A stretch of DNA of 64,000 nucleotides from Pseudomonadota bacterium (GTDB lineage: Bacteria > Desulfobacterota > Desulfobulbia > Desulfobulbales > Desulfurivibrionaceae), in the NCBI GenBank assembly GCA_018830485.1, contig JAHJRQ010000015.1, forward strand, positions 62,001 through 126,000. Direction: 5' to 3'. The first letter of the stretch is position 1; each line of letters opens with the position of its first letter. This document shows positions 1-64,000 of this stretch, piece after piece. The position numbers and the translations under genes are program-made. The notes below the pieces were generated by a model. It saw nothing but the letters and a program-made list of their open reading frames with translations. It was not told where the DNA came from and searched no databases.

Positions 1-55
1 GGCGCGCATGGAACCATGCCCCTGCCGATCTTCACTTCCCAATGGAGACGACATC

Positions 56-868
56 ATGCCGCCCATCATCACCTTGACCACCGATTTCGGCCTGCAGGAT
101 GAATATGTCGGGGTTGTGAAGGGAATCCTTGCCGCACGGGCTCCGCAGGCGCAGGTCATCGACCTCTGCCATGCTGTCGCGCCCCACGATATTGCCCAGG
201 CCGGGTTTGTTCTCCAGGCGGCGACCCCTTATTTTCCAGCGGGCACCATCCACCTGGCCGTGGTTGATCCTGGGGTGGGAACCAAGCGCGCGCTCCTGAT
301 CGTGCAGGCCTCCGGCCACTATTTTGTCGCTCCGGACAATGGCCTGCTCACCTATTTTCTTGCCGGGCCCGGGTTTCAGTCCGCCATCTGCATTGACTGT
401 GCCGACCTGTACCTGCAGCCGCTCAGCGCCACCTTCCATGGCCGCGATATTCTTGCCCCGGTGGCGGCGGCCCTGGCCAATGGCGCCGCCCTCTCTTCCC
501 TTGGCTGGCAAGCGCTTAAGGAAAATCTTACAAAACTTGTATCCCCCGCCTTGCAAATTGACCGGATTCGTGGCAACATGGCGGGGTCCGTGATCCACAT
601 CGATCATTTCGGCAACCTGACCACGAACATCCACCAGCGTGATCTTGCCGGCCTGTCCGATGATCCGGCGTCCATCCAGATCTTTCATAAAAATCAGCAA
701 GTGACCGGCCTGGCAAGCGCTTACGCCTCTCGGGCGGACAACCAGGCGCTGGCGCTCATCGGCAGCCGCGGCTATCTTGAATTGGCGATCGCCAAGGGGA
801 ATGCCGCGGAGATTCTGGGGGCGGAAGTGGGTGATCCCGTACAGGTAACTCGGAAAAACGACGCGTAA
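56..868 (+). CDS. S-adenosyl-L-methionine hydrolase (DUF62 family)
   Basis: A 270-residue protein of the SAM hydroxide adenosyltransferase family, whose characterised members split SAM into adenosine and methionine. The N-terminus (ITLTTDFGLQDEYVGVVKG) carries the conserved TDFG and Y-V-G residues, followed by H-x-V-x-P-x-D-I-A-Q-A, VDPGVG and APDNGLL motifs. The C-terminal half (HIDHFGNLTTNI) is the usual second beta domain. An upstream in-frame ATG at base 8 exists, but the family normally begins at MPPIITLTTDFG, so the start at 56 is chosen. The physiological role is unclear in most bacteria. It lies 22 bp before an ArsR-type regulator on the same strand. Confidence 0.9.
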   Translation: MPPIITLTTDFGLQDEYVGVVKGILAARAPQAQVIDLCHAVAPHDIAQAGFVLQAATPYFPAGTIHLAVVDPGVGTKRALLIVQASGHYFVAPDNGLLTYFLAGPGFQSAICIDCADLYLQPLSATFHGRDILAPVAAALANGAALSSLGWQALKENLTKLVSPALQIDRIRGNMAGSVIHIDHFGNLTTNIHQRDLAGLSDDPASIQIFHKNQQVTGLASAYASRADNQALALIGSRGYLELAIAKGNAAEILGAEVGDPVQVTRKNDA

Positions 869-890
869 CTTCAGGGAAGGAAACGGATTT

Positions 891-1178
891 ATGCATGACC
901 AGCACATCGAAGACATCGCCAAGCTCCTCAAGACCATGTCGCATCCGATCCGCCTGAAGATCCTCTGTCTGCTGCAGACCGGGGAATTAACCGTGGGTGA
1001 TATCCACAAAGAAGTGCACACCACCAACGCCAATGTTTCCCAGCATCTCTCCATCCTCCGCAACCAAGGAATAATCGCCTACCGCAAGGATGCGAATTTC
1101 ATCTACAACCGGATCGCGGAAGGGAGAGTGACAGAACTGATCAAAACCATGCGGGAACTTTTCTGCGAAAACCCCTGA
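891..1178 (+). CDS. ArsR-family winged-helix transcriptional regulator
   Basis: A 95-residue winged-helix repressor. The sequence shows LLKTMSHPIRLKILCLLQTGELTVGDI, then the recognition helix region NANVSQHLSILRNQGIIAYRKDAN, then the wing; this is the standard ArsR/SmtB layout and length. No obvious metal-binding cysteine cluster is present apart from one Cys in the ILCLL segment and one near the C-terminus (FCENP), so the sensed signal may be redox or sulfur-related rather than arsenic; that is inference. It is immediately followed by a small membrane protein gene, and the pair resembles ArsR plus YgaP-like inner-membrane protein pairs. Confidence 0.85.
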   Translation: MHDQHIEDIAKLLKTMSHPIRLKILCLLQTGELTVGDIHKEVHTTNANVSQHLSILRNQGIIAYRKDANFIYNRIAEGRVTELIKTMRELFCENP

Positions 1179-1207
1179 TCCCCCACACCACCGAGGAGGT
1201 TTCCACC

Positions 1208-1426
1208 ATGATCATCACAGACTGGGTTCATGTTATTGCCGGCGCCTTCATCCTGATCAGCCTGGCCCTGGGCGCTTGGCTGCACCCCTACTGGTATTTT
1301 TTCACCGCCTTTGTCGGAGCCAACCTCTTCCAGTACGGCTTCTCCAAATTCTGCCCCCTGGCCATCATCCTTAAAAAACTCGGTGTGCAGGAAACCCGTG
1401 CCGGCCGAGGATGCAGCCACACATAA
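1208..1426 (+). CDS. DUF2892 (YgaP transmembrane-type) small inner-membrane protein
   Basis: A 72-residue protein with two hydrophobic segments (about residues 8-25 and 28-45) and the conserved pattern FVGANLFQYGFSKFCPLAIILKKLG, typical of DUF2892 proteins and the membrane part of YgaP. In YgaP this region follows a rhodanese domain, but none is present here. A ribosome site (GAGGAGG) lies a few bases before the ATG. The gene is 29 bp downstream of the ArsR regulator, so the two probably form an operon connected with sulfur or metal stress. Its exact function is unknown. Confidence 0.8.
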   Translation: MIITDWVHVIAGAFILISLALGAWLHPYWYFFTAFVGANLFQYGFSKFCPLAIILKKLGVQETRAGRGCSHT

Positions 1427-1629
1427 ACCGAAGGCCACGTGCGCGCCATCGGGGCAAACCGGGCTGCCCGGCTTGCCTCCTCCGCTTTTCCCTCTGCTCA
1501 ACGCCCCTCCTCCCGCCCAACCCAATTGACGCTTGGCGGAGCTCCTCTCCCGTGATACACTCGCATTGAACGAAGCGCACCGAACCGCCGGCGGCGGTTT
1601 GATCTTTTCCGCCAACGGGAAAACCATTG

Positions 1630-4284
1630 ATGAAGCTGACCATGAGAACCCGACTGACCCTGGCCGTCTCCCTGCTCTTTCTCTGCATGATGGGCGTCAC
1701 CTCCTTCCTGGTGCTCAACGTTATCAAGCAGCAGATCAAGGAGACTATCTCCACCGAGCAGTTTTCCCTGCTCTCCGAAGTCGCAAGTTCGCTGGAGGAC
1801 AAGCTCACCCTGGCCCATGCCCAACTTATCGCGGTTGCTCCCCGCATCACCCCGGAAACCCTTGCTTCCGCGGAGATCGCCCAGGAATCCCTTGACAACC
1901 GTAAAGCCCTGCAGAAGGTCTTCGACAACAATATCTTCCTTTTCTCCCCGGAAGGCAGGCTCATCGTCGAAGCCCCCTTTCTTCCCAACCGGAGGGGGAT
2001 GGATCTTTCTTTCCGCCCCTGCATCAAAGATACCCTGGCCACCTCCGCCCCGGTTATCTCCGCCCCCTACATCTCCACCCAACCCCACAAACACCCGGTG
2101 ATCATGATGACCGCGCCGGTTTTTGACCGGGAGGGCAAGATCATCGCCATTCTGGCCGGCAGCCTTGACCTGATGAGCTCCAATATCCTGGGCAAGCTCG
2201 CGGAAAAAAAGATCGGAAAAAACGGCTACCTCTCTCTGCTCACCGCGGACAGAACCATGATCATGCATCCGGAGAAGAGCCGTATCTTCAAAAAAATTCC
2301 CGAAGGGAAAAACCCCCTCTATGACCGTGCGCTTCAGGGCTTTGAGGGCACGGAGGAAAATATGAGCGGCGCTGGGGTGCCCATGCTCACCTCCTTCAAG
2401 CGGCTGCAGGTGAACAACTGGCTGCTGGCCGCGAATTTCCCCCAGGCCGAGGCCTATGCTCCGATCACCCAAGGCGCAAAAATTCTCCTGAGCGGAATGC
2501 TGCTCATCACTGTCGCGGCCTTCGCGATCATCCGGTATTTCAGCCAATATCTGACCACGCCGCTCCTGGCGCTGACCCGGCATGTGGCGGATCTGCCGGA
2601 TAAAAAAGGAGAAGCGCGGCTTTTCCACACCACGGCCCAGGACGAAACAGCCACCCTGGCCCGGGCATTCAACGCCATGCTCGAAAAACTCGACTGCCAG
2701 CAGGAGGATGTGCGCCAGCGGGAGGAGCTCTACCGCACCGTCACCGAGTTCGCCACCGACTTCATCTTCTGGCGGGCGCCGGACAAAAAAATGATCTTCG
2801 TCTCAAAGAACTGTGAAGTGCACACCGGGTATTCCGAGGATGAATTTCTTGCCGACCCCTTGCTTTTGGACGCGCTCTTCCATCCGGAAGACCGGGAAAG
2901 ATGGGCCAACCATGTGCATCCCACGGACGATGCAGGCATGGATCTCCCTTTGGAATTTCGAATTATTACCAAATCCGGCCTGCACCGCTGGGTCAGCCAT
3001 GTGTGCACGGAGATCAACGATGAAACCGGCAGTTCCATGGGGCGGCGCGGAAGCTTTGTCGATATCACCAAGCTGAAACAGGCGGAAGCGGAGCGGGAAA
3101 AACTCACCAGCCAACTTCTCCAGGCCCAGAAAATGGAATCCATCGGCATCCTGGCCGGAGGGGTTGCCCACGATTTCAACAACATCCTCTCCATCATCCT
3201 CGGCTACAGCGAGCTGTTGCAACTGGAGCTGGCGGGAAACAGCCCTGCCAGGGAAAAAGTCCAGATCATCAACGAGGCCGGGCACCGGGCCGCCACCCTG
3301 ACCAGACAGCTCCTGGCCTTCAGCCGCAAACAGGTGGTCCACATGGCCCCCTGCAGCCTCAACCAGCTCATCCATGACCTGACCAAGATGCTGGGAAGGA
3401 TGATCGGGGAAGATGTCTCCCTGGAGTTTCGCCCCTCAGCCGAAGACGATACCGTCTTCATCGATCCGGGGCAGATGGAGCAGGTGCTTCTCAACATGGC
3501 GGTCAACGCCCGTGATGCCATGCCCAATGGCGGAAGCCTGGTCATTGAGACGAAAAACCGGGAACTGGATGCGGAGTATGCCAAGACCCATGCGGATGTC
3601 ATTCCCGGCCGGTATGTGGTGCTTTCCGTGAGCGACACGGGCCTGGGCATGAGCAGGGAAATCCAGGACAAGATCTTTGACCCGTTCTTCACCACCAAGG
3701 AGCGGGGAAAGGGCACGGGCCTGGGGTTGGCCATGGTCTACGGCATTATTAAACAGTTGGGCGGCCATATCTTTGTCTACAGCGAACCGGAACAAGGCAC
3801 GACCTTCAAAATATTTCTGCCCATTGCGCGGGATGCGGCCAGGAAAACGCCGGAGTCATCCCCCTTGCCCCTGCCCCGAGGCAATGAAACAATTCTGGTG
3901 GTGGATGATGAGTCCTTGATCAGGAGCCTGGTCAAGGACATGCTGCAACCCCTTGGCTACACCATGCTTGTGGCGGAGAGCGGCGCGGAGGCCATCGAGG
4001 CAAGCGACGCCTTTGCCGGACGGATCGACATCCTGCTCACCGATGTCATCATGCCCGGCATGAACGGCAGGGAACTGGCAGAGGCCATAACCGCACGAAG
4101 GCCGGAAATCAAAACCATCTATATGTCCGGCTATACCGATAACGCCATCGCCCACCACGGGGTTCTTGACCCGGACGAAGTTCTGATCGAAAAGCCCATC
4201 ACCGCGGAAAAGCTCTGCAGTGTGCTGGGTGCGGCATGCAACAGGTTTCAGGGGTCAGCGGCAGGCACGAAGCATGCCCTGTGA
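1630..4284 (+). CDS. Membrane hybrid histidine kinase (sensor domain-HAMP-PAS-HisKA-HATPase-REC)
   Basis: An 884-residue sensor kinase. Order seen: TM1 (about 10-30), a periplasmic double-Cache-like domain (about 35-275), TM2 (about 283-305), HAMP, a PAS domain near 365-475 ([14 protein letters not shown]), a HisKA phosphoacceptor in [21 protein letters not shown], a HATPase with N box ([11 protein letters not shown]) and G boxes ([20 protein letters not shown]), and a C-terminal receiver domain with the phosphoacceptor Asp in [12 protein letters not shown]. This is the architecture of CckA-like hybrid kinases. No separate response regulator or HPt gene is adjacent, so the output partner is unknown. 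A TTG precedes the ATG in frame; the ATG at 1630 is chosen. It converges on bioD. Confidence 0.88.
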
Positions 4285-4299
4285 GGCCCACAAAACACA

Positions 4300-4989
4300 T
4301 CACCCTTCCAAGGTCAGGGCAATCGCCCGGCCGACCGGAGCAAACGCCGCCCGGGCCTGGACGGAATCACGGCAGCGACGCAGTCGCCCGAAAACCCGCA
4401 CCTGCCCGATTTCGGCGATGGTGCGCATATTATCCTCGGCCAGCAGATCATCCTCGTCGGAGGCTCCATCGGAAAACACCACCCCAAGAACCGGAATCCC
4501 CCTGTGGCGCAGCCCCTCCAAGGTGAGCAGGGTGTGGTTGATGGTGCCAAGACCGCTTTTCGCCACCACCAGGGTGGCAATCTTCAGCTCCTGCAGCAGA
4601 TCCGCCAGCAGGAGTTCCCGGTTGAGCGGCACCATGATCCCGCCGACCCCTTCGACCACGAGCAGCTCATACCGGGCCGACATCTCCTGATATTTCTTGC
4701 GGATCAGCTCCGGATCAACACTCTTCCCTTCCTGCTCGGCGGCGAGGTGGGGCGAAGCGGGCAGGGCGAAATGATACACCACCTGACTGCCGACCAGCTC
4801 CGGCTCAAGAGGAATACCCGCCATTGCCAGGCATGCCTTGAGGTCGGCGGGCGGAGATTCCGGCCCGGTGGCCGCCCATTTCTGGTAGCCGGCCTTGACG
4901 CCTTTTTTAAGGAGAAAATCAAGGAGCAACCCGCAGACATGGGTCTTGCCCACGTCGGTGTCCGTGCCGGCAACAAAAATCGCACTCAT
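4300..4989 (-). CDS. bioD: Dethiobiotin synthetase
   Basis: A protein of about 229 residues with the N-terminal P-loop FVAGTDTDVGKTHV, diagnostic for BioD, then the VVEGVGGIMVPLN segment that contributes to the substrate site, and VVAKSGLGTINHTLLTLEGL. BioD closes the ureido ring of 7,8-diaminopelargonate using CO2 and ATP to give dethiobiotin. Two adjacent ATG codons overlap the TGA of bioC, so translation of the two genes is probably coupled. The gene is last in a bioH-like/bioC/bioD operon on the minus strand; bioA, bioB and bioF are not in the window. Confidence 0.95.
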   Translation of the reverse strand: MSAIFVAGTDTDVGKTHVCGLLLDFLLKKGVKAGYQKWAATGPESPPADLKACLAMAGIPLEPELVGSQVVYHFALPASPHLAAEQEGKSVDPELIRKKYQEMSARYELLVVEGVGGIMVPLNRELLLADLLQELKIATLVVAKSGLGTINHTLLTLEGLRHRGIPVLGVVFSDGASDEDDLLAEDNMRTIAEIGQVRVFGRLRRCRDSVQARAAFAPVGRAIALTLEG

Positions 4990-5795
4990 CATTTCTCCCC
5001 CCTGACGACAAAGGCCTGATAGGTGGCGGGATACCCGCCGTGGGTTGCCTGAAACCAGCCATCAAGCTGGCGCAACCGCCCCCGGGTCAGAGCACCCGGC
5101 AGTTGGCCGCCGCCGGTGCCGGTCTTGCGGATATGGTCCAGCAAAGCAAGGAGCGACCCATAGTTTCTCACCTTGATCTCTTCCTGCACGACACAACGGG
5201 GAAAAATCGCCCCGAGCAAGCCGGCCAGATCCTCCCCGGCGGGAAACCCATGGGGCGGCAAACGCACCTCCTGGCCAAAGACCTGGCTCAATCCCTGGGC
5301 CAGCTCGCTAAAGGTACGGGGGCCGAACAGCACCCCGGCAAAACACCCTTGGGCTGAAAGCAACCGGCCAATCCGCGCCAGGGCCGCGCCGAGATCATCA
5401 AACCATTGCAGGGTGGAGTTGGCGCAGATCAGCTCGAAATGGCCGGAACAGGCAGCCAGGAACCGTTCCCCATCCTCGCAGAGCACGGAAACATTCCCCT
5501 TGTCCGCCAGCCGCTTTTGGGCCAAGCGTGCCATGCCTTCGGCAAAATCCAGGGCAATGATCCGGCCCTCCGGGTAGCGCTCGGCGAGCAGGGCGGTGAA
5601 CCGTCCGGTGCCGCAGCCGATCTCCAGGATGCGCCGGACGCCTTCGCTGCGCTCCACCCCGCTGTCCTCGGGAAGCTCCCGAAACAAGCGGGCCGCCAGA
5701 TCCTTCTGCACCTCGGCATGGGCGTCATAGGTTCCGGCGGCGCGGGAAAAACGCAGCCGGATTCTTTGTTTTGCTGTCTCACTCACCTGGGGCAA
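4989..5795 (-). CDS. bioC: Malonyl-ACP O-methyltransferase
   Basis: A 268-residue class I SAM-dependent methyltransferase with the glycine-rich SAM site ILEIGCGTGRFTALL and a post-I acidic residue in IIALDFAEGM. The N-terminal stretch RIRLRFSRAAGTYDAHAEVQ is the hallmark of BioC, which methylates malonyl-ACP to start pimelate synthesis disguised as fatty-acid synthesis. It overlaps the upstream esterase gene by 17 bp and bioD by a few bases, supporting a three-gene biotin operon. Length agrees with the family. Confidence 0.93.
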   Translation of the reverse strand: MPQVSETAKQRIRLRFSRAAGTYDAHAEVQKDLAARLFRELPEDSGVERSEGVRRILEIGCGTGRFTALLAERYPEGRIIALDFAEGMARLAQKRLADKGNVSVLCEDGERFLAACSGHFELICANSTLQWFDDLGAALARIGRLLSAQGCFAGVLFGPRTFSELAQGLSQVFGQEVRLPPHGFPAGEDLAGLLGAIFPRCVVQEEIKVRNYGSLLALLDHIRKTGTGGGQLPGALTRGRLRQLDGWFQATHGGYPATYQAFVVRGEK

Positions 5796-6456
5796 ACTCC
5801 CGGTCGAGAAAAAGGGCGTGGCCGCCGTGCTCGATGATGGAAGCGCGGACTCCGGGAATCCGGGCCGCTTCCGCCACCGGCGCGATGATATCCCGCCGGC
5901 CGTGCCAGCAGGATATCCGGCAGGAGGGAAGTTGCGCGGGCAAACGCCATTGGCTCAAATAGTCGAGGCCCCGGCCAAGCACCTGCACATCGAGGGATTC
6001 CAGCAACGCCGCCTGCTGCTCGGCCGCAAAACGGAGGAATTCCTTTTTATAGCCCAGCAGGCTTTTGCGGTAAAAATCCCGCAGGAATGCCGCGGGATCT
6101 GCCGCAAGCCCCTGACGGATGGTTGCGATTTCCGAAGGCGGCCAGGAAGCGCGCATGCCCAACAGGGTGAGGCACGCCACCTTTTCTGGAAAGGCGCGGG
6201 CACAATCAACAGCCAGGAAAGCGCCCATGGACCAGCCGATCAACTGGACGGTTTCAAGATCGTGTTGGGCGCAAAAAGCGAGAATCTCCGCCTGGGCGGT
6301 GGCCGGGTCCAGGGGGGAGGACGGGCGTGCCCAGGCATACCGCCGGTCGGACAGGTCAAGGACCTGCCCGGAAAATCCCCAGCCGGGCAGAAAAAGCACC
6401 GGGGGCTTTGTGTCCGGCATGGACGTGTGCGAGGGAACCGACCAGATTTTTTTCAT
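5779..6456 (-). CDS. Alpha/beta hydrolase, probable pimeloyl-ACP methyl ester esterase (BioH-like)
   Basis: A small alpha/beta hydrolase of about 225 residues. The oxyanion region PVLFLPGWGFSG, the nucleophile elbow GWSMG (catalytic Ser), a C-terminal Asp in CWHGRRDIIAP and a His in EHGGHALF make a complete triad. It directly overlaps bioC, whose product needs a demethylating esterase once pimeloyl-ACP is made, so a BioH role is likely. It is shorter than E. coli BioH (256 aa), so it could be a BioG- or BioV-like non-orthologous replacement. The longer reading from 6483 uses a TTG start, so the ATG at 6456 (MKKIWSV) is chosen, with some doubt. Confidence 0.8.
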   Translation of the reverse strand: MKKIWSVPSHTSMPDTKPPVLFLPGWGFSGQVLDLSDRRYAWARPSSPLDPATAQAEILAFCAQHDLETVQLIGWSMGAFLAVDCARAFPEKVACLTLLGMRASWPPSEIATIRQGLAADPAAFLRDFYRKSLLGYKKEFLRFAAEQQAALLESLDVQVLGRGLDYLSQWRLPAQLPSCRISCWHGRRDIIAPVAEAARIPGVRASIIEHGGHALFLDREFAPGE

Positions 6457-6499
6457 AATGAGAACGCTGGGCTCTTGGGGCAAGAATATCAGATGCTTG

Positions 6500-7681
6500 T
6501 CAGCAGGGCAATTTTCTGAGCGCCTCGCCTAAAAGCACAAACTGTTCATCCAATGGATAGTGGTGATTGCCGATGAAAAGACCGTTGCGGTCTATCCGGT
6601 CCGCCTGGGCGAGATCGCCATGGTTTGTGGCATCGAGCCAGCGGACCGCCTCGCACCGGGCGAAATTGCCCGCCACGACGGGACGGCACTCAATCCCGTG
6701 GCTGTCCAGGGATTGAACCACATCCTCCCGGAAAAACGGAGCCGCCTCCCGCACCACCAGACTGAAGCCGAACCAACTGCTTGCCCCGATCTCGCGCTGG
6801 ACCTGGAACTGCGGAAATGATCCCATGAGACGCAAAAATTTCACAGCGTTCTCGCGGCGGACTTTCACGAAATCAGAAAGTTTCCGGATCTGGGTCAGCC
6901 CCAGGGCGCCGCTGAGTTCGAGAGGGCGCACGTTGTAGCCGGGCAGCACGAAACGGAAGGACTCCTCAAAGGGATTATCCCCCTTCACGCCGCAGACCTT
7001 GTTCACCTTGGGCAGGTTCCTGGTCCAGCCGTGGGCCCGGAGGCTGAGGAGGATGTGAAACAACTCCTCGTCGTCGGTGAGGATCATCCCCCCTTCCATG
7101 GTGGAGATGTGGTGGCTGAAAAACGAGCTGAAACTGCCCATGATCCCGAAGGTTCCGGCCATCTTCCCAGCAAAGGCCGCACCCATGGACTCGCAGTTGT
7201 CCTCGATGAGGATAACGCCCTTGCCGGCCAGGATCTTCTGAATCGCGGCGAAATCGTTGGGATTCCCCAGGAGGTTCACGGCCATGACCAGCCGAGTCCG
7301 CTCGCTGACGGCGTCGGCAAGCTGGGCAAGGTCATAGTTGAGCGTTTCCGGGTCGATATCCACAAATTTGAGTTTCAAGCCGTACTGATGCAGGGGGAAA
7401 TAGGTGGTGCTCCAGGAAACCGCGGGCACAATGACCTCGTCTCCGGCCGCCAGCCGCTCTGCCTTGTTTTCCCGGTAAAAGAGGGCGGCCACCATGAGCA
7501 GGTTCGCCGAGGAGCCGGAATTGACCATGACGCAGAAGCGCGAGCCGAAATGTTTGGCAAACTCCTGCTCAAAGCCTGCGACATGCTCGCCCATGGAAAA
7601 TCTGCCGGATTGAATAACCTGGGCCATGGCCTCATATTCCGCCTCGTCCCAGGAGGTACATGCCAAGGGATATCTGCTCAT
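6500..7681 (-). CDS. colD: GDP-4-keto-6-deoxy-D-mannose 3-dehydratase (ColD-like)
   Basis: A 393-residue member of the DegT/DnrJ/EryC1 PLP enzymes. At the position where aminotransferases keep the PLP lysine, this protein reads SFFSHHISTMEGG (His near residues 190-191). Replacement of Lys by His at this site is the signature of 3-dehydrases such as ColD, which remove the 3-hydroxyl of GDP-4-keto-6-deoxymannose without a permanent Schiff base. The two upstream genes supply the substrate (gmd) and the next step (ColC/fucose-synthase type), so GDP-L-colitose synthesis is the best reading. It overlaps the neighbouring reductase gene by 4 bp. An RfbH-type role on a CDP sugar is less likely given gmd. 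Confidence 0.85.
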   Translation of the reverse strand: MSRYPLACTSWDEAEYEAMAQVIQSGRFSMGEHVAGFEQEFAKHFGSRFCVMVNSGSSANLLMVAALFYRENKAERLAAGDEVIVPAVSWSTTYFPLHQYGLKLKFVDIDPETLNYDLAQLADAVSERTRLVMAVNLLGNPNDFAAIQKILAGKGVILIEDNCESMGAAFAGKMAGTFGIMGSFSSFFSHHISTMEGGMILTDDEELFHILLSLRAHGWTRNLPKVNKVCGVKGDNPFEESFRFVLPGYNVRPLELSGALGLTQIRKLSDFVKVRRENAVKFLRLMGSFPQFQVQREIGASSWFGFSLVVREAAPFFREDVVQSLDSHGIECRPVVAGNFARCEAVRWLDATNHGDLAQADRIDRNGLFIGNHHYPLDEQFVLLGEALRKLPC

Positions 7682-8613
7682 GCTTGGTGCTCCTGCTGTT
7701 GCAAGTAATAGTCGTACGCCTGGGCAATGCCTTGCCGGATCGAGGTTTGCGCGGTCCAGCCCCAGGCGGCAGCCCGTGTCACATCGACGAGTTTGCGCTG
7801 CATGCCCACGGGCTTGGCCAGGTTGTGCGCAAAGGCGCCCCGAAAACCGACCACCTCGGCAACCGTCCGGTAATATTCAAGGATGGTGCAATCCTGCCCT
7901 ATCCCCACGTTCATCAGCTCCGGCAGGGTGTCATAGGAGCACACCGCCTTGGCCAGGCAATCGGCCAGGTCGCCGGCGTACATGAACTCCCGCCGGGCAA
8001 GGCCGTCGCCCCAGATCTCCACCGTCTCCCGGTTCTCCTCCTTGGCCCGGTGCATCTTGTGGATGACCGCCGGGATGAGATGGGAGCTGGCCGGGTCGAA
8101 ATTGTCATGCCGGCCGTAAAGGTTGCAGGGGATCAGGGTCTTATAGGCATAGCCGCTGTCTTCCCTGGCGATATACTGGCAGAGGCGGGCCGTGGCAATC
8201 TTGGCCAGGGCATAGCCTTCGTTGGTGGGCTCCAGCTCCCCTTGGAGGATCATCTCCTCCCGCAGGGGATTGGCGGCGTTGCGCGGATACATGCAGGAGC
8301 TGCCGAGATTGATGAGCCGGGGCACGCCCTGCTGGCGCGCTGCCCAAACCAGATTGCGGCCCATGTCGAGATTATCGAGAAAAAACCGGACCGGCTCCCG
8401 CAGGTTCGCCTCGATCCCGCCGACCCGGCCTGCCGCGTGGATGATCACCTCGGGCCGGTGGCCGGCGAGATACTGGACGACCTGGTCGTAATCGAGCAGG
8501 TTGAGCGCACGGCTGGAAGGGGCCAGAATCTCGAACCCGGCCGCAGCCGGATGCTCCCGAAAATTGCGCCCGACCAGACCATTGCCGCCGGTTATCAAAA
8601 CCGTTATTTTCAT
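7678..8613 (-). CDS. NAD(P)-dependent epimerase/reductase, GDP-L-colitose synthase or GDP-L-fucose synthase type
   Basis: A 311-residue extended short-chain dehydrogenase. The N-terminal GGNGLVGRNF is the NADP-binding motif; the catalytic Ser and Tyr-x3-Lys are in LINLGSSCMYPRNA and GYALAKIATARL. GDP-fucose synthase (Fcl/WcaG) and GDP-colitose synthase (ColC) are homologues with the same motifs. Because the overlapping downstream gene encodes a ColD-like 3-dehydratase, ColC (C5 epimerisation plus C4 reduction of GDP-4-keto-3,6-dideoxymannose) is the preferred role. Sequence alone does not exclude Fcl, which would give L-fucose. Confidence 0.8.
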   Translation of the reverse strand: MKITVLITGGNGLVGRNFREHPAAAGFEILAPSSRALNLLDYDQVVQYLAGHRPEVIIHAAGRVGGIEANLREPVRFFLDNLDMGRNLVWAARQQGVPRLINLGSSCMYPRNAANPLREEMILQGELEPTNEGYALAKIATARLCQYIAREDSGYAYKTLIPCNLYGRHDNFDPASSHLIPAVIHKMHRAKEENRETVEIWGDGLARREFMYAGDLADCLAKAVCSYDTLPELMNVGIGQDCTILEYYRTVAEVVGFRGAFAHNLAKPVGMQRKLVDVTRAAAWGWTAQTSIRQGIAQAYDYYLQQQEHQA

Positions 8614-8636
8614 GGAAACGTCACGGAAGAAAGAGG

Positions 8637-9764
8637 TTACGGCTGTTCGTGACGGGAGAAAACCTTAAACCCGCTCTGCTTGCACATTTTATCCCGCCGG
8701 GCGATCTCAAGATCCTCGTGCACCATCTCGGTTACCATCTGAGCAAAGGTGATCTTCGGGGTCCAGCCCAGCTTTTCCTTGGCCTTGGTCGGGTCGCCCA
8801 ACAGGGTTTCCACCTCCGTGGGCCGGAAGTAGCGGGGGTCCACCCGGACAATGACCTGCCCAACGGAAAACGCCATGCCTTCCGAGGCATCCGCCAGCGA
8901 CGCCACGATGCCGACCTCGCCAACCCCTTCCCCTTCCCAGCGGAGCCGAACCCCAAGCTCGCCGGCCGCCACCTCGACAAACTCCCGCACGCTGTGCTGT
9001 TCGCCCGTGGCGATCACGAAATCCTCCGGGCTCTCCTGCTGGAGCATGAGCCACTGCATCTCGACGAAATCCTTGGCATGCCCCCAGTCCCGCAGGGCAT
9101 TCATATTGCCGAGATAGATGCAACTCTGCAGGCCGACACCGATCCGGGCCAGGCCCCGGGTGATCTTTCTGGTGACAAAGGTTTCGCCCCGGATCGGGGA
9201 TTCGTGGTTGAAAAGAATCCCGTTGCAGCCGTAGATGCCATAGGCCTCCCGGTAATTCACCGTTATCCAGTAGGCATAGAGCTTGGCCACCGCGTAGGGG
9301 GACCGGGGATAAAACGGGGTGGTTTCCCGCTGCGGGGTCTCCTGCACCTTGCCGAACAGCTCCGAGGTCGAGGCCTGATAGAATCTGGTCTTTTTCTCCA
9401 GCCCCAAGATTCGGATCGCCTCCAATATCCGCAAGGCGCCGAGGGCGTCCGAATCCGCGGTGTATTCCGGCTCCTCGAAGGAGACGGCCACATGGCTCTG
9501 GGCGGCCAGGTTGTACACCTCATCGGGCTGCACCTTCTGGATGATCCGGATCAGGCTGCTGGAATCGGTCATATCGCCATGGTGCAGGATGAAGGCGACG
9601 TTTGTTTCATGGGGGTCCTGAAAGATATGATCGATACGATCCGTATTGAACAGGGAGGTCCGCCGCTTCAGGCCATGAACCTCGTAGCCTTTTGCCAGGA
9701 GAAATTCCGCCAGATAGGCGCCGTCCTGCCCTGTCACCCCGGTAATCAATGCTTTTTTCTTCAT
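8637..9764 (-). CDS. gmd: GDP-mannose 4,6-dehydratase
   Basis: A 375-residue SDR enzyme. The NADP site [27 protein letters not shown] is the standard Gmd start, with [15 protein letters not shown] and the catalytic Y-x3-K in [12 protein letters not shown]. It makes GDP-4-keto-6-deoxy-D-mannose, the branch-point precursor for fucose, colitose, rhamnose and perosamine. The start at 9764 (MKKKALITG) is preceded by GGGAGCGGAG. Its upstream region is only about 160 bp long because the transposon's left end lies at 9929. Before the insertion gmd followed glmS in the same direction. Confidence 0.95.
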
Positions 9765-9828
9765 CTCCGCTCCCAATGCCCTGCCGCGACACGCGCAACT
9801 GGTTCTGTCTTGGCCTGCTCCTATTCAC

Positions 9829-9856
9829 AAAAAAAATCATGGGCCGCTGCGCCCAT
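9829..9856 (-). terminator. Intrinsic terminator, probably the original glmS terminator
   Basis: Read on the minus strand: stem ATGGGC, loop GCAGCG, stem GCCCAT, then GA and eight Ts. Genes on both sides run leftward, so transcription from glmS would have met this hairpin about 90 bp after the glmS stop codon if the transposon were absent. It now lies between the transposon's left end and gmd and would stop read-through out of the element. Confidence 0.65.
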
Positions 9857-9923
9857 AATCACACCTGCACCTTTTTTTTCTGCGGCACATCCTACTCTGG
9901 AAGCAGTAAATTCTCAAGCCGCC

Positions 9924-9928
9924 GCTGC
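9924..9928. repeat. Left copy of 5-bp target-site duplication (GCTGC)
   Basis: GCTGC here directly abuts the TGT that starts the left end, and the same five bases follow the ACA of the right end at 44727-44731. Five-base duplication is characteristic of Tn7-family transposition. Confidence 0.85.
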
Positions 9929-10080
9929 TGTCTGTGATAAATAAAGTTGGAAAATCATGATCCTTCCAATTACGGCAAGTTATGCCATAATTTTTCATTT
10001 AAGGAAAATACAAAAAAAAATTAAAGTTTGGGAATTTCTCCCCTTCCGACTACAGCGGCCAAAAAAATAAAGTTGGCCAA
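9929..10080. repeat. Transposon left end with three TnsB-type sites
   Basis: The terminus starts TGTCTGTGATAA and runs into the first site AAATAAAGTTGG (9939-9950). A degenerate site with one extra T lies at 10019-10033, and a third, AATAAAGTTGGCCAA, at 10066-10080. Three spaced sites over about 150 bp match the known layout of the Tn7 left end. The sites are the reverse complement of those in the right end. Confidence 0.85.
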
Positions 10081-10353
10081 TAACGCTCCAAAATTGTCTC
10101 CCCCAGGAGTGCGTCAATCAGGCGTCCGAGGGAAGCCCATCCGACCCGGTAACCCAAAATAGCCACTGTCCTAAGTTTGCATATTATTGCCCAATCCCGC
10201 CACCTATTCTTGCTTCAAATCCCATACCCGCGAAGCCTCACAGCCTTTCCGGCAGTGAGGCCGGCCAGTCTTCCATATTCATCTTGCTGATAATATGAAC
10301 TCACTGACGAGAAATTCGCCGACATGTACCGTGAAGAAAGGGCGCATAGTGAT
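10081..10353. other. Gene-free stretch between left end and first attC
   Basis: No open frame of convincing coding character and no integron integrase is seen here. I recognise no further TnsB site. The segment probably is subterminal transposon DNA or the eroded remains of a cassette. Confidence 0.5.
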
Positions 10354-10412
10354 CTCTAACGCCGCCAATAACCGGCGGCCATAGCCGTCCGCGTTAATTG
10401 GCGGCGTTATGT
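10354..10412 (-). other. attC recombination site 1 (59 bp)
   Basis: Outer boxes CTCTAAC (10354-10360) and GTTATGT (10406-10412) bracket a self-complementary segment: TAACGCCGCCAA pairs exactly with TTGGCGGCGTTA. The stop codon of the 55-aa ORF falls inside the outer box, the usual arrangement of a cassette gene and its attC. It is oriented so that the cassette gene reads leftward. Confidence 0.85.
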
Positions 10413-10574
10413 TTCGTTTTTCTTGGCACTTTGCCAAACAAAGTATCCGTCCTTTCGCGACTCAAATTCACTACGGATTTTTTCACTAGCCCCTTTGTGT
10501 CGTGTAGCTTTTGTTCCCACCTGGGCCCGTGAGATGTACCTCTTTTTGCTATTGCCTACTCGATGATTGGCCAT
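10407..10574 (-). CDS. 55-residue basic protein, third gene of the kinase cassette
   Basis: A small ORF starting MANHRVGNSKKRY and ending in SAKKNET, rich in Lys and Arg. Its ATG overlaps the TAA of the kinase gene (TAATG), which suggests translational coupling, and its own TAA is embedded in the attC, as in true cassette genes. I do not recognise a family. Possible roles are kinase substrate, antitoxin-like inhibitor or nucleic-acid-binding adaptor; these are guesses. The overlap architecture is the main support for its being real. Confidence 0.6.
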   Translation of the reverse strand: MANHRVGNSKKRYISRAQVGTKATRHKGASEKIRSEFESRKDGYFVWQSAKKNET

Positions 10575-11617
10575 TAGTGTTCTCGCAGGTACCGCTTAAT
10601 GTCAGCCCGAGAGATGGCGGCCTGACAAAATTCACGAAGCCTCCGCTCTTGCCCGTCGCCAACTTTGCGTGTTGCCTCGCTTGATCCATCATCATTGACT
10701 CGCAATCTAAAAACACGCTCCCCATCCACCTTACTCCATTCCCTGTAATTTGGAGCTACCTCCAACCGCCAATCAAGCAGTTCGCCTTCGACATCAGCAA
10801 ATGAGTTTACGATCTCACTCGCAGAGGCAAATCGGTCTTGGGGGTCACAAGCTAGGCATGTTCGGATCGTAGTGATTAGACGCTGCGGTATGTGTTCCGG
10901 AAAATCAGCCAGCAAAGGAAACTGTCCGTTTCGCACTGCGTAGCGGAATCTGTCGCGATTGACATTCCCATGCTCAATAAATTGTCCAAACTGCTGATAG
11001 AAAGAGTCATCGCCTACACAAAGCCTATAAATCGTCAGTCCAGCTTGATAGATATCGAACTTCCGAGTGAATTCGTCGGTTGTGAATGCCTCAGGTGGAC
11101 TCATTTTCCCATAGATACGATCTTGGCCCGCGTGACCGCCGAAATTGGTTTGTTTGGCCAACCCAAAATCGGAAATCATTGCCTCTCCACGAGGCGATAG
11201 CAATACGTTATCCGGTTTCACATCAAAGTGGATTAGTCCTTTCGAATGGATGTTGTGTAGCCCACTAAGAAACTGCGTGCTGTATGTGATGATTTCCCGC
11301 ACGGAAAGGTTCCGGTTCGCCATTGCGGTTTTCAAGGAGCCGTTCTGCAGGAAGGGCATCGCGATATAAATATGATCAGCGTCTTGGCATGCGTAGTGAA
11401 TAGGCACGACGTTACTGTGACTACTAAGATGAAGAAGGCTCGCCTCATCGAAGAACTCATCGACATTGGCGAACCGCGTCTTTTCCACTTTCTTAATTGC
11501 GAGTTCTGTGTCGAGCTGAACATCCCTCGCCCTAAAGACTTGCGAGTTTTTCCCTTCCGCGCCTATTTCGTCGCCCAGTTCGAAATTGACCTCAGCGGTG
11601 CTGATTGGTTTAAGCAT
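10574..11617 (-). CDS. Hanks-type Ser/Thr protein kinase in a cassette operon
   Basis: A 347-residue protein with a full kinase fold: glycine-rich loop region GDEIGAEGKNSQVF (about 15-28), the VAIK-equivalent ELAIKK (about 39-43), catalytic loop HFDVKPDN (130-137), DFG (150-152) and an APE-like segment SPPEAFT. HFD replaces the usual HRD, so it is a non-RD kinase that would not depend on activation-loop phosphorylation. A C-terminal domain of about 70 residues follows the kinase. No transmembrane helix is seen. The ATG at 11617 follows AGGTGGG and overlaps the end of the upstream gene by 8 bp. With its neighbours it forms a three-gene, tightly coupled unit; a role in phage defence is inferred from context only. 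Confidence 0.85.
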   Translation of the reverse strand: MLKPISTAEVNFELGDEIGAEGKNSQVFRARDVQLDTELAIKKVEKTRFANVDEFFDEASLLHLSSHSNVVPIHYACQDADHIYIAMPFLQNGSLKTAMANRNLSVREIITYSTQFLSGLHNIHSKGLIHFDVKPDNVLLSPRGEAMISDFGLAKQTNFGGHAGQDRIYGKMSPPEAFTTDEFTRKFDIYQAGLTIYRLCVGDDSFYQQFGQFIEHGNVNRDRFRYAVRNGQFPLLADFPEHIPQRLITTIRTCLACDPQDRFASASEIVNSFADVEGELLDWRLEVAPNYREWSKVDGERVFRLRVNDDGSSEATRKVGDGQERRLREFCQAAISRADIKRYLREH

Positions 11618-12068
11618 TGCACCCACCTAATGCGGTGAGCACCGCCTCTCTTTCGTCATGGTCCAAGTTATCCCAATTTTCAACCAGTCCGCAATCAATC
11701 TCGCCATCGATATAACGCTTGAAATCCGCTCGCTCGATTCCGACTCGTGATGAGATGTTAGAAATCTGCCCAACGTAATATGCCACAATTGTGCTACTTG
11801 CAAAAGCTTCCTGTATCACTCCTTCTATCTCGATGCGGCGTATGTTTAAGTGCTGCGAGTTGCTTTCGGTGATCCGAATACCAGCGCGCTCTATTTCGAA
11901 TTCTCGGAGGATATCCAGAATCGTATTGCGAACGTACTTCAGAGCTTCAGGCGCTTCCAATGCCTTCGGAACTTTCACTTTTTCCACGTTTACGAGATCG
12001 TTGCTGTCCGAATCGTAAACTGCGAAGGTGAATTCAGATGGTTTGACTCGTATTCCAAGGGATCTCAT
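11610..12068 (-). CDS. RNase H/RuvC-fold-like protein partnered with kinase
   Basis: A 152-residue protein starting MRSLGIRVKPSEFTFAVYD. The pattern of a first strand with a conserved Asp, a second strand, a helix (PEALKYVRNTILDILREFE) and a strand with an acidic residue (RAGIRITES) resembles the RNase H-like superfamily and small uncharacterised families such as DUF3010. I infer this by eye; it needs profile confirmation. A longer reading begins at 12101 but would run through the eroded attC remnant, so the internal ATG is chosen. The gene overlaps the kinase gene, implying joint production and perhaps a complex. Confidence 0.6.
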   Translation of the reverse strand: MRSLGIRVKPSEFTFAVYDSDSNDLVNVEKVKVPKALEAPEALKYVRNTILDILREFEIERAGIRITESNSQHLNIRRIEIEGVIQEAFASSTIVAYYVGQISNISSRVGIERADFKRYIDGEIDCGLVENWDNLDHDEREAVLTALGGCNA

Positions 12069-12086
12069 TTGTAACTCACTTAGGAA

Positions 12087-12107
12087 ACATAACGCCTGCA
12101 ATTAAGC
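12087..12107 (-). other. Eroded attC remnant
   Basis: The outer boxes ACATAAC and ATTAAGC, matching those of the intact site at 16551-16628, are only 7 bp apart and the internal stem is missing. The dGTPase stop lies 5 bp beyond. This looks like an attC that lost its core and thereby fused the dGTPase cassette to the kinase unit. Confidence 0.6.
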
Positions 12108-12111
12108 TACT

Positions 12112-13428
12112 CTATAATCTTTGAAACACAGTCCCATGCCTTGGCAGGAAAAGCCTTTCATACATTCGTGTGGCATATTCGTCAGTCATCCCAGATATAT
12201 AATCACATATGACTCTGAGTTTTTCTGATTCTGAAGATTTTTTTTCCCATTCTTCTGTAAATGTTTTTTTCATGAACCGTTTGGGATCAGACGCGATGGC
12301 TTCAAATAACCGTATGACTATCTGTTGGCCTCTGAATTCAAGTGTTTGAACTTCAGGTATTTTTATAACATTTTTAACAACCAGAGATGTCAAATGATCT
12401 AAAGCAATCCTGGAAGTTTCATCGAGAGTTACAATATTTGCAAGCAATTGGTCTTGGTATATATATTTATGTTCTATTTGAGCATTTGTCATAAATGCAT
12501 GAACAAGTGCTCCAATGGCACACTTTCTTTGTGATGAATTACCAAAAAGCTGATTTCCAATCTCAAGTATTTCATTATCCTTTACCCATTCTTTGTCTAA
12601 CTTTTCTTCGACCTCATTCCACATTACACGAGTAATGAGTTGTAAAGCGATGCCATCTTCTAAATCATGGACTCCGTAGGCTATATCGTCGGCTAACTCC
12701 ATTATAGAAGTGTCTAGTGATTTTTCAGTTGGTTTTCCATGTTTATTTTTTTCTGGCTTTGAGTGTTTTGTGAAAGCTATTCTATCTTCTGTTGATAAAG
12801 GATTAAGAATCCAGCCTACAACATCAATTTCGTCATCGTGATAACACTTTGGTGGTTTCCAATCCGCAGCTTTGACTACGGAGTGTTTTTCTATAGCACT
12901 ATCTTCAATCCTCTTTAATTTACTGTAGTTAACAGGGTATTTAAGTATACCAAGCAGTGCACGCCTTGTTAAATCTAAGCCGTAGTCAGGTGTGTGAGCC
13001 TCAATTTTCGACAATATCCTTAAAGTTTGCCCGTTACCCTCAAAACCACCATGACCCTGCATGCAATAATTTAAAGCCACCTCGCCACCGTGACCAAAAG
13101 GTGGGTGTCCTAAATCATGGGCCAGACCTATACAGAATATCAAATCGCTGTCAGGTAATATTTGTTCAATACCTGCAGGTGGATTTCCCCGCGAAGGAAT
13201 ATTCTTGGCAATTCCTTTGCCTATTTGGGCAACTTCCATTGAATGGGTAAGTCTTGTGCGATGAAAGTCCCCTTCTCCTATGCCTAAAACTTGTGTTTTT
13301 GCCTGTAGACGTCTGAATGTTGCTGAATGTATGAGTCTGGCTAAATCTCGTTCTGAACAAGTTCTATGGTCATTTTTTCTTTTGAGTGCGGCTTTGCTTC
13401 TGCGTTCAGATTGCAATTTGAGATCCAT
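12112..13428 (-). CDS. HD-domain dNTP triphosphohydrolase (dGTPase family)
   Basis: A 438-residue protein of the deoxyguanosinetriphosphate triphosphohydrolase family. It starts with the family pattern LARLIHSATFRRLQAKTQVLG, continues with RTRLTHSMEVAQIGKGIA and the metal-binding HD pair in GLAHDLGHPPFGHGGE, and has the third conserved region ELADDIAYGVHDLEDG. These enzymes release triphosphate from dNTPs and, in several bacteria, limit phage by draining the dNTP pool. It is carried in an attC cassette and is visibly AT-richer than the host genes, so it is acquired. Length fits the type-2 dGTPases. Confidence 0.88.
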   Translation of the reverse strand: MDLKLQSERRSKAALKRKNDHRTCSERDLARLIHSATFRRLQAKTQVLGIGEGDFHRTRLTHSMEVAQIGKGIAKNIPSRGNPPAGIEQILPDSDLIFCIGLAHDLGHPPFGHGGEVALNYCMQGHGGFEGNGQTLRILSKIEAHTPDYGLDLTRRALLGILKYPVNYSKLKRIEDSAIEKHSVVKAADWKPPKCYHDDEIDVVGWILNPLSTEDRIAFTKHSKPEKNKHGKPTEKSLDTSIMELADDIAYGVHDLEDGIALQLITRVMWNEVEEKLDKEWVKDNEILEIGNQLFGNSSQRKCAIGALVHAFMTNAQIEHKYIYQDQLLANIVTLDETSRIALDHLTSLVVKNVIKIPEVQTLEFRGQQIVIRLFEAIASDPKRFMKKTFTEEWEKKSSESEKLRVICDYISGMTDEYATRMYERLFLPRHGTVFQRL

Positions 13429-13448
13429 GATCTATGTCCTATTAAAAT

Positions 13449-13510
13449 GCTTAACGTAAAGTTGAGGGGCGCCGCGCTTTTGCGGCGTCCGCTCGAACGC
13501 TGGGTTAGCG
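13449..13510 (-). other. attC recombination site 2 (62 bp)
   Basis: GCTTAAC (13449-13455) matches the RYYYAAC box exactly, and GTTAGCG (13504-13510) is the partner box. The interior folds back on itself (GCCGC-GCTTTT-GCGGC core). The next gene's stop follows after 1 bp. It separates the dGTPase and 248-aa cassettes. Confidence 0.85.
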
Positions 13511-13511
13511 C

Positions 13512-14258
13512 TCATTTCTCATGTACCGGGACAATAAGTCCGGGCTGTGCAGACGACACCCAATACACACCTGCACCGATGCGATACATTTCAGAGTAAC
13601 CAGCGAGCTCATTGGATTCTGTCTCGAAGAGAGAGAATCTGAATTTCCGATTGATGTTGGCTTTTTCGATATTTGTTATGACCGTCAATTCAAATTCATA
13701 CTCACCATGTTCCCACTTGAAATGCCGTCGAAAGAAAGCAATAAGTTTTTCGACTGTTGCTGGGTTTGCCTCACAGAGCTTGTCTTTGTTCAAAGGGTCT
13801 TCCTTTTGACTCAGTATATCGGAGCGAATATCGGACTCAAGTCGACGATATTCCTTTTCGTCATCACGGCTGAATAAGTCAAAGAATGTAATGATGTGCG
13901 CCCATTCCTCGCCTGGAGCAAGCCGAAACGGTGTGAACATTACTGAGTCAGTCGAATCGGGTGTTCGGAGATAACTTTGTGCCGGCAAATTAAATTGCAC
14001 TCCCCCAGCTTTGCGAAAGGTAAGTGTAATTCCTTTAACTCGAAGCGACCTACCGCCAGTGTTTTCAATTATTAGATGCCATTGAGCATTGGGATTACCC
14101 ACCTTATGCGTTATGTGCATACGACTGAAAGCTTCACAGCCAAGGGCAGCCTTTCGGAAAATTACATGCAATGGTGGAAGCTGAGATAGAAACAGCGCAA
14201 TCAATGCGGCAACGGCAGACCAGAATTGCCAGTCAAAGTAAAACGGCGTTGGAGTCAT
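13512..14258 (-). CDS. Cassette protein with N-terminal membrane anchor, unknown function
   Basis: 248 residues. A hydrophobic helix at about 10-30 (FWSAVAALIALFLSQLP) is followed by a soluble domain predicted to be rich in beta strands (AQWHLIIENTGGRSLRVKGITLTF), reminiscent of immunoglobulin-like or other beta-sandwich folds. The C-terminal part has a charged helical region and a further beta segment. I recognise no family. It is a single-gene attC cassette; its own start would serve for translation, with transcription probably from upstream cassettes. Confidence 0.7.
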   Translation of the reverse strand: MTPTPFYFDWQFWSAVAALIALFLSQLPPLHVIFRKAALGCEAFSRMHITHKVGNPNAQWHLIIENTGGRSLRVKGITLTFRKAGGVQFNLPAQSYLRTPDSTDSVMFTPFRLAPGEEWAHIITFFDLFSRDDEKEYRRLESDIRSDILSQKEDPLNKDKLCEANPATVEKLIAFFRRHFKWEHGEYEFELTVITNIEKANINRKFRFSLFETESNELAGYSEMYRIGAGVYWVSSAQPGLIVPVHEK

Positions 14259-14277
14259 CTGCGTATCCTTGTATGAG

Positions 14278-14369
14278 CGCTAACGACCTAAATAAGCGGA
14301 CGGCGCCAGTGAACTTGCCGAGTTAGCGCCGCAACACTTCACGACGTCCGCTTAATTTTTTGGTTATGC
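14278..14369 (-). other. attC recombination site 3 (92 bp)
   Basis: CGCTAAC (14278-14284) and GTTATGC (14363-14369) form the outer boxes, with long inner complementary arms AAGCGGACG / CGTCCGCTT. The stop codon of the DUF5677-like gene overlaps the outer box at 14364-14366. Confidence 0.85.
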
Positions 14370-15104
14370 ATCTCCTCTTATTCTATTCAAATCATCTCTT
14401 AGCAATTGGAGTTCTTCGTCCTTCTCTGAACCTAGCAATGTATGAATTTCATAAGTTGCTCGCAAGAGCAATTCAGACGTTATGCCAAGAAATTCATACA
14501 AGGACTCGGAGTCTTCTTGTTTGAAAATCTCTAAGGAGAATGAACCTTTCTCAATGACTATATGACGTTCGCGTAAAGCTCGTATGTCATTATGAGTAGC
14601 GGCACATAGCATATTGTAGAATGTAAGGTATTCATCTAGCATACCGGCTTCATCAAATTTTTCTCTTATGTTTAAACCATTACTCCCTTTGTTTTTGAGA
14701 CTTTCTACTTGTTTTTCATAGTCGGAAATATGTTTGTCGATGTTTGGATCTCTTGCGATCATTTCTGCGTAAACATTTTCGTCGTCTTTAGCAGCCTTTA
14801 AGAATTTTATGGATTCTTTGCTGGAATTTATGGTTAGCGAATACCCATACTTCGGGTTTTTGCATAAATTACGTAAATCAACAAAAGCTTCCAAAATAGT
14901 TCTTAGTACCACAGGGATTGCAGAGTAGTGACCTGCAACATAAAGTTCTTTAACCGAACTTGATAATTCAACAATTGAGCCATACAAACTAATGACGTGT
15001 TGATGTAAGGCATGTGTTGAATCGAATTTGAGTTCTGAGGCTAAATGTAAAACGGCCTCAATCTCTGTGTTTAAATAGCTAAAAATTTCTTTTGTGTCGG
15101 TCAT
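14364..15104 (-). CDS. DUF5677-like cassette protein
   Basis: 246 residues, all-helical in appearance. The segment HQHVISLYGSIVELSSSVKELYVAGHYSAIPVVLRTILEAFVDLRNLCKNP resembles DUF5677 proteins, which share a helical core of the kind seen in HEPN-type folds and recur in integron cassettes and defence islands. A second region (YNMLCAATHNDIRALRERH) has Asn, Asp, Arg and His placed like a degenerate HEPN active site. Nuclease activity is therefore possible but unproven. It forms a single-gene cassette. Confidence 0.65.
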   Translation of the reverse strand: MTDTKEIFSYLNTEIEAVLHLASELKFDSTHALHQHVISLYGSIVELSSSVKELYVAGHYSAIPVVLRTILEAFVDLRNLCKNPKYGYSLTINSSKESIKFLKAAKDDENVYAEMIARDPNIDKHISDYEKQVESLKNKGSNGLNIREKFDEAGMLDEYLTFYNMLCAATHNDIRALRERHIVIEKGSFSLEIFKQEDSESLYEFLGITSELLLRATYEIHTLLGSEKDEELQLLRDDLNRIRGDA

Positions 15105-15120
15105 TGGGATATTTTTTTAT

Positions 15121-15188
15121 GCATAACGACAAAGATCAGTGGGAAATTGGCCGCAGGCCAAATTTTCCACTGGATTGCCTTGTTAGCT
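15121..15188 (-). other. attC recombination site 4 (68 bp)
   Basis: Boxes GCATAAC (15121-15127) and GTTAGCT (15182-15188) bracket a long imperfect stem in which CAGTGGGAAA-TTGGCC pairs with GGCC-AAATTTTCCACTG, joined by a GCA turn. The stop of the upstream cassette gene lies about 48 bp beyond the box. Confidence 0.85.
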
Positions 15189-15235
15189 CTTTGATTTTAT
15201 TTGAATTTCTGACACTTGGGTGAGTAGGTAAATGT

Positions 15236-15748
15236 TTAGTTTCGCGAATATAGATTTTTTTCATTTAATTTTTCCAATGGTATGTTCCAAACTTGGGTGA
15301 CGGAATTTCTTGCGGACTTAGCAATGGCAAGAGCGTGCGCATTTCCTGCAATATCTACGCACATATTATCTTCTGGAGGTGGTCCTTTTTTTTCAACACA
15401 GAACACAACCCAATTACTCGCTTTCCTTATTGCCTCATCAACGTTTTTGTCGGAAACTAATACAGCTTGACCATAAATTAGTTGCCAGAATCTTTGCACT
15501 GCATCAGCCCTTTCTTTTTGTCCTTCTGGCAATGTCGCTATTTTGGCAATTGTGTCAGCAAGGTCCATATAAATTTGGAATCTTTTTTCATAAAATACCA
15601 TTTTATATTCTTTTTCTTTGGCATCGCGATATTGATAAATACCAATCCAAACTGTGAGAAGTGACAAAGAAATACCAATTATCTTCATCCAGTTATCAAA
15701 CGATAACTCTTTTGCGCGTTCGTAATTTTTTTTGATTTGTTTGAACAT
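15236..15748 (-). CDS. Small single-pass membrane protein of a cassette, unknown function
   Basis: 170 residues with one clear transmembrane segment near residues 22-40 (WMKIIGISLSLLTVWIGIYQY), a short basic N-terminus, and a mostly helical soluble domain after it (RDAKEKEYKMVFYEKRFQIYMDLADTIAKIA). Similar anchored proteins are frequent in integron cassettes, but I recognise no characterised family. It lies between attC sites 4 and 5 and is AT-rich. Confidence 0.65.
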   Translation of the reverse strand: MFKQIKKNYERAKELSFDNWMKIIGISLSLLTVWIGIYQYRDAKEKEYKMVFYEKRFQIYMDLADTIAKIATLPEGQKERADAVQRFWQLIYGQAVLVSDKNVDEAIRKASNWVVFCVEKKGPPPEDNMCVDIAGNAHALAIAKSARNSVTQVWNIPLEKLNEKNLYSRN

Positions 15749-15757
15749 CTTCTTGTG

Positions 15758-15830
15758 AGCTAATGTTTAAGGTGAGACGCGGGTAAATGCGGTAGCGTTT
15801 ACCCCGTCGAACTCGACCGCCTGGTTATGT
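15758..15830 (-). other. attC recombination site 5 (73 bp)
   Basis: AGCTAAT (15758-15764, one mismatch to the usual box) and GTTATGT (15824-15830) bracket arms GGGTAAA-TGC / GCG-TTTACCCC. The HNH gene's TAA lies inside the outer box. Confidence 0.8.
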
Positions 15831-16532
15831 GGCCCTAAATACCTCATTACGGTGAAAATGCATGAAAGGTTGATGTCTATCATCAAGAAACACCTTCATG
15901 TCTTCGCTGACGCCAAGTAAATCTGGATATTCTAGGAGTGGTGATAAAATTATTGTTCCTGATTCTCCAAACGTTATTAACCCAGAATCAAAGGCGCGGT
16001 CTAGATTGGGAAGCAAAAGGAGGCCATTGAAATAATTTAGCCGTTCCGAGTTGGCAGATGCTCGCCAGGGTTTAATGTGCGATGCGACTAGGAGGGAGCA
16101 ATCTTTGTAACCTGTGACCGCGCAGCCCTTCCAGTACGCTATAAGCTTTTGTCGAAAACTACCTTGGCCAATGCGTGTTTTTAATAAGGTGCTTGTTTCT
16201 GTTTCGGTGGCATTAGATTGACTAAGAATTTTATCAATGTCAGATTCCACATCATTATCAAAACCCTCTGCCAAGTATTCAGAGTATTTGTTTAAGGCAC
16301 TGTTGTACATATTGTGCCCACGCTCGTTTCTTTCCAGGTAGATAGGGAGGTTCCTCAAAGATTTAGCGATTGCCTCAAATCTGCTATGGCTCTGGATTGA
16401 TGTAAGCGGGCCTTCGATTAGTCCACTTTCAATTGCCCATTGTGACATTGCACCAGATAGCGCACCTTCATATTTTAGAACCGAAGAATCTGATAGACCA
16501 CGATGTCTAAGCCAATCTTCAAATATCATCAA
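15825..16532 (-). CDS. HNH endonuclease, cassette-borne
   Basis: 235 residues. The C-terminal part carries an HNH-type signature: CAVTGYKDCSLLVASHIKPWRAS, then NYFNGLLLLPNLDRAFDSGLITF, matching the restriction-endonuclease-like HNH family in which the His of SHIKPW and the Asn/Asp of LPNLDRAFD form the active site. The N-terminal 100 residues are helical and may bind the target. Families like this include type II restriction enzymes and stand-alone defence nucleases. No methylase accompanies it, so it may recognise modified DNA or act with another cassette; that is inference. Confidence 0.8.
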   Translation of the reverse strand: MMIFEDWLRHRGLSDSSVLKYEGALSGAMSQWAIESGLIEGPLTSIQSHSRFEAIAKSLRNLPIYLERNERGHNMYNSALNKYSEYLAEGFDNDVESDIDKILSQSNATETETSTLLKTRIGQGSFRQKLIAYWKGCAVTGYKDCSLLVASHIKPWRASANSERLNYFNGLLLLPNLDRAFDSGLITFGESGTIILSPLLEYPDLLGVSEDMKVFLDDRHQPFMHFHRNEVFRAT

Positions 16533-16550
16533 GCTTCCTTATTGTTTGTC

Positions 16551-16628
16551 ACATAACGCCTTGCTAACCAGACCGCGCCAAGGAACTTGCCGCGTAGCGC
16601 CGCAAACGTTCCCGCGGTCTGGTTAAGC
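16551..16628 (-). other. attC recombination site 6 (78 bp)
   Basis: ACATAAC (16551-16557) and GTTAAGC (16622-16628) flank strong arms CTAACCAGACCGCG / CGCGGTCTGGTTA with a smaller inner loop containing GCGTAGCGC. This is the best-formed site of the array, resembling VCR-like attC sites of chromosomal integrons. Confidence 0.88.
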
Positions 16629-16634
16629 TAATTG

Positions 16635-17480
16635 CTATACACCTTTTGCACTACTTTTTATTATTTCATAAGTTAATATTTCAAGTGCTCCTAGGTGTGG
16701 CTCAACCTCTTCTGAAATTTTGGGATCTGATGGGACATAGCCGAAATTTTTATTTCGCCTCAAGTGAGCGCACCTGTGCCTAGCATGAACAATATTTTTG
16801 ATGAACTCGATATAAGAAGTATTAGCTTTGTCTTCTGTTGCAAACTCAAATGTCCGCTTAAAAATGTCTAATAGGTCTCCGTTTGCTTCCAAACAGTCCC
16901 TGAGGTTTTGATTCCTGTTTTGTTTGGGGAATTGACTTTCGATAATTTTGAAAAAACCCAAAAATTTCTCAATGGGATTTTTGGAGATCCTAGTTGCATT
17001 ATGTTGGGAGATTAATCCCATATCTAGAGGAAGTTTTGATATTTCTGCTAGACTATCTGAATTAAATTCTGGAGGGCTTAAAACCTCAACCATGTTCATT
17101 TCAGCAAAATGTCTATGTTCACCAATTTCTTTTTCTTCTTCTGGTGTTTCTGGGATATATGTACCCAACATCATTCCACCATTAATATTGAAGATACCCC
17201 CAGAATCAAAAGAAATTTTTTGAATTATATTATGTAACAGTCCATGAACTATGGGCTTTGCTTCTTCGCGGGATAAAGGCAATGTGATGCGAAGTTTCCC
17301 TGTTTGGTCTAATTGCGGATTTTTACACTCTTTGTCTGGAGTTATTTTCAAATCAAACGAAAACTCCCCAGAAACAGCATCGCTGTGAATTTCATCACCG
17401 TTGGCAGTACATTTGTACTTATGCTCTTTTTTGAAGAATAAGTCCTTTGTATCAAAGAAGAATTGCCATTCGGTTTTCAT
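16635..17480 (-). CDS. HEPN-like cassette protein, candidate ribonuclease
   Basis: 281 residues from MKTEWQFFFDTKD. The N-terminal half is beta-rich and the C-terminal half helical, ending in IEFIKNIVHARHRCAHLRRNKN. The RHRCAH segment fits the R-x4-H motif of HEPN ribonucleases (such as those in ApeA-type abortive-infection proteins), in a helix near the C-terminus as expected. The overall layout, beta domain followed by HEPN, is like ApeA but shorter. An ATG 21 bp earlier is also open. It is the first cassette of the array in the reading direction. Confidence 0.6.
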   Translation of the reverse strand: MKTEWQFFFDTKDLFFKKEHKYKCTANGDEIHSDAVSGEFSFDLKITPDKECKNPQLDQTGKLRITLPLSREEAKPIVHGLLHNIIQKISFDSGGIFNINGGMMLGTYIPETPEEEKEIGEHRHFAEMNMVEVLSPPEFNSDSLAEISKLPLDMGLISQHNATRISKNPIEKFLGFFKIIESQFPKQNRNQNLRDCLEANGDLLDIFKRTFEFATEDKANTSYIEFIKNIVHARHRCAHLRRNKNFGYVPSDPKISEEVEPHLGALEILTYEIIKSSAKGV

Positions 17481-17506
17481 GGTTTTCCCGGTGTATAACA
17501 TTGTAT

Positions 17507-17551
17507 TAGACAGAATTCATTCAGGTATGGAGGAAGGTCAGATTCTGTCTA
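17507..17551. repeat. Perfect 10-bp inverted repeat upstream of the first cassette gene
   Basis: TAGACAGAAT at 17507-17516 and ATTCTGTCTA at 17542-17551, 25 bp apart, just before the HEPN-like gene. It could be an operator or an RNA hairpin in the leader; no integron attI is recognised here. Confidence 0.5.
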
Positions 17552-17769
17552 TTGTGCCTATAAATTCTGCATATTCATTTCACGCCACTTGATAACCTGC
17601 TGTTTCTTTAGCGTTAATTATTTTGGTGTCATGTGTAATCACAGTTTGACCTCAGGCAAAGACGGAAAAAGATTCATTGTGGTTCTTGGTTCACGTGAAT
17701 GGCTTACCCTATCAGATACAGCCTCTTTGGTGCAAACTCAAAAAACACAGCCCGGTTATCAGCCCATCG
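17552..17769. other. Non-coding stretch between cassette array and tns operon
   Basis: Where an integron would carry attI and a divergent integrase, nothing of the kind is seen. A rightward open frame begins at 17589 but lacks recognisable protein features and overlaps the tnsE end, so it is not called. Confidence 0.5.
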
Positions 17770-17808
17770 AAAAAAACCTGTTGCGGCAGAATGTCAACCG
17801 CAGACAGG
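17770..17808 (-). terminator. Intrinsic terminator of the tns operon
   Basis: On the minus strand a stem formed by CCTGTCTGCGG and CCGCAACAGG (one bulge) is followed directly by seven Ts, about 118 bp past the tnsE stop codon. It would end the leftward tnsA-E transcript before the cassette array. Confidence 0.75.
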
Positions 17809-17925
17809 GGGTCATTGATAAAAGAGTGGGGCTGAGTCACAAATCGTTGATGATTTGCATAATGGACGTTGCGAGAGGTCTTTCTAATTTTGCTCGCTCA
17901 TTATTTCTGCTTACGCCCGCCATTG

Positions 17926-19506
17926 TCAAAACAATCTCCGCCCCGCCCTCCACAGTCTCATTCCCCAGTTTTCCGAAGAGGATTTTGTGTGCTTTACAAG
18001 TTCGTACTTTCCTCCACTGAAAAGCGTTCTTAGTTCCCCCTTGTCCCAATGCCCTCCTCCCGCAATACATTTTTTCAGCAGATTTTCGGTAAATGCGGTG
18101 GCAGTGATGGATCCGCGCCTCGGCATCGTAAACAGAAGGGTCGAAATCCCATGATCGTCCCTTCCATCGACCTCCACTATGAAAAAACGCCGATTTGAGA
18201 ACGAAAAGCCCACCAGAACATATTGCCGCGGGCTACCGGAAATCTTAGGTATCTTGGGGAGACAGCAGCCTTCAGGGGCTTTCCCTTCGCAAAACGACAG
18301 GCTCGCCCCTTTGATGTAGGATAGGGCCTTAAATAACTTCCGAAAACCCCAAGAAACATCGCTCTCGGACTTGAACGGGGCAAATTCGACTGACGGTAGC
18401 TCCCCGCAGCCTGCCTCCTCGTAAAGAGTCCCATCCTTTGTAGAGACGTGCTCTATTCGTACCCCTCCGCCTCCAGAGCGATCTTCGCCTTGGCCATTTT
18501 CGTTTACTCTTTCCTGGACTTTGACCACCTCGATCCGCTGCGCAAAATCCGCAGTGGTGAAGTCGAGTCTCACCGCATAAGGAGCCGTAATCCCTTTCGG
18601 TGACTTTGGCTCCGGGTTAATGGCGGCTTCCTCTGGATCCTCCTTGGTCCTGCCTCTCCCGTTCCCCTTTTTTCCGCCTTCATATATTCTGAAACCGGGA
18701 TGTTCGCAAGTTAGGGTGGAAAAGGGCAGTCTAACAGCGGAACTGAACTGTTTTATTTCCAGGACCAGGATGGTTTTCTCGATTTTCATCCCCCTGACCA
18801 CCCAGCTACTGCCTGGGATGGCCGGCGGTTCGGCATGAAGCGGATGCGCATACCCCCCATCTCGCATGTTCTCCCCGCCGCCGTTAGAAGCGGAGACCCA
18901 AACCTTCTTCCATGCAGCCCGAAACTCCCCGTCAAAAAGGACTACGGCCATCCTTTTGATGACTTCGGTAGACAGGGAGGCGATGGCGACCCGTTCTGAG
19001 AACTTGAGATGAGCCTGGCCGTCCGTTAGGGAAGATGTACATATATCCGTGAAAAGATCCGGCCCGAGCAATTCGGCTGCCATCATTCTGTTGGGGGCGA
19101 AATAGGCCCGAATCACCTCCAGGCAGGGAACCACGATCCGCTCCCCGCGATTCCATATAACCACGCATTTCTCCCGAAGATTGAATCTCGTCCGCAGTTC
19201 ATACTGCCTTGGCACCGATATCGCATCGCAGATACTCACCTTCGGCGAGGAGCAGAACCGGATTTGCATCCGAGTGCCCAGATGGTTTGCCCCTGTCGGT
19301 TTGCCATCCCGGTAGGCACAGCCGAGACGAAAAGCAGGAAGTGCCCCCCAAGGCATGGCTAGGTCATGCAACGTGCCGTTCTCCCGCCGGAAGACAGCCT
19401 GCATCTGCCACTGTTTATGTTGCCCCGCATGGTAGGGCGACCGAAGCCAGTGAAGATAGACGTCTTCGTTCTTGTCAAAAGGCCAATCCTTAAATTTCAT
19501 ATCCAT
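17926..19506 (-). CDS. tnsE: TnsE-like target-selection protein
   Basis: 526 residues, close to the 538 of Tn7 TnsE, and last in a tnsA-B-C-D-E order identical to Tn7. In Tn7, TnsE contacts the sliding clamp and 3' recessed ends to steer insertion into replicating conjugal plasmids. The N-terminal segment (FKDWPFDKNEDVYLHWLRSPYHAGQHKQWQMQAVF) and C-terminal region (ISGSPRQYVLVGFSFSNRRFFIVEVDGRDDHGISTLLFT...GHWDKGELRTLFSGGKYELVKH) match my recollection of the TnsE family. Presence of both TnsD and TnsE means both classical target pathways are encoded. It begins 3 bp after tnsD. Confidence 0.85.
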   Translation of the reverse strand: MDMKFKDWPFDKNEDVYLHWLRSPYHAGQHKQWQMQAVFRRENGTLHDLAMPWGALPAFRLGCAYRDGKPTGANHLGTRMQIRFCSSPKVSICDAISVPRQYELRTRFNLREKCVVIWNRGERIVVPCLEVIRAYFAPNRMMAAELLGPDLFTDICTSSLTDGQAHLKFSERVAIASLSTEVIKRMAVVLFDGEFRAAWKKVWVSASNGGGENMRDGGYAHPLHAEPPAIPGSSWVVRGMKIEKTILVLEIKQFSSAVRLPFSTLTCEHPGFRIYEGGKKGNGRGRTKEDPEEAAINPEPKSPKGITAPYAVRLDFTTADFAQRIEVVKVQERVNENGQGEDRSGGGGVRIEHVSTKDGTLYEEAGCGELPSVEFAPFKSESDVSWGFRKLFKALSYIKGASLSFCEGKAPEGCCLPKIPKISGSPRQYVLVGFSFSNRRFFIVEVDGRDDHGISTLLFTMPRRGSITATAFTENLLKKCIAGGGHWDKGELRTLFSGGKYELVKHTKSSSENWGMRLWRAGRRLF

Positions 19507-19509
19507 GCA

Positions 19510-21375
19510 TCACCCCTCTTCAAATGCATAAATTATCCGCTCGATCTCGGCCGCGACGCTGGCGGGATATCCGGGCCGAAGATGCGCTTCGCGAACGATT
19601 CGCCAGGCCTCCAACGACTCTCCGCGCCGCAAGAGTTCTCTCTCCGCAAACCTCACGCGCCTAATCCCGAAGGCGGCCCTGGTCTCGATAACGCCTTCAA
19701 GACTCGTTCTTACTTGGGGGAGTTTGTCTATATTCCTTTGCAATATACCGAGCGCACCGAGCTTTTTGCCGATGGCGCTGATTGTGACGCGCACGGGTCT
19801 CCCAGGCGCGTAGCGGATGGCATGCGCGACAGGACCGACCCGGGCCCCGAGCTCGCGATCTCGGTCCGGCCAGTCAACCCGGCGTCCAGCAGTCCCCTTC
19901 CTGGACTTGACCGGAGGCAGATTCTCGATAAGCCATTTTCGATCGTTACGGTAAAGCCAGCAATAATCGGCTGAACCCAGCGTCCTAAGTTCTTTCCTTC
20001 CCTTTTGAGGATGTTTGGCCATGAGCGCATGCCAGCGCGTGCGGCGCTCAATCAGCGATTGCCCATCCTCAATAAAATTTTTCTCCTGTTGGCAGTCCGC
20101 CAGCCTGGCCAGGTAGCGAATTACTGTTTTCACATCCACGCCAAGGGAACGGGCGGTTGCCCTCAGGCTTTTCCCCTCCTTTTCTGCAAGGCGGATCAAT
20201 TCCGCCTCCCACGCCGAACCGACTTCCAGGATTTTTCCCCTCCGAAACTTGTCGCTACGTTCCCGGTCAGGGCCAGTCCTGGCATAGTTGAAACCACATG
20301 AACAGTAAAAATGACCGACCGGCTCTCCCGTTTCACAATTCCTGGAGATGACGCATCTGCGGACAACTGCCTGCCGGTAATGGGATACTGCAGGATTAAG
20401 GCAAGGCCACGGGCCTCTTCCAAAGGGACGGTTTTCAGGAACGCTGGTGCAGAAAAATTCCTCAAGCCCTGCCCCAAAGAAATGGATCAAAAGGATGTGC
20501 CGGAGAGGATGGCTCGCCTTTCGCGGCTTGCGCACAATTCTATTCAGCCAATTATCCTGAGAGCCGATGTCTATGCGGCAGTGGATTTGCTCCAGAAAGC
20601 AATTCCCGTAATATGCGGTAAACCCCTCCAGAAACTCGCGCTGAGCCACCCGTCCGGAATAGCTCGCAAGGTCCATCTGCCGGAGGTGATGCAGATACTT
20701 TTTCCGAAGAAAGAAAAGTCCGGGACTTTCGGTCTCCGGATGGCTGAGCAGCCAAGCCACCGAACGGGTTATTTCCCGGCAGTGTTGGAAATACCTCTCG
20801 TAAGGTTGCGGAAGGTATTTCCCGTTGGGTTCGGGAGCGGCAACGAAGGCGTGCTTATTCTGAGGGGCGGCGGTCGGAACATCGCTTTCGCAAAGCCATA
20901 CCTCGTGTCTATGGCAAAGCAGGGCTCCGGCCGCCTGATGGCTTCTGTGCCAGTAAGGTTCCCCGTACTGACTCTCGTCAGCAGCGAGACACTCTGGGCA
21001 AAACCTAAGATACCGGGGCGCTGGAACGCTGCTAGCCATGATACCCATGGCCATGTGAATGCCGCCCCCGTGGGTGGAGCCCTTCATCCAGGCAATCATC
21101 TTGTCAACCCGATTCCTTGGCAAGAAGGGGCTATAGAGCGGAAGGAGGGTATTTTCCTTGATCAGGCGATCAACTGTGGTGAGGGTGCCGGCAGGGAGCT
21201 GCCTTCGTAGGCAATCCAAGCGGTTTGGCAGATCTACCACTGCGCTGGCGGTGGTAGACCCGACAAGATCCTTCATGGTGGCTTTAATGCTCAGATTTCC
21301 GCTTCTTCGATGGTAACGGGCGCAGGCGCTATAGAGCATCTCGTCCGGATATAATGCCGGGAAAAATGCGAGCAT
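19510..21375 (-). CDS. tnsD: TnsD/TniQ target-selection protein for attTn7
   Basis: 621 residues, longer than Tn7 TnsD (508). The N-terminal TniQ domain begins FPALYPDEMLYSACARYHRRSG and holds a CCCH zinc site: Cys126, Cys129, Cys154 and His157 in RFCPEC...LCHRH, a spacing equal to that of Tn7 TnsD. A helix-turn-helix-like stretch (GKSLRATARSLGVDVKTVIRYLARLA) lies past the middle. The element's position just downstream of glmS is what TnsD-directed insertion predicts: TnsD binds the glmS 3' end and recruits TnsC. The extra C-terminal sequence may strengthen glmS recognition. Confidence 0.92.
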   Translation of the reverse strand: MLAFFPALYPDEMLYSACARYHRRSGNLSIKATMKDLVGSTTASAVVDLPNRLDCLRRQLPAGTLTTVDRLIKENTLLPLYSPFLPRNRVDKMIAWMKGSTHGGGIHMAMGIMASSVPAPRYLRFCPECLAADESQYGEPYWHRSHQAAGALLCHRHEVWLCESDVPTAAPQNKHAFVAAPEPNGKYLPQPYERYFQHCREITRSVAWLLSHPETESPGLFFLRKKYLHHLRQMDLASYSGRVAQREFLEGFTAYYGNCFLEQIHCRIDIGSQDNWLNRIVRKPRKASHPLRHILLIHFFGAGLEEFFCTSVPENRPFGRGPWPCLNPAVSHYRQAVVRRCVISRNCETGEPVGHFYCSCGFNYARTGPDRERSDKFRRGKILEVGSAWEAELIRLAEKEGKSLRATARSLGVDVKTVIRYLARLADCQQEKNFIEDGQSLIERRTRWHALMAKHPQKGRKELRTLGSADYCWLYRNDRKWLIENLPPVKSRKGTAGRRVDWPDRDRELGARVGPVAHAIRYAPGRPVRVTISAIGKKLGALGILQRNIDKLPQVRTSLEGVIETRAAFGIRRVRFAERELLRRGESLEAWRIVREAHLRPGYPASVAAEIERIIYAFEEG

Positions 21376-21377
21376 GG

Positions 21378-23102
21378 TTATGGAACTCCCGCAGCCAGGA
21401 ATTCCTCGGCAGACTTAATGACTCCGGCGGCCTTCAATGCATCGTATGGAGATGTTTCCTTGGCGGCCTTTGCGACGATCTCTCGCAGGTCGCCGCTGAG
21501 TGAAACGACCTTCAGTCTTTTTTTCTTCTCCTGAGGGTTCGCTTTTTCCTCGACGTTCGCCTTCTTCAGGGCCGTTTCCTCCGCGGCAAGGCGAAAGGCC
21601 TCACTGCCTGCAAGCCTTAGGTCCGTCTCGGCGGCGAAACGGCGACAAGCGGACTGGGCGCTCCTTACCGCGATTTCCGGGGCGTATCCAGCCTGGACGA
21701 TTAAGGCGGCGAGTTGCTCTTCTGGAGATTCCCCTAGCCCTTCTTCATCCGCCTCGGCTACTGCAACTTGATTTCGCAAGGTGTTTAAGGTTCCCTGCAG
21801 GGACACCCGGCCTAGAGCTTTCCGAAAATGATCCTGTAGCAGGTTTCCGGGCAGGCCAATGTCCGAGATATCCTTCAGCGCCTCCAAATCGCCCATCCGA
21901 AGGGCTTTGAGGATCGGAGCAACTGCCGTAAGATTCTCCCGGGCGAGCACCCTGATCAGAGGCGGTGTTATCCTTTCCGTTTTATCCTTTGAGCCGATCA
22001 CCTCCCATTGCGCCAGCATGTAGAGCTTGGTCGCAATGTCCAGGATTCCCTGCGACTCCTCATAGATTACCTTCTTTAACGACGGCTCCAGGGGAGTCGG
22101 AACGGCGGTCCACTGGTAACGCCAGACACGCTCGATAAAATAGTCCCAAATTTGGTCCTCGGCGAAATTGTGCATGAGTACATCACCTTGCCCGGTGGTC
22201 CTCCGGGCAAGGGAGAACTCCTTGGTGAACAGGCCAAAGGCCTTATAGGTTCCCATGATGACGACAGGCACACCGATGGTGTTGGTCAGCTGGACGAAGA
22301 AATTGAGCAGCAGGTTTGAATTGTCCTTTTGGGCGCCCCGCAGGCGCTGGATCTCATCAATCACCAGGACGCCCAGCCCGACGTTTGCCGCGATTATGGC
22401 GATGATGGGCATTAGGTCGTTGGCGGTCCGTCTCTGGTTGGCATACTTTTCCGCGTAGCGGGTTCCCAGGAGCCGATCAATCGCATGAAAAAAGCTGCTG
22501 CACAGACCTCTCGGAGACCCATCATAGGGGCAGTCGAGTTTGAGCCATACCAATTGCTGCTGATCGAAGGGACCTCCGTTGTACTCCCGGTGGGTAATAA
22601 CCTGAGGGAGGAGGGAAAGGATGCTCTCAATGAGCGTCGACTTCCCGACCCCGCTGGCGCCGATGATCGAAAATCCGGCCGCGGTCGACCGGATTGTGGG
22701 TGTGTAGGGATAGGATGAGCCCCGATTCCAGTCGAGATCTGGGAACCCTGCCTGAATCTGTTTGACCCACTCGGCCGAGAGAGGATTTCGCGCAAGATAC
22801 CCGTTTCGGATCATCCGGGAGAACTTCTGCTCTATCTCAAGGTATTCTGGCAAAGGAACGACGATGTTTTGAATTCTCTGAACTGCGTTCAATCTGCGCA
22901 ACGCGGGAAGGGTTCTCTCGGCTTCCGAATAGGCCGGCATCCGCCTCAGCAAGCTGCCGGCTTTTTCCGGAGACAATTCCTGCGGCAACGATTCGATAAA
23001 ACAGTTGTGGCGATAGAGGGGCTCTTCGCTCTCCTGATAGATGGCATTTACCCTATTGCCGATAAGGAAATGCCCAAGTTCCCGGCCCCCCGCCTTTCTC
23101 AT
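21378..23102 (-). CDS. tnsC: TnsC AAA+ transposition regulator
   Basis: 574 residues (Tn7 TnsC 555). The Walker A motif GASGVGKST is at 148-156 and Walker B is in GLGVLVIDEIQRLRGAQ, followed by a sensor-1 region VVIMGTYKAF. TnsC links target-bound TnsD or TnsE to the TnsA/TnsB transposase and provides target immunity. The start overlaps the tnsB stop in an ATGA arrangement. The charged C-terminal tail is expected to activate TnsA/B. Confidence 0.93.
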   Translation of the reverse strand: MRKAGGRELGHFLIGNRVNAIYQESEEPLYRHNCFIESLPQELSPEKAGSLLRRMPAYSEAERTLPALRRLNAVQRIQNIVVPLPEYLEIEQKFSRMIRNGYLARNPLSAEWVKQIQAGFPDLDWNRGSSYPYTPTIRSTAAGFSIIGASGVGKSTLIESILSLLPQVITHREYNGGPFDQQQLVWLKLDCPYDGSPRGLCSSFFHAIDRLLGTRYAEKYANQRRTANDLMPIIAIIAANVGLGVLVIDEIQRLRGAQKDNSNLLLNFFVQLTNTIGVPVVIMGTYKAFGLFTKEFSLARRTTGQGDVLMHNFAEDQIWDYFIERVWRYQWTAVPTPLEPSLKKVIYEESQGILDIATKLYMLAQWEVIGSKDKTERITPPLIRVLARENLTAVAPILKALRMGDLEALKDISDIGLPGNLLQDHFRKALGRVSLQGTLNTLRNQVAVAEADEEGLGESPEEQLAALIVQAGYAPEIAVRSAQSACRRFAAETDLRLAGSEAFRLAAEETALKKANVEEKANPQEKKKRLKVVSLSGDLREIVAKAAKETSPYDALKAAGVIKSAEEFLAAGVP

Positions 23103-25312
23103 GGCTGTTCCTCCTCGCCATCGGCTTTTAATATGTCGAGGAAGTCCTTTCGCTTGGCCGAGGACGAGGCTTTGACACTCGTTTCCCCCTTGGCCAGGGG
23201 AAGCAAGGTTCCAGGCGTGCCGCAGTGCCGTTCGGCCCGCAAGTCGAACGCCTCGTCCCGACGATTGAGCTTCTTTTCCTCGGCTCGGTTGTCACGAATC
23301 CCTTTCAGGCGCTGATTGTTACTCTGTTTCTGGGGGCCCGATTCCTCCTTCATCTTGGCGGCCTCCGCTTTTATGGCCGCGACCTGTGCCCGCAACGCGG
23401 CATCGGACTGCAGCCGCCGGCCTTCATGCTGCTGGGACTTCAACTTGTTAAGAGCAAAGAAATCGAGCACCTCTTCCAGCATCACGCCGTTGAATCGTTC
23501 TTCGTCCGGCAAAAGAGTGCAGGGATCGAAACTGCTGCTGTCGCTTGCGCGCAGATAGATGACTTCCATACTGCGGGGGTCATACGAGACCGGAACGGTC
23601 CAGGTTCCCTCGCTTCGCGCACGGACGTACCATTGCTCCCGGAGTGCCCGGGCTGTCGTATAATGGACGCCCTGAAACCGAATCCCCTTGGGGGTAACGG
23701 TTGCCGATCCGGTCGGCATTAGATTCAGCCGGATGGTTTCCAGGCTCTTCTCACGCAAGTGGCCGCCCCGGTTGCCAATGCCCCATTCCCACAGATTGAC
23801 GGGGATTTTAGGTACGTCGTCGGCAATCATATCCCTGTCCAGCGGATATTCCTCAACCCGATGATGGAGATTATATTTAATCACCGTAAGAATAATGATC
23901 TTGGTGAACTGGCGAAGGTCAAGAGTGGCATCCAGACGGTGGTCGGGGTCTCCTCTTTCGCGTTTCCTCACCGCCCCGGGAAGCCAGTGGATGCTTTTCA
24001 GGTTCGCCCGCCGGAACATCTGCTCCACAATCCCTTTCCAGTCCGCCCGGTATGGAGGGCAATTGGCAACGCGGATATCCAGGGAATCGGCAAGGCTATC
24101 GGAATCAAGTCCCAAAAGCTCTCCCCGGTCTCCGAGGATCATTTCGGGAAGATACCGGCACGGCCAAGCCTCGGAGTCAATTTCAACGTCATACTCCGAG
24201 CAGAACGACACCTTGTCGGTAGTAGCGTTGGCGAGCGCCATCATCGCACCTACCCAGCTCGGCCCCTCAAGTCCCACATAAATTCCCGCTACCATTCGGC
24301 TAAACACATCGACGACGAAATAGATCACGGGCCTGCCGATGATCCAGTTGCGGTTGAGGGTGCTGACCAGGTAGACATCCCCGATAGTGGCATCGATTTG
24401 GAAGATGGACCCCGGGCCGAAAGCCATCTGGGTCGAGTTGCCCAGTATAGGCCGGCTTTTCAATAAATATCTCTTTTCTCCTCGCCTCGAGACGATCGAG
24501 TGGGTCAGATCCCGTTCTTTGAGGTGCCAATAGCGGAATTGCTGAAAGGAAGGAAGCTGGGAGGCCGGGGGAAGGACCGGGACACTGACCCCGCCCTCGT
24601 TCCGGTAGCCCATGTTAAAATGCTTGTCGATCATGAGATCGTAGGCGCGCCGAAGGGGATTTCCCTCTTTGGTGTTGTAATAAAGATCGGTGGAAATTCT
24701 GAAAATCTTATGGAGTTCTTCGTCTACGTTAACGCCGACATACTCCGGGTCGAGCTGCAGGATATTGCGCGGCCTGCCCCTTTTGGGCTGGTCGGGGCGG
24801 CACTCCTTGATGAGCCGATCCTTTCCGGGGCCGCCGCAGTTTTTGTACGCCGGAAGCAAAGCGTGCTTGATCTTCCCTCCCCGCCAGAAGCGTTTGAGCT
24901 GTCTGTAGACCTCCTTCGGCGTGACCTTGAATTGTTCCGCCGCCTTCCGGACCAAAGGCCCCCTCTGTTCCTCTAGGTAAATCCCTGGCTCAACCGCCAC
25001 CAAGTCACGGATGATCTCCCAGGCTCTCTCCATTCGGTCCTTGTGCTTGTGAAGAAAAGCCGGATCCGGCATGGCGAGCTGCGCAAAGGGATCGATCTTA
25101 CGGCGGAAGGCTTGGCCACCCGCGATTGCCGCCTCCAGTTCCGAACCTCGTTTCCAAACGGGAAGCGGGAGCGAGACAGCATCGGAAACCGAAACAACGA
25201 CGACCTGCTCCCCGGCATTGTCCGTCCAGAGCACCCTTTCCAGGCGCTGCGTGGCGTCGCCTTCCACCGGAATCCATTCGATCAGGGTATTGATAGCAAG
25301 GAGGCGGTTCAT
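23099..25312 (-). CDS. tnsB: TnsB DDE transposase
   Basis: 737 residues (Tn7 TnsB 702). The RNase H-like catalytic core is visible: first Asp in FQIDATIGDVYLV, second Asp in EMILGDRGELLG, and Glu in DWKGIVEQMFRR. The N-terminal part carries DNA-binding helices that should recognise the 20-bp end sites. The ATG at 25312 (MNRLLAINTL) overlaps the tnsA stop as ATGA, which decides the start; the long upstream extension in this frame is tnsA read out of frame. TnsB cuts the 3' ends and joins them to the target. Confidence 0.93.
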   Translation of the reverse strand: MNRLLAINTLIEWIPVEGDATQRLERVLWTDNAGEQVVVVSVSDAVSLPLPVWKRGSELEAAIAGGQAFRRKIDPFAQLAMPDPAFLHKHKDRMERAWEIIRDLVAVEPGIYLEEQRGPLVRKAAEQFKVTPKEVYRQLKRFWRGGKIKHALLPAYKNCGGPGKDRLIKECRPDQPKRGRPRNILQLDPEYVGVNVDEELHKIFRISTDLYYNTKEGNPLRRAYDLMIDKHFNMGYRNEGGVSVPVLPPASQLPSFQQFRYWHLKERDLTHSIVSRRGEKRYLLKSRPILGNSTQMAFGPGSIFQIDATIGDVYLVSTLNRNWIIGRPVIYFVVDVFSRMVAGIYVGLEGPSWVGAMMALANATTDKVSFCSEYDVEIDSEAWPCRYLPEMILGDRGELLGLDSDSLADSLDIRVANCPPYRADWKGIVEQMFRRANLKSIHWLPGAVRKRERGDPDHRLDATLDLRQFTKIIILTVIKYNLHHRVEEYPLDRDMIADDVPKIPVNLWEWGIGNRGGHLREKSLETIRLNLMPTGSATVTPKGIRFQGVHYTTARALREQWYVRARSEGTWTVPVSYDPRSMEVIYLRASDSSSFDPCTLLPDEERFNGVMLEEVLDFFALNKLKSQQHEGRRLQSDAALRAQVAAIKAEAAKMKEESGPQKQSNNQRLKGIRDNRAEEKKLNRRDEAFDLRAERHCGTPGTLLPLAKGETSVKASSSAKRKDFLDILKADGEEEQP

Positions 25313-26136
25313 GCACTGTGCTCCTGCTCGATTGGATGTCCGGCCACCCTCGCGACACGCAGGGGCTTGTCGGTTGCGATCACTTTTGTCATGTCCACCG
25401 TCCAGCGTCCGGATGCAATGAGGTGCCTGACGACCCACAGGCCCGAACCCGCATTCAGCCCCAGGGCGTGGTCGATCGCAAGAGCGGCATGCGCCAAAGA
25501 CTCCCGTGGGTTTTCGGTGATCAGGCCGTACAAAGCCGCCTCGGCCTGAGAGATAATCTGAGGCGTGAGTCCTGGAGAACTTGCAATGTCTGCGGATGAG
25601 TGGACCCATTCGACATACTCGGCCACGGCCTTTGGAATATCCAATTCCGTGACGATCCCCCAATCGACTTTCCGCTCTGCCCAGTAGGTCCGCTCGATCT
25701 CCAACTTTTCCAGGACCCGCTTGCTGCCGAGATCCTGGCTCATCTTCACGGACCGGGCCACCATGACGCTTCTTCCTTCGGAGAGAAGGTCGACAAGAAA
25801 GTCGGTGGTCATGATTGTGAATTCTTTGGTTTTTGGGTCTGTGGGATGCCTGACGCCGAGCCGCTCGGAGATCATCGTAGTGTCCTCGATCGGCAGGGGG
25901 AACTGTTCGCGGATGTCGACGACGAGAGAGGACCAGTCAAGCAGGTAGAAGTAATTCTTCTCGAGATTCGAGAGGAAGTGGTGAACGCGGCTTGTCGTCC
26001 ACCCCTTGATTCGGTGGGAGAGCCCGCGTGAAGGGACTTCGCGAACCGTCAAGAATGGTTTGTATTTTTCACCATGCCCATGACCGCGGCCTTGCTTAAG
26101 CTTTCTGTCCGCGCTGGTTATCTTGCGACGTGGCAT
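25309..26136 (-). CDS. tnsA: TnsA 5'-end endonuclease of the transposase
   Basis: 275 residues (Tn7 TnsA 273). The restriction-enzyme-like active site is complete: Glu59 in FLSNLEKNYF, Asp112 in IMTTDFLVDL and Lys131 in ARSVKMSQ, nearly the same spacing as Glu63, Asp114 and Lys132 of Tn7 TnsA. A C-terminal winged-helix region would contact TnsC. TnsA cuts the 5' ends, making transposition cut-and-paste rather than copy-in. It is the first gene of the operon; a hairpin separates it from a small gene upstream. Confidence 0.93.
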   Translation of the reverse strand: MPRRKITSADRKLKQGRGHGHGEKYKPFLTVREVPSRGLSHRIKGWTTSRVHHFLSNLEKNYFYLLDWSSLVVDIREQFPLPIEDTTMISERLGVRHPTDPKTKEFTIMTTDFLVDLLSEGRSVMVARSVKMSQDLGSKRVLEKLEIERTYWAERKVDWGIVTELDIPKAVAEYVEWVHSSADIASSPGLTPQIISQAEAALYGLITENPRESLAHAALAIDHALGLNAGSGLWVVRHLIASGRWTVDMTKVIATDKPLRVARVAGHPIEQEHSA

Positions 26137-26205
26137 ACCGATTCCTTTTGTTGGGGGAGCGGCTCCCGAGACGGGAATTTGGCTGAGCGGCGGCGAATTA
26201 GAAAC

Positions 26206-26232
26206 GGGCGAGCCTTCCCGGAAGACTCGCCC
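26206..26232 (-). terminator. Hairpin between small ORF and tnsA
   Basis: GGGCGAG-C-CTTCC pairs with GGAAG-A-CTCGCCC, a stem of about 12 bp with one mismatch, 10 bp past the stop of the 61-aa gene. Few Ts follow, so it may be an inefficient or Rho-assisted terminator that insulates tnsA. Confidence 0.5.
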
Positions 26233-26241
26233 GCCACGCTG

Positions 26242-26427
26242 TTACTTTTCCTTGCGCACACCTTTGAAGGGCTTATCGTCCGCTTTCTGGTCAATAAACT
26301 GTCCTGTCCCGGTATCCCGCTTTACCCACCGATCATTCTGCGGATTGTAGGTCTGGGAACGGTCTTTTACCGCGCCGATCCGGTGGCCATCACCGACTGG
26401 GGGATTTTTCGCCATCTTTGCCATCAC
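26242..26427 (-). CDS. Small conserved basic protein (MAKNP... type), unknown function
   Basis: About 57-61 residues with the pattern VGDGHRIGAVKDRSQTYNP...WVKRDTGTGQFIDQKADDKPFKGVRKEK. Similar small basic proteins with a G-A-V-x-D-R-S-Q core and a K-R-D-x-x-T-G-x-F ending are, from memory, scattered in many bacterial genomes without known role. A strong ribosome site AAAGGAGGTG precedes; the first in-frame codon is GTG, but either of two following ATGs could be used. It lies between the sigma-like gene and tnsA. Confidence 0.6.
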   Translation of the reverse strand: MMAKMAKNPPVGDGHRIGAVKDRSQTYNPQNDRWVKRDTGTGQFIDQKADDKPFKGVRKEK

Positions 26428-26671
26428 CTCCTTTCGCTTAAATTTTTCTTCTTATGTTCTTTTGCCGGGCTACTTCCAAAATTTGCCGCCGCGATTATTT
26501 TTTTGCGGATTGTCTGTTCAGGGACCGGTCAGCCTGGGGGCTTTATTCGATTGACCTCTTGGTTGTTCTTTGCCAATGTGTCTTATTGTTTTAGTTTCAA
26601 CTATGAAGCCTGATTTCCGTCCCGAACGGCAATTTCCCTGGCCGGGGCGGCATATATTTAAAGGGAGTCCC
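26428..26671. promoter_or_regulatory. Divergent intergenic region between small ORF and sigma-factor gene
   Basis: About 240 bp, AT-rich, separating the leftward small gene and tns operon from the rightward sigma-like operon. It is expected to hold divergent promoters. No TnsB-type site is seen, so it is not a transposon end even though it is next to tnsA. Confidence 0.4.
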
Positions 26672-27322
26672 ATGGCAGAGGTTTCAGATGAAGTGTTAAA
26701 TTTGATGGCCAGTCATCCTTGGGACGAAAGCATCCCAAGGCTGGCACGGTATGCCCTTGGAAAAATGAGGAAACTCTTCTGGCAGGGTATTCTCGGTGGG
26801 CCTGCCCCAAGCGGAATCGAAGCAAAAGACGTAGTGCACATAAGCATTGAAAAAATCTTGAATGGCGATAGGGCATGGGATCCCCATTCCCAAGAAAATC
26901 TTTTCAAGCATTTAATCAGTGTGATTGACAGCGAGATCAGCCACTTGATCGACGGTTGGGAGAATCGGCACTTCTTCAGGGAAGCCGTCCTGTCAGGAAG
27001 ACCTAACAGCGATGGGAAGACAGCCGAATTCTGGGATAGTGTTTCCTGTCCGAATTCCGGTCCGGAAGAAATCGTGCTTGCTAGGGAGCAAGAACGTTTG
27101 AGCGAGGATTTTTTCTGGAAATTTTACGAATTCATTGCTGATACTCCCCTGCTTCAAACAATCCTTGAACGCCTCGCAGAGGGGATTGAGAAACGGGCGG
27201 ACATCGCCGAGAGTATGGGCATAAAAGCGAAGGAGTTCGACAATCTGAAAAAGCAGCTCCAAAGGCGGCTCAAATCATTTCAGGAAATTAAGAATGGAGA
27301 GGCGAATAATGACAAGGCATAG
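26672..27322 (+). CDS. Sigma-70-like (ECF-type) factor
   Basis: 216 residues. A region-2-like segment (GIEAKDVVHISIEKILNGDRAWDPHSQENLFKHLISVIDSEISHLI) is followed by a region-4-like helix-turn-helix (LERLAEGIEKRADIAESMGIKAKEFDNLKKQLQRRLKSF). This is the pattern of ECF-type sigma factors or related phage/transposon activators. The ATG at 26672 follows AAAGGGAG; an earlier in-frame ATG at 26570 lacks a ribosome site. It is the first of three overlapping genes ending in an ImmA-type peptidase. Confidence 0.75.
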   Translation: MAEVSDEVLNLMASHPWDESIPRLARYALGKMRKLFWQGILGGPAPSGIEAKDVVHISIEKILNGDRAWDPHSQENLFKHLISVIDSEISHLIDGWENRHFFREAVLSGRPNSDGKTAEFWDSVSCPNSGPEEIVLAREQERLSEDFFWKFYEFIADTPLLQTILERLAEGIEKRADIAESMGIKAKEFDNLKKQLQRRLKSFQEIKNGEANNDKA

Positions 27323-27743
27323 CCCTGAGAAATATTCCGACGTATTGGAAAGTTTGCACGGCCTGCTTACCAATTCCGAGGAAGAGGTAGAAGATCTTCC
27401 GATCGCCAAGATACGGGAAGATCTCAGGAAAGAAGGCATTGACGTCGATCAAATGACTTCCGAAGTGACCCTCATGATCTCCAAAAAACTGGCAGGAAGA
27501 AGACTCGAAGCCGCCAAGGAAAAGAGACATCGCCTTGGAGGGCTATCGGTGATCAAAAAGTACATCGATGAAAAGGCGAACGTCAAAGACGCGGTTTTGG
27601 AAATACTCAATGGATTAAGCCAATCACAGCCGAAACTTGCCTCGGTGTATTTCAGGAAGCTTGAGGAGGCCAATGAAGCAGATATGGCTTCGATCTTGGA
27701 AGATCTGATGATACTCGAAAGTGACGGCGATGTTTTCGAATGA
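27309..27743 (+). CDS. Unknown helical protein between sigma factor and ImmA peptidase
   Basis: 144 residues from MTRHSPEKYSDVLE; an ATG 15 bp earlier is also possible. It overlaps the sigma-gene stop and the peptidase start. It is highly charged and helical, with a segment RRLEAAKEKRHRLGGLSVIKKYID that is suitable for protein or DNA contact, and no membrane segment. By position it could be a cytoplasmic anti-sigma factor, cleaved by the peptidase encoded next. I do not recognise a family. Confidence 0.6.
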   Translation: MTRHSPEKYSDVLESLHGLLTNSEEEVEDLPIAKIREDLRKEGIDVDQMTSEVTLMISKKLAGRRLEAAKEKRHRLGGLSVIKKYIDEKANVKDAVLEILNGLSQSQPKLASVYFRKLEEANEADMASILEDLMILESDGDVFE

Positions 27744-28530
27744 CCCTTCCAGGGCCAACGAAGCCAAGGCCCGGAGATTGGCGGACGCGCTCATAAGGGA
27801 ATATGCTATCACCAGGCCCGACGAGATACGCCTTGAGGATATTTCAATGGACCGGAATGTCTTGGTCAGGGAGGGTGCATTACGCGGATCGGAGGCCTAT
27901 CTAATCCGGAAAGGCAACAAAGGGATCATAAGAGTCCGCAAAGACATCCCTGAGGCCGGCAGAAAACGCTTCGCAATCGCGCATGAGCTGGGTCATTGGG
28001 AAATGCACTCAGAAGAGACCCAGCTTAAATTTTGTTCGGAGGACGACATCGGCGGCTACCTTGGAAGCCCAATGGAAATCGAGGCAAATGCTTTCGCCTC
28101 CGAATTGCTCATACCCACTCGCCTCGCAAGCAAGGAATTCAGATCGGCCACGCCATCTCTTGAGGTCGTCAAGGAGCTCTCCAGCGCATACAATGTGTCG
28201 CTGACCGCCGCCGCAGTAAAATTCATACAAATTTCAAAAGAAGACTGCATGGCTGTTTTTTCCAGGGACGGAATAGTCCGCTGGTGGCGGAAAGGAAAGG
28301 AATATTCATCCATTCCAGGCATTGAGAAACATCATCCGCTTCACCCGGAAAGCGAGTCCAGCGAGGTATTCCGGGGGAGGAAGGAATCTACCAGAATGGT
28401 CAGAGTTCCGAATGAAGCGTGGTTTCCATGGATGAGGGAAAGACGAGGGTTCGAGGTTTACGAACAATCGATTCGGCTCGGGAATTATCCGACTATCTTA
28501 ACCCTTTTATGGGTGATCTCAGAAAGTTGA
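27730..28530 (+). CDS. ImmA/IrrE-family metallopeptidase
   Basis: 266 residues. The zinc-peptidase motif is in RFAIAHELGHWEMHSEE (HExxH), with a downstream EIEANAFASELLIP helix that supplies the third ligand, both typical of ImmA/IrrE. Characterised relatives cleave repressors (ImmA-ImmR of ICEBs1, IrrE-DdrO). A C-terminal extension of about 120 residues may be a sensor domain. The start overlaps the upstream gene by 14 bp. The operon order suggests signal, proteolysis of the middle protein and release of sigma; that is inference. Confidence 0.85.
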   Translation: MFSNDPSRANEAKARRLADALIREYAITRPDEIRLEDISMDRNVLVREGALRGSEAYLIRKGNKGIIRVRKDIPEAGRKRFAIAHELGHWEMHSEETQLKFCSEDDIGGYLGSPMEIEANAFASELLIPTRLASKEFRSATPSLEVVKELSSAYNVSLTAAAVKFIQISKEDCMAVFSRDGIVRWWRKGKEYSSIPGIEKHHPLHPESESSEVFRGRKESTRMVRVPNEAWFPWMRERRGFEVYEQSIRLGNYPTILTLLWVISES

Positions 28531-28560
28531 CTTCTTCTTTTGGAAATAGAGGGCCCGAGG

Positions 28561-28577
28561 TCCTGTTGCAAAACAGG
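28561..28577 (+). terminator. Short hairpin between convergent ImmA and sspA genes
   Basis: TCCTGTT-GCAA-AACAGGA is a perfect 7-bp stem with a GNRA-type loop. No T-run follows in either direction, so it may be only a weak terminator. Confidence 0.3.
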
Positions 28578-28625
28578 ATAAAACGTTGCGAGATAGTTAT
28601 GTCGGGAATATCTTGTTTGCGTAAC

Positions 28626-29762
28626 TCATGGATATGATTCATGTATTTTATCAGAGAAATCAATAAGTTCATTGAGGCTCGTATCGAAAGATGACGAGAC
28701 CCGAACTAATGACGACGCCTCGTCATAGCTGTAGCCCATCAACATAGCCGTGTGGGATGGTTTGAGGCTTTGAGCAGAGCAAGCTGAACCTTTACCGATA
28801 ACTATTCCATGGGTAGCGGAGGTATAAACAAAATCGTCCGCATCAATTCCTGGTATCCCCCAAAAGCTTGTGTTTGGAAGCCGTGGTGCTTGTTTCCCGA
28901 GAATAAAAACATCTGGAAAGTGTAAACGGATGTGTTCTTCGAATTTGTCGCGAATTAGTTGAATAGATATGTGCCGGTTTTCCTGGAGAAGCTTCCCACA
29001 TTTAGTGGCCGCGGCTGATATTCCTGCAATGGCTGGGATATTTATCGTGCCGGAACGTAAATTTTGTTGTTGGCCGCCACCACAAATTAGCGGCTGAAGC
29101 GTTTTTCCGTTTCGAATAATTAGCCCTCCAATTCCTTTTGGGCCATGAAATTTGTGGCCAGAAAAAGAAATTAGATCCACCATGCTTAACTCATCTAACA
29201 ACGAAACTGGCATCTTCCCAATTGCCTGTGTCGCATCCGTATGGATGAGGCATTGAGGGGCACGTTCACGAATCAGAATCGCTGCCTCTCGTAAAGGCTG
29301 AATGACGCCAGTTTCGTTATGCGCAAACATCAATGAAGCAAAGCAGAGATTATAGTCAACAAGATCCGCAAGTTTATTCAGGTCAAAGGTTCCGTTTCGG
29401 GTTACCGGAACCCATCGGACCTCCACCCCCTGCTTTTGAAGATTTTCAAGTGATTCATTGATTGATGGATGTTCTATCTGTGAGCTCAGTATCCATCTGC
29501 AACTTGTACATCTTCGTGCCCCTTCAGCTACAGCCCATACGTTTGACTCGGTGGCGCCGGATGTAAAAATAACCTCATCATTGGGTTCCGCTCCAATCAA
29601 CGTGCGGATAGCCGCTTTCGCTGACTCAACGATCTCCTCCAGGCCGTCCAGTTGTCCATAGGCAGACGAAACATTCCAGAAGCGAGACGTCATGAACTGG
29701 GTCATGGCTTCCACTACTTCAGGAAAGGGTTTCGTTGTCGCGTTATTATCTAGGTATATCAC
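28626..29762 (-). CDS. sspA: Cysteine desulfurase of the phosphorothioation operon
   Basis: 378 residues, class V PLP enzyme. It begins MIYLDNNATTKPFPEV; the PLP Lys is in SFSGHKFHGPKG and the persulfide-forming Cys in GKGSACSAQSLKPS. It would pass sulfur from cysteine to the SspD ATP-pyrophosphatase for DNA phosphorothioation. Its ATG overlaps the sspH stop by 4 bp and it is the last gene of the seven-gene operon. DndA would be an alternative name; the neighbours favour Ssp. It is distinct from the host NifS-type gene at 46781-47929. Confidence 0.87.
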   Translation of the reverse strand: MIYLDNNATTKPFPEVVEAMTQFMTSRFWNVSSAYGQLDGLEEIVESAKAAIRTLIGAEPNDEVIFTSGATESNVWAVAEGARRCTSCRWILSSQIEHPSINESLENLQKQGVEVRWVPVTRNGTFDLNKLADLVDYNLCFASLMFAHNETGVIQPLREAAILIRERAPQCLIHTDATQAIGKMPVSLLDELSMVDLISFSGHKFHGPKGIGGLIIRNGKTLQPLICGGGQQQNLRSGTINIPAIAGISAAATKCGKLLQENRHISIQLIRDKFEEHIRLHFPDVFILGKQAPRLPNTSFWGIPGIDADDFVYTSATHGIVIGKGSACSAQSLKPSHTAMLMGYSYDEASSLVRVSSSFDTSLNELIDFSDKIHESYP

Positions 29763-32700
29763 AGCCCGGGAAGCTCATCCGAAGGAAGTAATCCATGGAT
29801 CAGGCGCAGCATTTGAACGATTCTAGGCACCTCAGACATATCTAAATATGGAACCTGAACGAAGACTGGGTGCGGTGTGTCTGCGGTTTTAACGAGCATG
29901 TGCCCTTGTCCAAGGAGCTTTTCTGCTCCGGCATTTTTCTCGCCCATTGAAACTTCAGAGGTGCCTGGACTATCGACTTTCAAAATAAGCCGGTTTCCAA
30001 GCTGGGAACGAAGTTGCATGGGCATAACTGTGTTGTCAGGTCTTTGAGCAGCAAAAATAAGGAAGATCCCGGCCGCCCGTGCTTTGATGCTAAGCCTGCC
30101 GACGAGATCAGGCACACGTTTAGCGTATTCCTCAGTTTGCATCCAATCAGCAAATTCATCGTGAATTACCCATAAGGCCGGAAGTTCTTTACCAGAGGCT
30201 TTGCGGTAGTCACGATAGTCCTTAACCTTGGCTTCTTTGAAGAGTTGGTAACGACGGTCCATTTCGCCAACAAGCCCCTCTAGAGTGACAATAGCAGCGG
30301 CGGGGTCATCGATTATCGTCTGTGATCCTGCTACAACGTGTGGCAGTAAGTCCAGAGGCCGGTAATCGACTCCAAACTTAGCGTCGATGAGGTAGATGTG
30401 GGTCTCAGATGGCGACTTGGTCAATGCAATGTAGAGAATGAGATTCTGGATGAGGATAGATTTTCCACTGCCAGTTATGCCTGCCACCAGCGTGTGCGGC
30501 TGCTTGAGAGGATCTAGAAACATGGGGGATCCATCTTCTTCCCGGATACCGACAAGCAATTGTTCCTTACACTTTACATCGAGTGAACCTCGAAAAAGTT
30601 CAACTAGGACTTGAGCGTAATTGAGAATTTGGCGATCCGGCCTTGCGACAGAGATCGAAACTCGACCGGATTCCGGTCTGACGTTAAGGATATGAATGCC
30701 GCTTGAAGTGAAGATTTCCTCTGCCTTAGCTTCGACTGCTTGAACCGTCATGTCCTTGGAGCCCTGTAACTTGATAATAGCGGCATTAGGAGTCAAAATG
30801 GGCTTGAAATCTTCCGCCAGCTTTGCGGACAGCCCGCGTGCCAACAGGGCAGAGCGCAGATCCGCTGTCGTCTTTTCGAGCCACTGTTGGCCTTCTTCGA
30901 TAGAAGCGGTTGCTTTGGCTGCGCATTGGGTGAGGTATTCGGTAAGTCCCTTACTCATATCATCTTTGAACGAGACAGTGTCTTGCAGATGTTCAGCTTC
31001 GGATGACTCGAACGCGAGGGAGTGAACTTGAGAACTTGGGGTGTGTTCACTGACTTCTGGTTGGTCGGCATTGACTGCTTCCTGAGGGATTATCTCATTT
31101 GGTTGTTCTAGCGACGTTGTTGATTGCTCGTCATTGGAACTTCTATCAAGCGTATCATTGTCATTTGCGATGTCCGATTCTGGACAAAGCTTTCGTACTA
31201 GACTGGCGTTGAACCCGGGGTGCCCTAGTTGGGTCCGCATTAAACTAGTCTTGTCGTGTTGATCTTCGTTTAGCTGGAGCAGCAGTGAGCGTGTCAAGTC
31301 CGGTCCGAATATTTCCTGTAGGGCTTGGGCTTTCGTTTTACCTCTTTGGGCTTCGATTCCTTTGCAGACGGAAACAGGTGTGTCCAGGTCCATCGGTGAA
31401 TGGACGAACACATGGGAATAGCCCCAGACGCTAAACGTACATTCACGGTTGCGAACTATGGAACGCCATTTCTCAGGGTCAAAAGTGCTGACTTCTCCGC
31501 AGCCATGTGTACCCGTGGTACGAGAAAGGATCATGTCGGAGATACGAGCCAACCAAACCTGTTGGTCGAAGGGACTTGGTTCGGGAACGAGTGCTTCGGA
31601 AATCTGGACCAGTGTGTCAGAGAGCTGTTTCTCGGAAGTTCTCGCGGCCGCATGTAAGCCTTCGTGCACAATGAACTTAGCTTCCGTCACAATGATGTCC
31701 AAATGAGGAGTCCCGTCTGGACTCCACGTTGGGGCTAGAACGAGCAAGTCGGCAATGTTAGCCCCCTCCTTTTTCCCGAGCCAATGGCTGAAATCGTCAA
31801 GGAAGCACCAAGCTGCAGCACGTTCGTGACCGAGTTCGGACTGAACAAGGTACCTGGAGAGTACCATGCCGAATAATTCACTCGTATTATTCGCACGTCT
31901 TGCTGCTTTCAGTACAAGACCTCCTGAGATACTGTTGGCGTCGTCTATAAGGCGTTTTACCAGTGACTGGACGACTTTTTCTGTCGTATCAGAAGGCAGG
32001 ATGATCCGCAGTCTTTCCTTTAGTGTATTGACGAGGAGAGTATCTCTTGCTGTGGAAGAAATGATGAGATTACGGCCCTGCGAAGTGCTTTGAATGTAGC
32101 GGATGACCTTCACCTGCTTTTGCTCAAGAAGGCGGCGGTCGAGGAGTTCATCCTGATTGACGACCCAAACTGCCAAATCGTGCGTATCGCGTAGGATACG
32201 TTCGACACCGGGGTTGTCAAAATTAAGCGTTCGCATGGGAACCGGACACTGCATGTTGGCCCACGCAAGCCTGGCGCCGTTTGCGCAAACCGAGGCAATT
32301 GCATGAAGGTAAGCCCACCCGGTTTCCGTTTGAGATGGGCAACAGAGCAACACTCGCACGGTTTGGTCCCCTTCACGGAACGGGCGCAACCGGTTCCACT
32401 GGTGCGGGTAGTGATTTATGGGTACCACAGTGTGTCGCTCAATCCATACCCACTCTGTCTTCGCCTCGGCAGAGAGTAAATCTCTACAGTAGGCAATATC
32501 CACAGGTTGCGAGCGGGAACGACTTTCACGTTTCAACCGGTTTGTCGCCGTGATGTTTATTCGCACCTTTGACAGGAAATCATCGGTGGTCTCGGAGGAA
32601 TCTTCGCCATCGTAATCACACCGCGCAACAAGATCACGATAGAGGTGTCGCAAATGATTTTCGTCATGATGCATCAGCAATACATGACACGTAATTGTCC

Positions 32701-35302
32701 CGTCTTTCGACTCCCGGTTCAACTTGTTGAGACATTTGACCAAGGTGCTGGGCAGTTCTGGTGAGTCACAATTGTACAGAAGAACAGATAAATTATCGCG
32801 CTCGTGAGGCTGGAGCCTGAGGTATTCTTGAATCTCCCCTAAAATTGTTTTAGCGGATTCCACTGCATTGTCTTCGAGAGAGCGATTTGTCATACCATGA
32901 TCAACTGGCTCGTGAAGCGTGTAAGCGCCAATAGACTGTGTTGCGACGCGCGGGAGCGGTTCCATATTCTCCCAGCAAACAGCAATTTCTGGATTTAGAG
33001 GATGTTTTAAGATTTCCCGCATGTCACGAAAAAAGAGAGTCCCGACAGCGCCATCGGAGAAGGTGATTTCCCGTTTTGAGAGTAGACTAACGATGTTGTT
33101 CAACAACTGTTCATTTCGGGCTGCTGCTGCTTCAATACGGAGCGGGTGCCACGGACAGACGATAGCGAGTTTTGGTCTGTGACCGGACTCTGCCACGGTC
33201 ACTGTTCCAATGCGAAGAACTGTCCTGAGCATCCGGCGACGGATATTTTCGTGTGGTATGACACTAATCTGTGCAAGCAGTTCACGATAAGCAGCGGTTG
33301 CTGGAGCTACATTTTTTCGTTCGAGCGCATCCTTGCTGAGCGACTCCACTGCACTGCTATAAATAATATTGAATTCTGAAAAAGCCGTTCGCAATGTGGC
33401 GATGAAGTCTTCCGAGAGCGACCTACTATTTTCTGCCTGGTCGATTGTAGAAGTGAACTCAGTGGCGAGAGAAATAATCTTTGTTTGTGCCGGAATGAAC
33501 CTGCCGCGGGCGGATGCTCCCGGGGGTGATGCAAATCCTTGAACTGAGTGAAGAGATAACGTTAAGGGGACACCCTTCCTTCCGACGGTCTCGTAATTCG
33601 CAAGGGCCTCAGCTAACGATGTCTGTGATCTTTTCATGAAGCGGCAAAGAGCATCCACGTCTGCTCCCTCCTGTGCTAGGACTGAATCCTTTGGAAAGAT
33701 CCAGGTTAGCGGCAGAGTAGCAATCCGCGTCTCCTTGCCCTCCACTGTCTCAAAGAGGGTGACTTGGAACTTGAAATTGTTCGGGTTGGTCCGGTTACGG
33801 ATCTTTTTTGTTTTTGGAGCCCCATCGAGTATTGGACGAATCTCGGAGGAATAGCTGGGAAGCTTTGTTTTTTCAAATCGGATCACTTGGGTTGAGTGTT
33901 CGGGCAACTTTCCGTAATGACGCTCAAAAAATTCACACGCATGGCGATTAGCAGAAGCAAAATGTAATGGTTTTTGTTGCCGTTCACCCTGAATAACTAA
34001 CCACGCTTGTCGGCCAGGGGTACGGAGACGGAGTGTGCGTTGGATGCAGTCTAGGATGCCCTCAAAGAGGTCGGAACATACAATCCGTTGGCCGTAGACA
34101 AAGTCTTCCCAGTCGAAAAGCAGTTTTGGGTCGTGCGAAAGTGCGTCTGAGTATGTTTCAAAAAAATCACGGAATTCATCTGTACCTCCCCCGCTTTTAC
34201 GCGGGTTCAGTTCAAGTGCCTTCAGGACAGCTTCGTCGTCATTGGTAGTTGTGATATCGCAAAGCTCAAGGATTTTCCGGGTTCTTTCGGAGAAATTCCG
34301 TGCGGTGGTTTTTCGTTGCTTCTCAAAACAGTTGCGGACAACCGACCAATCGTGATTGAAAAGAAAAGCTTCAGTAGCGCTGCTACGCGTTCCCTCTGCT
34401 TCTATGTAATGGCTAAAAGCGTTAAGGACAGGGACTGACAAGCGCGGGTTAGTTTCGTCGTTCCGCAGACTATTAAGGTATTTCCGCAACTGGTCAGGGT
34501 CGAGGAGTTGCCCACTTGGATAGCGCTTGTTGAGGTAGCAATCTTGTTTCTGGTGGTCCTCGAAAAGCTTGCGCCATTGTGAAGGCTGACCTGATTTTAC
34601 CGATCCCAGAGAAACAAAACAGTCTTCAAAAATCGGTAAATCCAATGCCGGAAGATATATTCCAGCAGCTCTAAGCAAGGGGGTCCCATTTTTATAGGAT
34701 GAAAGTACTTGCGAGATGTATCTTGCTGCTGTGTCGATCGGAAAGCGCCCGCATTCAAAAAGGCCCTTTATCATTGCCCTTACCTGCTTGGCAGGCTCAG
34801 GCGGAAGTGTCAGGCCCAATTCCTTAGTTATTACTTGAACCCAGTGGCTTGGGGCTTCGTCAGCTTCTTTAAGTTGATCGGCTGTAATCGTAGTTTTATT
34901 ACTAAGCGATGCGCGGACATCAGGTTCGCTGTCAGTGGTTATAACAATTTTCCCGTGACGGTCTGCATTGCGAACACTGACCGCAGAAGAGTGGACGAGA
35001 CATTCCTCTGGAAGGTTATAGCCTATTAGTTCGGAGGCAGGAAAGCCGAGACGAAGTAAAGTCCAATACGCATCAGAGGCCTGCGCAGCTTGAATGAATC
35101 CCGCGAGCTGCGCACCAGTAAATCCCGAAAGGACGAAGAACGCCCCATTGAACTCCGGATCCTCAAGCAGGGGGGTAAACTTTGCTGCCGTCAATCGAAA
35201 TGCAACGGCCCCCACGATGCGATCTGTATCTTTTACGCCGGCAATTTCTTGGGCCGCAGGCTGTAGCAGACTTTGTTTTTGGCTAGGTGTTTGATCTGTC
35301 AC
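29759..35302 (-). CDS. sspH: Large FtsK/HerA-type ATPase, phosphorothioation restriction component (SspH/DndH type)
   Basis: 1847 residues. The last 240 residues are an FtsK/SpoIIIE-like motor: Walker A GITGSGKS at 1608-1615, Walker B in ALWVIHDEFADW near 1710, and the IFAAQRPDN segment of the pumping ATPases. A helical, acidic linker (about 1400-1480) precedes it, and the first 1300 residues are of unknown fold. Size, motor position and placement next to a desulfurase and F/G genes match the H component of phosphorothioation-dependent restriction. The gene follows sspG after 5 bp. Confidence 0.82.
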   Translation of the reverse strand: MTDQTPSQKQSLLQPAAQEIAGVKDTDRIVGAVAFRLTAAKFTPLLEDPEFNGAFFVLSGFTGAQLAGFIQAAQASDAYWTLLRLGFPASELIGYNLPEECLVHSSAVSVRNADRHGKIVITTDSEPDVRASLSNKTTITADQLKEADEAPSHWVQVITKELGLTLPPEPAKQVRAMIKGLFECGRFPIDTAARYISQVLSSYKNGTPLLRAAGIYLPALDLPIFEDCFVSLGSVKSGQPSQWRKLFEDHQKQDCYLNKRYPSGQLLDPDQLRKYLNSLRNDETNPRLSVPVLNAFSHYIEAEGTRSSATEAFLFNHDWSVVRNCFEKQRKTTARNFSERTRKILELCDITTTNDDEAVLKALELNPRKSGGGTDEFRDFFETYSDALSHDPKLLFDWEDFVYGQRIVCSDLFEGILDCIQRTLRLRTPGRQAWLVIQGERQQKPLHFASANRHACEFFERHYGKLPEHSTQVIRFEKTKLPSYSSEIRPILDGAPKTKKIRNRTNPNNFKFQVTLFETVEGKETRIATLPLTWIFPKDSVLAQEGADVDALCRFMKRSQTSLAEALANYETVGRKGVPLTLSLHSVQGFASPPGASARGRFIPAQTKIISLATEFTSTIDQAENSRSLSEDFIATLRTAFSEFNIIYSSAVESLSKDALERKNVAPATAAYRELLAQISVIPHENIRRRMLRTVLRIGTVTVAESGHRPKLAIVCPWHPLRIEAAAARNEQLLNNIVSLLSKREITFSDGAVGTLFFRDMREILKHPLNPEIAVCWENMEPLPRVATQSIGAYTLHEPVDHGMTNRSLEDNAVESAKTILGEIQEYLRLQPHERDNLSVLLYNCDSPELPSTLVKCLNKLNRESKDGTITCHVLLMHHDENHLRHLYRDLVARCDYDGEDSSETTDDFLSKVRINITATNRLKRESRSRSQPVDIAYCRDLLSAEAKTEWVWIERHTVVPINHYPHQWNRLRPFREGDQTVRVLLCCPSQTETGWAYLHAIASVCANGARLAWANMQCPVPMRTLNFDNPGVERILRDTHDLAVWVVNQDELLDRRLLEQKQVKVIRYIQSTSQGRNLIISSTARDTLLVNTLKERLRIILPSDTTEKVVQSLVKRLIDDANSISGGLVLKAARRANNTSELFGMVLSRYLVQSELGHERAAAWCFLDDFSHWLGKKEGANIADLLVLAPTWSPDGTPHLDIIVTEAKFIVHEGLHAAARTSEKQLSDTLVQISEALVPEPSPFDQQVWLARISDMILSRTTGTHGCGEVSTFDPEKWRSIVRNRECTFSVWGYSHVFVHSPMDLDTPVSVCKGIEAQRGKTKAQALQEIFGPDLTRSLLLQLNEDQHDKTSLMRTQLGHPGFNASLVRKLCPESDIANDNDTLDRSSNDEQSTTSLEQPNEIIPQEAVNADQPEVSEHTPSSQVHSLAFESSEAEHLQDTVSFKDDMSKGLTEYLTQCAAKATASIEEGQQWLEKTTADLRSALLARGLSAKLAEDFKPILTPNAAIIKLQGSKDMTVQAVEAKAEEIFTSSGIHILNVRPESGRVSISVARPDRQILNYAQVLVELFRGSLDVKCKEQLLVGIREEDGSPMFLDPLKQPHTLVAGITGSGKSILIQNLILYIALTKSPSETHIYLIDAKFGVDYRPLDLLPHVVAGSQTIIDDPAAAIVTLEGLVGEMDRRYQLFKEAKVKDYRDYRKASGKELPALWVIHDEFADWMQTEEYAKRVPDLVGRLSIKARAAGIFLIFAAQRPDNTVMPMQLRSQLGNRLILKVDSPGTSEVSMGEKNAGAEKLLGQGHMLVKTADTPHPVFVQVPYLDMSEVPRIVQMLRLIHGLLPSDELPGL

Positions 35303-35307
35303 AGCTG

Positions 35308-36864
35308 TTATCTCAAGTAGGGATTACGGATGTAGGTGCACGCATCGCTCATGCGCTGGGCAAGCCCAAGACCGGTTAAACGCCGGGTAAGGCGCTCCTT
35401 ATTCTTGCTGAAGTCACCTTTGTCATGAAAATTTGCTGGCAGCTCGGTCGCGGCTTCATCAGGGCCAAAAACTAGGCGGTAGCGGTGGGCGAGAATCCGA
35501 AGGAGTTCATCCTCCTCTATTTTATGAGTGACATTCGCCAGAACAAGCGTGCGAAGCAATCGGTCGCTTGGCGCGTAACGGACTTTGCTGGTGCCACGTT
35601 TGTCCAGTAGACCGGCAACGCGGCCAAGCTTTTGCAATGCTGCAGCAGTACCGTCGCGAAACCCGCTTTCTGCGAGAGAGATGATCTTCTGCCGAACCTC
35701 GTCGACATTGGTCGCCTTCAGGTCATCCTCTTCAACAGAACAGATTTGGGCGAGATGCTCGGCAAGAAGCTCAGCCTTTTCTTCGTCTGGTATATCTGAG
35801 GAGTCGAGCTTTTCGTTAATTTCTGAACTGCATCCGATTGCCAACTCTACGAAGCGCCGCACAGCGAGCATTCCGCGGCCCTCGTTCTCATCACGTGTGG
35901 CAATGGAAGCCTTGCGGACTACGTCCATCCGAGGACCGGGGATCTCACAAACACAAGCCGGAATGTGCTCCATTCCTAGCCAATGATTCGATGTTTCTAT
36001 TGCATAGATGTAAATGTTGAAGGCTATGATGTGCATGAGGTATTCGAGCACATCTTGATCTGGTAAACCAAGAGAAAGAAGGCTGAGAACGTCCTTGGCC
36101 AAACGATCAAAAGCGGGGTGATTCTTATATGGCAGATATGTTCCACCCTTAACACTCGCTTTTTCCGGTTCAGCAGAAGGAAGAAGACTGGTGAGCAGCT
36201 TGTTTCGGACCGTAGATGCATCGAAAAGTGGGGAGAGCTTCTCTGCGAGAGAATGTCGCAACGACTCCGAAGCACGGCTCAGCATCAGGTAAGCTAACTC
36301 GCCGGTACGCGTAAACAAAACCCGGTCACGTTCCAGGCGTTCATTGCTCGGCTCATACAGTGCTACAGGCCCGATAGGGAACAACAGTTGCCTAGTCCAC
36401 GTCCGACCGGACTCCGGGTCCATTGTGATTCGTCTCAGGAGCGTTACACGAGAAACCAAGTCGCTAAATGAGTGGAACCGACGGCGAAGATATGAAAAAT
36501 CGGCGGTGAATTTATCACCAACGGCAGCCTGATTCTTAATTTCTTTGAGCCACACTTCCCATGCGTCCTCATCGCTGCCTTGACTCCGCGCACGAATTTC
36601 CTCCATGCGGGGATTATTAAAGAGAATGCTTCGCAGATAAATTGTTGTATTCGCGGAATATCTGATATCCTTTCCGGGCTCAGTCAGTGCAAACAGTTTT
36701 CCCGCCCTATGCATTGCTTCTGCCATTCCAAGGAACTCAAGCAACAGCGCTGATCCTGGCTGGCTCTCCAGGCGATGCCCCCAGATCGCCTCGTTGAACC
36801 AGCCTGAAAAATCCTTTTTCGAACCGGCGTAGGGCTGCGTATTCTCTTTTTCGGTGATTTTCAT
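35308..36864 (-). CDS. sspG: Phosphorothioation restriction component G (SspG/DndG type)
   Basis: 518 residues, soluble, largely helical, with no clear catalytic motif by eye. Position between an F-type P-loop protein and an H-type motor, at near-zero spacing on both sides, is the main evidence. DptG/DndG proteins of phosphorothioation restriction sets are similarly motif-poor and helical. Assignment rests on gene order. Confidence 0.7.
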   Translation of the reverse strand: MKITEKENTQPYAGSKKDFSGWFNEAIWGHRLESQPGSALLLEFLGMAEAMHRAGKLFALTEPGKDIRYSANTTIYLRSILFNNPRMEEIRARSQGSDEDAWEVWLKEIKNQAAVGDKFTADFSYLRRRFHSFSDLVSRVTLLRRITMDPESGRTWTRQLLFPIGPVALYEPSNERLERDRVLFTRTGELAYLMLSRASESLRHSLAEKLSPLFDASTVRNKLLTSLLPSAEPEKASVKGGTYLPYKNHPAFDRLAKDVLSLLSLGLPDQDVLEYLMHIIAFNIYIYAIETSNHWLGMEHIPACVCEIPGPRMDVVRKASIATRDENEGRGMLAVRRFVELAIGCSSEINEKLDSSDIPDEEKAELLAEHLAQICSVEEDDLKATNVDEVRQKIISLAESGFRDGTAAALQKLGRVAGLLDKRGTSKVRYAPSDRLLRTLVLANVTHKIEEDELLRILAHRYRLVFGPDEAATELPANFHDKGDFSKNKERLTRRLTGLGLAQRMSDACTYIRNPYLR

Positions 36865-36873
36865 GATGATCTT

Positions 36874-38724
36874 TCATTCACTGAGGTGAATGTGCTCCTT
36901 GTGGACCTGGCCAGTTGAAGTAACGTCAAGACGCATAAGAACCTCAGAGTTCGGACGAATTTGGAGGTCGCGCAGACAGCATTGCTTCAAAGAGAGAAAG
37001 TCCTCGTATGTCTCACGTGAAAAACTGGAAGGCATTGCCCCAGATGCAATGCGCATGAGAAATTCAAACCTAGGCAGTGTAAGGTCAAAGCTGAAGCTCA
37101 AGTTATTTGCCCTGAGAACTGCCTTCGGAAATTCTCCATCTGGAACGATGTCAAATCCCGGAGGGTTGGCGGCAATGGAAAGCTCCTCAAGCAGTAGGTC
37201 GCTTACTGGTGACGTGCTTAGGTCAAGGCCGGTGGCAAGGTAGACCTCATGAGCATTTTCGTCGAGCAAAAGTCCAGTCCACACGCGGTTTAGCCCACAG
37301 GCTAAGCGACGTATATGCGGTTTTGCAGGCAAGCGCCCCTCACGGATTGGATTAAGGACACTGTGTACAAAATCGCCGGCATGATGGAAGACAGTGATAG
37401 CCCAAAGTTTGTACTGCTTAAGATGGTCCTCGGAGGCATGAAGAAAAATACGGCGACGTTCGTGTGCCAGCTCGGAGAGGAATTCGCTTGATTCTTGCCC
37501 GTCTGTGATCTCCCCGCGGATATAACGAAGAATAAGCCCATCCAGTGCTGGATTTCTCTGCTTGAATGTGTCATTCGCGACTAGTTCCGCGTGTTCTTTT
37601 AGGAGTTCTTCGTCCCGAGTACCAAAAATAATAAGTTCATCGAGATCATTGGTGGTCTCCTCCCCGGCGTGGAGCATTGAAAGAAAGCGGAAAACATCCT
37701 TTTGGTTTCTCTGCGCTTTGCCCAGGTTAAAACCGAAGATATTTAAATGGATGGCGGCCTTATGTCGTGTGTCTTGTTCAAGAATTTTTTTTGCCGAAGT
37801 GCCCGGCCGAAGGACATTATCTGGAGCGTCAGGATGACCTAGAAGAGCATTTGAAAGCAGTATCAGTATTGAGCGCAGTGGAAGGTGGTGGCTTGTGCTG
37901 TCGGCGATCCGGGCAAAAGTGATCAAGCGGTGCCTGACTGCTGGCTGGCAAAGCATAGCGTGGTTAGCCCTAATGGGCGATTTGTCTCCGAAAAGGGGAT
38001 TCTCCTTTTCATCTTCAAAGCATCGCCATTCTGGACGACCAAGTATACCGTCAAGACAAAGCTGCATAAACAGGTCGCTGGGAATACGGGAAAGATTTAT
38101 GAGGCGCAGGAGAGGAAGTTGCCCAATCTCCATCGCGCCCGTGGCATGTAGAGTTACCAATTCCTTACTCAACGCCTTGAGTTCGTCAGTGCAGGTTGGT
38201 GGAAGACTCCGAATCGTTTCAAGAAGCTGACCGTCATTGACTGCGAGAACGTACGCATGCCCGCCGGTTCCGTACACATGTGCGGCAGCTTCTTCCAGCA
38301 TGACGACATGTTCAGGTTTTAAGATTCCGTTTTCTCGATATCGCCATCCCGTCAAGTCGTATATCATTGTCAGGAGTTGCGGGCCAGCTTGAGTTACAAC
38401 TTCGAATGTCTGAAAGCCAGCGTCACTTTCGTCGCGTTGGGGGAGGGATCCTGTCAGTTGCTCTGCGAGCTGGTAGCACAAGGTGGTCTTGCCATCACCA
38501 GCAGTGCCAGTCAGTACCACAGTTTTGAAGATTCCTGAGTCAAGAGGGAAGCATTCTGTGAGTTCTCCCCACGCTGGGTGCGGGAACGATAGACGACGTA
38601 GACCAAGACGGTCAGCCAATTTATCTACTTGTTCTGCCTCTTGGGCCTCGTCATCTGGTACTGGTCCATAGGCTCTCAGTAGCCGAATCCATTTTTCACC
38701 ATCGGTCATAATTGTGCCATTCAC
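36874..38724 (-). CDS. sspF: P-loop NTPase, phosphorothioation restriction component F (SspF/DndF type)
   Basis: 616 residues with a Walker A motif GTAGDGKTT at 73-81 (VVLTGTAGDGKTTLCYQLAEQL). The rest is mostly helical, and Walker B is not certain by eye. It stands between the ATP-pyrophosphatase sspD and sspG. Two start codons are possible (MNGTIM or the ATG at 38709). F components with a single ATPase domain are known in both Dnd and Ssp restriction modules. Confidence 0.75.
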   Translation of the reverse strand: MNGTIMTDGEKWIRLLRAYGPVPDDEAQEAEQVDKLADRLGLRRLSFPHPAWGELTECFPLDSGIFKTVVLTGTAGDGKTTLCYQLAEQLTGSLPQRDESDAGFQTFEVVTQAGPQLLTMIYDLTGWRYRENGILKPEHVVMLEEAAAHVYGTGGHAYVLAVNDGQLLETIRSLPPTCTDELKALSKELVTLHATGAMEIGQLPLLRLINLSRIPSDLFMQLCLDGILGRPEWRCFEDEKENPLFGDKSPIRANHAMLCQPAVRHRLITFARIADSTSHHLPLRSILILLSNALLGHPDAPDNVLRPGTSAKKILEQDTRHKAAIHLNIFGFNLGKAQRNQKDVFRFLSMLHAGEETTNDLDELIIFGTRDEELLKEHAELVANDTFKQRNPALDGLILRYIRGEITDGQESSEFLSELAHERRRIFLHASEDHLKQYKLWAITVFHHAGDFVHSVLNPIREGRLPAKPHIRRLACGLNRVWTGLLLDENAHEVYLATGLDLSTSPVSDLLLEELSIAANPPGFDIVPDGEFPKAVLRANNLSFSFDLTLPRFEFLMRIASGAMPSSFSRETYEDFLSLKQCCLRDLQIRPNSEVLMRLDVTSTGQVHKEHIHLSE

Positions 38725-38727
38725 ACT

Positions 38728-39567
38728 TTAGAGTTGGCAAATCAAGCAACCTTCCCGACTGGGTGGCTCATAGTCCATTCCGGCAAGAATTACAGCTAAT
38801 GGGACATCCTTCTTACTTTGGCGTTGTTTTTCCCGGGCCTTTTCCCAATTCTCGATGATCTGCTGCATCCTTTCTGGTCGTTCAAGATCTTCAAGTGGCT
38901 CATTCTTGCACCAAAAAAAGACGTTCCCGTTTATACGGTTTGGCTTTTCATAACTTTTCGCCTCTTCGTAAAGATGAGGGTATTTTCTTTTCAACTGAAC
39001 CCATTCTATTTTTTGTTGGTAAAAACAAAAAAAACATCCTGATCTAGTTCTTCCCCAATCTGTATATGGTGGCATTCCAATACCCGAATCTCGAAGAATT
39101 TTTTGAACCCCCTCGTAATCTATGCCATCCTCTTTGAATGGAAAAACCGCCTTGATATTCGGTTTATGACTAATATAGCCAATACGTGGCTCATCGGCAC
39201 GAATACCAACATAGTTTATGCATGGGTCGTCTCCCACATAGTTTTCAAATGGCTTGAGCTTCATCATCCTGGTACACCATCGACGATGATTCGAGGGTAT
39301 CATGCCACCATATTTACGAAGCAAATCGTCAAACGTGGTGCCGAATGTCGTTCGAACTATTTTTTTGCCTAAATAGTCCTCAAGGCGATCAATATATTCA
39401 TAAGTGTCGGGCAGTTCCTTGTCAGTATCGTGAAAAATATATTCCATATCCGCGACCCGATCTCGGAGATGGACCGCAAGTGCTGCACTATCCTTTCCTC
39501 CAGAAATGCTTAGGATGTGCCGAACAGGTTTTGCTGATTCTTTAAGGTCAGACTCAATCGTTTTCAA
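38728..39567 (-). CDS. sspD: ATP-pyrophosphatase / PAPS reductase-like sulfur transferase
   Basis: 279 residues. The PP-loop SGGKDS is at 22-27. Cysteines in RWCTRMMKLKP, SGCFFCFYQQ and the C-terminal EGCLICQL could bind an iron-sulfur cluster, as in DndC. It would activate the DNA phosphate with ATP and insert sulfur taken from SspA. Compared with DndC (about 500 aa) it is short, in keeping with the SspD type. It overlaps sspC by 14 bp. Confidence 0.85.
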   Translation of the reverse strand: MKTIESDLKESAKPVRHILSISGGKDSAALAVHLRDRVADMEYIFHDTDKELPDTYEYIDRLEDYLGKKIVRTTFGTTFDDLLRKYGGMIPSNHRRWCTRMMKLKPFENYVGDDPCINYVGIRADEPRIGYISHKPNIKAVFPFKEDGIDYEGVQKILRDSGIGMPPYTDWGRTRSGCFFCFYQQKIEWVQLKRKYPHLYEEAKSYEKPNRINGNVFFWCKNEPLEDLERPERMQQIIENWEKAREKQRQSKKDVPLAVILAGMDYEPPSREGCLICQL

Positions 39568-42500
39568 TTTTGCTCCAGAGCGCGCGGGCTACAGCGCTTA
39601 AACCTACCCGCCCGTGGGAATGAATCAGTGCTTTGATCTGTCGTTCTATCTCTAAGACTTTATTCTCTTCAGATTTAGTCCAGTGTAAAAGCTGTGTGCA
39701 TTCTATACCGTTGGGCTTTGTAAGCGCAAGCCAAACGACACGCTCAGAATTTCCAGGAGAAGGATGTCTTATGATATCAGAGTTGGCCGCCTCAGCGCGT
39801 AACATGCGTTTCACTAAAATTCCCATCCGCTGGTGGAATACTTCCTCATCGTTATCATGCCAACGGGTTGCCGATCTACGGCTTAGGTGATTTGCAAGAG
39901 ACTCTAGCCAATTACGGTATTCTAATTTGTCGTCGCCAAGTCGAAGAACGAAACTTTTCAGTTCTGTATCAGCCAGTTTTCCAGAAATTGCTCTGCATCG
40001 ATAGGTTAGTTCAGTGCGGAATTCTCTGATTGGGCTGATTGTCTCGAATGAATCCGTAATTGCCAACGCAAGTCTTTCGAGCAGCCTATCATAGCTAATC
40101 TGAATTTCCACAATTAACTTCGGAAGTTTTGCCGCAAGTGCCTCATGATCTGAGGAGGCCAGCCCTACCGCTAACGGTATCTCTGTGAAAACTAGGCTTG
40201 CCGGGTCTCTGGCTTCAAGTAGACACTTTCGAAGTGCCAAGGCTTCACGGCTTAGCTTTAAAGTATTGCGACAGTACTCGGGGGCTTCTACAATAAATTT
40301 AACAAGCGGTCGAACAACGTCAAGGATTTCTGGATTGGCGCGCTCCTCAAGTCCAAGGACTTTGCTCAAAGCATGAAATACATCCAGCCGGACTCCCTCA
40401 ATTGCACAGCGCTGAAGTTCGAAACACTCCGGCTCCTTAATGAGGCGCTGGAACTCTTCGCCGCCAAGGCGATGTTTGTAAGTCCCATCTTCATATGCAG
40501 CTGTCTGATGCCAACGAGCACCCAGGTAAATAGCAAGGAGGATCGGTAGGATTCCATCACGAGCCCCTATTGGTTCTTTTCTGAGTTCATCAAATATCTG
40601 CGAGACCGATATACGATGGCTTTCGTTATTTTTCAGTAGCCTCTCGATCGTGAACAATGCTGGGCGCAGGCGGCACTTGTCCATTTTTTCGTCTGGGATC
40701 TTAATTCCCCATCCATTTTTATCTTGGGAATGAACACCTCCAGCAAGTAGTAATGAAATGTAGATCGCTATTTCAGGTGGATTTTTGGAATCATCGAGCC
40801 CTAAGAACGGTTTGTCTGGGTGCGAAGACATAGCTTCAAGAAGAAGCGTTCTGGCACGGGATGCTGTTGAGCTAGTTACCCTCCTGTTGATCAATTCGTT
40901 TGTGACAACAGGACATTCCGGATACAAAATATCGCAAAGATATGAGAGGTGTGCGCCGATCCCGTTACTGCCAACCTTAATTCGCTCGGCCCTCCAGAAC
41001 CAATCAACGAAGGCCTCTCCGCCAGTGACATTAAGCCCAGTAAGCATTTCCTTACGGTTTTCTAGCATCTCTGTTGAGTTACGTATTTGTGACTTCAGTT
41101 CTTGACGGGCATACTCATCACCGGCAAGCTCCCTTATGTTCTCTCTAACCCACTTCCAGCATTGTAGATCTTTAGCTGCGCCAAGTAGTTCTATCGGCGG
41201 ACGCAATAGACCGACAATAACATTCGACCCAGGATGACAGCTTGGATCTACCAATTTTTTTGATGTCTCCATGAATTCCCGGTCGTTTTCGGGAAAAAGG
41301 AGGAGAGCATAACCGTCTGGATTAGCGCCAGCAGCTGAATGAAGTCCTTTTGCGCATAAGTGCTCGTAATCTTTTGCAGGGTGAAACTGGACTTCAAAGT
41401 GTCTTAGATTGCCAGTTTCAATATAGTGCCGCCGAGCAACAATTGTTTGGATTTCAAGCAGGGAAGTCACCATCCGCATCGGGTCGGCTGGTTCTCCCAG
41501 TTGTCGACGGGCGTCTTCAAAGCAATCAGTAAGATGGACACTTGTGTGCGGCCAAAGAGAGTAACCACGTACTGAGCCTCGTTCGTAAAGCACATGTTGC
41601 TTTTTTAGTAACTCGAGGGCTTTGTTAAGATTTTTCGCTGTAGAACTTCCAACTGATTCTTGAATCATCTCCTTGGTTGCAAGAAGAGAATCGTCATCAA
41701 TCAGGTTGAGAATGCCAATACTTTTAAGTGTTGCAAGGTCCGTTGCCTCAGAACCCGATGCTTGGCGCACAACAGACTCGATAATTCTCCAGTGTGTTGC
41801 CTTTCCATTAGTCATCATATATGAAAGGTTCGCTCTGAAGTACTCATAGAGGTCGACAAGTCTGAAAAACTTCGCCTGGTCTACGCTTACCCCTGCGTGC
41901 TCCTGTAAGCTTTTTGGTTCATAGCCTGTGAGGAAACCAAAAAGCGACCGCTCATTTTGGGCAAATCTCCTCAATATAGTGAGCAGAGGCGGCAATACGG
42001 TCGGATGCAGCGGGAAAAGCCTAGGCGCAAGATCCGTCAATATTTCGGTCGATGAACTACCATACAATCCAGAGTCAACTGCCCATTTCATGGATTGCCG
42101 CGCTTCGTGTAAAATGTGATCCGGCAGAGCGCCCGTGTCGATATTAAGGGCTTCTGCACATAGCTGGACTGTCTGTTCGAGAGGGTGTGCGAATATTATT
42201 TCGTCAAACCTACCAGCAACTTTGTCCCACTCACGACGAGTTGCCGTGTCCATATCTGCAGTATAGGACGAGATGCCTTGATGGAGGATGCCTAGAACTA
42301 TTAATGGATTATCGCCACTTCTAGATGCAAATTCCGCAAGGCGCTGCAAGCTGTACACGTCTGAGTTTTGTGGTTCCAGGGTCGAATATTCAAGATTTTT
42401 CCCGAGCTCATCCAATATGAGCAGAATGCCTTTGGCGCCATTTTTTTTGACCTGCTTGCGTGCCGTTGCAAGAAGAGTGAGAAGCTCTTCGGTTGTCGTG

Positions 42501-42946
42501 GGAAGTTGCGCTCCCTTGAGTCCGGCAACCTGGCCTATAACTGCCCGCCCGATTCCTCGAACGATAGGCTCTCGATCTCCAGTAACAACTACTGTAGCGA
42601 TTGCTTTCTCGCTAATAATTCCCCTCATACGAGCAGGAATTTCTTCATCGCGTCCTGCCGCAGCCTTCGCAAGCGCAAGAGTAAAGGCAGATTTGCCGCT
42701 TCCATAGTCACCTGTTATGCGCCATGCTCTTTGGCTGCTCCCCCGCTCGAAGGCGACACTGATGCGCTTAAGGCAATTAGTCACGAAGTCTGTGGCAACA
42801 TAGCTTTCGGTTGACGTCCGATCGTTCAAATCCAGTTCTATTTGAACAGAACGTCTAAAACGTGGATTGATTCTTATTAGGTCGCGCACTGTATTGCCCA
42901 CGCTGAAAGACCTCGTATTTATGTCATGGGTTGGTGTGCTTTTCAT
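39554..42946 (-). CDS. sspC: Large P-loop ATPase of the modification module (SspC type)
   Basis: 1130 residues from MKSTPTHDI; the ATG overlaps the sspB TGA (ATGA), which decides the start, and the 85-residue upstream extension in this frame is discarded. Walker A GDYGSGKS is at 79-86 (RAWRITGDYGSGKSAFTLALAKAA) and Walker B in GILLILDELGKNLEYS. Large ATPases of this layout accompany DUF4007 proteins and short PAPS reductases in Ssp modules, where the ATPase works with the nickase during strand modification. Confidence 0.82.
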   Translation of the reverse strand: MKSTPTHDINTRSFSVGNTVRDLIRINPRFRRSVQIELDLNDRTSTESYVATDFVTNCLKRISVAFERGSSQRAWRITGDYGSGKSAFTLALAKAAAGRDEEIPARMRGIISEKAIATVVVTGDREPIVRGIGRAVIGQVAGLKGAQLPTTTEELLTLLATARKQVKKNGAKGILLILDELGKNLEYSTLEPQNSDVYSLQRLAEFASRSGDNPLIVLGILHQGISSYTADMDTATRREWDKVAGRFDEIIFAHPLEQTVQLCAEALNIDTGALPDHILHEARQSMKWAVDSGLYGSSSTEILTDLAPRLFPLHPTVLPPLLTILRRFAQNERSLFGFLTGYEPKSLQEHAGVSVDQAKFFRLVDLYEYFRANLSYMMTNGKATHWRIIESVVRQASGSEATDLATLKSIGILNLIDDDSLLATKEMIQESVGSSTAKNLNKALELLKKQHVLYERGSVRGYSLWPHTSVHLTDCFEDARRQLGEPADPMRMVTSLLEIQTIVARRHYIETGNLRHFEVQFHPAKDYEHLCAKGLHSAAGANPDGYALLLFPENDREFMETSKKLVDPSCHPGSNVIVGLLRPPIELLGAAKDLQCWKWVRENIRELAGDEYARQELKSQIRNSTEMLENRKEMLTGLNVTGGEAFVDWFWRAERIKVGSNGIGAHLSYLCDILYPECPVVTNELINRRVTSSTASRARTLLLEAMSSHPDKPFLGLDDSKNPPEIAIYISLLLAGGVHSQDKNGWGIKIPDEKMDKCRLRPALFTIERLLKNNESHRISVSQIFDELRKEPIGARDGILPILLAIYLGARWHQTAAYEDGTYKHRLGGEEFQRLIKEPECFELQRCAIEGVRLDVFHALSKVLGLEERANPEILDVVRPLVKFIVEAPEYCRNTLKLSREALALRKCLLEARDPASLVFTEIPLAVGLASSDHEALAAKLPKLIVEIQISYDRLLERLALAITDSFETISPIREFRTELTYRCRAISGKLADTELKSFVLRLGDDKLEYRNWLESLANHLSRRSATRWHDNDEEVFHQRMGILVKRMLRAEAANSDIIRHPSPGNSERVVWLALTKPNGIECTQLLHWTKSEENKVLEIERQIKALIHSHGRVGLSAVARALWSKIEND

Positions 42947-43881
42947 GATAGTCGATTGTAAATTGATTTGAGAAGTGAGTTGGAGTCGCGCCGACTTGAC
43001 CGCTGAATGCCTCGTTGGTTTTGTGATTCGATTAGTGCCCATTCTTTTGGGTGGGTATTCGTTAATGCGATTAATCGCCGGTGGATATCGGCCTCTGGAA
43101 GACGGAATACTCGGCCCGGCCCACCCTCTGAAAAAGAGATATCGCGGAGAGTAAGGCGCATTTCGTTCGGATATGCGCGATCCCACCACTCGCTGAGGCA
43201 ATAGCGGAACGTGTAATCTGAAATTGAGGGCTTCGGGGCACTATTAAAGCGATAAACAGTCTCGCGCTTTCCGTGCGGCAGCTTCTTTTCTCCGCATCGT
43301 TTTACCAAGGCTAGCGCTGTTAGTGGGCTATCGAGGGAATCCTCTGGGGTACTTCTGGGCCCAGTACTCTCTCCTGGCACATACGTCCGCATAAATATGT
43401 CGAAATGCTGGCGGAGAGTCACTGCTGAAAGTGGTTTTGGCAATAACGCTATAGACCCGGCAAAATGGTCAATAGCTTCACTCGCGATAATCTCATCGTC
43501 TTGAAAAACACTGGAGAAAAAATGCCATGCATACGGCCGTTTAAGCCCCGCCCCATCGCGCCATCCTTGACATAGGTTCCAGTGGAGAATCCACAATGTT
43601 TGCAGATTTTCCAAAAACGGATCAAATCCGCCCGAACAAACAAGCACTGTTTTGGAGAAGTCAGTAAGGCTTACCACGCCCCCATTTTTCACAGCAACAC
43701 CTGCGGCTTGAACCCAAAAAGCAAGAGACTCGACCATGTTTTTACCAAGCCCAAGAGTGCTCATCCCCTTCCTCGGATCACTAAAGGGATCGATTCCTGC
43801 TTCAATGGCGGCCACAGCTTTCGGAAACCAGCTTATTCTTGGTGCGAATGATTGATGCCCGCTGAATACGAAACTCAACAC
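42943..43881 (-). CDS. sspB: DUF4007 protein, SspB-type DNA nickase
   Basis: 312 residues. The N-terminus FSGHQSFAPRISWFPKAVAAIE...STLGLGKNMVESLAFWVQAAGV is the conserved DUF4007 signature. From memory, SspB of Vibrio is of this family and nicks DNA to allow sulfur insertion in one strand. It is the first gene of the seven-gene block, 71 bp after an AbrB-like regulator, and overlaps sspC. No extra restriction-enzyme domain is visible. Confidence 0.82.
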   Translation of the reverse strand: MLSFVFSGHQSFAPRISWFPKAVAAIEAGIDPFSDPRKGMSTLGLGKNMVESLAFWVQAAGVAVKNGGVVSLTDFSKTVLVCSGGFDPFLENLQTLWILHWNLCQGWRDGAGLKRPYAWHFFSSVFQDDEIIASEAIDHFAGSIALLPKPLSAVTLRQHFDIFMRTYVPGESTGPRSTPEDSLDSPLTALALVKRCGEKKLPHGKRETVYRFNSAPKPSISDYTFRYCLSEWWDRAYPNEMRLTLRDISFSEGGPGRVFRLPEADIHRRLIALTNTHPKEWALIESQNQRGIQRSSRRDSNSLLKSIYNRLS

Positions 43882-43952
43882 TTAGTAACCCCTTAATAAT
43901 TGCTTAAAATCCAAAAACTGAAATAAAAATGCACGCACGGAACCTTGTGAAC

Positions 43953-44171
43953 TCATCGTTTTTTCTTTTTTTGACCGGTGGAGCTAGGTGGCTCACTGGC
44001 AATGCCAGAATCCTCGTTTTTGACTGGCGAAACCAATAAACACCCCAATTTCTCATCGAAATGAATCTCCACCCTATCTCCGACATCAACGCCAAGGTTA
44101 CGAAGCGCTGCCTCACCAAGCACTAGCCTTCTAAGATCTTGGATTTTTGCTGTGTTTAAATATGTAGCCAT
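43953..44171 (-). CDS. AbrB/MazE-like small DNA-binding protein
   Basis: 72 residues. ALRNLGVDVGDRVEIHFDEKLGCLLVSP fits the swapped-hairpin AbrB fold, and the LVLGEAALRNLGV segment is the typical start of the second strand. A short Lys-rich tail (GQKKKKR) follows. It precedes sspB by 71 bp on the same strand and lies beside three operator-like half-sites, so autoregulation and control of the ssp operon are likely. No toxin partner is adjacent. Confidence 0.75.
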   Translation of the reverse strand: MATYLNTAKIQDLRRLVLGEAALRNLGVDVGDRVEIHFDEKLGCLLVSPVKNEDSGIASEPPSSTGQKKKKR

Positions 44172-44377
44172 TGCGGTTTGAGAGCCTCAAGTATGGTTCA
44201 TCGTTTGTGTGTAAATTTAGTATTTTTTTTGACATATGTAAACCATTTTTTAATCTAAAATAAGTATTATAAAATACTTATAAAAGTATTTATCTGTGTC
44301 CTTTTCTGCCTTTCTCGGGACAGTGTGTTATTAGACAAGCTTGTGCGGGGGAGGGGCATTCGAAGGACGGCGACTTA
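44172..44377. promoter_or_regulatory. AT-rich promoter region of the AbrB-ssp operon
   Basis: The leftward promoter should lie in this AT-rich stretch. On the plus strand TTGACA (44229-44234), 16 bp, then TAATCT (44251-44256) could also form a rightward promoter toward the twin hairpins. Neither is proven. Confidence 0.45.
44262..44290. promoter_or_regulatory. Three alternating half-sites with 11-bp period (candidate operator)
   Basis: AAGTATT at 44262, AATACTT at 44273 and AAGTATT at 44284 are 7-mers separated each time by ATAA, so two overlapping palindromes share the middle element. The repeat distance is one DNA turn. The site is about 90 bp before the AbrB-like gene and suits binding by a dimeric or tetrameric repressor. 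Confidence 0.65.
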
Positions 44378-44405
44378 TTTTATTATGCTTCGGAGCATAA
44401 TAAAA
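44378..44405. repeat. Perfect hairpin 1 (12-bp stem, 4-base loop)
   Basis: TTTTATTATGCT, TCGG, AGCATAATAAAA. The A/T-rich stem base yields a T-run after the stem in both directions, so it could act as a bidirectional terminator for leaving or entering transcription at the right end. Confidence 0.75.
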
Positions 44406-44453
44406 TGACGATTGGCAGCGTTACGCTTCGAGGCATAACGCTGCCAATCGTCA
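44406..44453. repeat. Perfect hairpin 2 (18-bp stem, 12-base loop)
   Basis: TGACGATTGGCAGCGTTA and its exact reverse complement enclose CGCTTCGAGGCA. It begins at the very next base after hairpin 1. No coding role. It lies about 190 bp inside the first right-end TnsB site. Confidence 0.75.
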
Positions 44454-44640
44454 TGTGTTGTTCTCTGTGCAGCTGAAATGGTATTGTTTTAGCCGACAGG
44501 CCGATTTGCTAAAGGGAGTGCAGAGATATTATTAGCGCGGAAGAATTGAGCTAATACGGTTGGGTTATGTGTTAAGAAGCCCTCTTGTCTGAAAAGGCCT
44601 GAAAAACCGTGTTGGCGCGAAAATTCTTATTCGCCCGCCA
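44454..44640. other. Gene-free subterminal segment of right end
   Basis: No convincing open frame, attC or RNA structure recognised between the twin hairpins and the TnsB-site array. Confidence 0.5.
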
Positions 44641-44726
44641 TTTCCCAACTTTATTTACTATTTGCCAACTTTATTTTTCATTTCCCAACTTTATTATCCG
44701 TTTACCAACTTTATTATTCAGGAACA
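44641..44726. repeat. Transposon right end with four tandem TnsB-type sites
   Basis: Four consecutive 20-mers of form TTTNCCAACTTTATTNNNNN start at 44641, 44661, 44681 and 44701, then GGAACA closes the element. Four abutting sites in about 90 bp equal the known right-end layout of Tn7; this end faces glmS, as in Tn7 insertions. Confidence 0.92.
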
Positions 44727-44731
44727 GCTGC
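44727..44731. repeat. Right copy of 5-bp target-site duplication (GCTGC)
   Basis: Directly follows the ACA terminus, identical to 9924-9928. The centre is 21 bp from the glmS stop codon. Confidence 0.85.
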
Positions 44732-44749
44732 CAAGAATGCAAAAAGCCG

Positions 44750-46594
44750 CTACTCCACGGTGACGCTCTTGGCCAGGTTGCGGGGCTGGTCCACGTCGCA
44801 GCCGCGCAGAATGGCAATTTCGTAGGCCAGCAACTGCAGGGGTAGGACAAAGAGGATCGGGTTCAGCTCCTCATGGCAGACCGGCACCGTGATCACCTGC
44901 TCGGCGATGCGCTTGCAGTTTTTGTCGCCCGCATGGGCAACAAGGATAATCCGGCCGCTCCTGGCCTTGACCTCTTCCACGTTGGAGATGAGCTTTTCGT
45001 AGACGCTGTCCTTGGGGGCCAGGGCCAGAACCGGCATATCCCGGTCGATGAGGGCGATGGGGCCGTGCTTGAGTTCGCCTGCCGCATACCCTTCGGCATG
45101 GATATAGGATATTTCTTTCAGCTTTAAGGCCCCTTCCAGGGCTATGGGGAAATTGCTCCCCCGACCCAGATAGAGGAAATCCCGGCTCTGGGAGAAAGCC
45201 TCGGCGATGCGGGCGGTTTCCTCCTGCAAGCGGGGCAGCTCCTGCTCCATGAGCCCCGGCAAATCGAGGAGGGCCTGGCCGATGGACTTGCGGTCCTTGG
45301 GGGCAATGGTCTTGCGGATCTCGCCTAAGAATAGGGTGAGCAGCAACAGGGCGGTGAGCTGGCAGGTAAAGGCCTTGGTGGAGGCCACCCCGATCTCCGG
45401 TCCGGCATGGGTGTAGATGGTGCCGTGGGACTCCCGGGTGATGGTGCTGCCCAAAACGTTGCAGATGGCGATGACCTTGGCCCCCATCTTCTTGGCCAGC
45501 CTGAGGCCTGCCAGGGTATCGGCGGTTTCCCCGGACTGGGAGATGGGCACCACCATCACGGTGTCGTCCAGCAGCAGCCTCCGATAGCGGAACTCCGAGG
45601 CGATATCCACCTCCACCGGGATGCCCACCCATTTTTCCAGCCAGTATTTGGCCACCAGAGCCGCGTGCCAGGAGGTGCCGCAGGCCACCAGGGAGATGCG
45701 GCTGATCTTTTTGAGCTCCGTTGCGCTCAGGCCGATCTCCGGCAATTGCACCTTGCCGGTTTCCGGATCGAGCCGCCCCCGGAAGGTGTTGAGGATGGCC
45801 TGGGGCTGCTCGAAGATCTCCTTGAGCATGAAATGGCGGTACCCGGCTTTCTCGGCCATGGCCGCGTTCCATTCGATGGTCTTGATCTCCTTGGCCACTT
45901 TCCGGCCATTGGCCAACCCCATCACCTGCCATTCCCCCTGTTTCAGGACGGCAAGCTCCCCGTCATCCAGGAAAACCACCTGATTGGTATATGGAAGCAG
46001 GGCCGGGATATCCGAGGCCATCAGGCAACCGCCCCCCTCGGCAATCCCCAGAACCAGGGGGCTCTGATGCCTCACCGCCACCAGCCTGTCCGGCTGACCG
46101 GCCCACAAAACCCCGATGGCGTAGGAGCCTTCCACCTTTTTCAGGGCCTGGCGCACCGCCTTGACCAGATCGCCGCCAGGGAGATGCTCCTCAATGAGAT
46201 GGGCCAGCACCTCGGTGTCGGTTTCCGAGCAGAAGACATGCCCGCGCCCCTTCAGCTCTTCCCGAAGGGTATGGTAATTCTCGATGATGCCGTTGTGGAC
46301 CACAACCAGATCGCCGCTGCAGTCGCAGTGCGGGTGGGCATTAAGCTCGGAAGGCGCGCCGTGCGTGGCCCAACGGGTATGGCCCAAGCCGATATGGCTG
46401 TCGCGCTCCCGCACCGTTTCCAGCAACTCTTCGAGCTTGCCGAGCTTGCCCGCGGCCCGGTGCTTCTGGAGCTTGCCGCCATGGACATACACCACCCCGG
46501 CGGAATCATAGCCCCGGTACTCCAGCCGCTTCAAGCCCTCAAGAAGAATGGGCAGCACATGCCGCTGCCCCACATAACCGACTATTCCGCACAT
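44750..46594 (-). CDS. glmS: Glutamine-fructose-6-phosphate aminotransferase
   Basis: 614 residues (E. coli 609). It starts MCGIVGYVG with the catalytic N-terminal Cys, contains the glutaminase segment and two SIS domains (SLVACGTSWHAALVAKYWLE; ISQSGETADTLAGLR) and ends with the conserved PRNLAKSVTVE. It makes glucosamine-6-phosphate, the entry to peptidoglycan and LPS synthesis. Its 3' end is the attTn7 recognition sequence and the coding region is untouched by the insertion. The longer upstream reading to 46645 falls in a structured leader, so 46594 is chosen. Confidence 0.97.
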   Translation of the reverse strand: MCGIVGYVGQRHVLPILLEGLKRLEYRGYDSAGVVYVHGGKLQKHRAAGKLGKLEELLETVRERDSHIGLGHTRWATHGAPSELNAHPHCDCSGDLVVVHNGIIENYHTLREELKGRGHVFCSETDTEVLAHLIEEHLPGGDLVKAVRQALKKVEGSYAIGVLWAGQPDRLVAVRHQSPLVLGIAEGGGCLMASDIPALLPYTNQVVFLDDGELAVLKQGEWQVMGLANGRKVAKEIKTIEWNAAMAEKAGYRHFMLKEIFEQPQAILNTFRGRLDPETGKVQLPEIGLSATELKKISRISLVACGTSWHAALVAKYWLEKWVGIPVEVDIASEFRYRRLLLDDTVMVVPISQSGETADTLAGLRLAKKMGAKVIAICNVLGSTITRESHGTIYTHAGPEIGVASTKAFTCQLTALLLLTLFLGEIRKTIAPKDRKSIGQALLDLPGLMEQELPRLQEETARIAEAFSQSRDFLYLGRGSNFPIALEGALKLKEISYIHAEGYAAGELKHGPIALIDRDMPVLALAPKDSVYEKLISNVEEVKARSGRIILVAHAGDKNCKRIAEQVITVPVCHEELNPILFVLPLQLLAYEIAILRGCDVDQPRNLAKSVTVE

Positions 46595-46609
46595 ATTCCG
46601 CTCCGTTTC

Positions 46610-46718
46610 GTAAACGATTGCAGGGCGGCACATCTGCTTTGTCATCGGGCTGCCCGCATACTTGGTGTATAGCGGGCAGACCTCTTCCGCGCATCTGCAC
46701 CACCCTACAATCGTTTAC
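46610..46718 (-). ncRNA. Candidate structured leader RNA of glmS
   Basis: Read on the minus strand, about 20 bases at the start (GTAAACGATTGTAGGGTGG) pair with 20 at the end, the few differences being G-U wobbles. Inside is a second stem CTGCCCGC / GCGGGCAG with an extended ATAC / GTAT tip. The two sides of the internal loop both contain GCAGATG. The structure ends about 16 bases before the glmS ATG, beside its ribosome site. It does not show the known glmS ribozyme core. A MITE is an alternative. Confidence 0.45.
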
Positions 46719-46780
46719 AGTCCAAAATTACAGTTTTAAAACTGCTTCGTACCCCGTTTCCTTTTTTCCAGGAGACTGTC

Positions 46781-47929
46781 CTAGAGGGAGAAACCCTGCC
46801 TGGATCTCGCAACCGCTTGCGGCAACAGGGCCAACAGGGCCGCAACTTCCGCCTCGGTATTGTACCGGCTGAGACTGATGCGCAGGGTCCCGTGCAGAAA
46901 GGGCTCCGGCACCCGCATGGCCCGCAGCACATGCGAGGGGTCCACGTCGCCGCTCTCGCAGGCGGCATGGGCCGAAACGGCTATGCCGCCCGCATCGAGA
47001 TCCTGGATAAGCCCGGCCGAGGCAGCATGCCGAAAACTGACGTTGGTGGTGTTGACCAGCCTGGGCGAGGCAGTCCCGTTGATCCGCACCTCGGGGATCG
47101 CGGCGATAATCCCTGCCTCCAGGCTATCCCGCTGCGCGGCCAGCCGCTGGTGCACAGCCTCGTCCATCCCCATGGCCAGTCCACAGGCAGCACCCAGGCC
47201 AACCAGGCCGGGCACGTTCTCGGTTCCGGATCTGCGGCCGTTTTCCTGGCCGGAGCCCATGATCAGCGGGGTGAAAGGCGCGGTACGGCGGACATAGAGC
47301 GCCCCGGCCCCTTTGGGCCCGTGCAGCTTGTGCCCGGCGATGGTGAGGTAATCCACCCCCAGCGCTTCCGCAGAAAAAATCGCCTTGCCCGCCAACTGGA
47401 TGGCGTCGCAGTGGAAGAGCACGCCCCGCTCCCTGCAGATATCCGCGATCTCCCCAATGGGCCAGATCACCCCGGTTTCGTTGTTCGCCCCCATGAGGGT
47501 GACCAGGGCGGTGTCCGGCCGGATCGCGGACTTGAGCGTGTCCGGATCAAGCGCCCCGTTTTCGTCCACCCCCAGCAGCTCCACCTCGTAGCCCTGGGTG
47601 GCGAGAAACTCCAGCGGCGCCAGCACCGAACCGTGCTCGACCTGCGAGGAGATAATGTGCTTCTTATCGGGATTGGCCCAAACCGCGCTCAAGATGGCGG
47701 TGTTATTGCCTTCGGTGCCGCCGCTGTTCAGAACGATCCGGCCCGGATGGCAGCCGAGCAGCCCGGCCACCTGCTCCCGGGCCAGATCCAGACCCCGCCG
47801 GGCAGCTTCGCCGAAACGGTGGGAGCTGGCCGGATTGCCGAACCATTCGGCCAGGTAAGGGGCCATACCCTCACGCACCTCAGGGGCCAGCGGGGTGGAA
47901 GCGTTGTTGTCGAAGTAGATGGATTGCAT
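46781..47929 (-). CDS. nifS: NifS/IscS-type cysteine desulfurase paired with NadA
   Basis: 382 residues. MQSIYFDNNASTPLAPEV start, PLP Lys in TIAGHKLHGPKGAG, active-site Cys in SAHAACESGDVDPSHV. The gene follows nadA after 2 bp. Desulfurases beside NAD genes (as in Bacillus subtilis) supply sulfur for the NadA 4Fe-4S cluster, so this is its likely task. It is not part of the transposon. Confidence 0.9.
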   Translation of the reverse strand: MQSIYFDNNASTPLAPEVREGMAPYLAEWFGNPASSHRFGEAARRGLDLAREQVAGLLGCHPGRIVLNSGGTEGNNTAILSAVWANPDKKHIISSQVEHGSVLAPLEFLATQGYEVELLGVDENGALDPDTLKSAIRPDTALVTLMGANNETGVIWPIGEIADICRERGVLFHCDAIQLAGKAIFSAEALGVDYLTIAGHKLHGPKGAGALYVRRTAPFTPLIMGSGQENGRRSGTENVPGLVGLGAACGLAMGMDEAVHQRLAAQRDSLEAGIIAAIPEVRINGTASPRLVNTTNVSFRHAASAGLIQDLDAGGIAVSAHAACESGDVDPSHVLRAMRVPEPFLHGTLRISLSRYNTEAEVAALLALLPQAVARSRQGFSL

Positions 47930-47931
47930 GG

Positions 47932-49023
47932 CTAGATCCGCAGCATCCTGTCCAGGGAGAGTTTTGCCTCGGCCGCCACCTCGGGGGGTACGGTGATCCG
48001 GTTGACCACCCGCCCCTGGGCCAGGTTGTCAAGCACCCACAGCAGGTACCCGGGCTTGATTCGGTACATGGTGGAGCAGAGGCACTGGAAGGGCGAGAGG
48101 GAATGGATCTCCCGCTCCGGAAACCGGCTCTTGAGCCGGTTCACCAGATTGACCTCGGTACCGATGGCCCACTTGCTGCCCATCGGGGAATCGCGCACTG
48201 CGGTGATGATCGCCTCGGTGGAGCCGTACTGGTCCGCCCGGCTCACCACCTCGTTGCGGCACTCGGGATGAACGATGATCCGCACCTCCGAGTCGCGCTC
48301 GCGCCATGCTGCGACATGACCGGCGGTGAACTGCATGTGCACCGTGCAGTAGCCGTCCCAGAGGATTACCCTGGCCTTCTGCAACTGGGCCGGAGTATTG
48401 CCGCCCAGGGGTTTATTTCGTTGCCAGAGCACCACCTCATCCTCGGGGATGCCCAGGGCGCTGGCCGAGTTGCGGCCCAGATGCTCGTCCGGGAAAAAGA
48501 AAACCTTGTCGCCCTCGGCCAAGGCCCAGGTCAGCACCCGCTCGGCATTGGATGAGGTGCAGACCGAACCGCCGTTCCTGCCGACAAATCCCTTGAGCAG
48601 AGCGGAGGAATTCACATAGGTCACGGGGATAACCCGGCCAGTGATCACCTTGGCCAGATCCTCCCAGGCCCAGGCCACCGCTTCGCTGGTGGCCATGTCG
48701 GCCATGGGGCAGCCGGCCCGGAGATCGGGGAGGATCACCACCTGATCCGGCGCGGTGAGGATGTCGGCGGATTCCGCCATGAAATGCACGCCGCAAAAGA
48801 CGATGTACTTGCTGTCCTTGGCCTCGGCGGCATTGCGGGCGAGCTTGAGGGAATCCCCGGTCAGGTCGGCGAACCGGAAGGTCGCCTCCTGCTGGTAGTG
48901 ATGCCCCAAAATCAAAAGATTGCCGCCCAGCTCTTTCTTGCGGGCGGCAATCTTTTGGCAGAGTACGTCTTCATTTTCCTGCAGGTATTCCGAGCCAAGC
49001 TCAACCTGCTGCAACACGGTCAT
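47932..49023 (-). CDS. nadA: Quinolinate synthase
   Basis: About 363 residues. LLILGHHYQQEATFRFADLTGDSLKLARNA is the classical NadA N-terminus. Three conserved cysteines for the 4Fe-4S cluster are in YIVFCGVHFMAESA, GGSVCTSSNA and FQCLCSTMYRI. It condenses iminoaspartate with dihydroxyacetone phosphate to quinolinate in NAD synthesis. A GTG start 15 bp earlier is possible; the ATG at 49023 has AAGGA at suitable distance. Confidence 0.93.
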   Translation of the reverse strand: MTVLQQVELGSEYLQENEDVLCQKIAARKKELGGNLLILGHHYQQEATFRFADLTGDSLKLARNAAEAKDSKYIVFCGVHFMAESADILTAPDQVVILPDLRAGCPMADMATSEAVAWAWEDLAKVITGRVIPVTYVNSSALLKGFVGRNGGSVCTSSNAERVLTWALAEGDKVFFFPDEHLGRNSASALGIPEDEVVLWQRNKPLGGNTPAQLQKARVILWDGYCTVHMQFTAGHVAAWRERDSEVRIIVHPECRNEVVSRADQYGSTEAIITAVRDSPMGSKWAIGTEVNLVNRLKSRFPEREIHSLSPFQCLCSTMYRIKPGYLLWVLDNLAQGRVVNRITVPPEVAAEAKLSLDRMLRI

Positions 49024-49106
49024 CTCTCTGTCCTTCACTCCCGGATAATCTAAAAAACCTCATCCAAATTATTGAACAAAAAAAGAGCCTTTTATCCGCC
49101 CAGTCC

Positions 49107-49182
49107 GTCACCCCGGCGGAAGCCGGGATCCAGAGCGGCGCATGTGCCGAAGTTTCTGGATTCCGGCCTCCGCCGGAATGAC
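49107..49182. repeat. Intergenic inverted repeat (CCGGCGGAAGCCGG type)
   Basis: GTCACCCCGGCGGAAGCCGG, about 30 bp, then its near reverse complement ending CCGCCGGAATGAC. Such short palindromic units are commonly dispersed in intergenic regions of deltaproteobacterial and other GC-rich genomes. Confidence 0.65.
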
Positions 49183-49216
49183 GTCAAGTGCGTTTGTCTC
49201 TTGTTTTACTCCGCTA

Positions 49217-49750
49217 TTATTTAACCAACTTCACCCACGCGGCAGTCGGCCCCTTATCCCCTTCACCTTCGCCGAAACGAACCTCGTCGCCTTCTGCCAA
49301 TTGGGCCATGGTCACGTCCTTGAGGGCGTTTTCGTGAAAATACACCTCCTGGCCGTCCGGGGTCATGAGAAACCCGTAGGATTCATAGGGGAACAGGCTC
49401 TTGATGGTGCCCATGACCGGGCCGGCTGCCGCAGCCTCCGGCTCCTTGGTGGTCTGCCGCCGCTTGCGCTGCAGCTCCTTCAACTGAAGGCCAAGGGTGT
49501 CGAATGCCTCCACCAGCAGAGGCCGCACCGTCTCCCCCTTTCTTTTTACAACCACGGTGTCATTGGGAACGGAAGCAACCACGCGAACCTCATGCCCGCC
49601 CGCTTTATGCCCGGCGGTCTCCTCAATGGAGACGCGGAGGTGATGAACAAGCCCGGGATGGTGGCGATCAAGGCGCCCCTTCTCCTCTTCGATTTTTTCC
49701 TGCCAAGCCTTGCGAATTTCCAGGTTCCGTCCTTCAACTTGTAGTTCCAT
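49217..49750 (-). CDS. Ribosome hibernation factor domain fused to cold-shock domain
   Basis: 177 residues. The first 100 residues (MELQVEGRNLEIRKAWQEKIEEEKGRLDRHHPGLVHHLRVSIEE) resemble the HPF/RaiA ribosome-binding domain; after an Ala/Glu linker, MGTIKSLFPYESYGFLMTPDGQEVYFHENALKD is a CspA-type OB fold with the RNP-like YGFL and VYFH strands. Such fusions occur in proteobacteria and probably act on ribosomes under stress. It is preceded by an AGGAA-like ribosome site. Confidence 0.85.
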   Translation of the reverse strand: MELQVEGRNLEIRKAWQEKIEEEKGRLDRHHPGLVHHLRVSIEETAGHKAGGHEVRVVASVPNDTVVVKRKGETVRPLLVEAFDTLGLQLKELQRKRRQTTKEPEAAAAGPVMGTIKSLFPYESYGFLMTPDGQEVYFHENALKDVTMAQLAEGDEVRFGEGEGDKGPTAAWVKLVK

Positions 49751-49860
49751 GCAGTTCCTCCATCACAAGTGATTAAATTGCCGCCCGCAAGGGGCAGCCG
49801 ACTGGAGAGCTTTCTATAGTATTCTACCACGATGGCGGGCAAAAAACAGCTTCTCTTCTA

Positions 49861-50009
49861 GCAGGATGTTGAAAAAAGCCATCCTGGCTTTTTTCAACCA
49901 CGATCGGCCGGAACTGAATTCTGTCCGATCTCACAATTTCAACAAGTTAGAACTCGTCGAGATCTGGATCGAACGCAGGGCTCGATAAACGAGTTTTTCA
50001 ACACCCTGC
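49861..50009. repeat. 149-bp palindromic intergenic repeat
   Basis: The left border GCAGGATGTTGAAAAA and the right border TTTTTCAACACCCTGC are near-perfect inverted repeats, and shorter complementary pieces lie inside (CATCCTGGCTTTTTTCAA and others). It has no open frame. It looks like a MITE- or REP-type unit; flanking target duplications are not evident. Confidence 0.6.
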
Positions 50010-50078
50010 TGGGAGGGAAAGGAAAAAAACAGGCCGGAAACAGACGGAATGCGGCAATAAAATACCCCCAAGCGCATT

Positions 50079-50846
50079 TTATTGCGGAGCGCCCTTGAGC
50101 GCTTCCAGATAGCGGGGGCTTTCGGAGATGGTGTTGTGGCGCGCCCCCGGGATGATGCTCAGCCTGGCGACCCCCTTGCCGAAGCTTGCGTGGAGCCGCT
50201 CCGCGCCCGCGCGCGGAACTATCTCATCGTTTTCCGCCACTACCAGCACGGTCGGCGCTGCCACCAGGGGCGCGTAGCGCCAGGATTCGAACTTGTCGCG
50301 CAGCAGCCACCTCACCGGGATGAAGGGATACGCCCGGGCAGCAAGCTCTTCGAGGCTGTACAACGGCGTGACCAGCACCAGCCGGGAGACCGGCCGCTGG
50401 CTGGCCAGACGGACGGCAACCCCGGAACCCACGCTGCGGCCCACCACCAAAACCTCCGGATGCTCGGCATAAACCACGTCAAACAGGGCAAGGGCGTCCC
50501 TCTGGATCGCCTCCTCCGACGGCGCCCCACCGCTGCCGCCAAAGCCCCGGTAGTGAAGGAGGTAGATGGCGTGCTCCGGGAAATCCTCTGAAAACGAGGG
50601 CAGGCTGCGGGAGACATCCTCGGCGTTGCCGCCGAAGTAGAGCAATGCCTTTGCTCCTTCACGGGGCCGGACCGAGACCAGAACCTCGACCTCCACGCCT
50701 GCCAGCCGGAAGGTGGTGGCAGGACTTCCCAGAGCGCTCGGCTGCGGAAGGTAGATCAGGGAACGCTGCGTGACAAACAAGAGAAGGCAGAACCCAAGGT
50801 ACAGGGCGGCAACGGTGAGGAAAAGGATGACAGCGATGCGTGCCAT
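50079..50846 (-). CDS. Membrane-anchored alpha/beta hydrolase
   Basis: 255 residues. An N-terminal hydrophobic segment (IAVILFLTVAALYLGFCLLLF) is followed by a BEM46/ABHD13-like hydrolase: oxyanion region ALLYFGGNAEDV, nucleophile GRSVGSG, Asp in VVAENDEIVP and His in PGARHNTISE. Substrate unknown. It lies upstream of nothing in the same operon except possibly MscS. Confidence 0.82.
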   Translation of the reverse strand: MARIAVILFLTVAALYLGFCLLLFVTQRSLIYLPQPSALGSPATTFRLAGVEVEVLVSVRPREGAKALLYFGGNAEDVSRSLPSFSEDFPEHAIYLLHYRGFGGSGGAPSEEAIQRDALALFDVVYAEHPEVLVVGRSVGSGVAVRLASQRPVSRLVLVTPLYSLEELAARAYPFIPVRWLLRDKFESWRYAPLVAAPTVLVVAENDEIVPRAGAERLHASFGKGVARLSIIPGARHNTISESPRYLEALKGAPQ

Positions 50847-50900
50847 AGGCCCTGCGCCCCCATGCGGTTGAAAAAATAAATCCGCCTCTATTCTCCAACC

Positions 50901-51959
50901 TTACTCCGGCAGCCCCTTGATATGCACATCCTGCTGGGGAAAGGGAATAACGATGGAATGTGCGGCAAAGGCCGCGTAGACGCCCTTCAACAGATTGTGG
51001 ATCTCCAGCCCCTTGAACCGGGGCTCCGCGACCCAGCAGAGCAGCTCGAAATCAACGGACGAACTCCCGAAACCGCGCAGCCGCACCCTGGCCTCGGGCT
51101 CCTTGACCACGGCGGGATTTTCGGCGGCCACCGCCAAGAGCACCGCCTCAACCTGCTCCAGGTCGCTGCCGTAGGCAACCCCCACCGGCACCCGGATCCG
51201 GAAGCGGGGAATGGGCGCGCTCTCGTTGATGATCTTGCTGTTGGCCAGAATGGAGTTGGGAATGGTGATCAGCACATCGTCCCGGGTCATGATCCGGGTG
51301 GAGCGCACCCCGATCTCCACCACCTCGCCCCGCTGGGCATCGTCAATGATGATGTAATCGCCCACCTTGAAGGTTTTGTCGGCAAAGATGCTGATTCCGC
51401 CGAAAAAATTGGCCAGACTGTCCTTGGCCGCCAGGGCCACGGCGATACCGGCGATGCCGGCGGAGGCGAAGAGGGGCGCCAGATTGACGTTCCAGATGGA
51501 CAGCAGCCAGATCAGGGCGGAAACAATGACAATCACCCGCACCACGTTTTTGAGCAGCAAAAAGAGGTCAGCCCCGATCTTGCCCCGCCCGGCAATGGAT
51601 TTCAGATAATGCTCGCCCACCACCATAAAGAGGCGCAACGCGGCCAGGGTCCAGACGATGAGAGCAACACTCTGCGCCAGGGCAGGCACAAACTTCTCCC
51701 ACGGCTGGGCAAGGACCGGCTCCATGGTCACGGCATGAAAAACCCCGAAAAAGAACACACTGAAAACAATGGGGGTGTGGAGGATGGAGATGACCTTGTC
51801 GTCCAATTCGCTGGTGGTATAGGCGGCGGCCAACCGCTTGAGGATGCGGTTGACAAAGATATCCACTGCCTTGGCTAAAAGGGCATAGGCCGCGATTATC
51901 AGAAGCCGCTGGATAATGGGTTGTTGGGAAAGGTCTTGCAGAAAAGGGGAGAGTTCCAT
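50901..51959 (-). CDS. MscS-family mechanosensitive channel
   Basis: 352 residues with three to four transmembrane segments in the first 170 residues, the pore-lining Gly/Ala-rich helix GIAGIAVALAAKDSLANFFGGISIF, and the cytoplasmic beta domain (KVGDYIIIDDAQRGEVVEIGVRSTRIMTRDDVLITIPNSIL). This is the usual small-conductance channel layout, acting against osmotic down-shock. Confidence 0.92.
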   Translation of the reverse strand: MELSPFLQDLSQQPIIQRLLIIAAYALLAKAVDIFVNRILKRLAAAYTTSELDDKVISILHTPIVFSVFFFGVFHAVTMEPVLAQPWEKFVPALAQSVALIVWTLAALRLFMVVGEHYLKSIAGRGKIGADLFLLLKNVVRVIVIVSALIWLLSIWNVNLAPLFASAGIAGIAVALAAKDSLANFFGGISIFADKTFKVGDYIIIDDAQRGEVVEIGVRSTRIMTRDDVLITIPNSILANSKIINESAPIPRFRIRVPVGVAYGSDLEQVEAVLLAVAAENPAVVKEPEARVRLRGFGSSSVDFELLCWVAEPRFKGLEIHNLLKGVYAAFAAHSIVIPFPQQDVHIKGLPE

Positions 51960-52020
51960 GTATTCACTCAGTTATTTTCGATTCAGGATTGAAGGGGGCT
52001 TTTGCCCCTACTCCCATTGC

Positions 52021-52199
52021 CACGCAGCCGAGCACCGCAGAGGCTGCCGAAAAAGGGCTTTGCACTGTTTGAGACGCTGCCGAGTTTGCAAAGCCCCGGC
52101 AGCATCGAGGAGCACAGGGCATCCCGCCAACGGCGGGTCAAGTGGCGGGGTGCCTTTTCTTTTTGGTTCTTTTTCTTTGGGCAAGCAAAGAAAAAGAAC
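52021..52199 (+). repeat. Dispersed repeat, copy A
   Basis: Begins CACGCAGCCGAGCACCG and ends GGGCAAGCAAAGAAAAAG. It matches the reverse complement of 55786-55957 almost throughout. It has internal hairpins (CGCCAACGGCG; TTCTTTTTGGTTC). No coding capacity is evident. Confidence 0.8.
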
Positions 52200-52277
52200 A
52201 GAAGGATGAAGCGTAGTCCTCTGGCTGCCGAGATTGCTGGTAATCAGAAAAAAAATCGTTCCTGCTTCCCTTAGGAG

Positions 52278-52532
52278 TTAAAGCCAATTCGACGCTATTT
52301 GTAACAAAAAACCTATTGTCAATCCAAAAAGGCCAAACTTCATCTTCAAATATTTATTGCTTTCCCATCCCTCATAATCAGAACTTCTTGCTAAGCTATC
52401 GCCAATATCATCAAACATTTGAGTCTTAAACTGATCGCCTTTATATTGCCTAACAACTTCCCAGGCCACAAGCCATGCACCTGCGATATCAAATAACAGT
52501 CCGATAGAATTAACAATTTTAGAACTAAGCAT
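52278..52532 (-). CDS. Small two-helix membrane protein, unknown
   Basis: 84 residues. Hydrophobic segments lie at about 5-25 (VNSIGLLFDIAGAWLVAWEVV) and 66-83 (FGLFGLTIGFLLQIASNWL), joined by an acidic loop. Lower GC than its neighbours suggests acquisition. No family recognised. Confidence 0.6.
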   Translation of the reverse strand: MLSSKIVNSIGLLFDIAGAWLVAWEVVRQYKGDQFKTQMFDDIGDSLARSSDYEGWESNKYLKMKFGLFGLTIGFLLQIASNWL

Positions 52533-52616
52533 GATATTCCTTTAAAGAAATACTTACCAATTTGTTCTCCGTTTCCGGAGACCGGTTGCCCTTGGGCGAC
52601 AGCCAACTCTTTGCTC

Positions 52617-53612
52617 TCAATCCCCGGCAAACCGCCTCCTCACCCCCCCAATCCTCTCCAGCGACCTCCGTACCCTCTCCTCGGAAACCTCCCCGCCCAC
52701 AGCCCCACTCAATAATTCATGGGCCGCAATAATCTTCGCATGCTCATGGCAGATCAGCAGCATATCCGCCCCGGCCTTAAAGGCCACAAGCGCCGCATCG
52801 GCCACGGTGCCTTCATTCTCAATGGCCCCCATCTCCAGGTCGTCGGTTACCACCATGCCGTCATAGCCCAGCTCATCACGGAGCACTCCGCCCAGAATCC
52901 GCGGCGACAGGGTGGCAGGAAACTCGGGATCAAGCTGCGGGTACACGGTGTGGGAGGTCATCACCCCAGCCACCCCCGCCCGGATCGCGGCAGCAAACGG
53001 CACCAGATCGCACCCGCGCAGCTCCTCCAGCGAACGATCCACCACAGGCAGCACCTCGTGGGGGTCCAGGGTTGCGCCGCCCAAGCCGGGAAAATGCTTG
53101 GCGCAGGCAGCCAAGCCGTTCTCCTGCATGGTCGCAATCACCAGCGCACCCAACCGGGCCACCTGCTCCGGTATCCCACCCAGACTCCGCCTTTCCATGA
53201 ACAACCCAAGCCCTGCCGGGCTCACATCCAGCACCGGGGCCAGATTCATATTAATCCCCACCGCCAACAATTCTTTGGCGCAGGTGCGGGCATAATCGAC
53301 CAGCAGCTCCTCACCCTGCTCACTCTCCGCCAGCACCCTGGCATCGGGAAACTCGGTGAAATCCGGCCCCTTGAGCCGGGCCACGGTGCCGCCCTCCTGA
53401 TCAATGGAGATCAGCGGCGCCCCCAGCCCGGCCGCCCGGCAGGCCTCGGCCAGCCCCAGGCATAGGGTGCGGATCTGCTCCGGATTCTCCGCGTTTCTTT
53501 TAAAGAGAATAAAATTATTGATCCCATACCTATTAATAAGGTCGCGGGTGGAATCATCCAGCTCCGTCCCTGGCAGGCCGACCATGAACAGCCCGCCCAA
53601 TGCATTCTTCAT
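52617..53612 (-). CDS. nagZ: Beta-N-acetylglucosaminidase, family GH3
   Basis: 331 residues from MKNALGGLFMVG, with GAGGGC before the ATG. It contains KHFPGLGGATLDPHEVLP, the GH3 signature with the His of the acid/base dyad, and the nucleophile Asp in GVAGVMTSHTVYP...LGYDGMVVTDDLEMGAI. It removes GlcNAc from peptidoglycan fragments in cell-wall recycling. Confidence 0.92.
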   Translation of the reverse strand: MKNALGGLFMVGLPGTELDDSTRDLINRYGINNFILFKRNAENPEQIRTLCLGLAEACRAAGLGAPLISIDQEGGTVARLKGPDFTEFPDARVLAESEQGEELLVDYARTCAKELLAVGINMNLAPVLDVSPAGLGLFMERRSLGGIPEQVARLGALVIATMQENGLAACAKHFPGLGGATLDPHEVLPVVDRSLEELRGCDLVPFAAAIRAGVAGVMTSHTVYPQLDPEFPATLSPRILGGVLRDELGYDGMVVTDDLEMGAIENEGTVADAALVAFKAGADMLLICHEHAKIIAAHELLSGAVGGEVSEERVRRSLERIGGVRRRFAGD

Positions 53613-53635
53613 AGTGCCCTCTTTGCTCTGCATTA

Positions 53636-54331
53636 TTACTGATACTCCACCGGATCAACCCGACCGGCCTCGGCAAATCCTTTCAGCCGCAACAGGCAGC
53701 TATCGCAACTCCCGCAGGCTCTCCCCTTTTGGTCCGGGTCGTAGCAGCTATGGGTCAGGCCGTAATCCACCCCGAGCTCGAACCCCTTTTCGATGATCTC
53801 CCTCTTGGTCAGCCTGAGGAGCGGGGCATGGACCCTGAACCGGGTCTCCCCTTCCACCCCGGTCCTGGTGGCCAGATTGGCCATCTTTTCAAAGGCTTCG
53901 AGAAATTCCGGGCGGCAGTCGGGGTAGCCGCTGTAATCCATGACATTGACCCCGAGAAACACATCGCCCGCGCCCAGCACCTCGGCCCAGGCCATGGCAT
54001 AGGAGAGAAAGATGGTGTTGCGGCCCGGCACGTAGGTGATGGGGATGGCGGCGTTCATTTCGGCCTGGCTGCGGCCCTTGGGCACCGCTGCATCCGTGGT
54101 CAGGGCCGAGCCGCCGATGGCGTCAAGGTCCAGGCGGAGGATGAGGTGTTTCTCGATCCCCCTGCGGGCGACATTGGCCTTGGCCCGCTCCAGCTCCACC
54201 TGCTGGCGCTGGCCGTAGGCAAAGCTGAGGCAGCAGCATTCATAGCCCTCGGCCATGGCCATGGCCAGGACCGTGGCCGAATCGAGGCCGCCGCTGAGGA
54301 GGACCACGGCTTTTGGTTTTTCCTGCATCAT
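53636..54331 (-). CDS. queC: 7-cyano-7-deazaguanine synthase
   Basis: 231 residues from [25 protein letters not shown], preceded by CAGGAGAT. PP-loop SGGLDS and the C-terminal zinc cysteines in [20 protein letters not shown] are diagnostic. It makes preQ0 for queuosine. Other que genes are not in the window. Confidence 0.95.
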
Positions 54332-54439
54332 AATATCTCCTGACCGCATCAGGCGGCCGTTTTCTGTTCTCGTTACTTTATTGCAAGGGTTGCGGCGAAG
54401 CAAGCTGAGAAAATCAGCGCCTGCATTTTGCGATACAGT

Positions 54440-54550
54440 CCCCCCGCCCCTGGCGGGAGGGGGTTAGGGGGCGGGGGTGCTTGCCACATCCTAGCCATCG
54501 GCAGCTTCACCCACCCCTCAGTCCCCTCCCGTCAAGGGAGGGGAGGCAAA
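54440..54550. repeat. GC-rich palindromic intergenic repeat
   Basis: Runs such as CCCCCGCCCCTGGCGGGAGG and CCCTCCCGTCAAGGGAGGGG form strong hairpins between queC and sfsA. They resemble the dispersed GC-rich spacers of many proteobacteria. Confidence 0.55.
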
Positions 54551-54579
54551 AGCCTGGTAGCAACCCCTTTCCCGCCCCC

Positions 54580-55287
54580 TTAGCCCAATCGCACCGGCAG
54601 CTTTCGCGCAACAGTGATCGCCTCCTGGCTCAAGACCGCACCATAGGCCAGCACCTCCACCCCTTGGGCCGCCACCTCCCGCAACGCTATGGCATACCCC
54701 GGATCGATGTGCTCGGCCGGAGCAAAATACTCCACATCCTCCCGCTGGACGCAGAAAAAAACCACGGCCCGGTAGCCGGTTTGGCGCAAGGCCAGCAGCT
54801 CGGCCAGATGCTTTGCGCCCCGTACGGTGACGGCATCGGGGAACATGGCCGCCCGGTCCAGGGCCAGGCTGCAGTTCTTCACCTCCACATAGATCTGCTC
54901 CACCCCGCGGGTGAACAAAAAGTCCAACCGGCTCTTATCCGATACCTTGACCTCTGGCCGGATCGTTTCGATCCCGGCCAGCTCCGCCACAACCCCTCCC
55001 TGAATGGCCTCGGCGACCAAACCGTTGGTGCGGGCGGTGTTGATCCCCACCCAGGTCGCGCCCACCCGCACCATCTCCAGGGTGTGACCATACTTGCGTT
55101 TGGGGTTGTCCGCCAGGGAGACGAGCACCGGGCTGCCAGGCTCCTTGCAGCCCAGCATGCTGCCGGAATTCGGGCAATGCACGGTGAGCAGGCGGCCATC
55201 GTCCATTTCCACGTCGGCGAGGAATCGCTTGTACCGCACAACCAGCCTTCCCGGCTGCAGGGTCTGTCCGAATTGCATTTTTTTCAT
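54580..55287 (-). CDS. sfsA: Sugar fermentation stimulation protein homologue
   Basis: 235 residues from MKKMQFGQTLQPGRLVVRYKRFLADVEM. Motifs HCPNSGSMLGCKEPGSPVLVSL and FLFTRGVEQIYVEVKNCSL are those of SfsA, a nucleic-acid-binding family with a nuclease-like site (E-x-K in YVEVKN). A longer frame upstream has no family match and is not used. Confidence 0.9.
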   Translation of the reverse strand: MKKMQFGQTLQPGRLVVRYKRFLADVEMDDGRLLTVHCPNSGSMLGCKEPGSPVLVSLADNPKRKYGHTLEMVRVGATWVGINTARTNGLVAEAIQGGVVAELAGIETIRPEVKVSDKSRLDFLFTRGVEQIYVEVKNCSLALDRAAMFPDAVTVRGAKHLAELLALRQTGYRAVVFFCVQREDVEYFAPAEHIDPGYAIALREVAAQGVEVLAYGAVLSQEAITVARKLPVRLG

Positions 55288-55448
55288 CCGCTCCGATTGT
55301 TGTGGGGTATAATTGCTGCATTGATCCCTTGGCCACGCACTCACGCAACCAGAAAGATAACTTTCCAGCTTAATGCCGGAAGTGGACAAAACCCACGAAA
55401 GGTAAATGATCAGCAGTGCTGCCGGCCATTTACCAGAAAGCGCCCATA

Positions 55449-55727
55449 ATGCCAGATACCCCAGCAAAAAAAAAGGCTGTTGCCCTCCGCTACGACACAA
55501 GCCAGGATGCCGCGCCCAAGGTGGTCGCCAAGGGCGCGGGGGAGCTGGCGGAAAAAATCATCGCCCTGGCCAAGGAACATGGCATCCCTATCCAGGAGGA
55601 CGCCGACCTGGTGGAAATCTTAGCCAAGCTGGACCTCAATGCCGACATCCCCCCGGAGACCTATCTGGTGGTGGCGGAGATCCTCGCCTTTATTTACCGG
55701 GCCAACACCAAGATGACGCCCTCATAA
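55449..55727 (+). CDS. FlhB C-terminal domain paralogue
   Basis: 92 residues from [48 protein letters not shown]. This equals the cytoplasmic domain of the flagellar export switch FlhB, without the NPTH cleavage site and the transmembrane part. Similar stand-alone proteins (YlqH type) sit near flagellar genes in many bacteria. It stands about 500 bp before flgF. Confidence 0.82.
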
Positions 55728-55785
55728 AAAAATCCGCATACCGAGCAATCCCGACAGCCAGAGAAATGTGCTTCGCTCTTTGGTT

Positions 55786-55957
55786 CATTTCTTTGCTTGC
55801 CCAAAGAAACGAACCAAAGAAAAGGCACCCAGCCACTTGCCCCGCCGAAGGCGGGGTGTCCTGCGCTCCTCGATGCTGCCAGGAGTTTGCAAACTCGGCT
55901 GCGCCTCAAACAGTGCAAACTCCTTTTTCGGCAGCCTCTCCGGTGCTCGGCTGCGTG
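55786..55957 (-). repeat. Dispersed repeat, copy B (inverted relative to copy A)
   Basis: Starts CATTTCTTTGCTTGCCCAAA and ends CGGTGCTCGGCTGCGTG. Its reverse complement matches 52021-52199 apart from scattered substitutions and small indels. Confidence 0.8.
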
Positions 55958-56184
55958 ACAACGGGCTTTAACCGCTTCTGAGCGCTGTTCTGACTTAAAA
56001 GAACAAAAAATCATTACACCCAGCCCATCGCCGCTAGGAAAAATATACCGGCCCGCCCGCGAAAGTATCCATTTTTTTGACACCCCTCTTCCCGAACAAC
56101 TCTCCCACCGTAACTTACACATCTTACTGTTTTCATTAATTTTACAGCAACACAACCGCCTCCGCCCCAGCCACAAGGTAATCC

Positions 56185-56200
56185 CGGCACGCCTCTTGCA
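56185..56200 (+). promoter_or_regulatory. Sigma-54 promoter of the flagellar operon
   Basis: CGGCACGCCTCTTGCA has the invariant GG and GC with 10 bases between, matching the -24/-12 consensus. It lies 33 bp before the flgF ATG, as expected for sigma-54-controlled flagellar genes. Confidence 0.8.
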
Positions 56201-56232
56201 AAGATAGAACACAAACACACGAGAGGTATGCC

Positions 56233-56958
56233 ATGTTCGTCCATAACAGACTCGGATTGCTGGAAAGCGTTGAAACCCTGATCAACCAGGAGCAGCGGCT
56301 CAACCAGGTGGCAAACAACCTGGCCAATGTCGATACGCCGGGGTTCAAAAAGGAAACCGTCACCTTCGACGAGATGCTCTACCAGGCCAACCAGTATCGC
56401 CAGAGGGTCGGCAAGGCCTTGCGCATCAACACGGTTCACCTGCAAGGGGTGGTTCAAAAAACTGACGCACCCTTTGATCTGGCCATTTCCGGGGACGGCT
56501 TTTTTCGGATCCAGACTCCGGCCGGGGAGCGCTTGACCAGGGCCGGAAATTTCCAGCGCAACAACGAAGGGGTGCTGGTCACGGCCAACGGCTATCCGGT
56601 GCTTGGCGAGACCGGGCCGATCACCATCACCGGCAACAAGGTCGATGTGGCCCGCGATGGGCGTCTTTTTGTCGATGGCCTTCCGGTCGACCGTCTGGCG
56701 GTGGCCACCGCGGACCCCCAATATCTCAAAAAGGAAGGGGAAAACCTTTTCCGCCTTGCCGAGGGCGCGGCGGCGGAAGCCCCGCAGAACCTGCAAATCC
56801 TGCAAGGACATCTGGAAAAATCAAACGTCAATACCGTCACGGAAATGACGGAGATGATCGATCTGTACCGCGCCTACGAAGGGCAGCAGAAAATGATCCG
56901 GGCGGTGGACGACCTGGACGACCTTGCCGTGCGGAGGGTCGGCGCCCTGGCAGGGTAA
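56233..56958 (+). CDS. flgF: Flagellar proximal rod protein FlgF
   Basis: 241 residues with the FlgBCEFGK N-terminus RLNQVANNLANVDTPGFKKETVTFDEM and C-terminal VTEMTEMIDLYRAYEGQQKMIRAVDD. It is one of two tandem rod genes; being first and shorter, it is read as FlgF. It follows a sigma-54 promoter. Confidence 0.88.
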   Translation: MFVHNRLGLLESVETLINQEQRLNQVANNLANVDTPGFKKETVTFDEMLYQANQYRQRVGKALRINTVHLQGVVQKTDAPFDLAISGDGFFRIQTPAGERLTRAGNFQRNNEGVLVTANGYPVLGETGPITITGNKVDVARDGRLFVDGLPVDRLAVATADPQYLKKEGENLFRLAEGAAAEAPQNLQILQGHLEKSNVNTVTEMTEMIDLYRAYEGQQKMIRAVDDLDDLAVRRVGALAG

Positions 56959-57053
56959 CCGCAGCAACTGAAGCTACCCGGGCACCAACGGCGGCAGCAC
57001 TCGCGGCGTAAGGAGCCGAACAGCTCCTCAACATCCAACACAAGGGGACCAGC

Positions 57054-57836
57054 ATGATCCGCTCATTATTCTCAGGCCGCACCGGCATGACCGGCCAGCA
57101 GTTGCAACTGGACACCATCGCCAACAACCTGGCCAACGTCAACACCGCCGGCTTCAAGAAAAGCCGGGCCCAGTTCGAGGATCTCTACTACCAGGAACTC
57201 CGGGCCATGGGCACGGAAACCGCCGATGGCGGCAGGGTCCCCTCCGGAATCCAGGTGGGCCTGGGTGTCCGCCCCACCTCGGTGCAGAAGATCTTCACCC
57301 AGGGCAGCCTCACCGAAACCGGCAACGATCTGGATTTTGCCATCGAGGGCACCGGCTTTTTCAAGGTGGTGCGCGACGGCGAGGATTACTTCACCCGGGC
57401 CGGCGCCTTCAGCCTTGATGCCGACGGCAACGTGGTCACCCAGAACGGCGACCGGCTCCAGCCGGAATTCACCGTGCCCCAGGGAACAACCTCCATCGCC
57501 ATCAACAACAATGGGCTGCTCACCGCCAAGGATGCCCAGCAGCAGGTGCTCGCCACGGTCCAGATCACCCTGCACAGCTTCATCAATCCCGGCGGCCTGC
57601 GCAGCACCGGAGCCAATCTTTTCCTGGAAACCGAGGCATCCGGCGCCCCCACCGAGGCCAACCCCGGCACCGAGGGAATGGGCACCATCCAGCAACGTTT
57701 CATCGAGGTTTCCAACGTGGATGTCACCGAGGAGCTGGTCAACATGATCATCACCCAGCGGGCCTATGAGGTAAACTCCAAATCGGTCACCACCGCGGAC
57801 AAGCTGCTGGAAGTGGCGAACACCCTGGTCCGTTAA
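57054..57836 (+). CDS. flgG: Flagellar distal rod protein FlgG
   Basis: 260 residues, the usual FlgG length. The N-terminus MTGQQLQLDTIANNLANVNTAGFKKSRAQFEDLYYQ and the C-terminus NVDVTEELVNMIITQRAYEVNSKSVTTADKLLEVANTL are highly typical. It forms the distal rod through the P and L rings. Confidence 0.96.
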   Translation: MIRSLFSGRTGMTGQQLQLDTIANNLANVNTAGFKKSRAQFEDLYYQELRAMGTETADGGRVPSGIQVGLGVRPTSVQKIFTQGSLTETGNDLDFAIEGTGFFKVVRDGEDYFTRAGAFSLDADGNVVTQNGDRLQPEFTVPQGTTSIAINNNGLLTAKDAQQQVLATVQITLHSFINPGGLRSTGANLFLETEASGAPTEANPGTEGMGTIQQRFIEVSNVDVTEELVNMIITQRAYEVNSKSVTTADKLLEVANTLVR

Positions 57837-57841
57837 AAGGA

Positions 57842-58570
57842 ATGACTAAAATGCTGTTGCGCCTGTTCACCATTGCCCTGCTGCTCTGCCTTGCCTGTCC
57901 CCTGCCAGGAGAGGCGGCGGACCCCATTGCGACCCCGGACCTCACGGCGTTGGAGAACATCTTCAGCGAGGTGGTGCTCAAGGATTCCCCCTGGCCCAAG
58001 GAGGATGTGGAGATTGCCAACTTCAGCGTCCGGCCGCTGGCCATGACCCTGCCGGAGGGCGGCTTTGACTACCGGATCACCCAGAAGCCCAACGACACCC
58101 GGCCCGGCAAAAAAAATGTCACCGCCACCATCCTGCAGGAGGGCCAGGAGCAAGGACAAGTGAGGATGAGCGGCGACCTCAGGCTGTTCGGCACGGTGGT
58201 CAGCACGCTGAAAAGGTTGAACCGAAACGAGATCGTGGGCGAGAGCGACGTCACTGCGAAGCGGCAGGACATTTCCATGCTGGACGCGGGCCTCATCCAG
58301 GATCCGAAAGAGGCGATCGGAAAAAAGCTCAAAACCTCGCTGCCGGCCGGTGCCATTCTGCATGCCCAGGCCCTTGAGGCCCCGACCCTGGTACACCGGG
58401 GCGAGCGGGTGACCATCATGGCCAAATCGCAGGCAATCAAGATAACCGCACCTGGCGAAGCCAGAAATTCCGGGGCGCTCGGCGAAATGATCCGGGTCAA
58501 GAACCTCGCCAGCCGCCGCGAGATCCATGCCCGCGTTACGGGCGCAGGCCTCGTGGAGGCCGAGTTCTGA
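57842..58570 (+). CDS. flgA: Flagellar P-ring assembly chaperone FlgA
   Basis: 242 residues with a signal peptide (LLRLFTIALLLCLACPLPGEAA) and the SAF-like C-terminal part (GAILHAQALEAPTLVHRGERVTIMAKSQAIKITAPGEARNSGALGEMIRVKNLASRREIHARVTG). It helps FlgI fold and assemble in the periplasm. Starts 5 bp after flgG. Confidence 0.93.
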   Translation: MTKMLLRLFTIALLLCLACPLPGEAADPIATPDLTALENIFSEVVLKDSPWPKEDVEIANFSVRPLAMTLPEGGFDYRITQKPNDTRPGKKNVTATILQEGQEQGQVRMSGDLRLFGTVVSTLKRLNRNEIVGESDVTAKRQDISMLDAGLIQDPKEAIGKKLKTSLPAGAILHAQALEAPTLVHRGERVTIMAKSQAIKITAPGEARNSGALGEMIRVKNLASRREIHARVTGAGLVEAEF

Positions 58571-58603
58571 AACAGCCGCCCCATCCATCATAAGGAGAAG
58601 AGT

Positions 58604-59308
58604 ATGCGCACCACACTGCACACCACCAGCCTCATCCTCCTGCTGGCAGGACTTTCCGGCTGCGCCGCCGCGGGCAGCCAACAGGCCCAGCAGTTGCCGG
58701 AACGCTACACCCTGCCCGCCCCGGCAAAGGCGGCGCAAACCCGGCCCGAGGGCACAATCTACGCGTCCGGCAACAGCCTCGACCTTTACGCCGACAGCCG
58801 GGCGAAACGGATCGGCGATATCGTTCTGGTCCGCATCGTGGAAACCTCCAAGGGCAACAAGGAGGCCAACACCAAGACCGAACGCGAATCCACGGTCACC
58901 GGCGGCGTTTCCAGCCTTTTTGGCCTGGAGACCTGGCTGGCGGACAAAAACAGCCGTTTCACCCCCTCGCTCACCGAGCTGCAGGCCAGGCTGACCAATG
59001 ATTTCGAGGGCAAGGGCAAGACCAACCGAAAGAGCAACGTGACCGCCACCATCTCCGCCAGGGTGATCGACATCACCACCGACGGCAACCTGAACATCCG
59101 GGGCTACCAGGAGGTTAAGGTCAACAACGAAACCCAGCACATCATCCTTTCCGGCATCATCCGGCCGCAGGATGTCGCCCAGGACAACTCGGTCCTTTCG
59201 ACCCATGTTGCCGACGCCCGGATCGAATACAGCGGCCAGGGGGTTCTCGGCGACAAGCAGCAGCCGGGCTGGCTGGCAAGGGCTCTGGACAGTGTCTGGC
59301 CGTTTTGA
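58604..59308 (+). CDS. flgH: Flagellar L-ring lipoprotein FlgH
   Basis: 234 residues with a lipobox (LLLAGLSGC), then SRAKRIGDIVLVRIVETSKGNKEANTKTERES and GNLNIRGYQEVKVNNETQHIILSGIIRPQDV, the FlgH motifs. It anchors the L ring in the outer membrane, confirming a Gram-negative host. Confidence 0.95.
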   Translation: MRTTLHTTSLILLLAGLSGCAAAGSQQAQQLPERYTLPAPAKAAQTRPEGTIYASGNSLDLYADSRAKRIGDIVLVRIVETSKGNKEANTKTERESTVTGGVSSLFGLETWLADKNSRFTPSLTELQARLTNDFEGKGKTNRKSNVTATISARVIDITTDGNLNIRGYQEVKVNNETQHIILSGIIRPQDVAQDNSVLSTHVADARIEYSGQGVLGDKQQPGWLARALDSVWPF

Positions 59309-59529
59309 GGATACAGGCGCAAGGATACAGGTGAAAGAAGCGACCTTTAGCCTTGCGCCCTGCTCCTGTTGACTAGGAAAAATATTCCGTACACCCCGAG
59401 GGAGATTCCATGAAAAAAAGAATATTTCCTTTAAAAATGGCGCATTACAACACCTGCCTCTCCCGTGGCACGCTGCTTGCTAAACTATCACGATACAGGC
59501 TCCGCAGAATACAGGCCGAGGACAGCTCC

Positions 59530-60645
59530 ATGCAGACGACCCAAACACAACCAGGAACCAACCCCGCACGGATTGTTTCGGGCACCACGCTGCTCTTTTC
59601 CGCCGCGCTGCTGTTCGGGCTTCTCCTCAACACCGGGATTGCCCACGCCGTTCGCTTAAAAGATCTGGCCTCGGTGAAAGGGGTGCGGAACAACCAACTG
59701 GTGGGCTATGGCATCGTGGTCGGCCTGAACGGCACCGGCGACGGCAACAAGGCGGCTTTTACCGGCCAGGGTCTCACCAATATGCTCAACAACCTCGGGG
59801 TCAAGGTGGACCCGGAAGCCACCAAGGTGAAAAATATCGCCTCGGTCATGGTGACTGCCACCCTGCCGCCCTTTTCCAAGGTGGGCCAAAGCCTCGATGT
59901 CACCATTTCCTCGGTGGGCGACGCCACCTCCCTGCAAGGCGGCACCCTGCTTGTCACCCCGCTCAAAGGGCTGGACAACAACGTCTATGCCATGGCCCAG
60001 GGCCCCATCAGCACCGGGGGCGGCCCGGACGGCCGACCCGCGGCACGGCAGACAAACCACCTGACCGTGGCCCGGATCAGCAACGGTGCCTCGGTGGAAC
60101 GGGAAGTGCCCATGACCTTTGCCAATAAGGAAAGCATCACCATCAGCCTGTCCGCGCCGGATTTCACCACGATCTCCCTGATGAAAACCGCCATCGACAC
60201 CTATCTGGGCGGCCCCTACGCCACCGCCCGCGACGGCGCCTCGGTGGACGTGGCTGTCCCCCCCAAATACCGGGCCCAGGAAATTGCCCTGCTGGCAGCC
60301 CTGGAAAACATCGAAATCAACCCGGAACAGCGGGCCAAGGTGGTCCTGAACGAACGGACCGGCACGGTGGTCATGGGCGCCAATGTCACCATCAACCAGA
60401 TGGCCCTTTCCCACGGAAACCTGAGCCTGCAAGTCAAGCCCCCGCCCCCGCCGGGCGTTCAGGCCAACTCCCCGGCGGACCCCATCAGGGTCGGGCAGAA
60501 GGTGGTGACCCTGCAGCCGGGCGTAACCCTGGGCGAGGTGGTGCGGGCGCTGAACTCGGTGGGCGTGGCCCCCCGCGAACTCATCGCCATCTTTCAGGCC
60601 ATCAAGGCCGCCGGCGCCCTGCAGGCTGAACTGGAAATCATTTAG
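59530..60645 (+). CDS. flgI: Flagellar P-ring protein FlgI
   Basis: 371 residues. A signal peptide (TLLFSAALLFGLLLNTGIAHA) precedes VRLKDLASVKGVRNNQLVGYGIVVGLNGTGDG, the mature FlgI start. An upstream ATG at 59410 would add a long leader without family support, so 59530 is chosen. The C-terminus TLGEVVRALNSVGVAPRELIAIFQAIKAAGALQAELEII is conserved. The 220 bp between flgH and this start hold no other gene. Confidence 0.95.
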   Translation: MQTTQTQPGTNPARIVSGTTLLFSAALLFGLLLNTGIAHAVRLKDLASVKGVRNNQLVGYGIVVGLNGTGDGNKAAFTGQGLTNMLNNLGVKVDPEATKVKNIASVMVTATLPPFSKVGQSLDVTISSVGDATSLQGGTLLVTPLKGLDNNVYAMAQGPISTGGGPDGRPAARQTNHLTVARISNGASVEREVPMTFANKESITISLSAPDFTTISLMKTAIDTYLGGPYATARDGASVDVAVPPKYRAQEIALLAALENIEINPEQRAKVVLNERTGTVVMGANVTINQMALSHGNLSLQVKPPPPPGVQANSPADPIRVGQKVVTLQPGVTLGEVVRALNSVGVAPRELIAIFQAIKAAGALQAELEII

Positions 60646-60721
60646 TACGTTAGAAATTATTTTCCGGCAGTGAATACTTTCGTTAAGGCACATACCCCGT
60701 TTATCGGGATGAGGAAACGCC

Positions 60722-61033
60722 ATGGATATCATCAGCGAAGCAACAGCCGGACTTAAGGGTAGCACCAATTCTGCCGATACGCTCAAGGAGAGGAAACTCC
60801 GCGAGGCCTGCGCCGGATTTGAAGCCCTGATGCTCAAGCAGATCCTGAGCCAGGCGCGCCAGGGTATTCCCAAAAGCTGCCTGCTTGACGGCGGTTATGG
60901 CGAGGAAATGTTTCAATCCATCCAGGATGAGCAACTGACCCAAAAATTGGCCGGAAGCTCCGGGATCGGATTCGGCGATATGCTGTACCGGCAACTGTCG
61001 CAAGCACATGTTCCGCCAAACAAGGAGAAATAG
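60722..61033 (+). CDS. flgJ: FlgJ-type rod-binding protein, N-terminal domain only
   Basis: 103 residues. LREACAGFEALMLKQILSQARQG and GYGEEMFQSIQDEQLTQKLAGSSGIGFGDMLYRQLSQ are the rod-binding domain of FlgJ. The muramidase half is absent, as in many deltaproteobacteria, so a separate lytic enzyme must open the wall. Confidence 0.9.
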   Translation: MDIISEATAGLKGSTNSADTLKERKLREACAGFEALMLKQILSQARQGIPKSCLLDGGYGEEMFQSIQDEQLTQKLAGSSGIGFGDMLYRQLSQAHVPPNKEK

Positions 61034-61036
61034 ACC

Positions 61037-61558
61037 ATGCAGCAGACACAGACGACGGAACAACGCACCCTGCCCGCACGGTTCTACGAGGTTTTGGAGC
61101 AGCAAGTCCAGCTTTCCGAAGACATGCTCGCCATCTTGAGCGAAGAGCAGACGGCCCTGACGGCCATGGACATGCAGGCCCTCCTCCGCCTGAGCGCCAG
61201 GAAAGAAAACAGACTGAACCGTATTCAGTCCCTGGACGCGATGCTCGCCGAGATGACCAAGGAGATCCTCCCTGGCGCACAAACGAAAACGGCAAGACTT
61301 GCCGCCCTTATCCCCCTGCTCAATCCGGAAGAAGGGAAAAAGGTCGGCCAGTACAGGAAGAACCTGACCCGGCTGCGGGAGGAAATCCTCAACCGCAACC
61401 GGATCAACGGTCATTTTGCCGCGGATGTTAAAACATATCTGAACGACGCCATCACCTTGATCACCAGCTCCATTGCGGACCGCCCCATGTACGGACTCAC
61501 CGGCCTCAGCAAAAAACCCTCGCTGAACCAACCCTCCTTGATCAGCAGGGAGGTCTAG
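61037..61558 (+). CDS. flgN: FlgN-like flagellar export chaperone
   Basis: 173 residues, helical and charged, with the FlgN-like pattern YEVLEQQVQLSEDMLAILSEEQTALTAMDMQALLRLSARKENRLNRIQ. It would guard FlgK and FlgL before export; flgK follows after 3 bp. Confidence 0.82.
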   Translation: MQQTQTTEQRTLPARFYEVLEQQVQLSEDMLAILSEEQTALTAMDMQALLRLSARKENRLNRIQSLDAMLAEMTKEILPGAQTKTARLAALIPLLNPEEGKKVGQYRKNLTRLREEILNRNRINGHFAADVKTYLNDAITLITSSIADRPMYGLTGLSKKPSLNQPSLISREV

Positions 61559-61561
61559 GCC

Positions 61562-64000
61562 ATGGCCGGCATCGGACATGTGCTCAGCATTGCCAAGGAG
61601 GCTCTCCTCACCCACCAGCTTTCCATCCAGGTGGCGTCGCACAATATCGCCAACGTCGACACCCCCGGCTACACCCGGCAATCCCTGCAACTGGAAACCC
61701 ACAACGCGACCCCCATCAGCTCCGGCATGCTGGGCGGCGGCGTCAAGGGCACAGACATCCTGCGGAACTACGACCAGTTCATGGTGCAGCGGCTTGCCGG
61801 CCAGGAATCGAAGCTGGGCAGCCTGGAAGCGCAGCAGCAATCCATGCGGCTTGTGGAATCCGTATTCAATGAAGCGCCGGGCCTTGCCATCAACGACCTG
61901 ATGAACCAGTTCTGGAGCAGTTGGCAGGATATGGCCGACGACCCGGAAATATCCGGAACCAGACAGGCGGTTATTCAATCTTCCCAACTGATCATCGACC
62001 AGTTGCACACCATGACCAGCGAGATAACCCAGGCCAAATTCGATATCGGGGTCAGCCTGGACACGGCCATCGGCGACGTCAATTCCATCGTCAGCCAGAT
62101 CGCCGCCCTCAACGTGGAGATTTCCGGAACGGAATCCGCTGCAGGCCAGGCCAACGACCTGCGCGACAAACGCGACTCCCTGGTCAATGACCTTTCCAAG
62201 CTCCTGGACATCTCATTTTTCGAGGACAAAAACGGCGCCTACACCATACTCATGGCCGACGGCCACACCCTGGTGGAGAGCAACGAATCATGGCGTGTGG
62301 ACTGGGAAAACAACGAACTCATCTGGGTAAACGCCGACAACAACGGAAAAGAAACACGCCGGCCCATCGGCGGAGGCGCTGAGCTGGGGGGCCAGATCGG
62401 GGGCTGGCTCGAGGTGCGCGGCAATCTGGTCGAAGGCGACCCGGACAATTTCCTTGGCCGGTTGGACGCCTTTGCCAACTCCCTGATCCGGGAGATCAAC
62501 CAGCAGCACACCCAGGGGGTCGGACTCACCCTGTTCGGCGACACCCTGACCGGCTCGGAAGTGGCAAAAGATGTCGCCCGCCTCACCTCCACCGTGGACG
62601 CGGCCACCGACATCACCTCCATCCCGGCCGGAAGCATCACCATCAACAACCGGGAGATTGGCGACATTAGCGGCGGCGCGGACCAGAATGGCCTGGCCAT
62701 GACCAAAGCCCACAATGCCGTGACCGCCATCAATACGGCCGAGGCCGGGGTCGAAGCGCGATTGACCACCCTGACGGCCGGCACGGCCGTGGACGCGACA
62801 AATATTCTGGCGGGAGACATCATCAATCTTACGGTCAACGGCGTTGCCGTCGCGTACACGGTGCTCGCCGGCGATGTGGGCGACAACGCCGCTTTTGCCG
62901 CAAGCCTGGCCGCCGAGGTGGTCATCGACCTTGCCGCATACAACGCTCTCGCCACCACCACCAATCCGGTAACCATCACGGCGATCGCCGGCAATGGCGC
63001 CAACGGCGGCGTTGCCAACTCCATCGTCTTCTCCAACCTGAACGAGGGCGATGGCTCCTCGATCACCGTGGCCGGTCTGGCCATAACCCGTGCGGGCGTC
63101 CCCATGGCCTTCACCTCCGATCTCGGGCTCGACGCGCTCAACGGCAACAGCTACACCGCCGACGCCACCCACAATAACGGCAAGATCACCCTTTTTTCCA
63201 CGGCAAGCTACACCATCACTGCCGGAGCAAACGACGTCATCCTGGCCCAGCTTGGCCTGACCAACCCGCCATTCACCTTTGACACGCAGCAAGGCGATGG
63301 CAGCCTTACCTATGGCCCGGACATCGCCAGCCAGGGCGCCCTGCTCCCCGGATACGACTATTTTGACGAAATTGACACCTCCGGCAGCTTCGATATCTGG
63401 ATTTACAACGATGACGGCTCGCTGGCCATGCCCCAGCCGGTCACCATCTCCCTGGAGCGCGCCTACACCCTGAACGACGTCGCCAACATCATCAACAAAA
63501 CCGTTGGGTCCGCCACCGGCGGCAGCAGTTGGCTCACCGCCTCAACCGTCGGCAACAGCCTGCGCCTCACCCCGGACGCCAGCCACCAGTTCGCCTTTGC
63601 CAACGACACCTCGAACTTTCTCCAGGTTGCCGGGCTCAACACCTTCTTCTCCGGCAACAGCGCGGCAAGCATCTCCTTGAACAGCATGATTGCACAAGAT
63701 CTCAACACCCTTGCCGCAGCCACCGTCGGCCCGCAGGGGCAAATATTTCGCGGGGACAACACCAATTCCCTCAAGATTACCGGCATCCAGCACGATGAGT
63801 ATATCACCTTTACCGGCGGCGGCCGGAATACCCTGGATGGTTTTTACAACACCCTGGTGGGCCAGGTTGCCAACACCACCCGCACCATAACCCACTCCTA
63901 CGACTCCACGGTGCTGGTCAACAAGCAGGTGAAGGAAATGCGCGATTCGGTCTCCGGCGTTTCCCTGGACGAAGAGATGGCAAGCCTGGTTAAATTCCAG
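61562..64000 (+). CDS. flgK: Flagellar hook-associated protein FlgK (3' end outside window)
   Basis: 813 residues are visible and the frame is open at the window edge. The start MAGIGHVLSIAKEALLTHQL and ASHNIANVDTPGYTRQ, and the last visible residues VSLDEEMASLVKFQ, are FlgK hallmarks, so only about 35 residues are missing. It is longer than enteric FlgK (about 550) because of a long variable central region (about residues 330-700) rich in Thr, Ala and Gly that should face outward. The ATG follows GGGAGG. Confidence 0.93.
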   Translation, partial: MAGIGHVLSIAKEALLTHQLSIQVASHNIANVDTPGYTRQSLQLETHNATPISSGMLGGGVKGTDILRNYDQFMVQRLAGQESKLGSLEAQQQSMRLVESVFNEAPGLAINDLMNQFWSSWQDMADDPEISGTRQAVIQSSQLIIDQLHTMTSEITQAKFDIGVSLDTAIGDVNSIVSQIAALNVEISGTESAAGQANDLRDKRDSLVNDLSKLLDISFFEDKNGAYTILMADGHTLVESNESWRVDWENNELIWVNADNNGKETRRPIGGGAELGGQIGGWLEVRGNLVEGDPDNFLGRLDAFANSLIREINQQHTQGVGLTLFGDTLTGSEVAKDVARLTSTVDAATDITSIPAGSITINNREIGDISGGADQNGLAMTKAHNAVTAINTAEAGVEARLTTLTAGTAVDATNILAGDIINLTVNGVAVAYTVLAGDVGDNAAFAASLAAEVVIDLAAYNALATTTNPVTITAIAGNGANGGVANSIVFSNLNEGDGSSITVAGLAITRAGVPMAFTSDLGLDALNGNSYTADATHNNGKITLFSTASYTITAGANDVILAQLGLTNPPFTFDTQQGDGSLTYGPDIASQGALLPGYDYFDEIDTSGSFDIWIYNDDGSLAMPQPVTISLERAYTLNDVANIINKTVGSATGGSSWLTASTVGNSLRLTPDASHQFAFANDTSNFLQVAGLNTFFSGNSAASISLNSMIAQDLNTLAAATVGPQGQIFRGDNTNSLKITGIQHDEYITFTGGGRNTLDGFYNTLVGQVANTTRTITHSYDSTVLVNKQVKEMRDSVSGVSLDEEMASLVKFQ

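Follow-up and report, generated by a model that had tools for sequence, protein, structure and literature searches.

The locus studied here, in a window of 64,000 nt (the whole stretch of DNA that was analysed), raises two linked questions, namely which defence system is encoded by seven tightly packed leftward genes and by what vehicle such a system travels. On the evidence presented below, the genes very probably make up a complete SspABCD-SspFGH operon for phosphorothioation defence, which a Tn7-like transposon inserted at attTn7 carries as cargo. Exchange within the operon would have been blockwise, FGH as one unit and BCD as another, and SspG is predicted to be DndG-like and SspH PD-(D/E)XK-like.

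Operon layout and gene families

We found that all seven reading frames, in the order sspB-C-D-F-G-H-A between positions 28626 and 43881, are intact and on the minus strand (Table 1), with intergenic gaps of 3, 9 and 5 bp and overlaps of 4 bp (sspH/sspA) and 14 bp (sspC/sspD), in keeping with the overlaps and gaps under 10 bp noted in the first-pass annotation. Each gene (7/7) also matches the PADLOC model of the Ssp family by which that annotation had named it. The modification genes sspB, sspC and sspD occur together, sspF, sspG and sspH are contiguous, and a desulfurase is present, for which the SspA and DndA models nearly tie. Judged by these sequence matches, the operon is a member of the SspABCD-SspFGH system described in the accessible part of PMC8092258. 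A single transcript for all seven genes is suggested by their close spacing; sspA, in the earlier wording fused into the transcript tail, is a separate reading frame linked to the others by that spacing only. A 1215-aa version of the sspC frame extends into sspB solely via an upstream TTG; the best SspC model begins at residue 115 of this frame. The likely start is ATG 42946, whose ATGA is shared with the stop codon of sspB and which would give a product of 1130 aa.

Table 1. Features of the window, with positions, strand and supporting evidence (L and R, transposon ends).
Feature	Position	Strand	Evidence
5-bp target duplication GCTGC, L side	9924..9928	.	
L end (TGT...), with a TnsB-like site at 9940, another at 10066 and an imperfect one near 10019	9929..10080	+	imperfect site by eye
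Second cargo stretch: Ser/Thr kinase, dGTPase, DUF5677, HNH and MauJ-like genes	10574..17501	-	
tnsE-like	17926..19506	-	PF18623 25.2 bits, E 1.6e-5; slightly below cut-off 26.7
tnsD/TniQ target selector	19510..21375	-	PF15978 340 bits, PF06527
tnsC	21378..23102	-	AAA_22, TniB
tnsB	23099..25663	-	PF09299; PADLOC TnsB
tnsA	25309..26136	-	PF08722/PF08721
capP-like M78 (IrrE/ImmA) peptidase, shared backbone	27721..28530	+	PADLOC capP 202 bits, PF06114
sspA, cysteine desulfurase	28626..29762	-	PADLOC SspA 316 bits, DndA 309 bits; PF00266 200 bits
sspH, predicted nuclease-like domain and C-terminal FtsK/HerA motor	29759..35302	-	PADLOC SspH 1610 bits; PF01580 115 bits
Predicted PD-(D/E)XK-like nuclease domain, SspH residues 1095-1330 (D1185, E1207, K1209, Q1226)	31313..32020	-	motif conservation; model pLDDT 89.4; structural neighbours
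sspG, predicted DndG-like	35308..36864	-	PADLOC SspG 464 bits; model pLDDT 88.9; DndG 7exx Z 16.2
sspF, P-loop protein (TGTAGDGKT)	36874..38724	-	PADLOC SspF 726 bits
sspD, PP-loop SGGKDS sulfur-activating enzyme	38728..39567	-	PADLOC SspD 366 bits; PF01507 41 bits
sspC, AAA-type ATPase	39554..42946	-	PADLOC SspC 1219 bits; start = ATG 42946
sspB (DUF4007), PT-modification nickase subunit	42943..43881	-	PADLOC SspB 295 bits; PF13182 173 bits; PDB SspB 6juf E 1.9e-23
Small MazE/AbrB-like ORF before sspB, possible regulator	43954..44171	-	PF04014 E 0.015, below cut-off
Terminator-like 25-bp-arm hairpin then T-rich stretch, between R end and operon	44405..44454	-	
R end with its outer base at 44726 (TGT...) and four TnsB-like sites spaced 20 bp apart	44641..44726	-	
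5-bp target duplication GCTGC, R side	44727..44731	.	
glmS, host gene; attTn7 just past stop	44750..46645	-	PF01380, GATase_6

Inspection of the SspA sequence shows the motifs SGHK and GSACS. Across the 91 loci collected (the best 80 of 167 plus 11, these being 10 plasmid loci out of 34 records and genome G296; near copies are L030/L120, L020/L133 and L025/L106/L109), sspA abuts sspH codirectionally in 29 of the 79 with enough flank, an arrangement common enough that we dropped it as a distinctive feature. Furthermore, sspA may not be essential, because the SspABCD-SspFGH system of Vibrio anguillarum FF-93 works with iscS as its desulfurase, according to the accessible text of PMC8092258, and the host genome holds four further strong class-V aminotransferase matches. 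The proposal that a tail sspA makes the system self-contained for transfer thus gains on the side of transfer, through the Tn7-like element, but loses on the side of sspA, which is commonly found at the tail and is perhaps dispensable. No literature joining PptA with phosphorothioate and IscS was found.

The MazE-like frame that precedes sspB was considered as a conserved Ssp regulator and rejected, as none of the loci scanned has a relative in this position and its two weak matches (E 0.15) lie elsewhere. Terminator-like sites number 3, against 1.3 expected in shuffles. SspE, whose absence the first-pass annotation had proposed to check, was not found in the host genome by GmrSD_N domain search; two GmrSD_N proteins, tried as a second arm, fit other GmrSD-type families best and reach at most 54 bits with SspE over a partial stretch.

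The restriction arm and alternative readings

We observed that the D...ExK...Q motif of SspH is retained in 87/87 sequences. Structural neighbours of the domain model include HamA (Z 8.0/7.8) and McrC (Z 6.3), where a Z of about 8 for HamA is of a size that the tool regards as common, with some non-nucleases lower in the same list. A PDB sequence search with the domain gave no matches and Foldseek with its model none at E<=0.001, the Foldseek fold lists for the SspH and SspG models holding many unrelated folds, such that a family not listed is not thereby excluded. For the predicted layout of a restriction endonuclease (REase) before a HerA/FtsK motor, the FtsK part has a profile match and the nuclease part a model and a motif, with Z 8 at best. 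The one paper found that treats SspH together with phosphorothioation and nucleases, PMC8092258, reports in its accessible part a likeness of SspH to FtsK only and names no SspFGH nuclease. From the model and the motif we infer that SspH cuts DNA with a PD-(D/E)XK-like domain, whose conserved residues are candidates to mutate.

The first-pass annotation had itself named assignment to BREX as one outcome that would overturn its reading, and a BREX locus, or another defence system sharing BrxC-like and PP-loop parts, does find some echo in the profiles, with SspC at 426 bits to BrxC and SspD at 40 bits to BrxP. The Ssp models are nevertheless far higher for both (1219 and 366 bits), BrxC is not the best ATPase match, the profile scan lists no BREX family for SspB, SspF, SspG or SspH, and genes such as PglX or PglZ were not found among the neighbours scanned, all of which leaves this assignment with hardly any credit. 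An operon that marks DNA while its restriction arm is inactive or otherwise employed, leaving an epigenetic mark only, is improbable too: most published sspBCD sets are without a known restriction arm (PMC8092258, accessible part), but here sspF, sspG and sspH are intact, and the Walker A motifs and the D...ExK residues of SspH are retained.

A closer contest concerns the relation of SspFGH to DndFGH, which the published view holds to be without homology; no paper naming SspG and DndG together was found. The SspG model, which agrees with the earlier description of a helical protein and also has a terminal winged-helix-like part, matches DndG (7exx) with Z 16.2 over 375 aligned residues at rmsd 8.0 and 13% identity, the next structural neighbour lying at Z 3.6, so that by structure comparison the G subunit is predicted to have a DndG fold. 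By sequence, the PADLOC scan at E<=0.01 gives SspG models only, and PDB searches gave one chance-like match for SspG (E 0.24) and two for SspF (E 0.5). Foldseek with the SspG model gave no match at E<=0.001, with DndG absent among the 50 matches listed. The PADLOC DndG model matched 0/297 and 0/38 genomes, but the 14 controls were silent as well, and this silence is no evidence of absence. The missing profile match, the non-significant Foldseek result and the rmsd of 8.0 favour independent use of common parts (winged helices, the REase fold), which would make the two arms analogous and not homologous. That reading is possible but unlikely, given that a single DndG match stands so far above the next, that the F-G-H naming order is alike, F being a P-loop protein and H a motor, and that DndH has a REase followed by HerA/FtsK in the accessible text of PMC10853773, as predicted for SspH. 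We lean, with some reserve, towards SspFGH and DndFGH being one ancient restriction arm (the same G fold, and an H combining a PD-(D/E)XK nuclease with an FtsK/HerA motor). Its three genes would pass together from one modification set to an unrelated one while the gene order stays unchanged, with the resulting operons moving as Tn7-like cargo cassettes. If SspG is a DndG, one mechanism is common to two systems published as unrelated.

Mosaic ancestry of the operon

Sequence comparisons indicate that the operon is a mosaic, with BCD forming one block and FGH another. Spearman correlations are 0.85-0.88 within BCD, 0.90-0.93 within FGH and 0.51-0.57 between the blocks, across 28 of 31 complete operons (window included, near copies omitted) that were picked by SspH similarity and whose genes differ in rate. 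In the trees, sspA groups with Thermodesulfobacteriota (SspA with L072/L120/L073, support 100/100; 46 of 48 rows, without L030 and L133), whereas sspFGH group with a Verrucomicrobia-type lineage, SspF joining L062 with support 99. The latter value comes from a quickly built tree of 42 of 81 rows (loci also having SspA, without L030 and L133), in which L070 and L120/L073 were flagged for long branches. The protein comparisons set the seven proteins against ten chosen loci, and another used fifteen. A contig scan with SspF alone gave 24 stretches, none of them a relative.

A Tn7-like element at attTn7

The operon is cargo of a 34.8-kb Tn7-like transposon, a vehicle that the first-pass annotation overlooked. 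TnsA, TnsB, TnsC and TniQ/TnsD are all encoded, arrays of TnsB-like sites stand at both ends, a 5-bp duplication flanks the element, and the R end lies 23 bp beyond the glmS stop codon, both in the window and in genome G405. Site matches number 7, against 0.55 expected and with 0/100 shuffles reaching this count; 1/7 lies away from both ends. TnsC is 97% and 95% identical in 2/57 other genomes searched, both of the same genus. Their elements (G401, spread over two contigs, and G405, which retains the capP-like gene) have ends and tns genes in common with the window but different cargo near the glmS-proximal end. The ssp cassette occupies the stretch between this end and tnsA, where the sibling elements hold other cargo. 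For the left end of a Paenibacillus element there are two candidate places, a single reverse site at about 54.3 kb and another forward array at about 85.8 kb.

Proposed mechanism

SspA would take sulfur from cysteine and SspD would activate it, roles known for SspABCD and assigned here by family membership, on which ground SspB (nickase) and SspC (ATPase) would then insert the sulfur into one DNA strand, CCA being the site expected for this system. SspFGH of FF-93 attacks unmarked DNA (PMC8092258, accessible part), and the arm in the window would likewise attack DNA without the mark. Models and conservation suggest that SspG recognises DNA or docks on it via its DndG-like fold, and that the FtsK/HerA motor of SspH travels along DNA while its PD-(D/E)XK-like domain cuts; SspF may be an ATP-dependent sensor or gate. 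FGH and BCD would be swapped as blocks with gene order unchanged, and together with a Tn7-like vehicle such exchange would explain how one mark is paired with many restriction arms.

Comparison with known systems

As a member of its family, the operon is unremarkable. It resembles that of FF-93 in having sspBCD beside sspFGH, a Walker A motif in SspF and an FtsK-like SspH end, but the FF-93 system was tested with iscS and its sspFGH is a separate operon (PMC8092258, accessible part), whereas in the window sspA closes one close-packed seven-gene run on a Tn7-like element. Other seven-gene loci, among them one on a plasmid of Sphingomonas paucimobilis (NZ_CP065669) and one in Desulforhabdus sp. 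TSK, have the same sspB-C-D-F-G-H-A order and direction and the sspH/sspA overlap; their FGH proteins, however, are 34-37% identical to those of the window, with no Tns match in the stretch scanned. Likeness to MADS extends to the SspG C-terminus (36 bits to MAD7, far under the cut-off of 410 bits) and SspH (68.5 bits to mad8), but no MADS modification gene was matched among the scanned neighbours, where the kinase at 10574-11626 matches mad6 partly. With DndFGH, the arm has the predicted G fold and H layout in common, but a sequence-level match was not found here, and DndFGH pairs with Dnd double-strand marks. In Tn7 itself tnsA adjoins the R end, whereas the element in the window has a large cargo stretch between the two. 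No literature joining Tn7-like elements with phosphorothioation and ssp was found, and the defence table of Benler 2021 (PMC8649781) lists DND, with the term Ssp absent from the accessible main text. As described in that accessible part for Tn7 and Tn7-like elements, the window has tnsABCD with a tnsE-like gene, three left and four right TnsB-like sites and a glmS attachment site.

Gene content of the operon and its host genome

In profile searches, the SspB, C, D, F, G, H and A models matched the seven minus-strand ORFs of the operon, so that the gene identities and the seven-gene Ssp defence system proposed in the first-pass annotation are correct. BREX, which that annotation had named as the assignment that would contradict it, was the nearest rival label, but its models scored far below those of Ssp and the assignment fails. 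For sspA, the SspA and DndA models nearly tied (316 vs 309 bits), and for sspC we found a more likely start, which overlaps the sspB stop as ATGA. Reading the proteins directly, we observe SGGKDS in SspD, Walker A motifs in SspC, SspF and SspH, and SGHK and GSACS stretches in SspA, which we take to be catalytic signatures. PDB 6juf, named SspB, is a solved relative of the window SspB (E 1.9e-23). The only PDB sequence match of SspD at E<=0.001 was PptA in entry 21fy, where an IscS chain is also present, and a literature search on PptA in connection with phosphorothioate and IscS found no paper.

The host genome (2.89 Mb, 26 contigs, 97.9% complete) contains one SspD and, besides SspA, four strong class-V aminotransferase matches. 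Two GmrSD_N proteins are found elsewhere in it, one GmrSD type IV-like and the other NsnA-like.

Coordinates of features in the window, the host genome and the compared ssp loci
Feature	Location	Strand	Content
L end of transposon	window 9929
Left cargo	window 10574-17501		mad6/PD-T4-6-like kinase, dGTPase (482 bits), HNH restriction-like gene, DUF5677, MauJ-like genes
ORFs adjoining tnsA	window 26570-28530	+	three overlapping ORFs, the last a capP-like peptidase
ssp operon	window 28626-43881	-	sspB-C-D-F-G-H-A
sspD	window 38728-39567	-
sspC, more likely start	window 42946	-
R end of transposon	window 44726
GmrSD_N protein, host	G000:C21:1926-2636
GmrSD_N protein, host	G000:C13:559248-559685
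G401 alternative R-side cargo	L058:283-5299		ORC/CDC6-like, PRTase-CE, HAD-like genes
G405 alternative R-side cargo	L035:1572-7899		HNH-like, AIPR, radical-SAM-like, HATPase genes
G405 R end	L035:1221-1470		two tandem arrays of four TnsB-like sites each
G405 inner border of slot	L035:8015		further AATAAAGTT motif
'DNA phosphorothioation-associated putative methyltransferase' near sspFGH, plasmid	L029:22801-24840
Same annotation, second plasmid	L024:8112-10868
Same annotation, third plasmid	L025:3104-5278

Transposon vehicle and cargo slots

The operon lies between tnsA-B-C-D with a tnsE-like gene on its left and glmS on its right. Four TnsB-like sites with 20-bp spacing stand immediately inside the R end, which is separated by 23 bp from the stop codon of glmS, and spaced TnsB-like sites immediately inside the L end, with identical 5 bp, GCTGC, flanking the 34,798-bp element, whose G+C is mostly below that of its flanks. 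The end-site pattern had seven matches against 0.55 expected, six of them at the element ends.

A search of 57 other genomes found TnsC relatives (97% and 95% identity) in two, both from the 16 same-genus genomes of that set. In G405, a same-genus genome, the capP-like gene and tnsABCDE lie in a stretch 92% identical to the window's and both transposon ends are common, 6.6 kb of other sequence replaces the 16-kb ssp cassette, and the left cargo is also unlike the window's. Being common to G405, the three ORFs adjoining tnsA are backbone, not swapped cargo. The R and L ends are likewise common to G401, where the cargo next to the R end differs again (ORC/CDC6-like, PRTase-like and HAD-like genes), this slot being visible only in part as the tns contig starts inside tnsB. 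Matching 5-bp duplications occur at both ends of all three elements, with the same bases in the window and G401 and others in G405. PADLOC matches in the alternative R-side cargo were weak or absent, and the left cargo of the window element is a second defence-like set. The tandem arrays and AATAAAGTT motif of G405 are perhaps traces of tandem insertion. In the distant Paenibacillus mellifer, ssp genes have glmS on one side and tnsA-B-C-D on the other, and R-end-like repeats stand immediately past glmS; this was the one locus of 80 named with Tns matches inside the examined flank, as scored with single-sequence profiles only.

Distribution and placement of sspA

Of 395 genomes in the phylum, probably Thermodesulfobacteriota, seven matched the SspF model, at full length only in the window's own genome (726 bits) and in G296 (484 bits), which carries the same operon as Desulforhabdus sp. 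TSK; the remaining matches were partial and under 35 bits. Among 91 loci surveyed (the best 80 of 167 and 11 more), B-C-D-F-G-H-A in one direction occurred in 27, near copies included and with sspA 0.6-2.9 kb from sspH in five. In the 79 loci for which 1.3 kb or more of sequence beyond sspH could be compared, sspA abutted sspH codirectionally in 29, was convergent beside it in 2 and lay further downstream in 10; in 7 it was on the upstream side, and in 31 no sspA was found. Given these counts, an sspA adjoining sspH is a standard arrangement. In Bacillota loci L091, L094, L097-L099, L108, L121, L124, L128, L129 and L136, sspFGH is accompanied by SspB and SspC that diverge strongly (21-28% identity to the window in the five listed), and SspA was not found in their examined stretch.

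Exchange of gene blocks

The operon is a mosaic. The window SspA is 66-70% identical to that of three Thermodesulfobacteriota loci and 41-45% to Verrucomicrobia-type loci, and a careful SspA tree agrees (clade support 100/100). In SspF, G and H, the Verrucomicrobia locus L062 shares 62-68% identity with the window, and Thermodesulfobacteriota L073 and L120 share only 34-37%; a quick SspF tree, in which L070 and L120/L073 drew a long-branch warning, grouped the window with L062 at 99. L070 is nearest for SspC (53%), its FGH being 42-46% identical. SspB and SspD tell little on the mosaic, because SspD is 70-77% identical to all these loci and SspB reaches no more than 44% with any locus listed. 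A Geobacteraceae draft (L063 and L072, two contigs) combines SspH at 84-85% and SspA at 70% identity to the window's, and the combination may therefore have moved or been inherited together.

Across 28 complete operons, pairwise identities correlated at 0.85-0.88 within B, C and D, at 0.90-0.93 within F, G and H, and at 0.51-0.57 between the two blocks. SspA tracked BC somewhat more than FGH (partial correlation 0.41 vs 0.22), with overlapping leave-one-out ranges of 0.29-0.49 and 0.19-0.31. L077 is a reverse case, with BC 60-67% but FGH 31-32% identical to the same group. In Vibrio anguillarum FF-93, the accessible text of PMC8092258 reports that SspFGH damages DNA without the mark and is toxic without SspBCD, and that another strain's SspBCD relieves this toxicity; such relief fits free exchange of arms.

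Predicted features of SspH and SspG

That part of PMC8092258 names no nuclease domain for SspFGH. We observe that SspH D1185, E1207, K1209, S1223 and Q1226 are invariant across all 87 sequences compared, near copies included. The top structural neighbours of the predicted model of residues 1095-1330 (pLDDT 89.4) were nucleases. They began with the Hachiman protein HamA (Z 8.0 and 7.8, where 8 is by itself middling) and McrC (6.3), followed by N.BspD6I, BsmI and MspJI, with FokI further down the list; at Z 4.7 and below, some unrelated proteins also appeared. Foldseek on its own gave no significant match for this model. SspH likely carries a nuclease domain, as judged from residues and model.

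In the predicted SspG model (pLDDT 88.9), 375 of 440 residues aligned with DndG 7exx (Z 16.2, rmsd 8.0, identity 13%), the next row scoring 3.6, and DndG was absent among the 50 Foldseek rows shown. SspG is predicted to resemble DndG. According to the accessible text of Burroughs et al. (PMC10853773), DndG is a triple winged-helix protein, and in DndH an REase domain precedes HerA/FtsK; the terms SspFGH, SspF, SspG and SspH are absent from that text. A literature search for papers naming SspG together with DndG found none.

Overall, the ssp operon encodes an already known system, and its gene arrangement is a common one. Our analysis adds the transposon vehicle, the exchange of blocks and two predictions, namely a likely nuclease in SspH and a resemblance of SspG to DndG.
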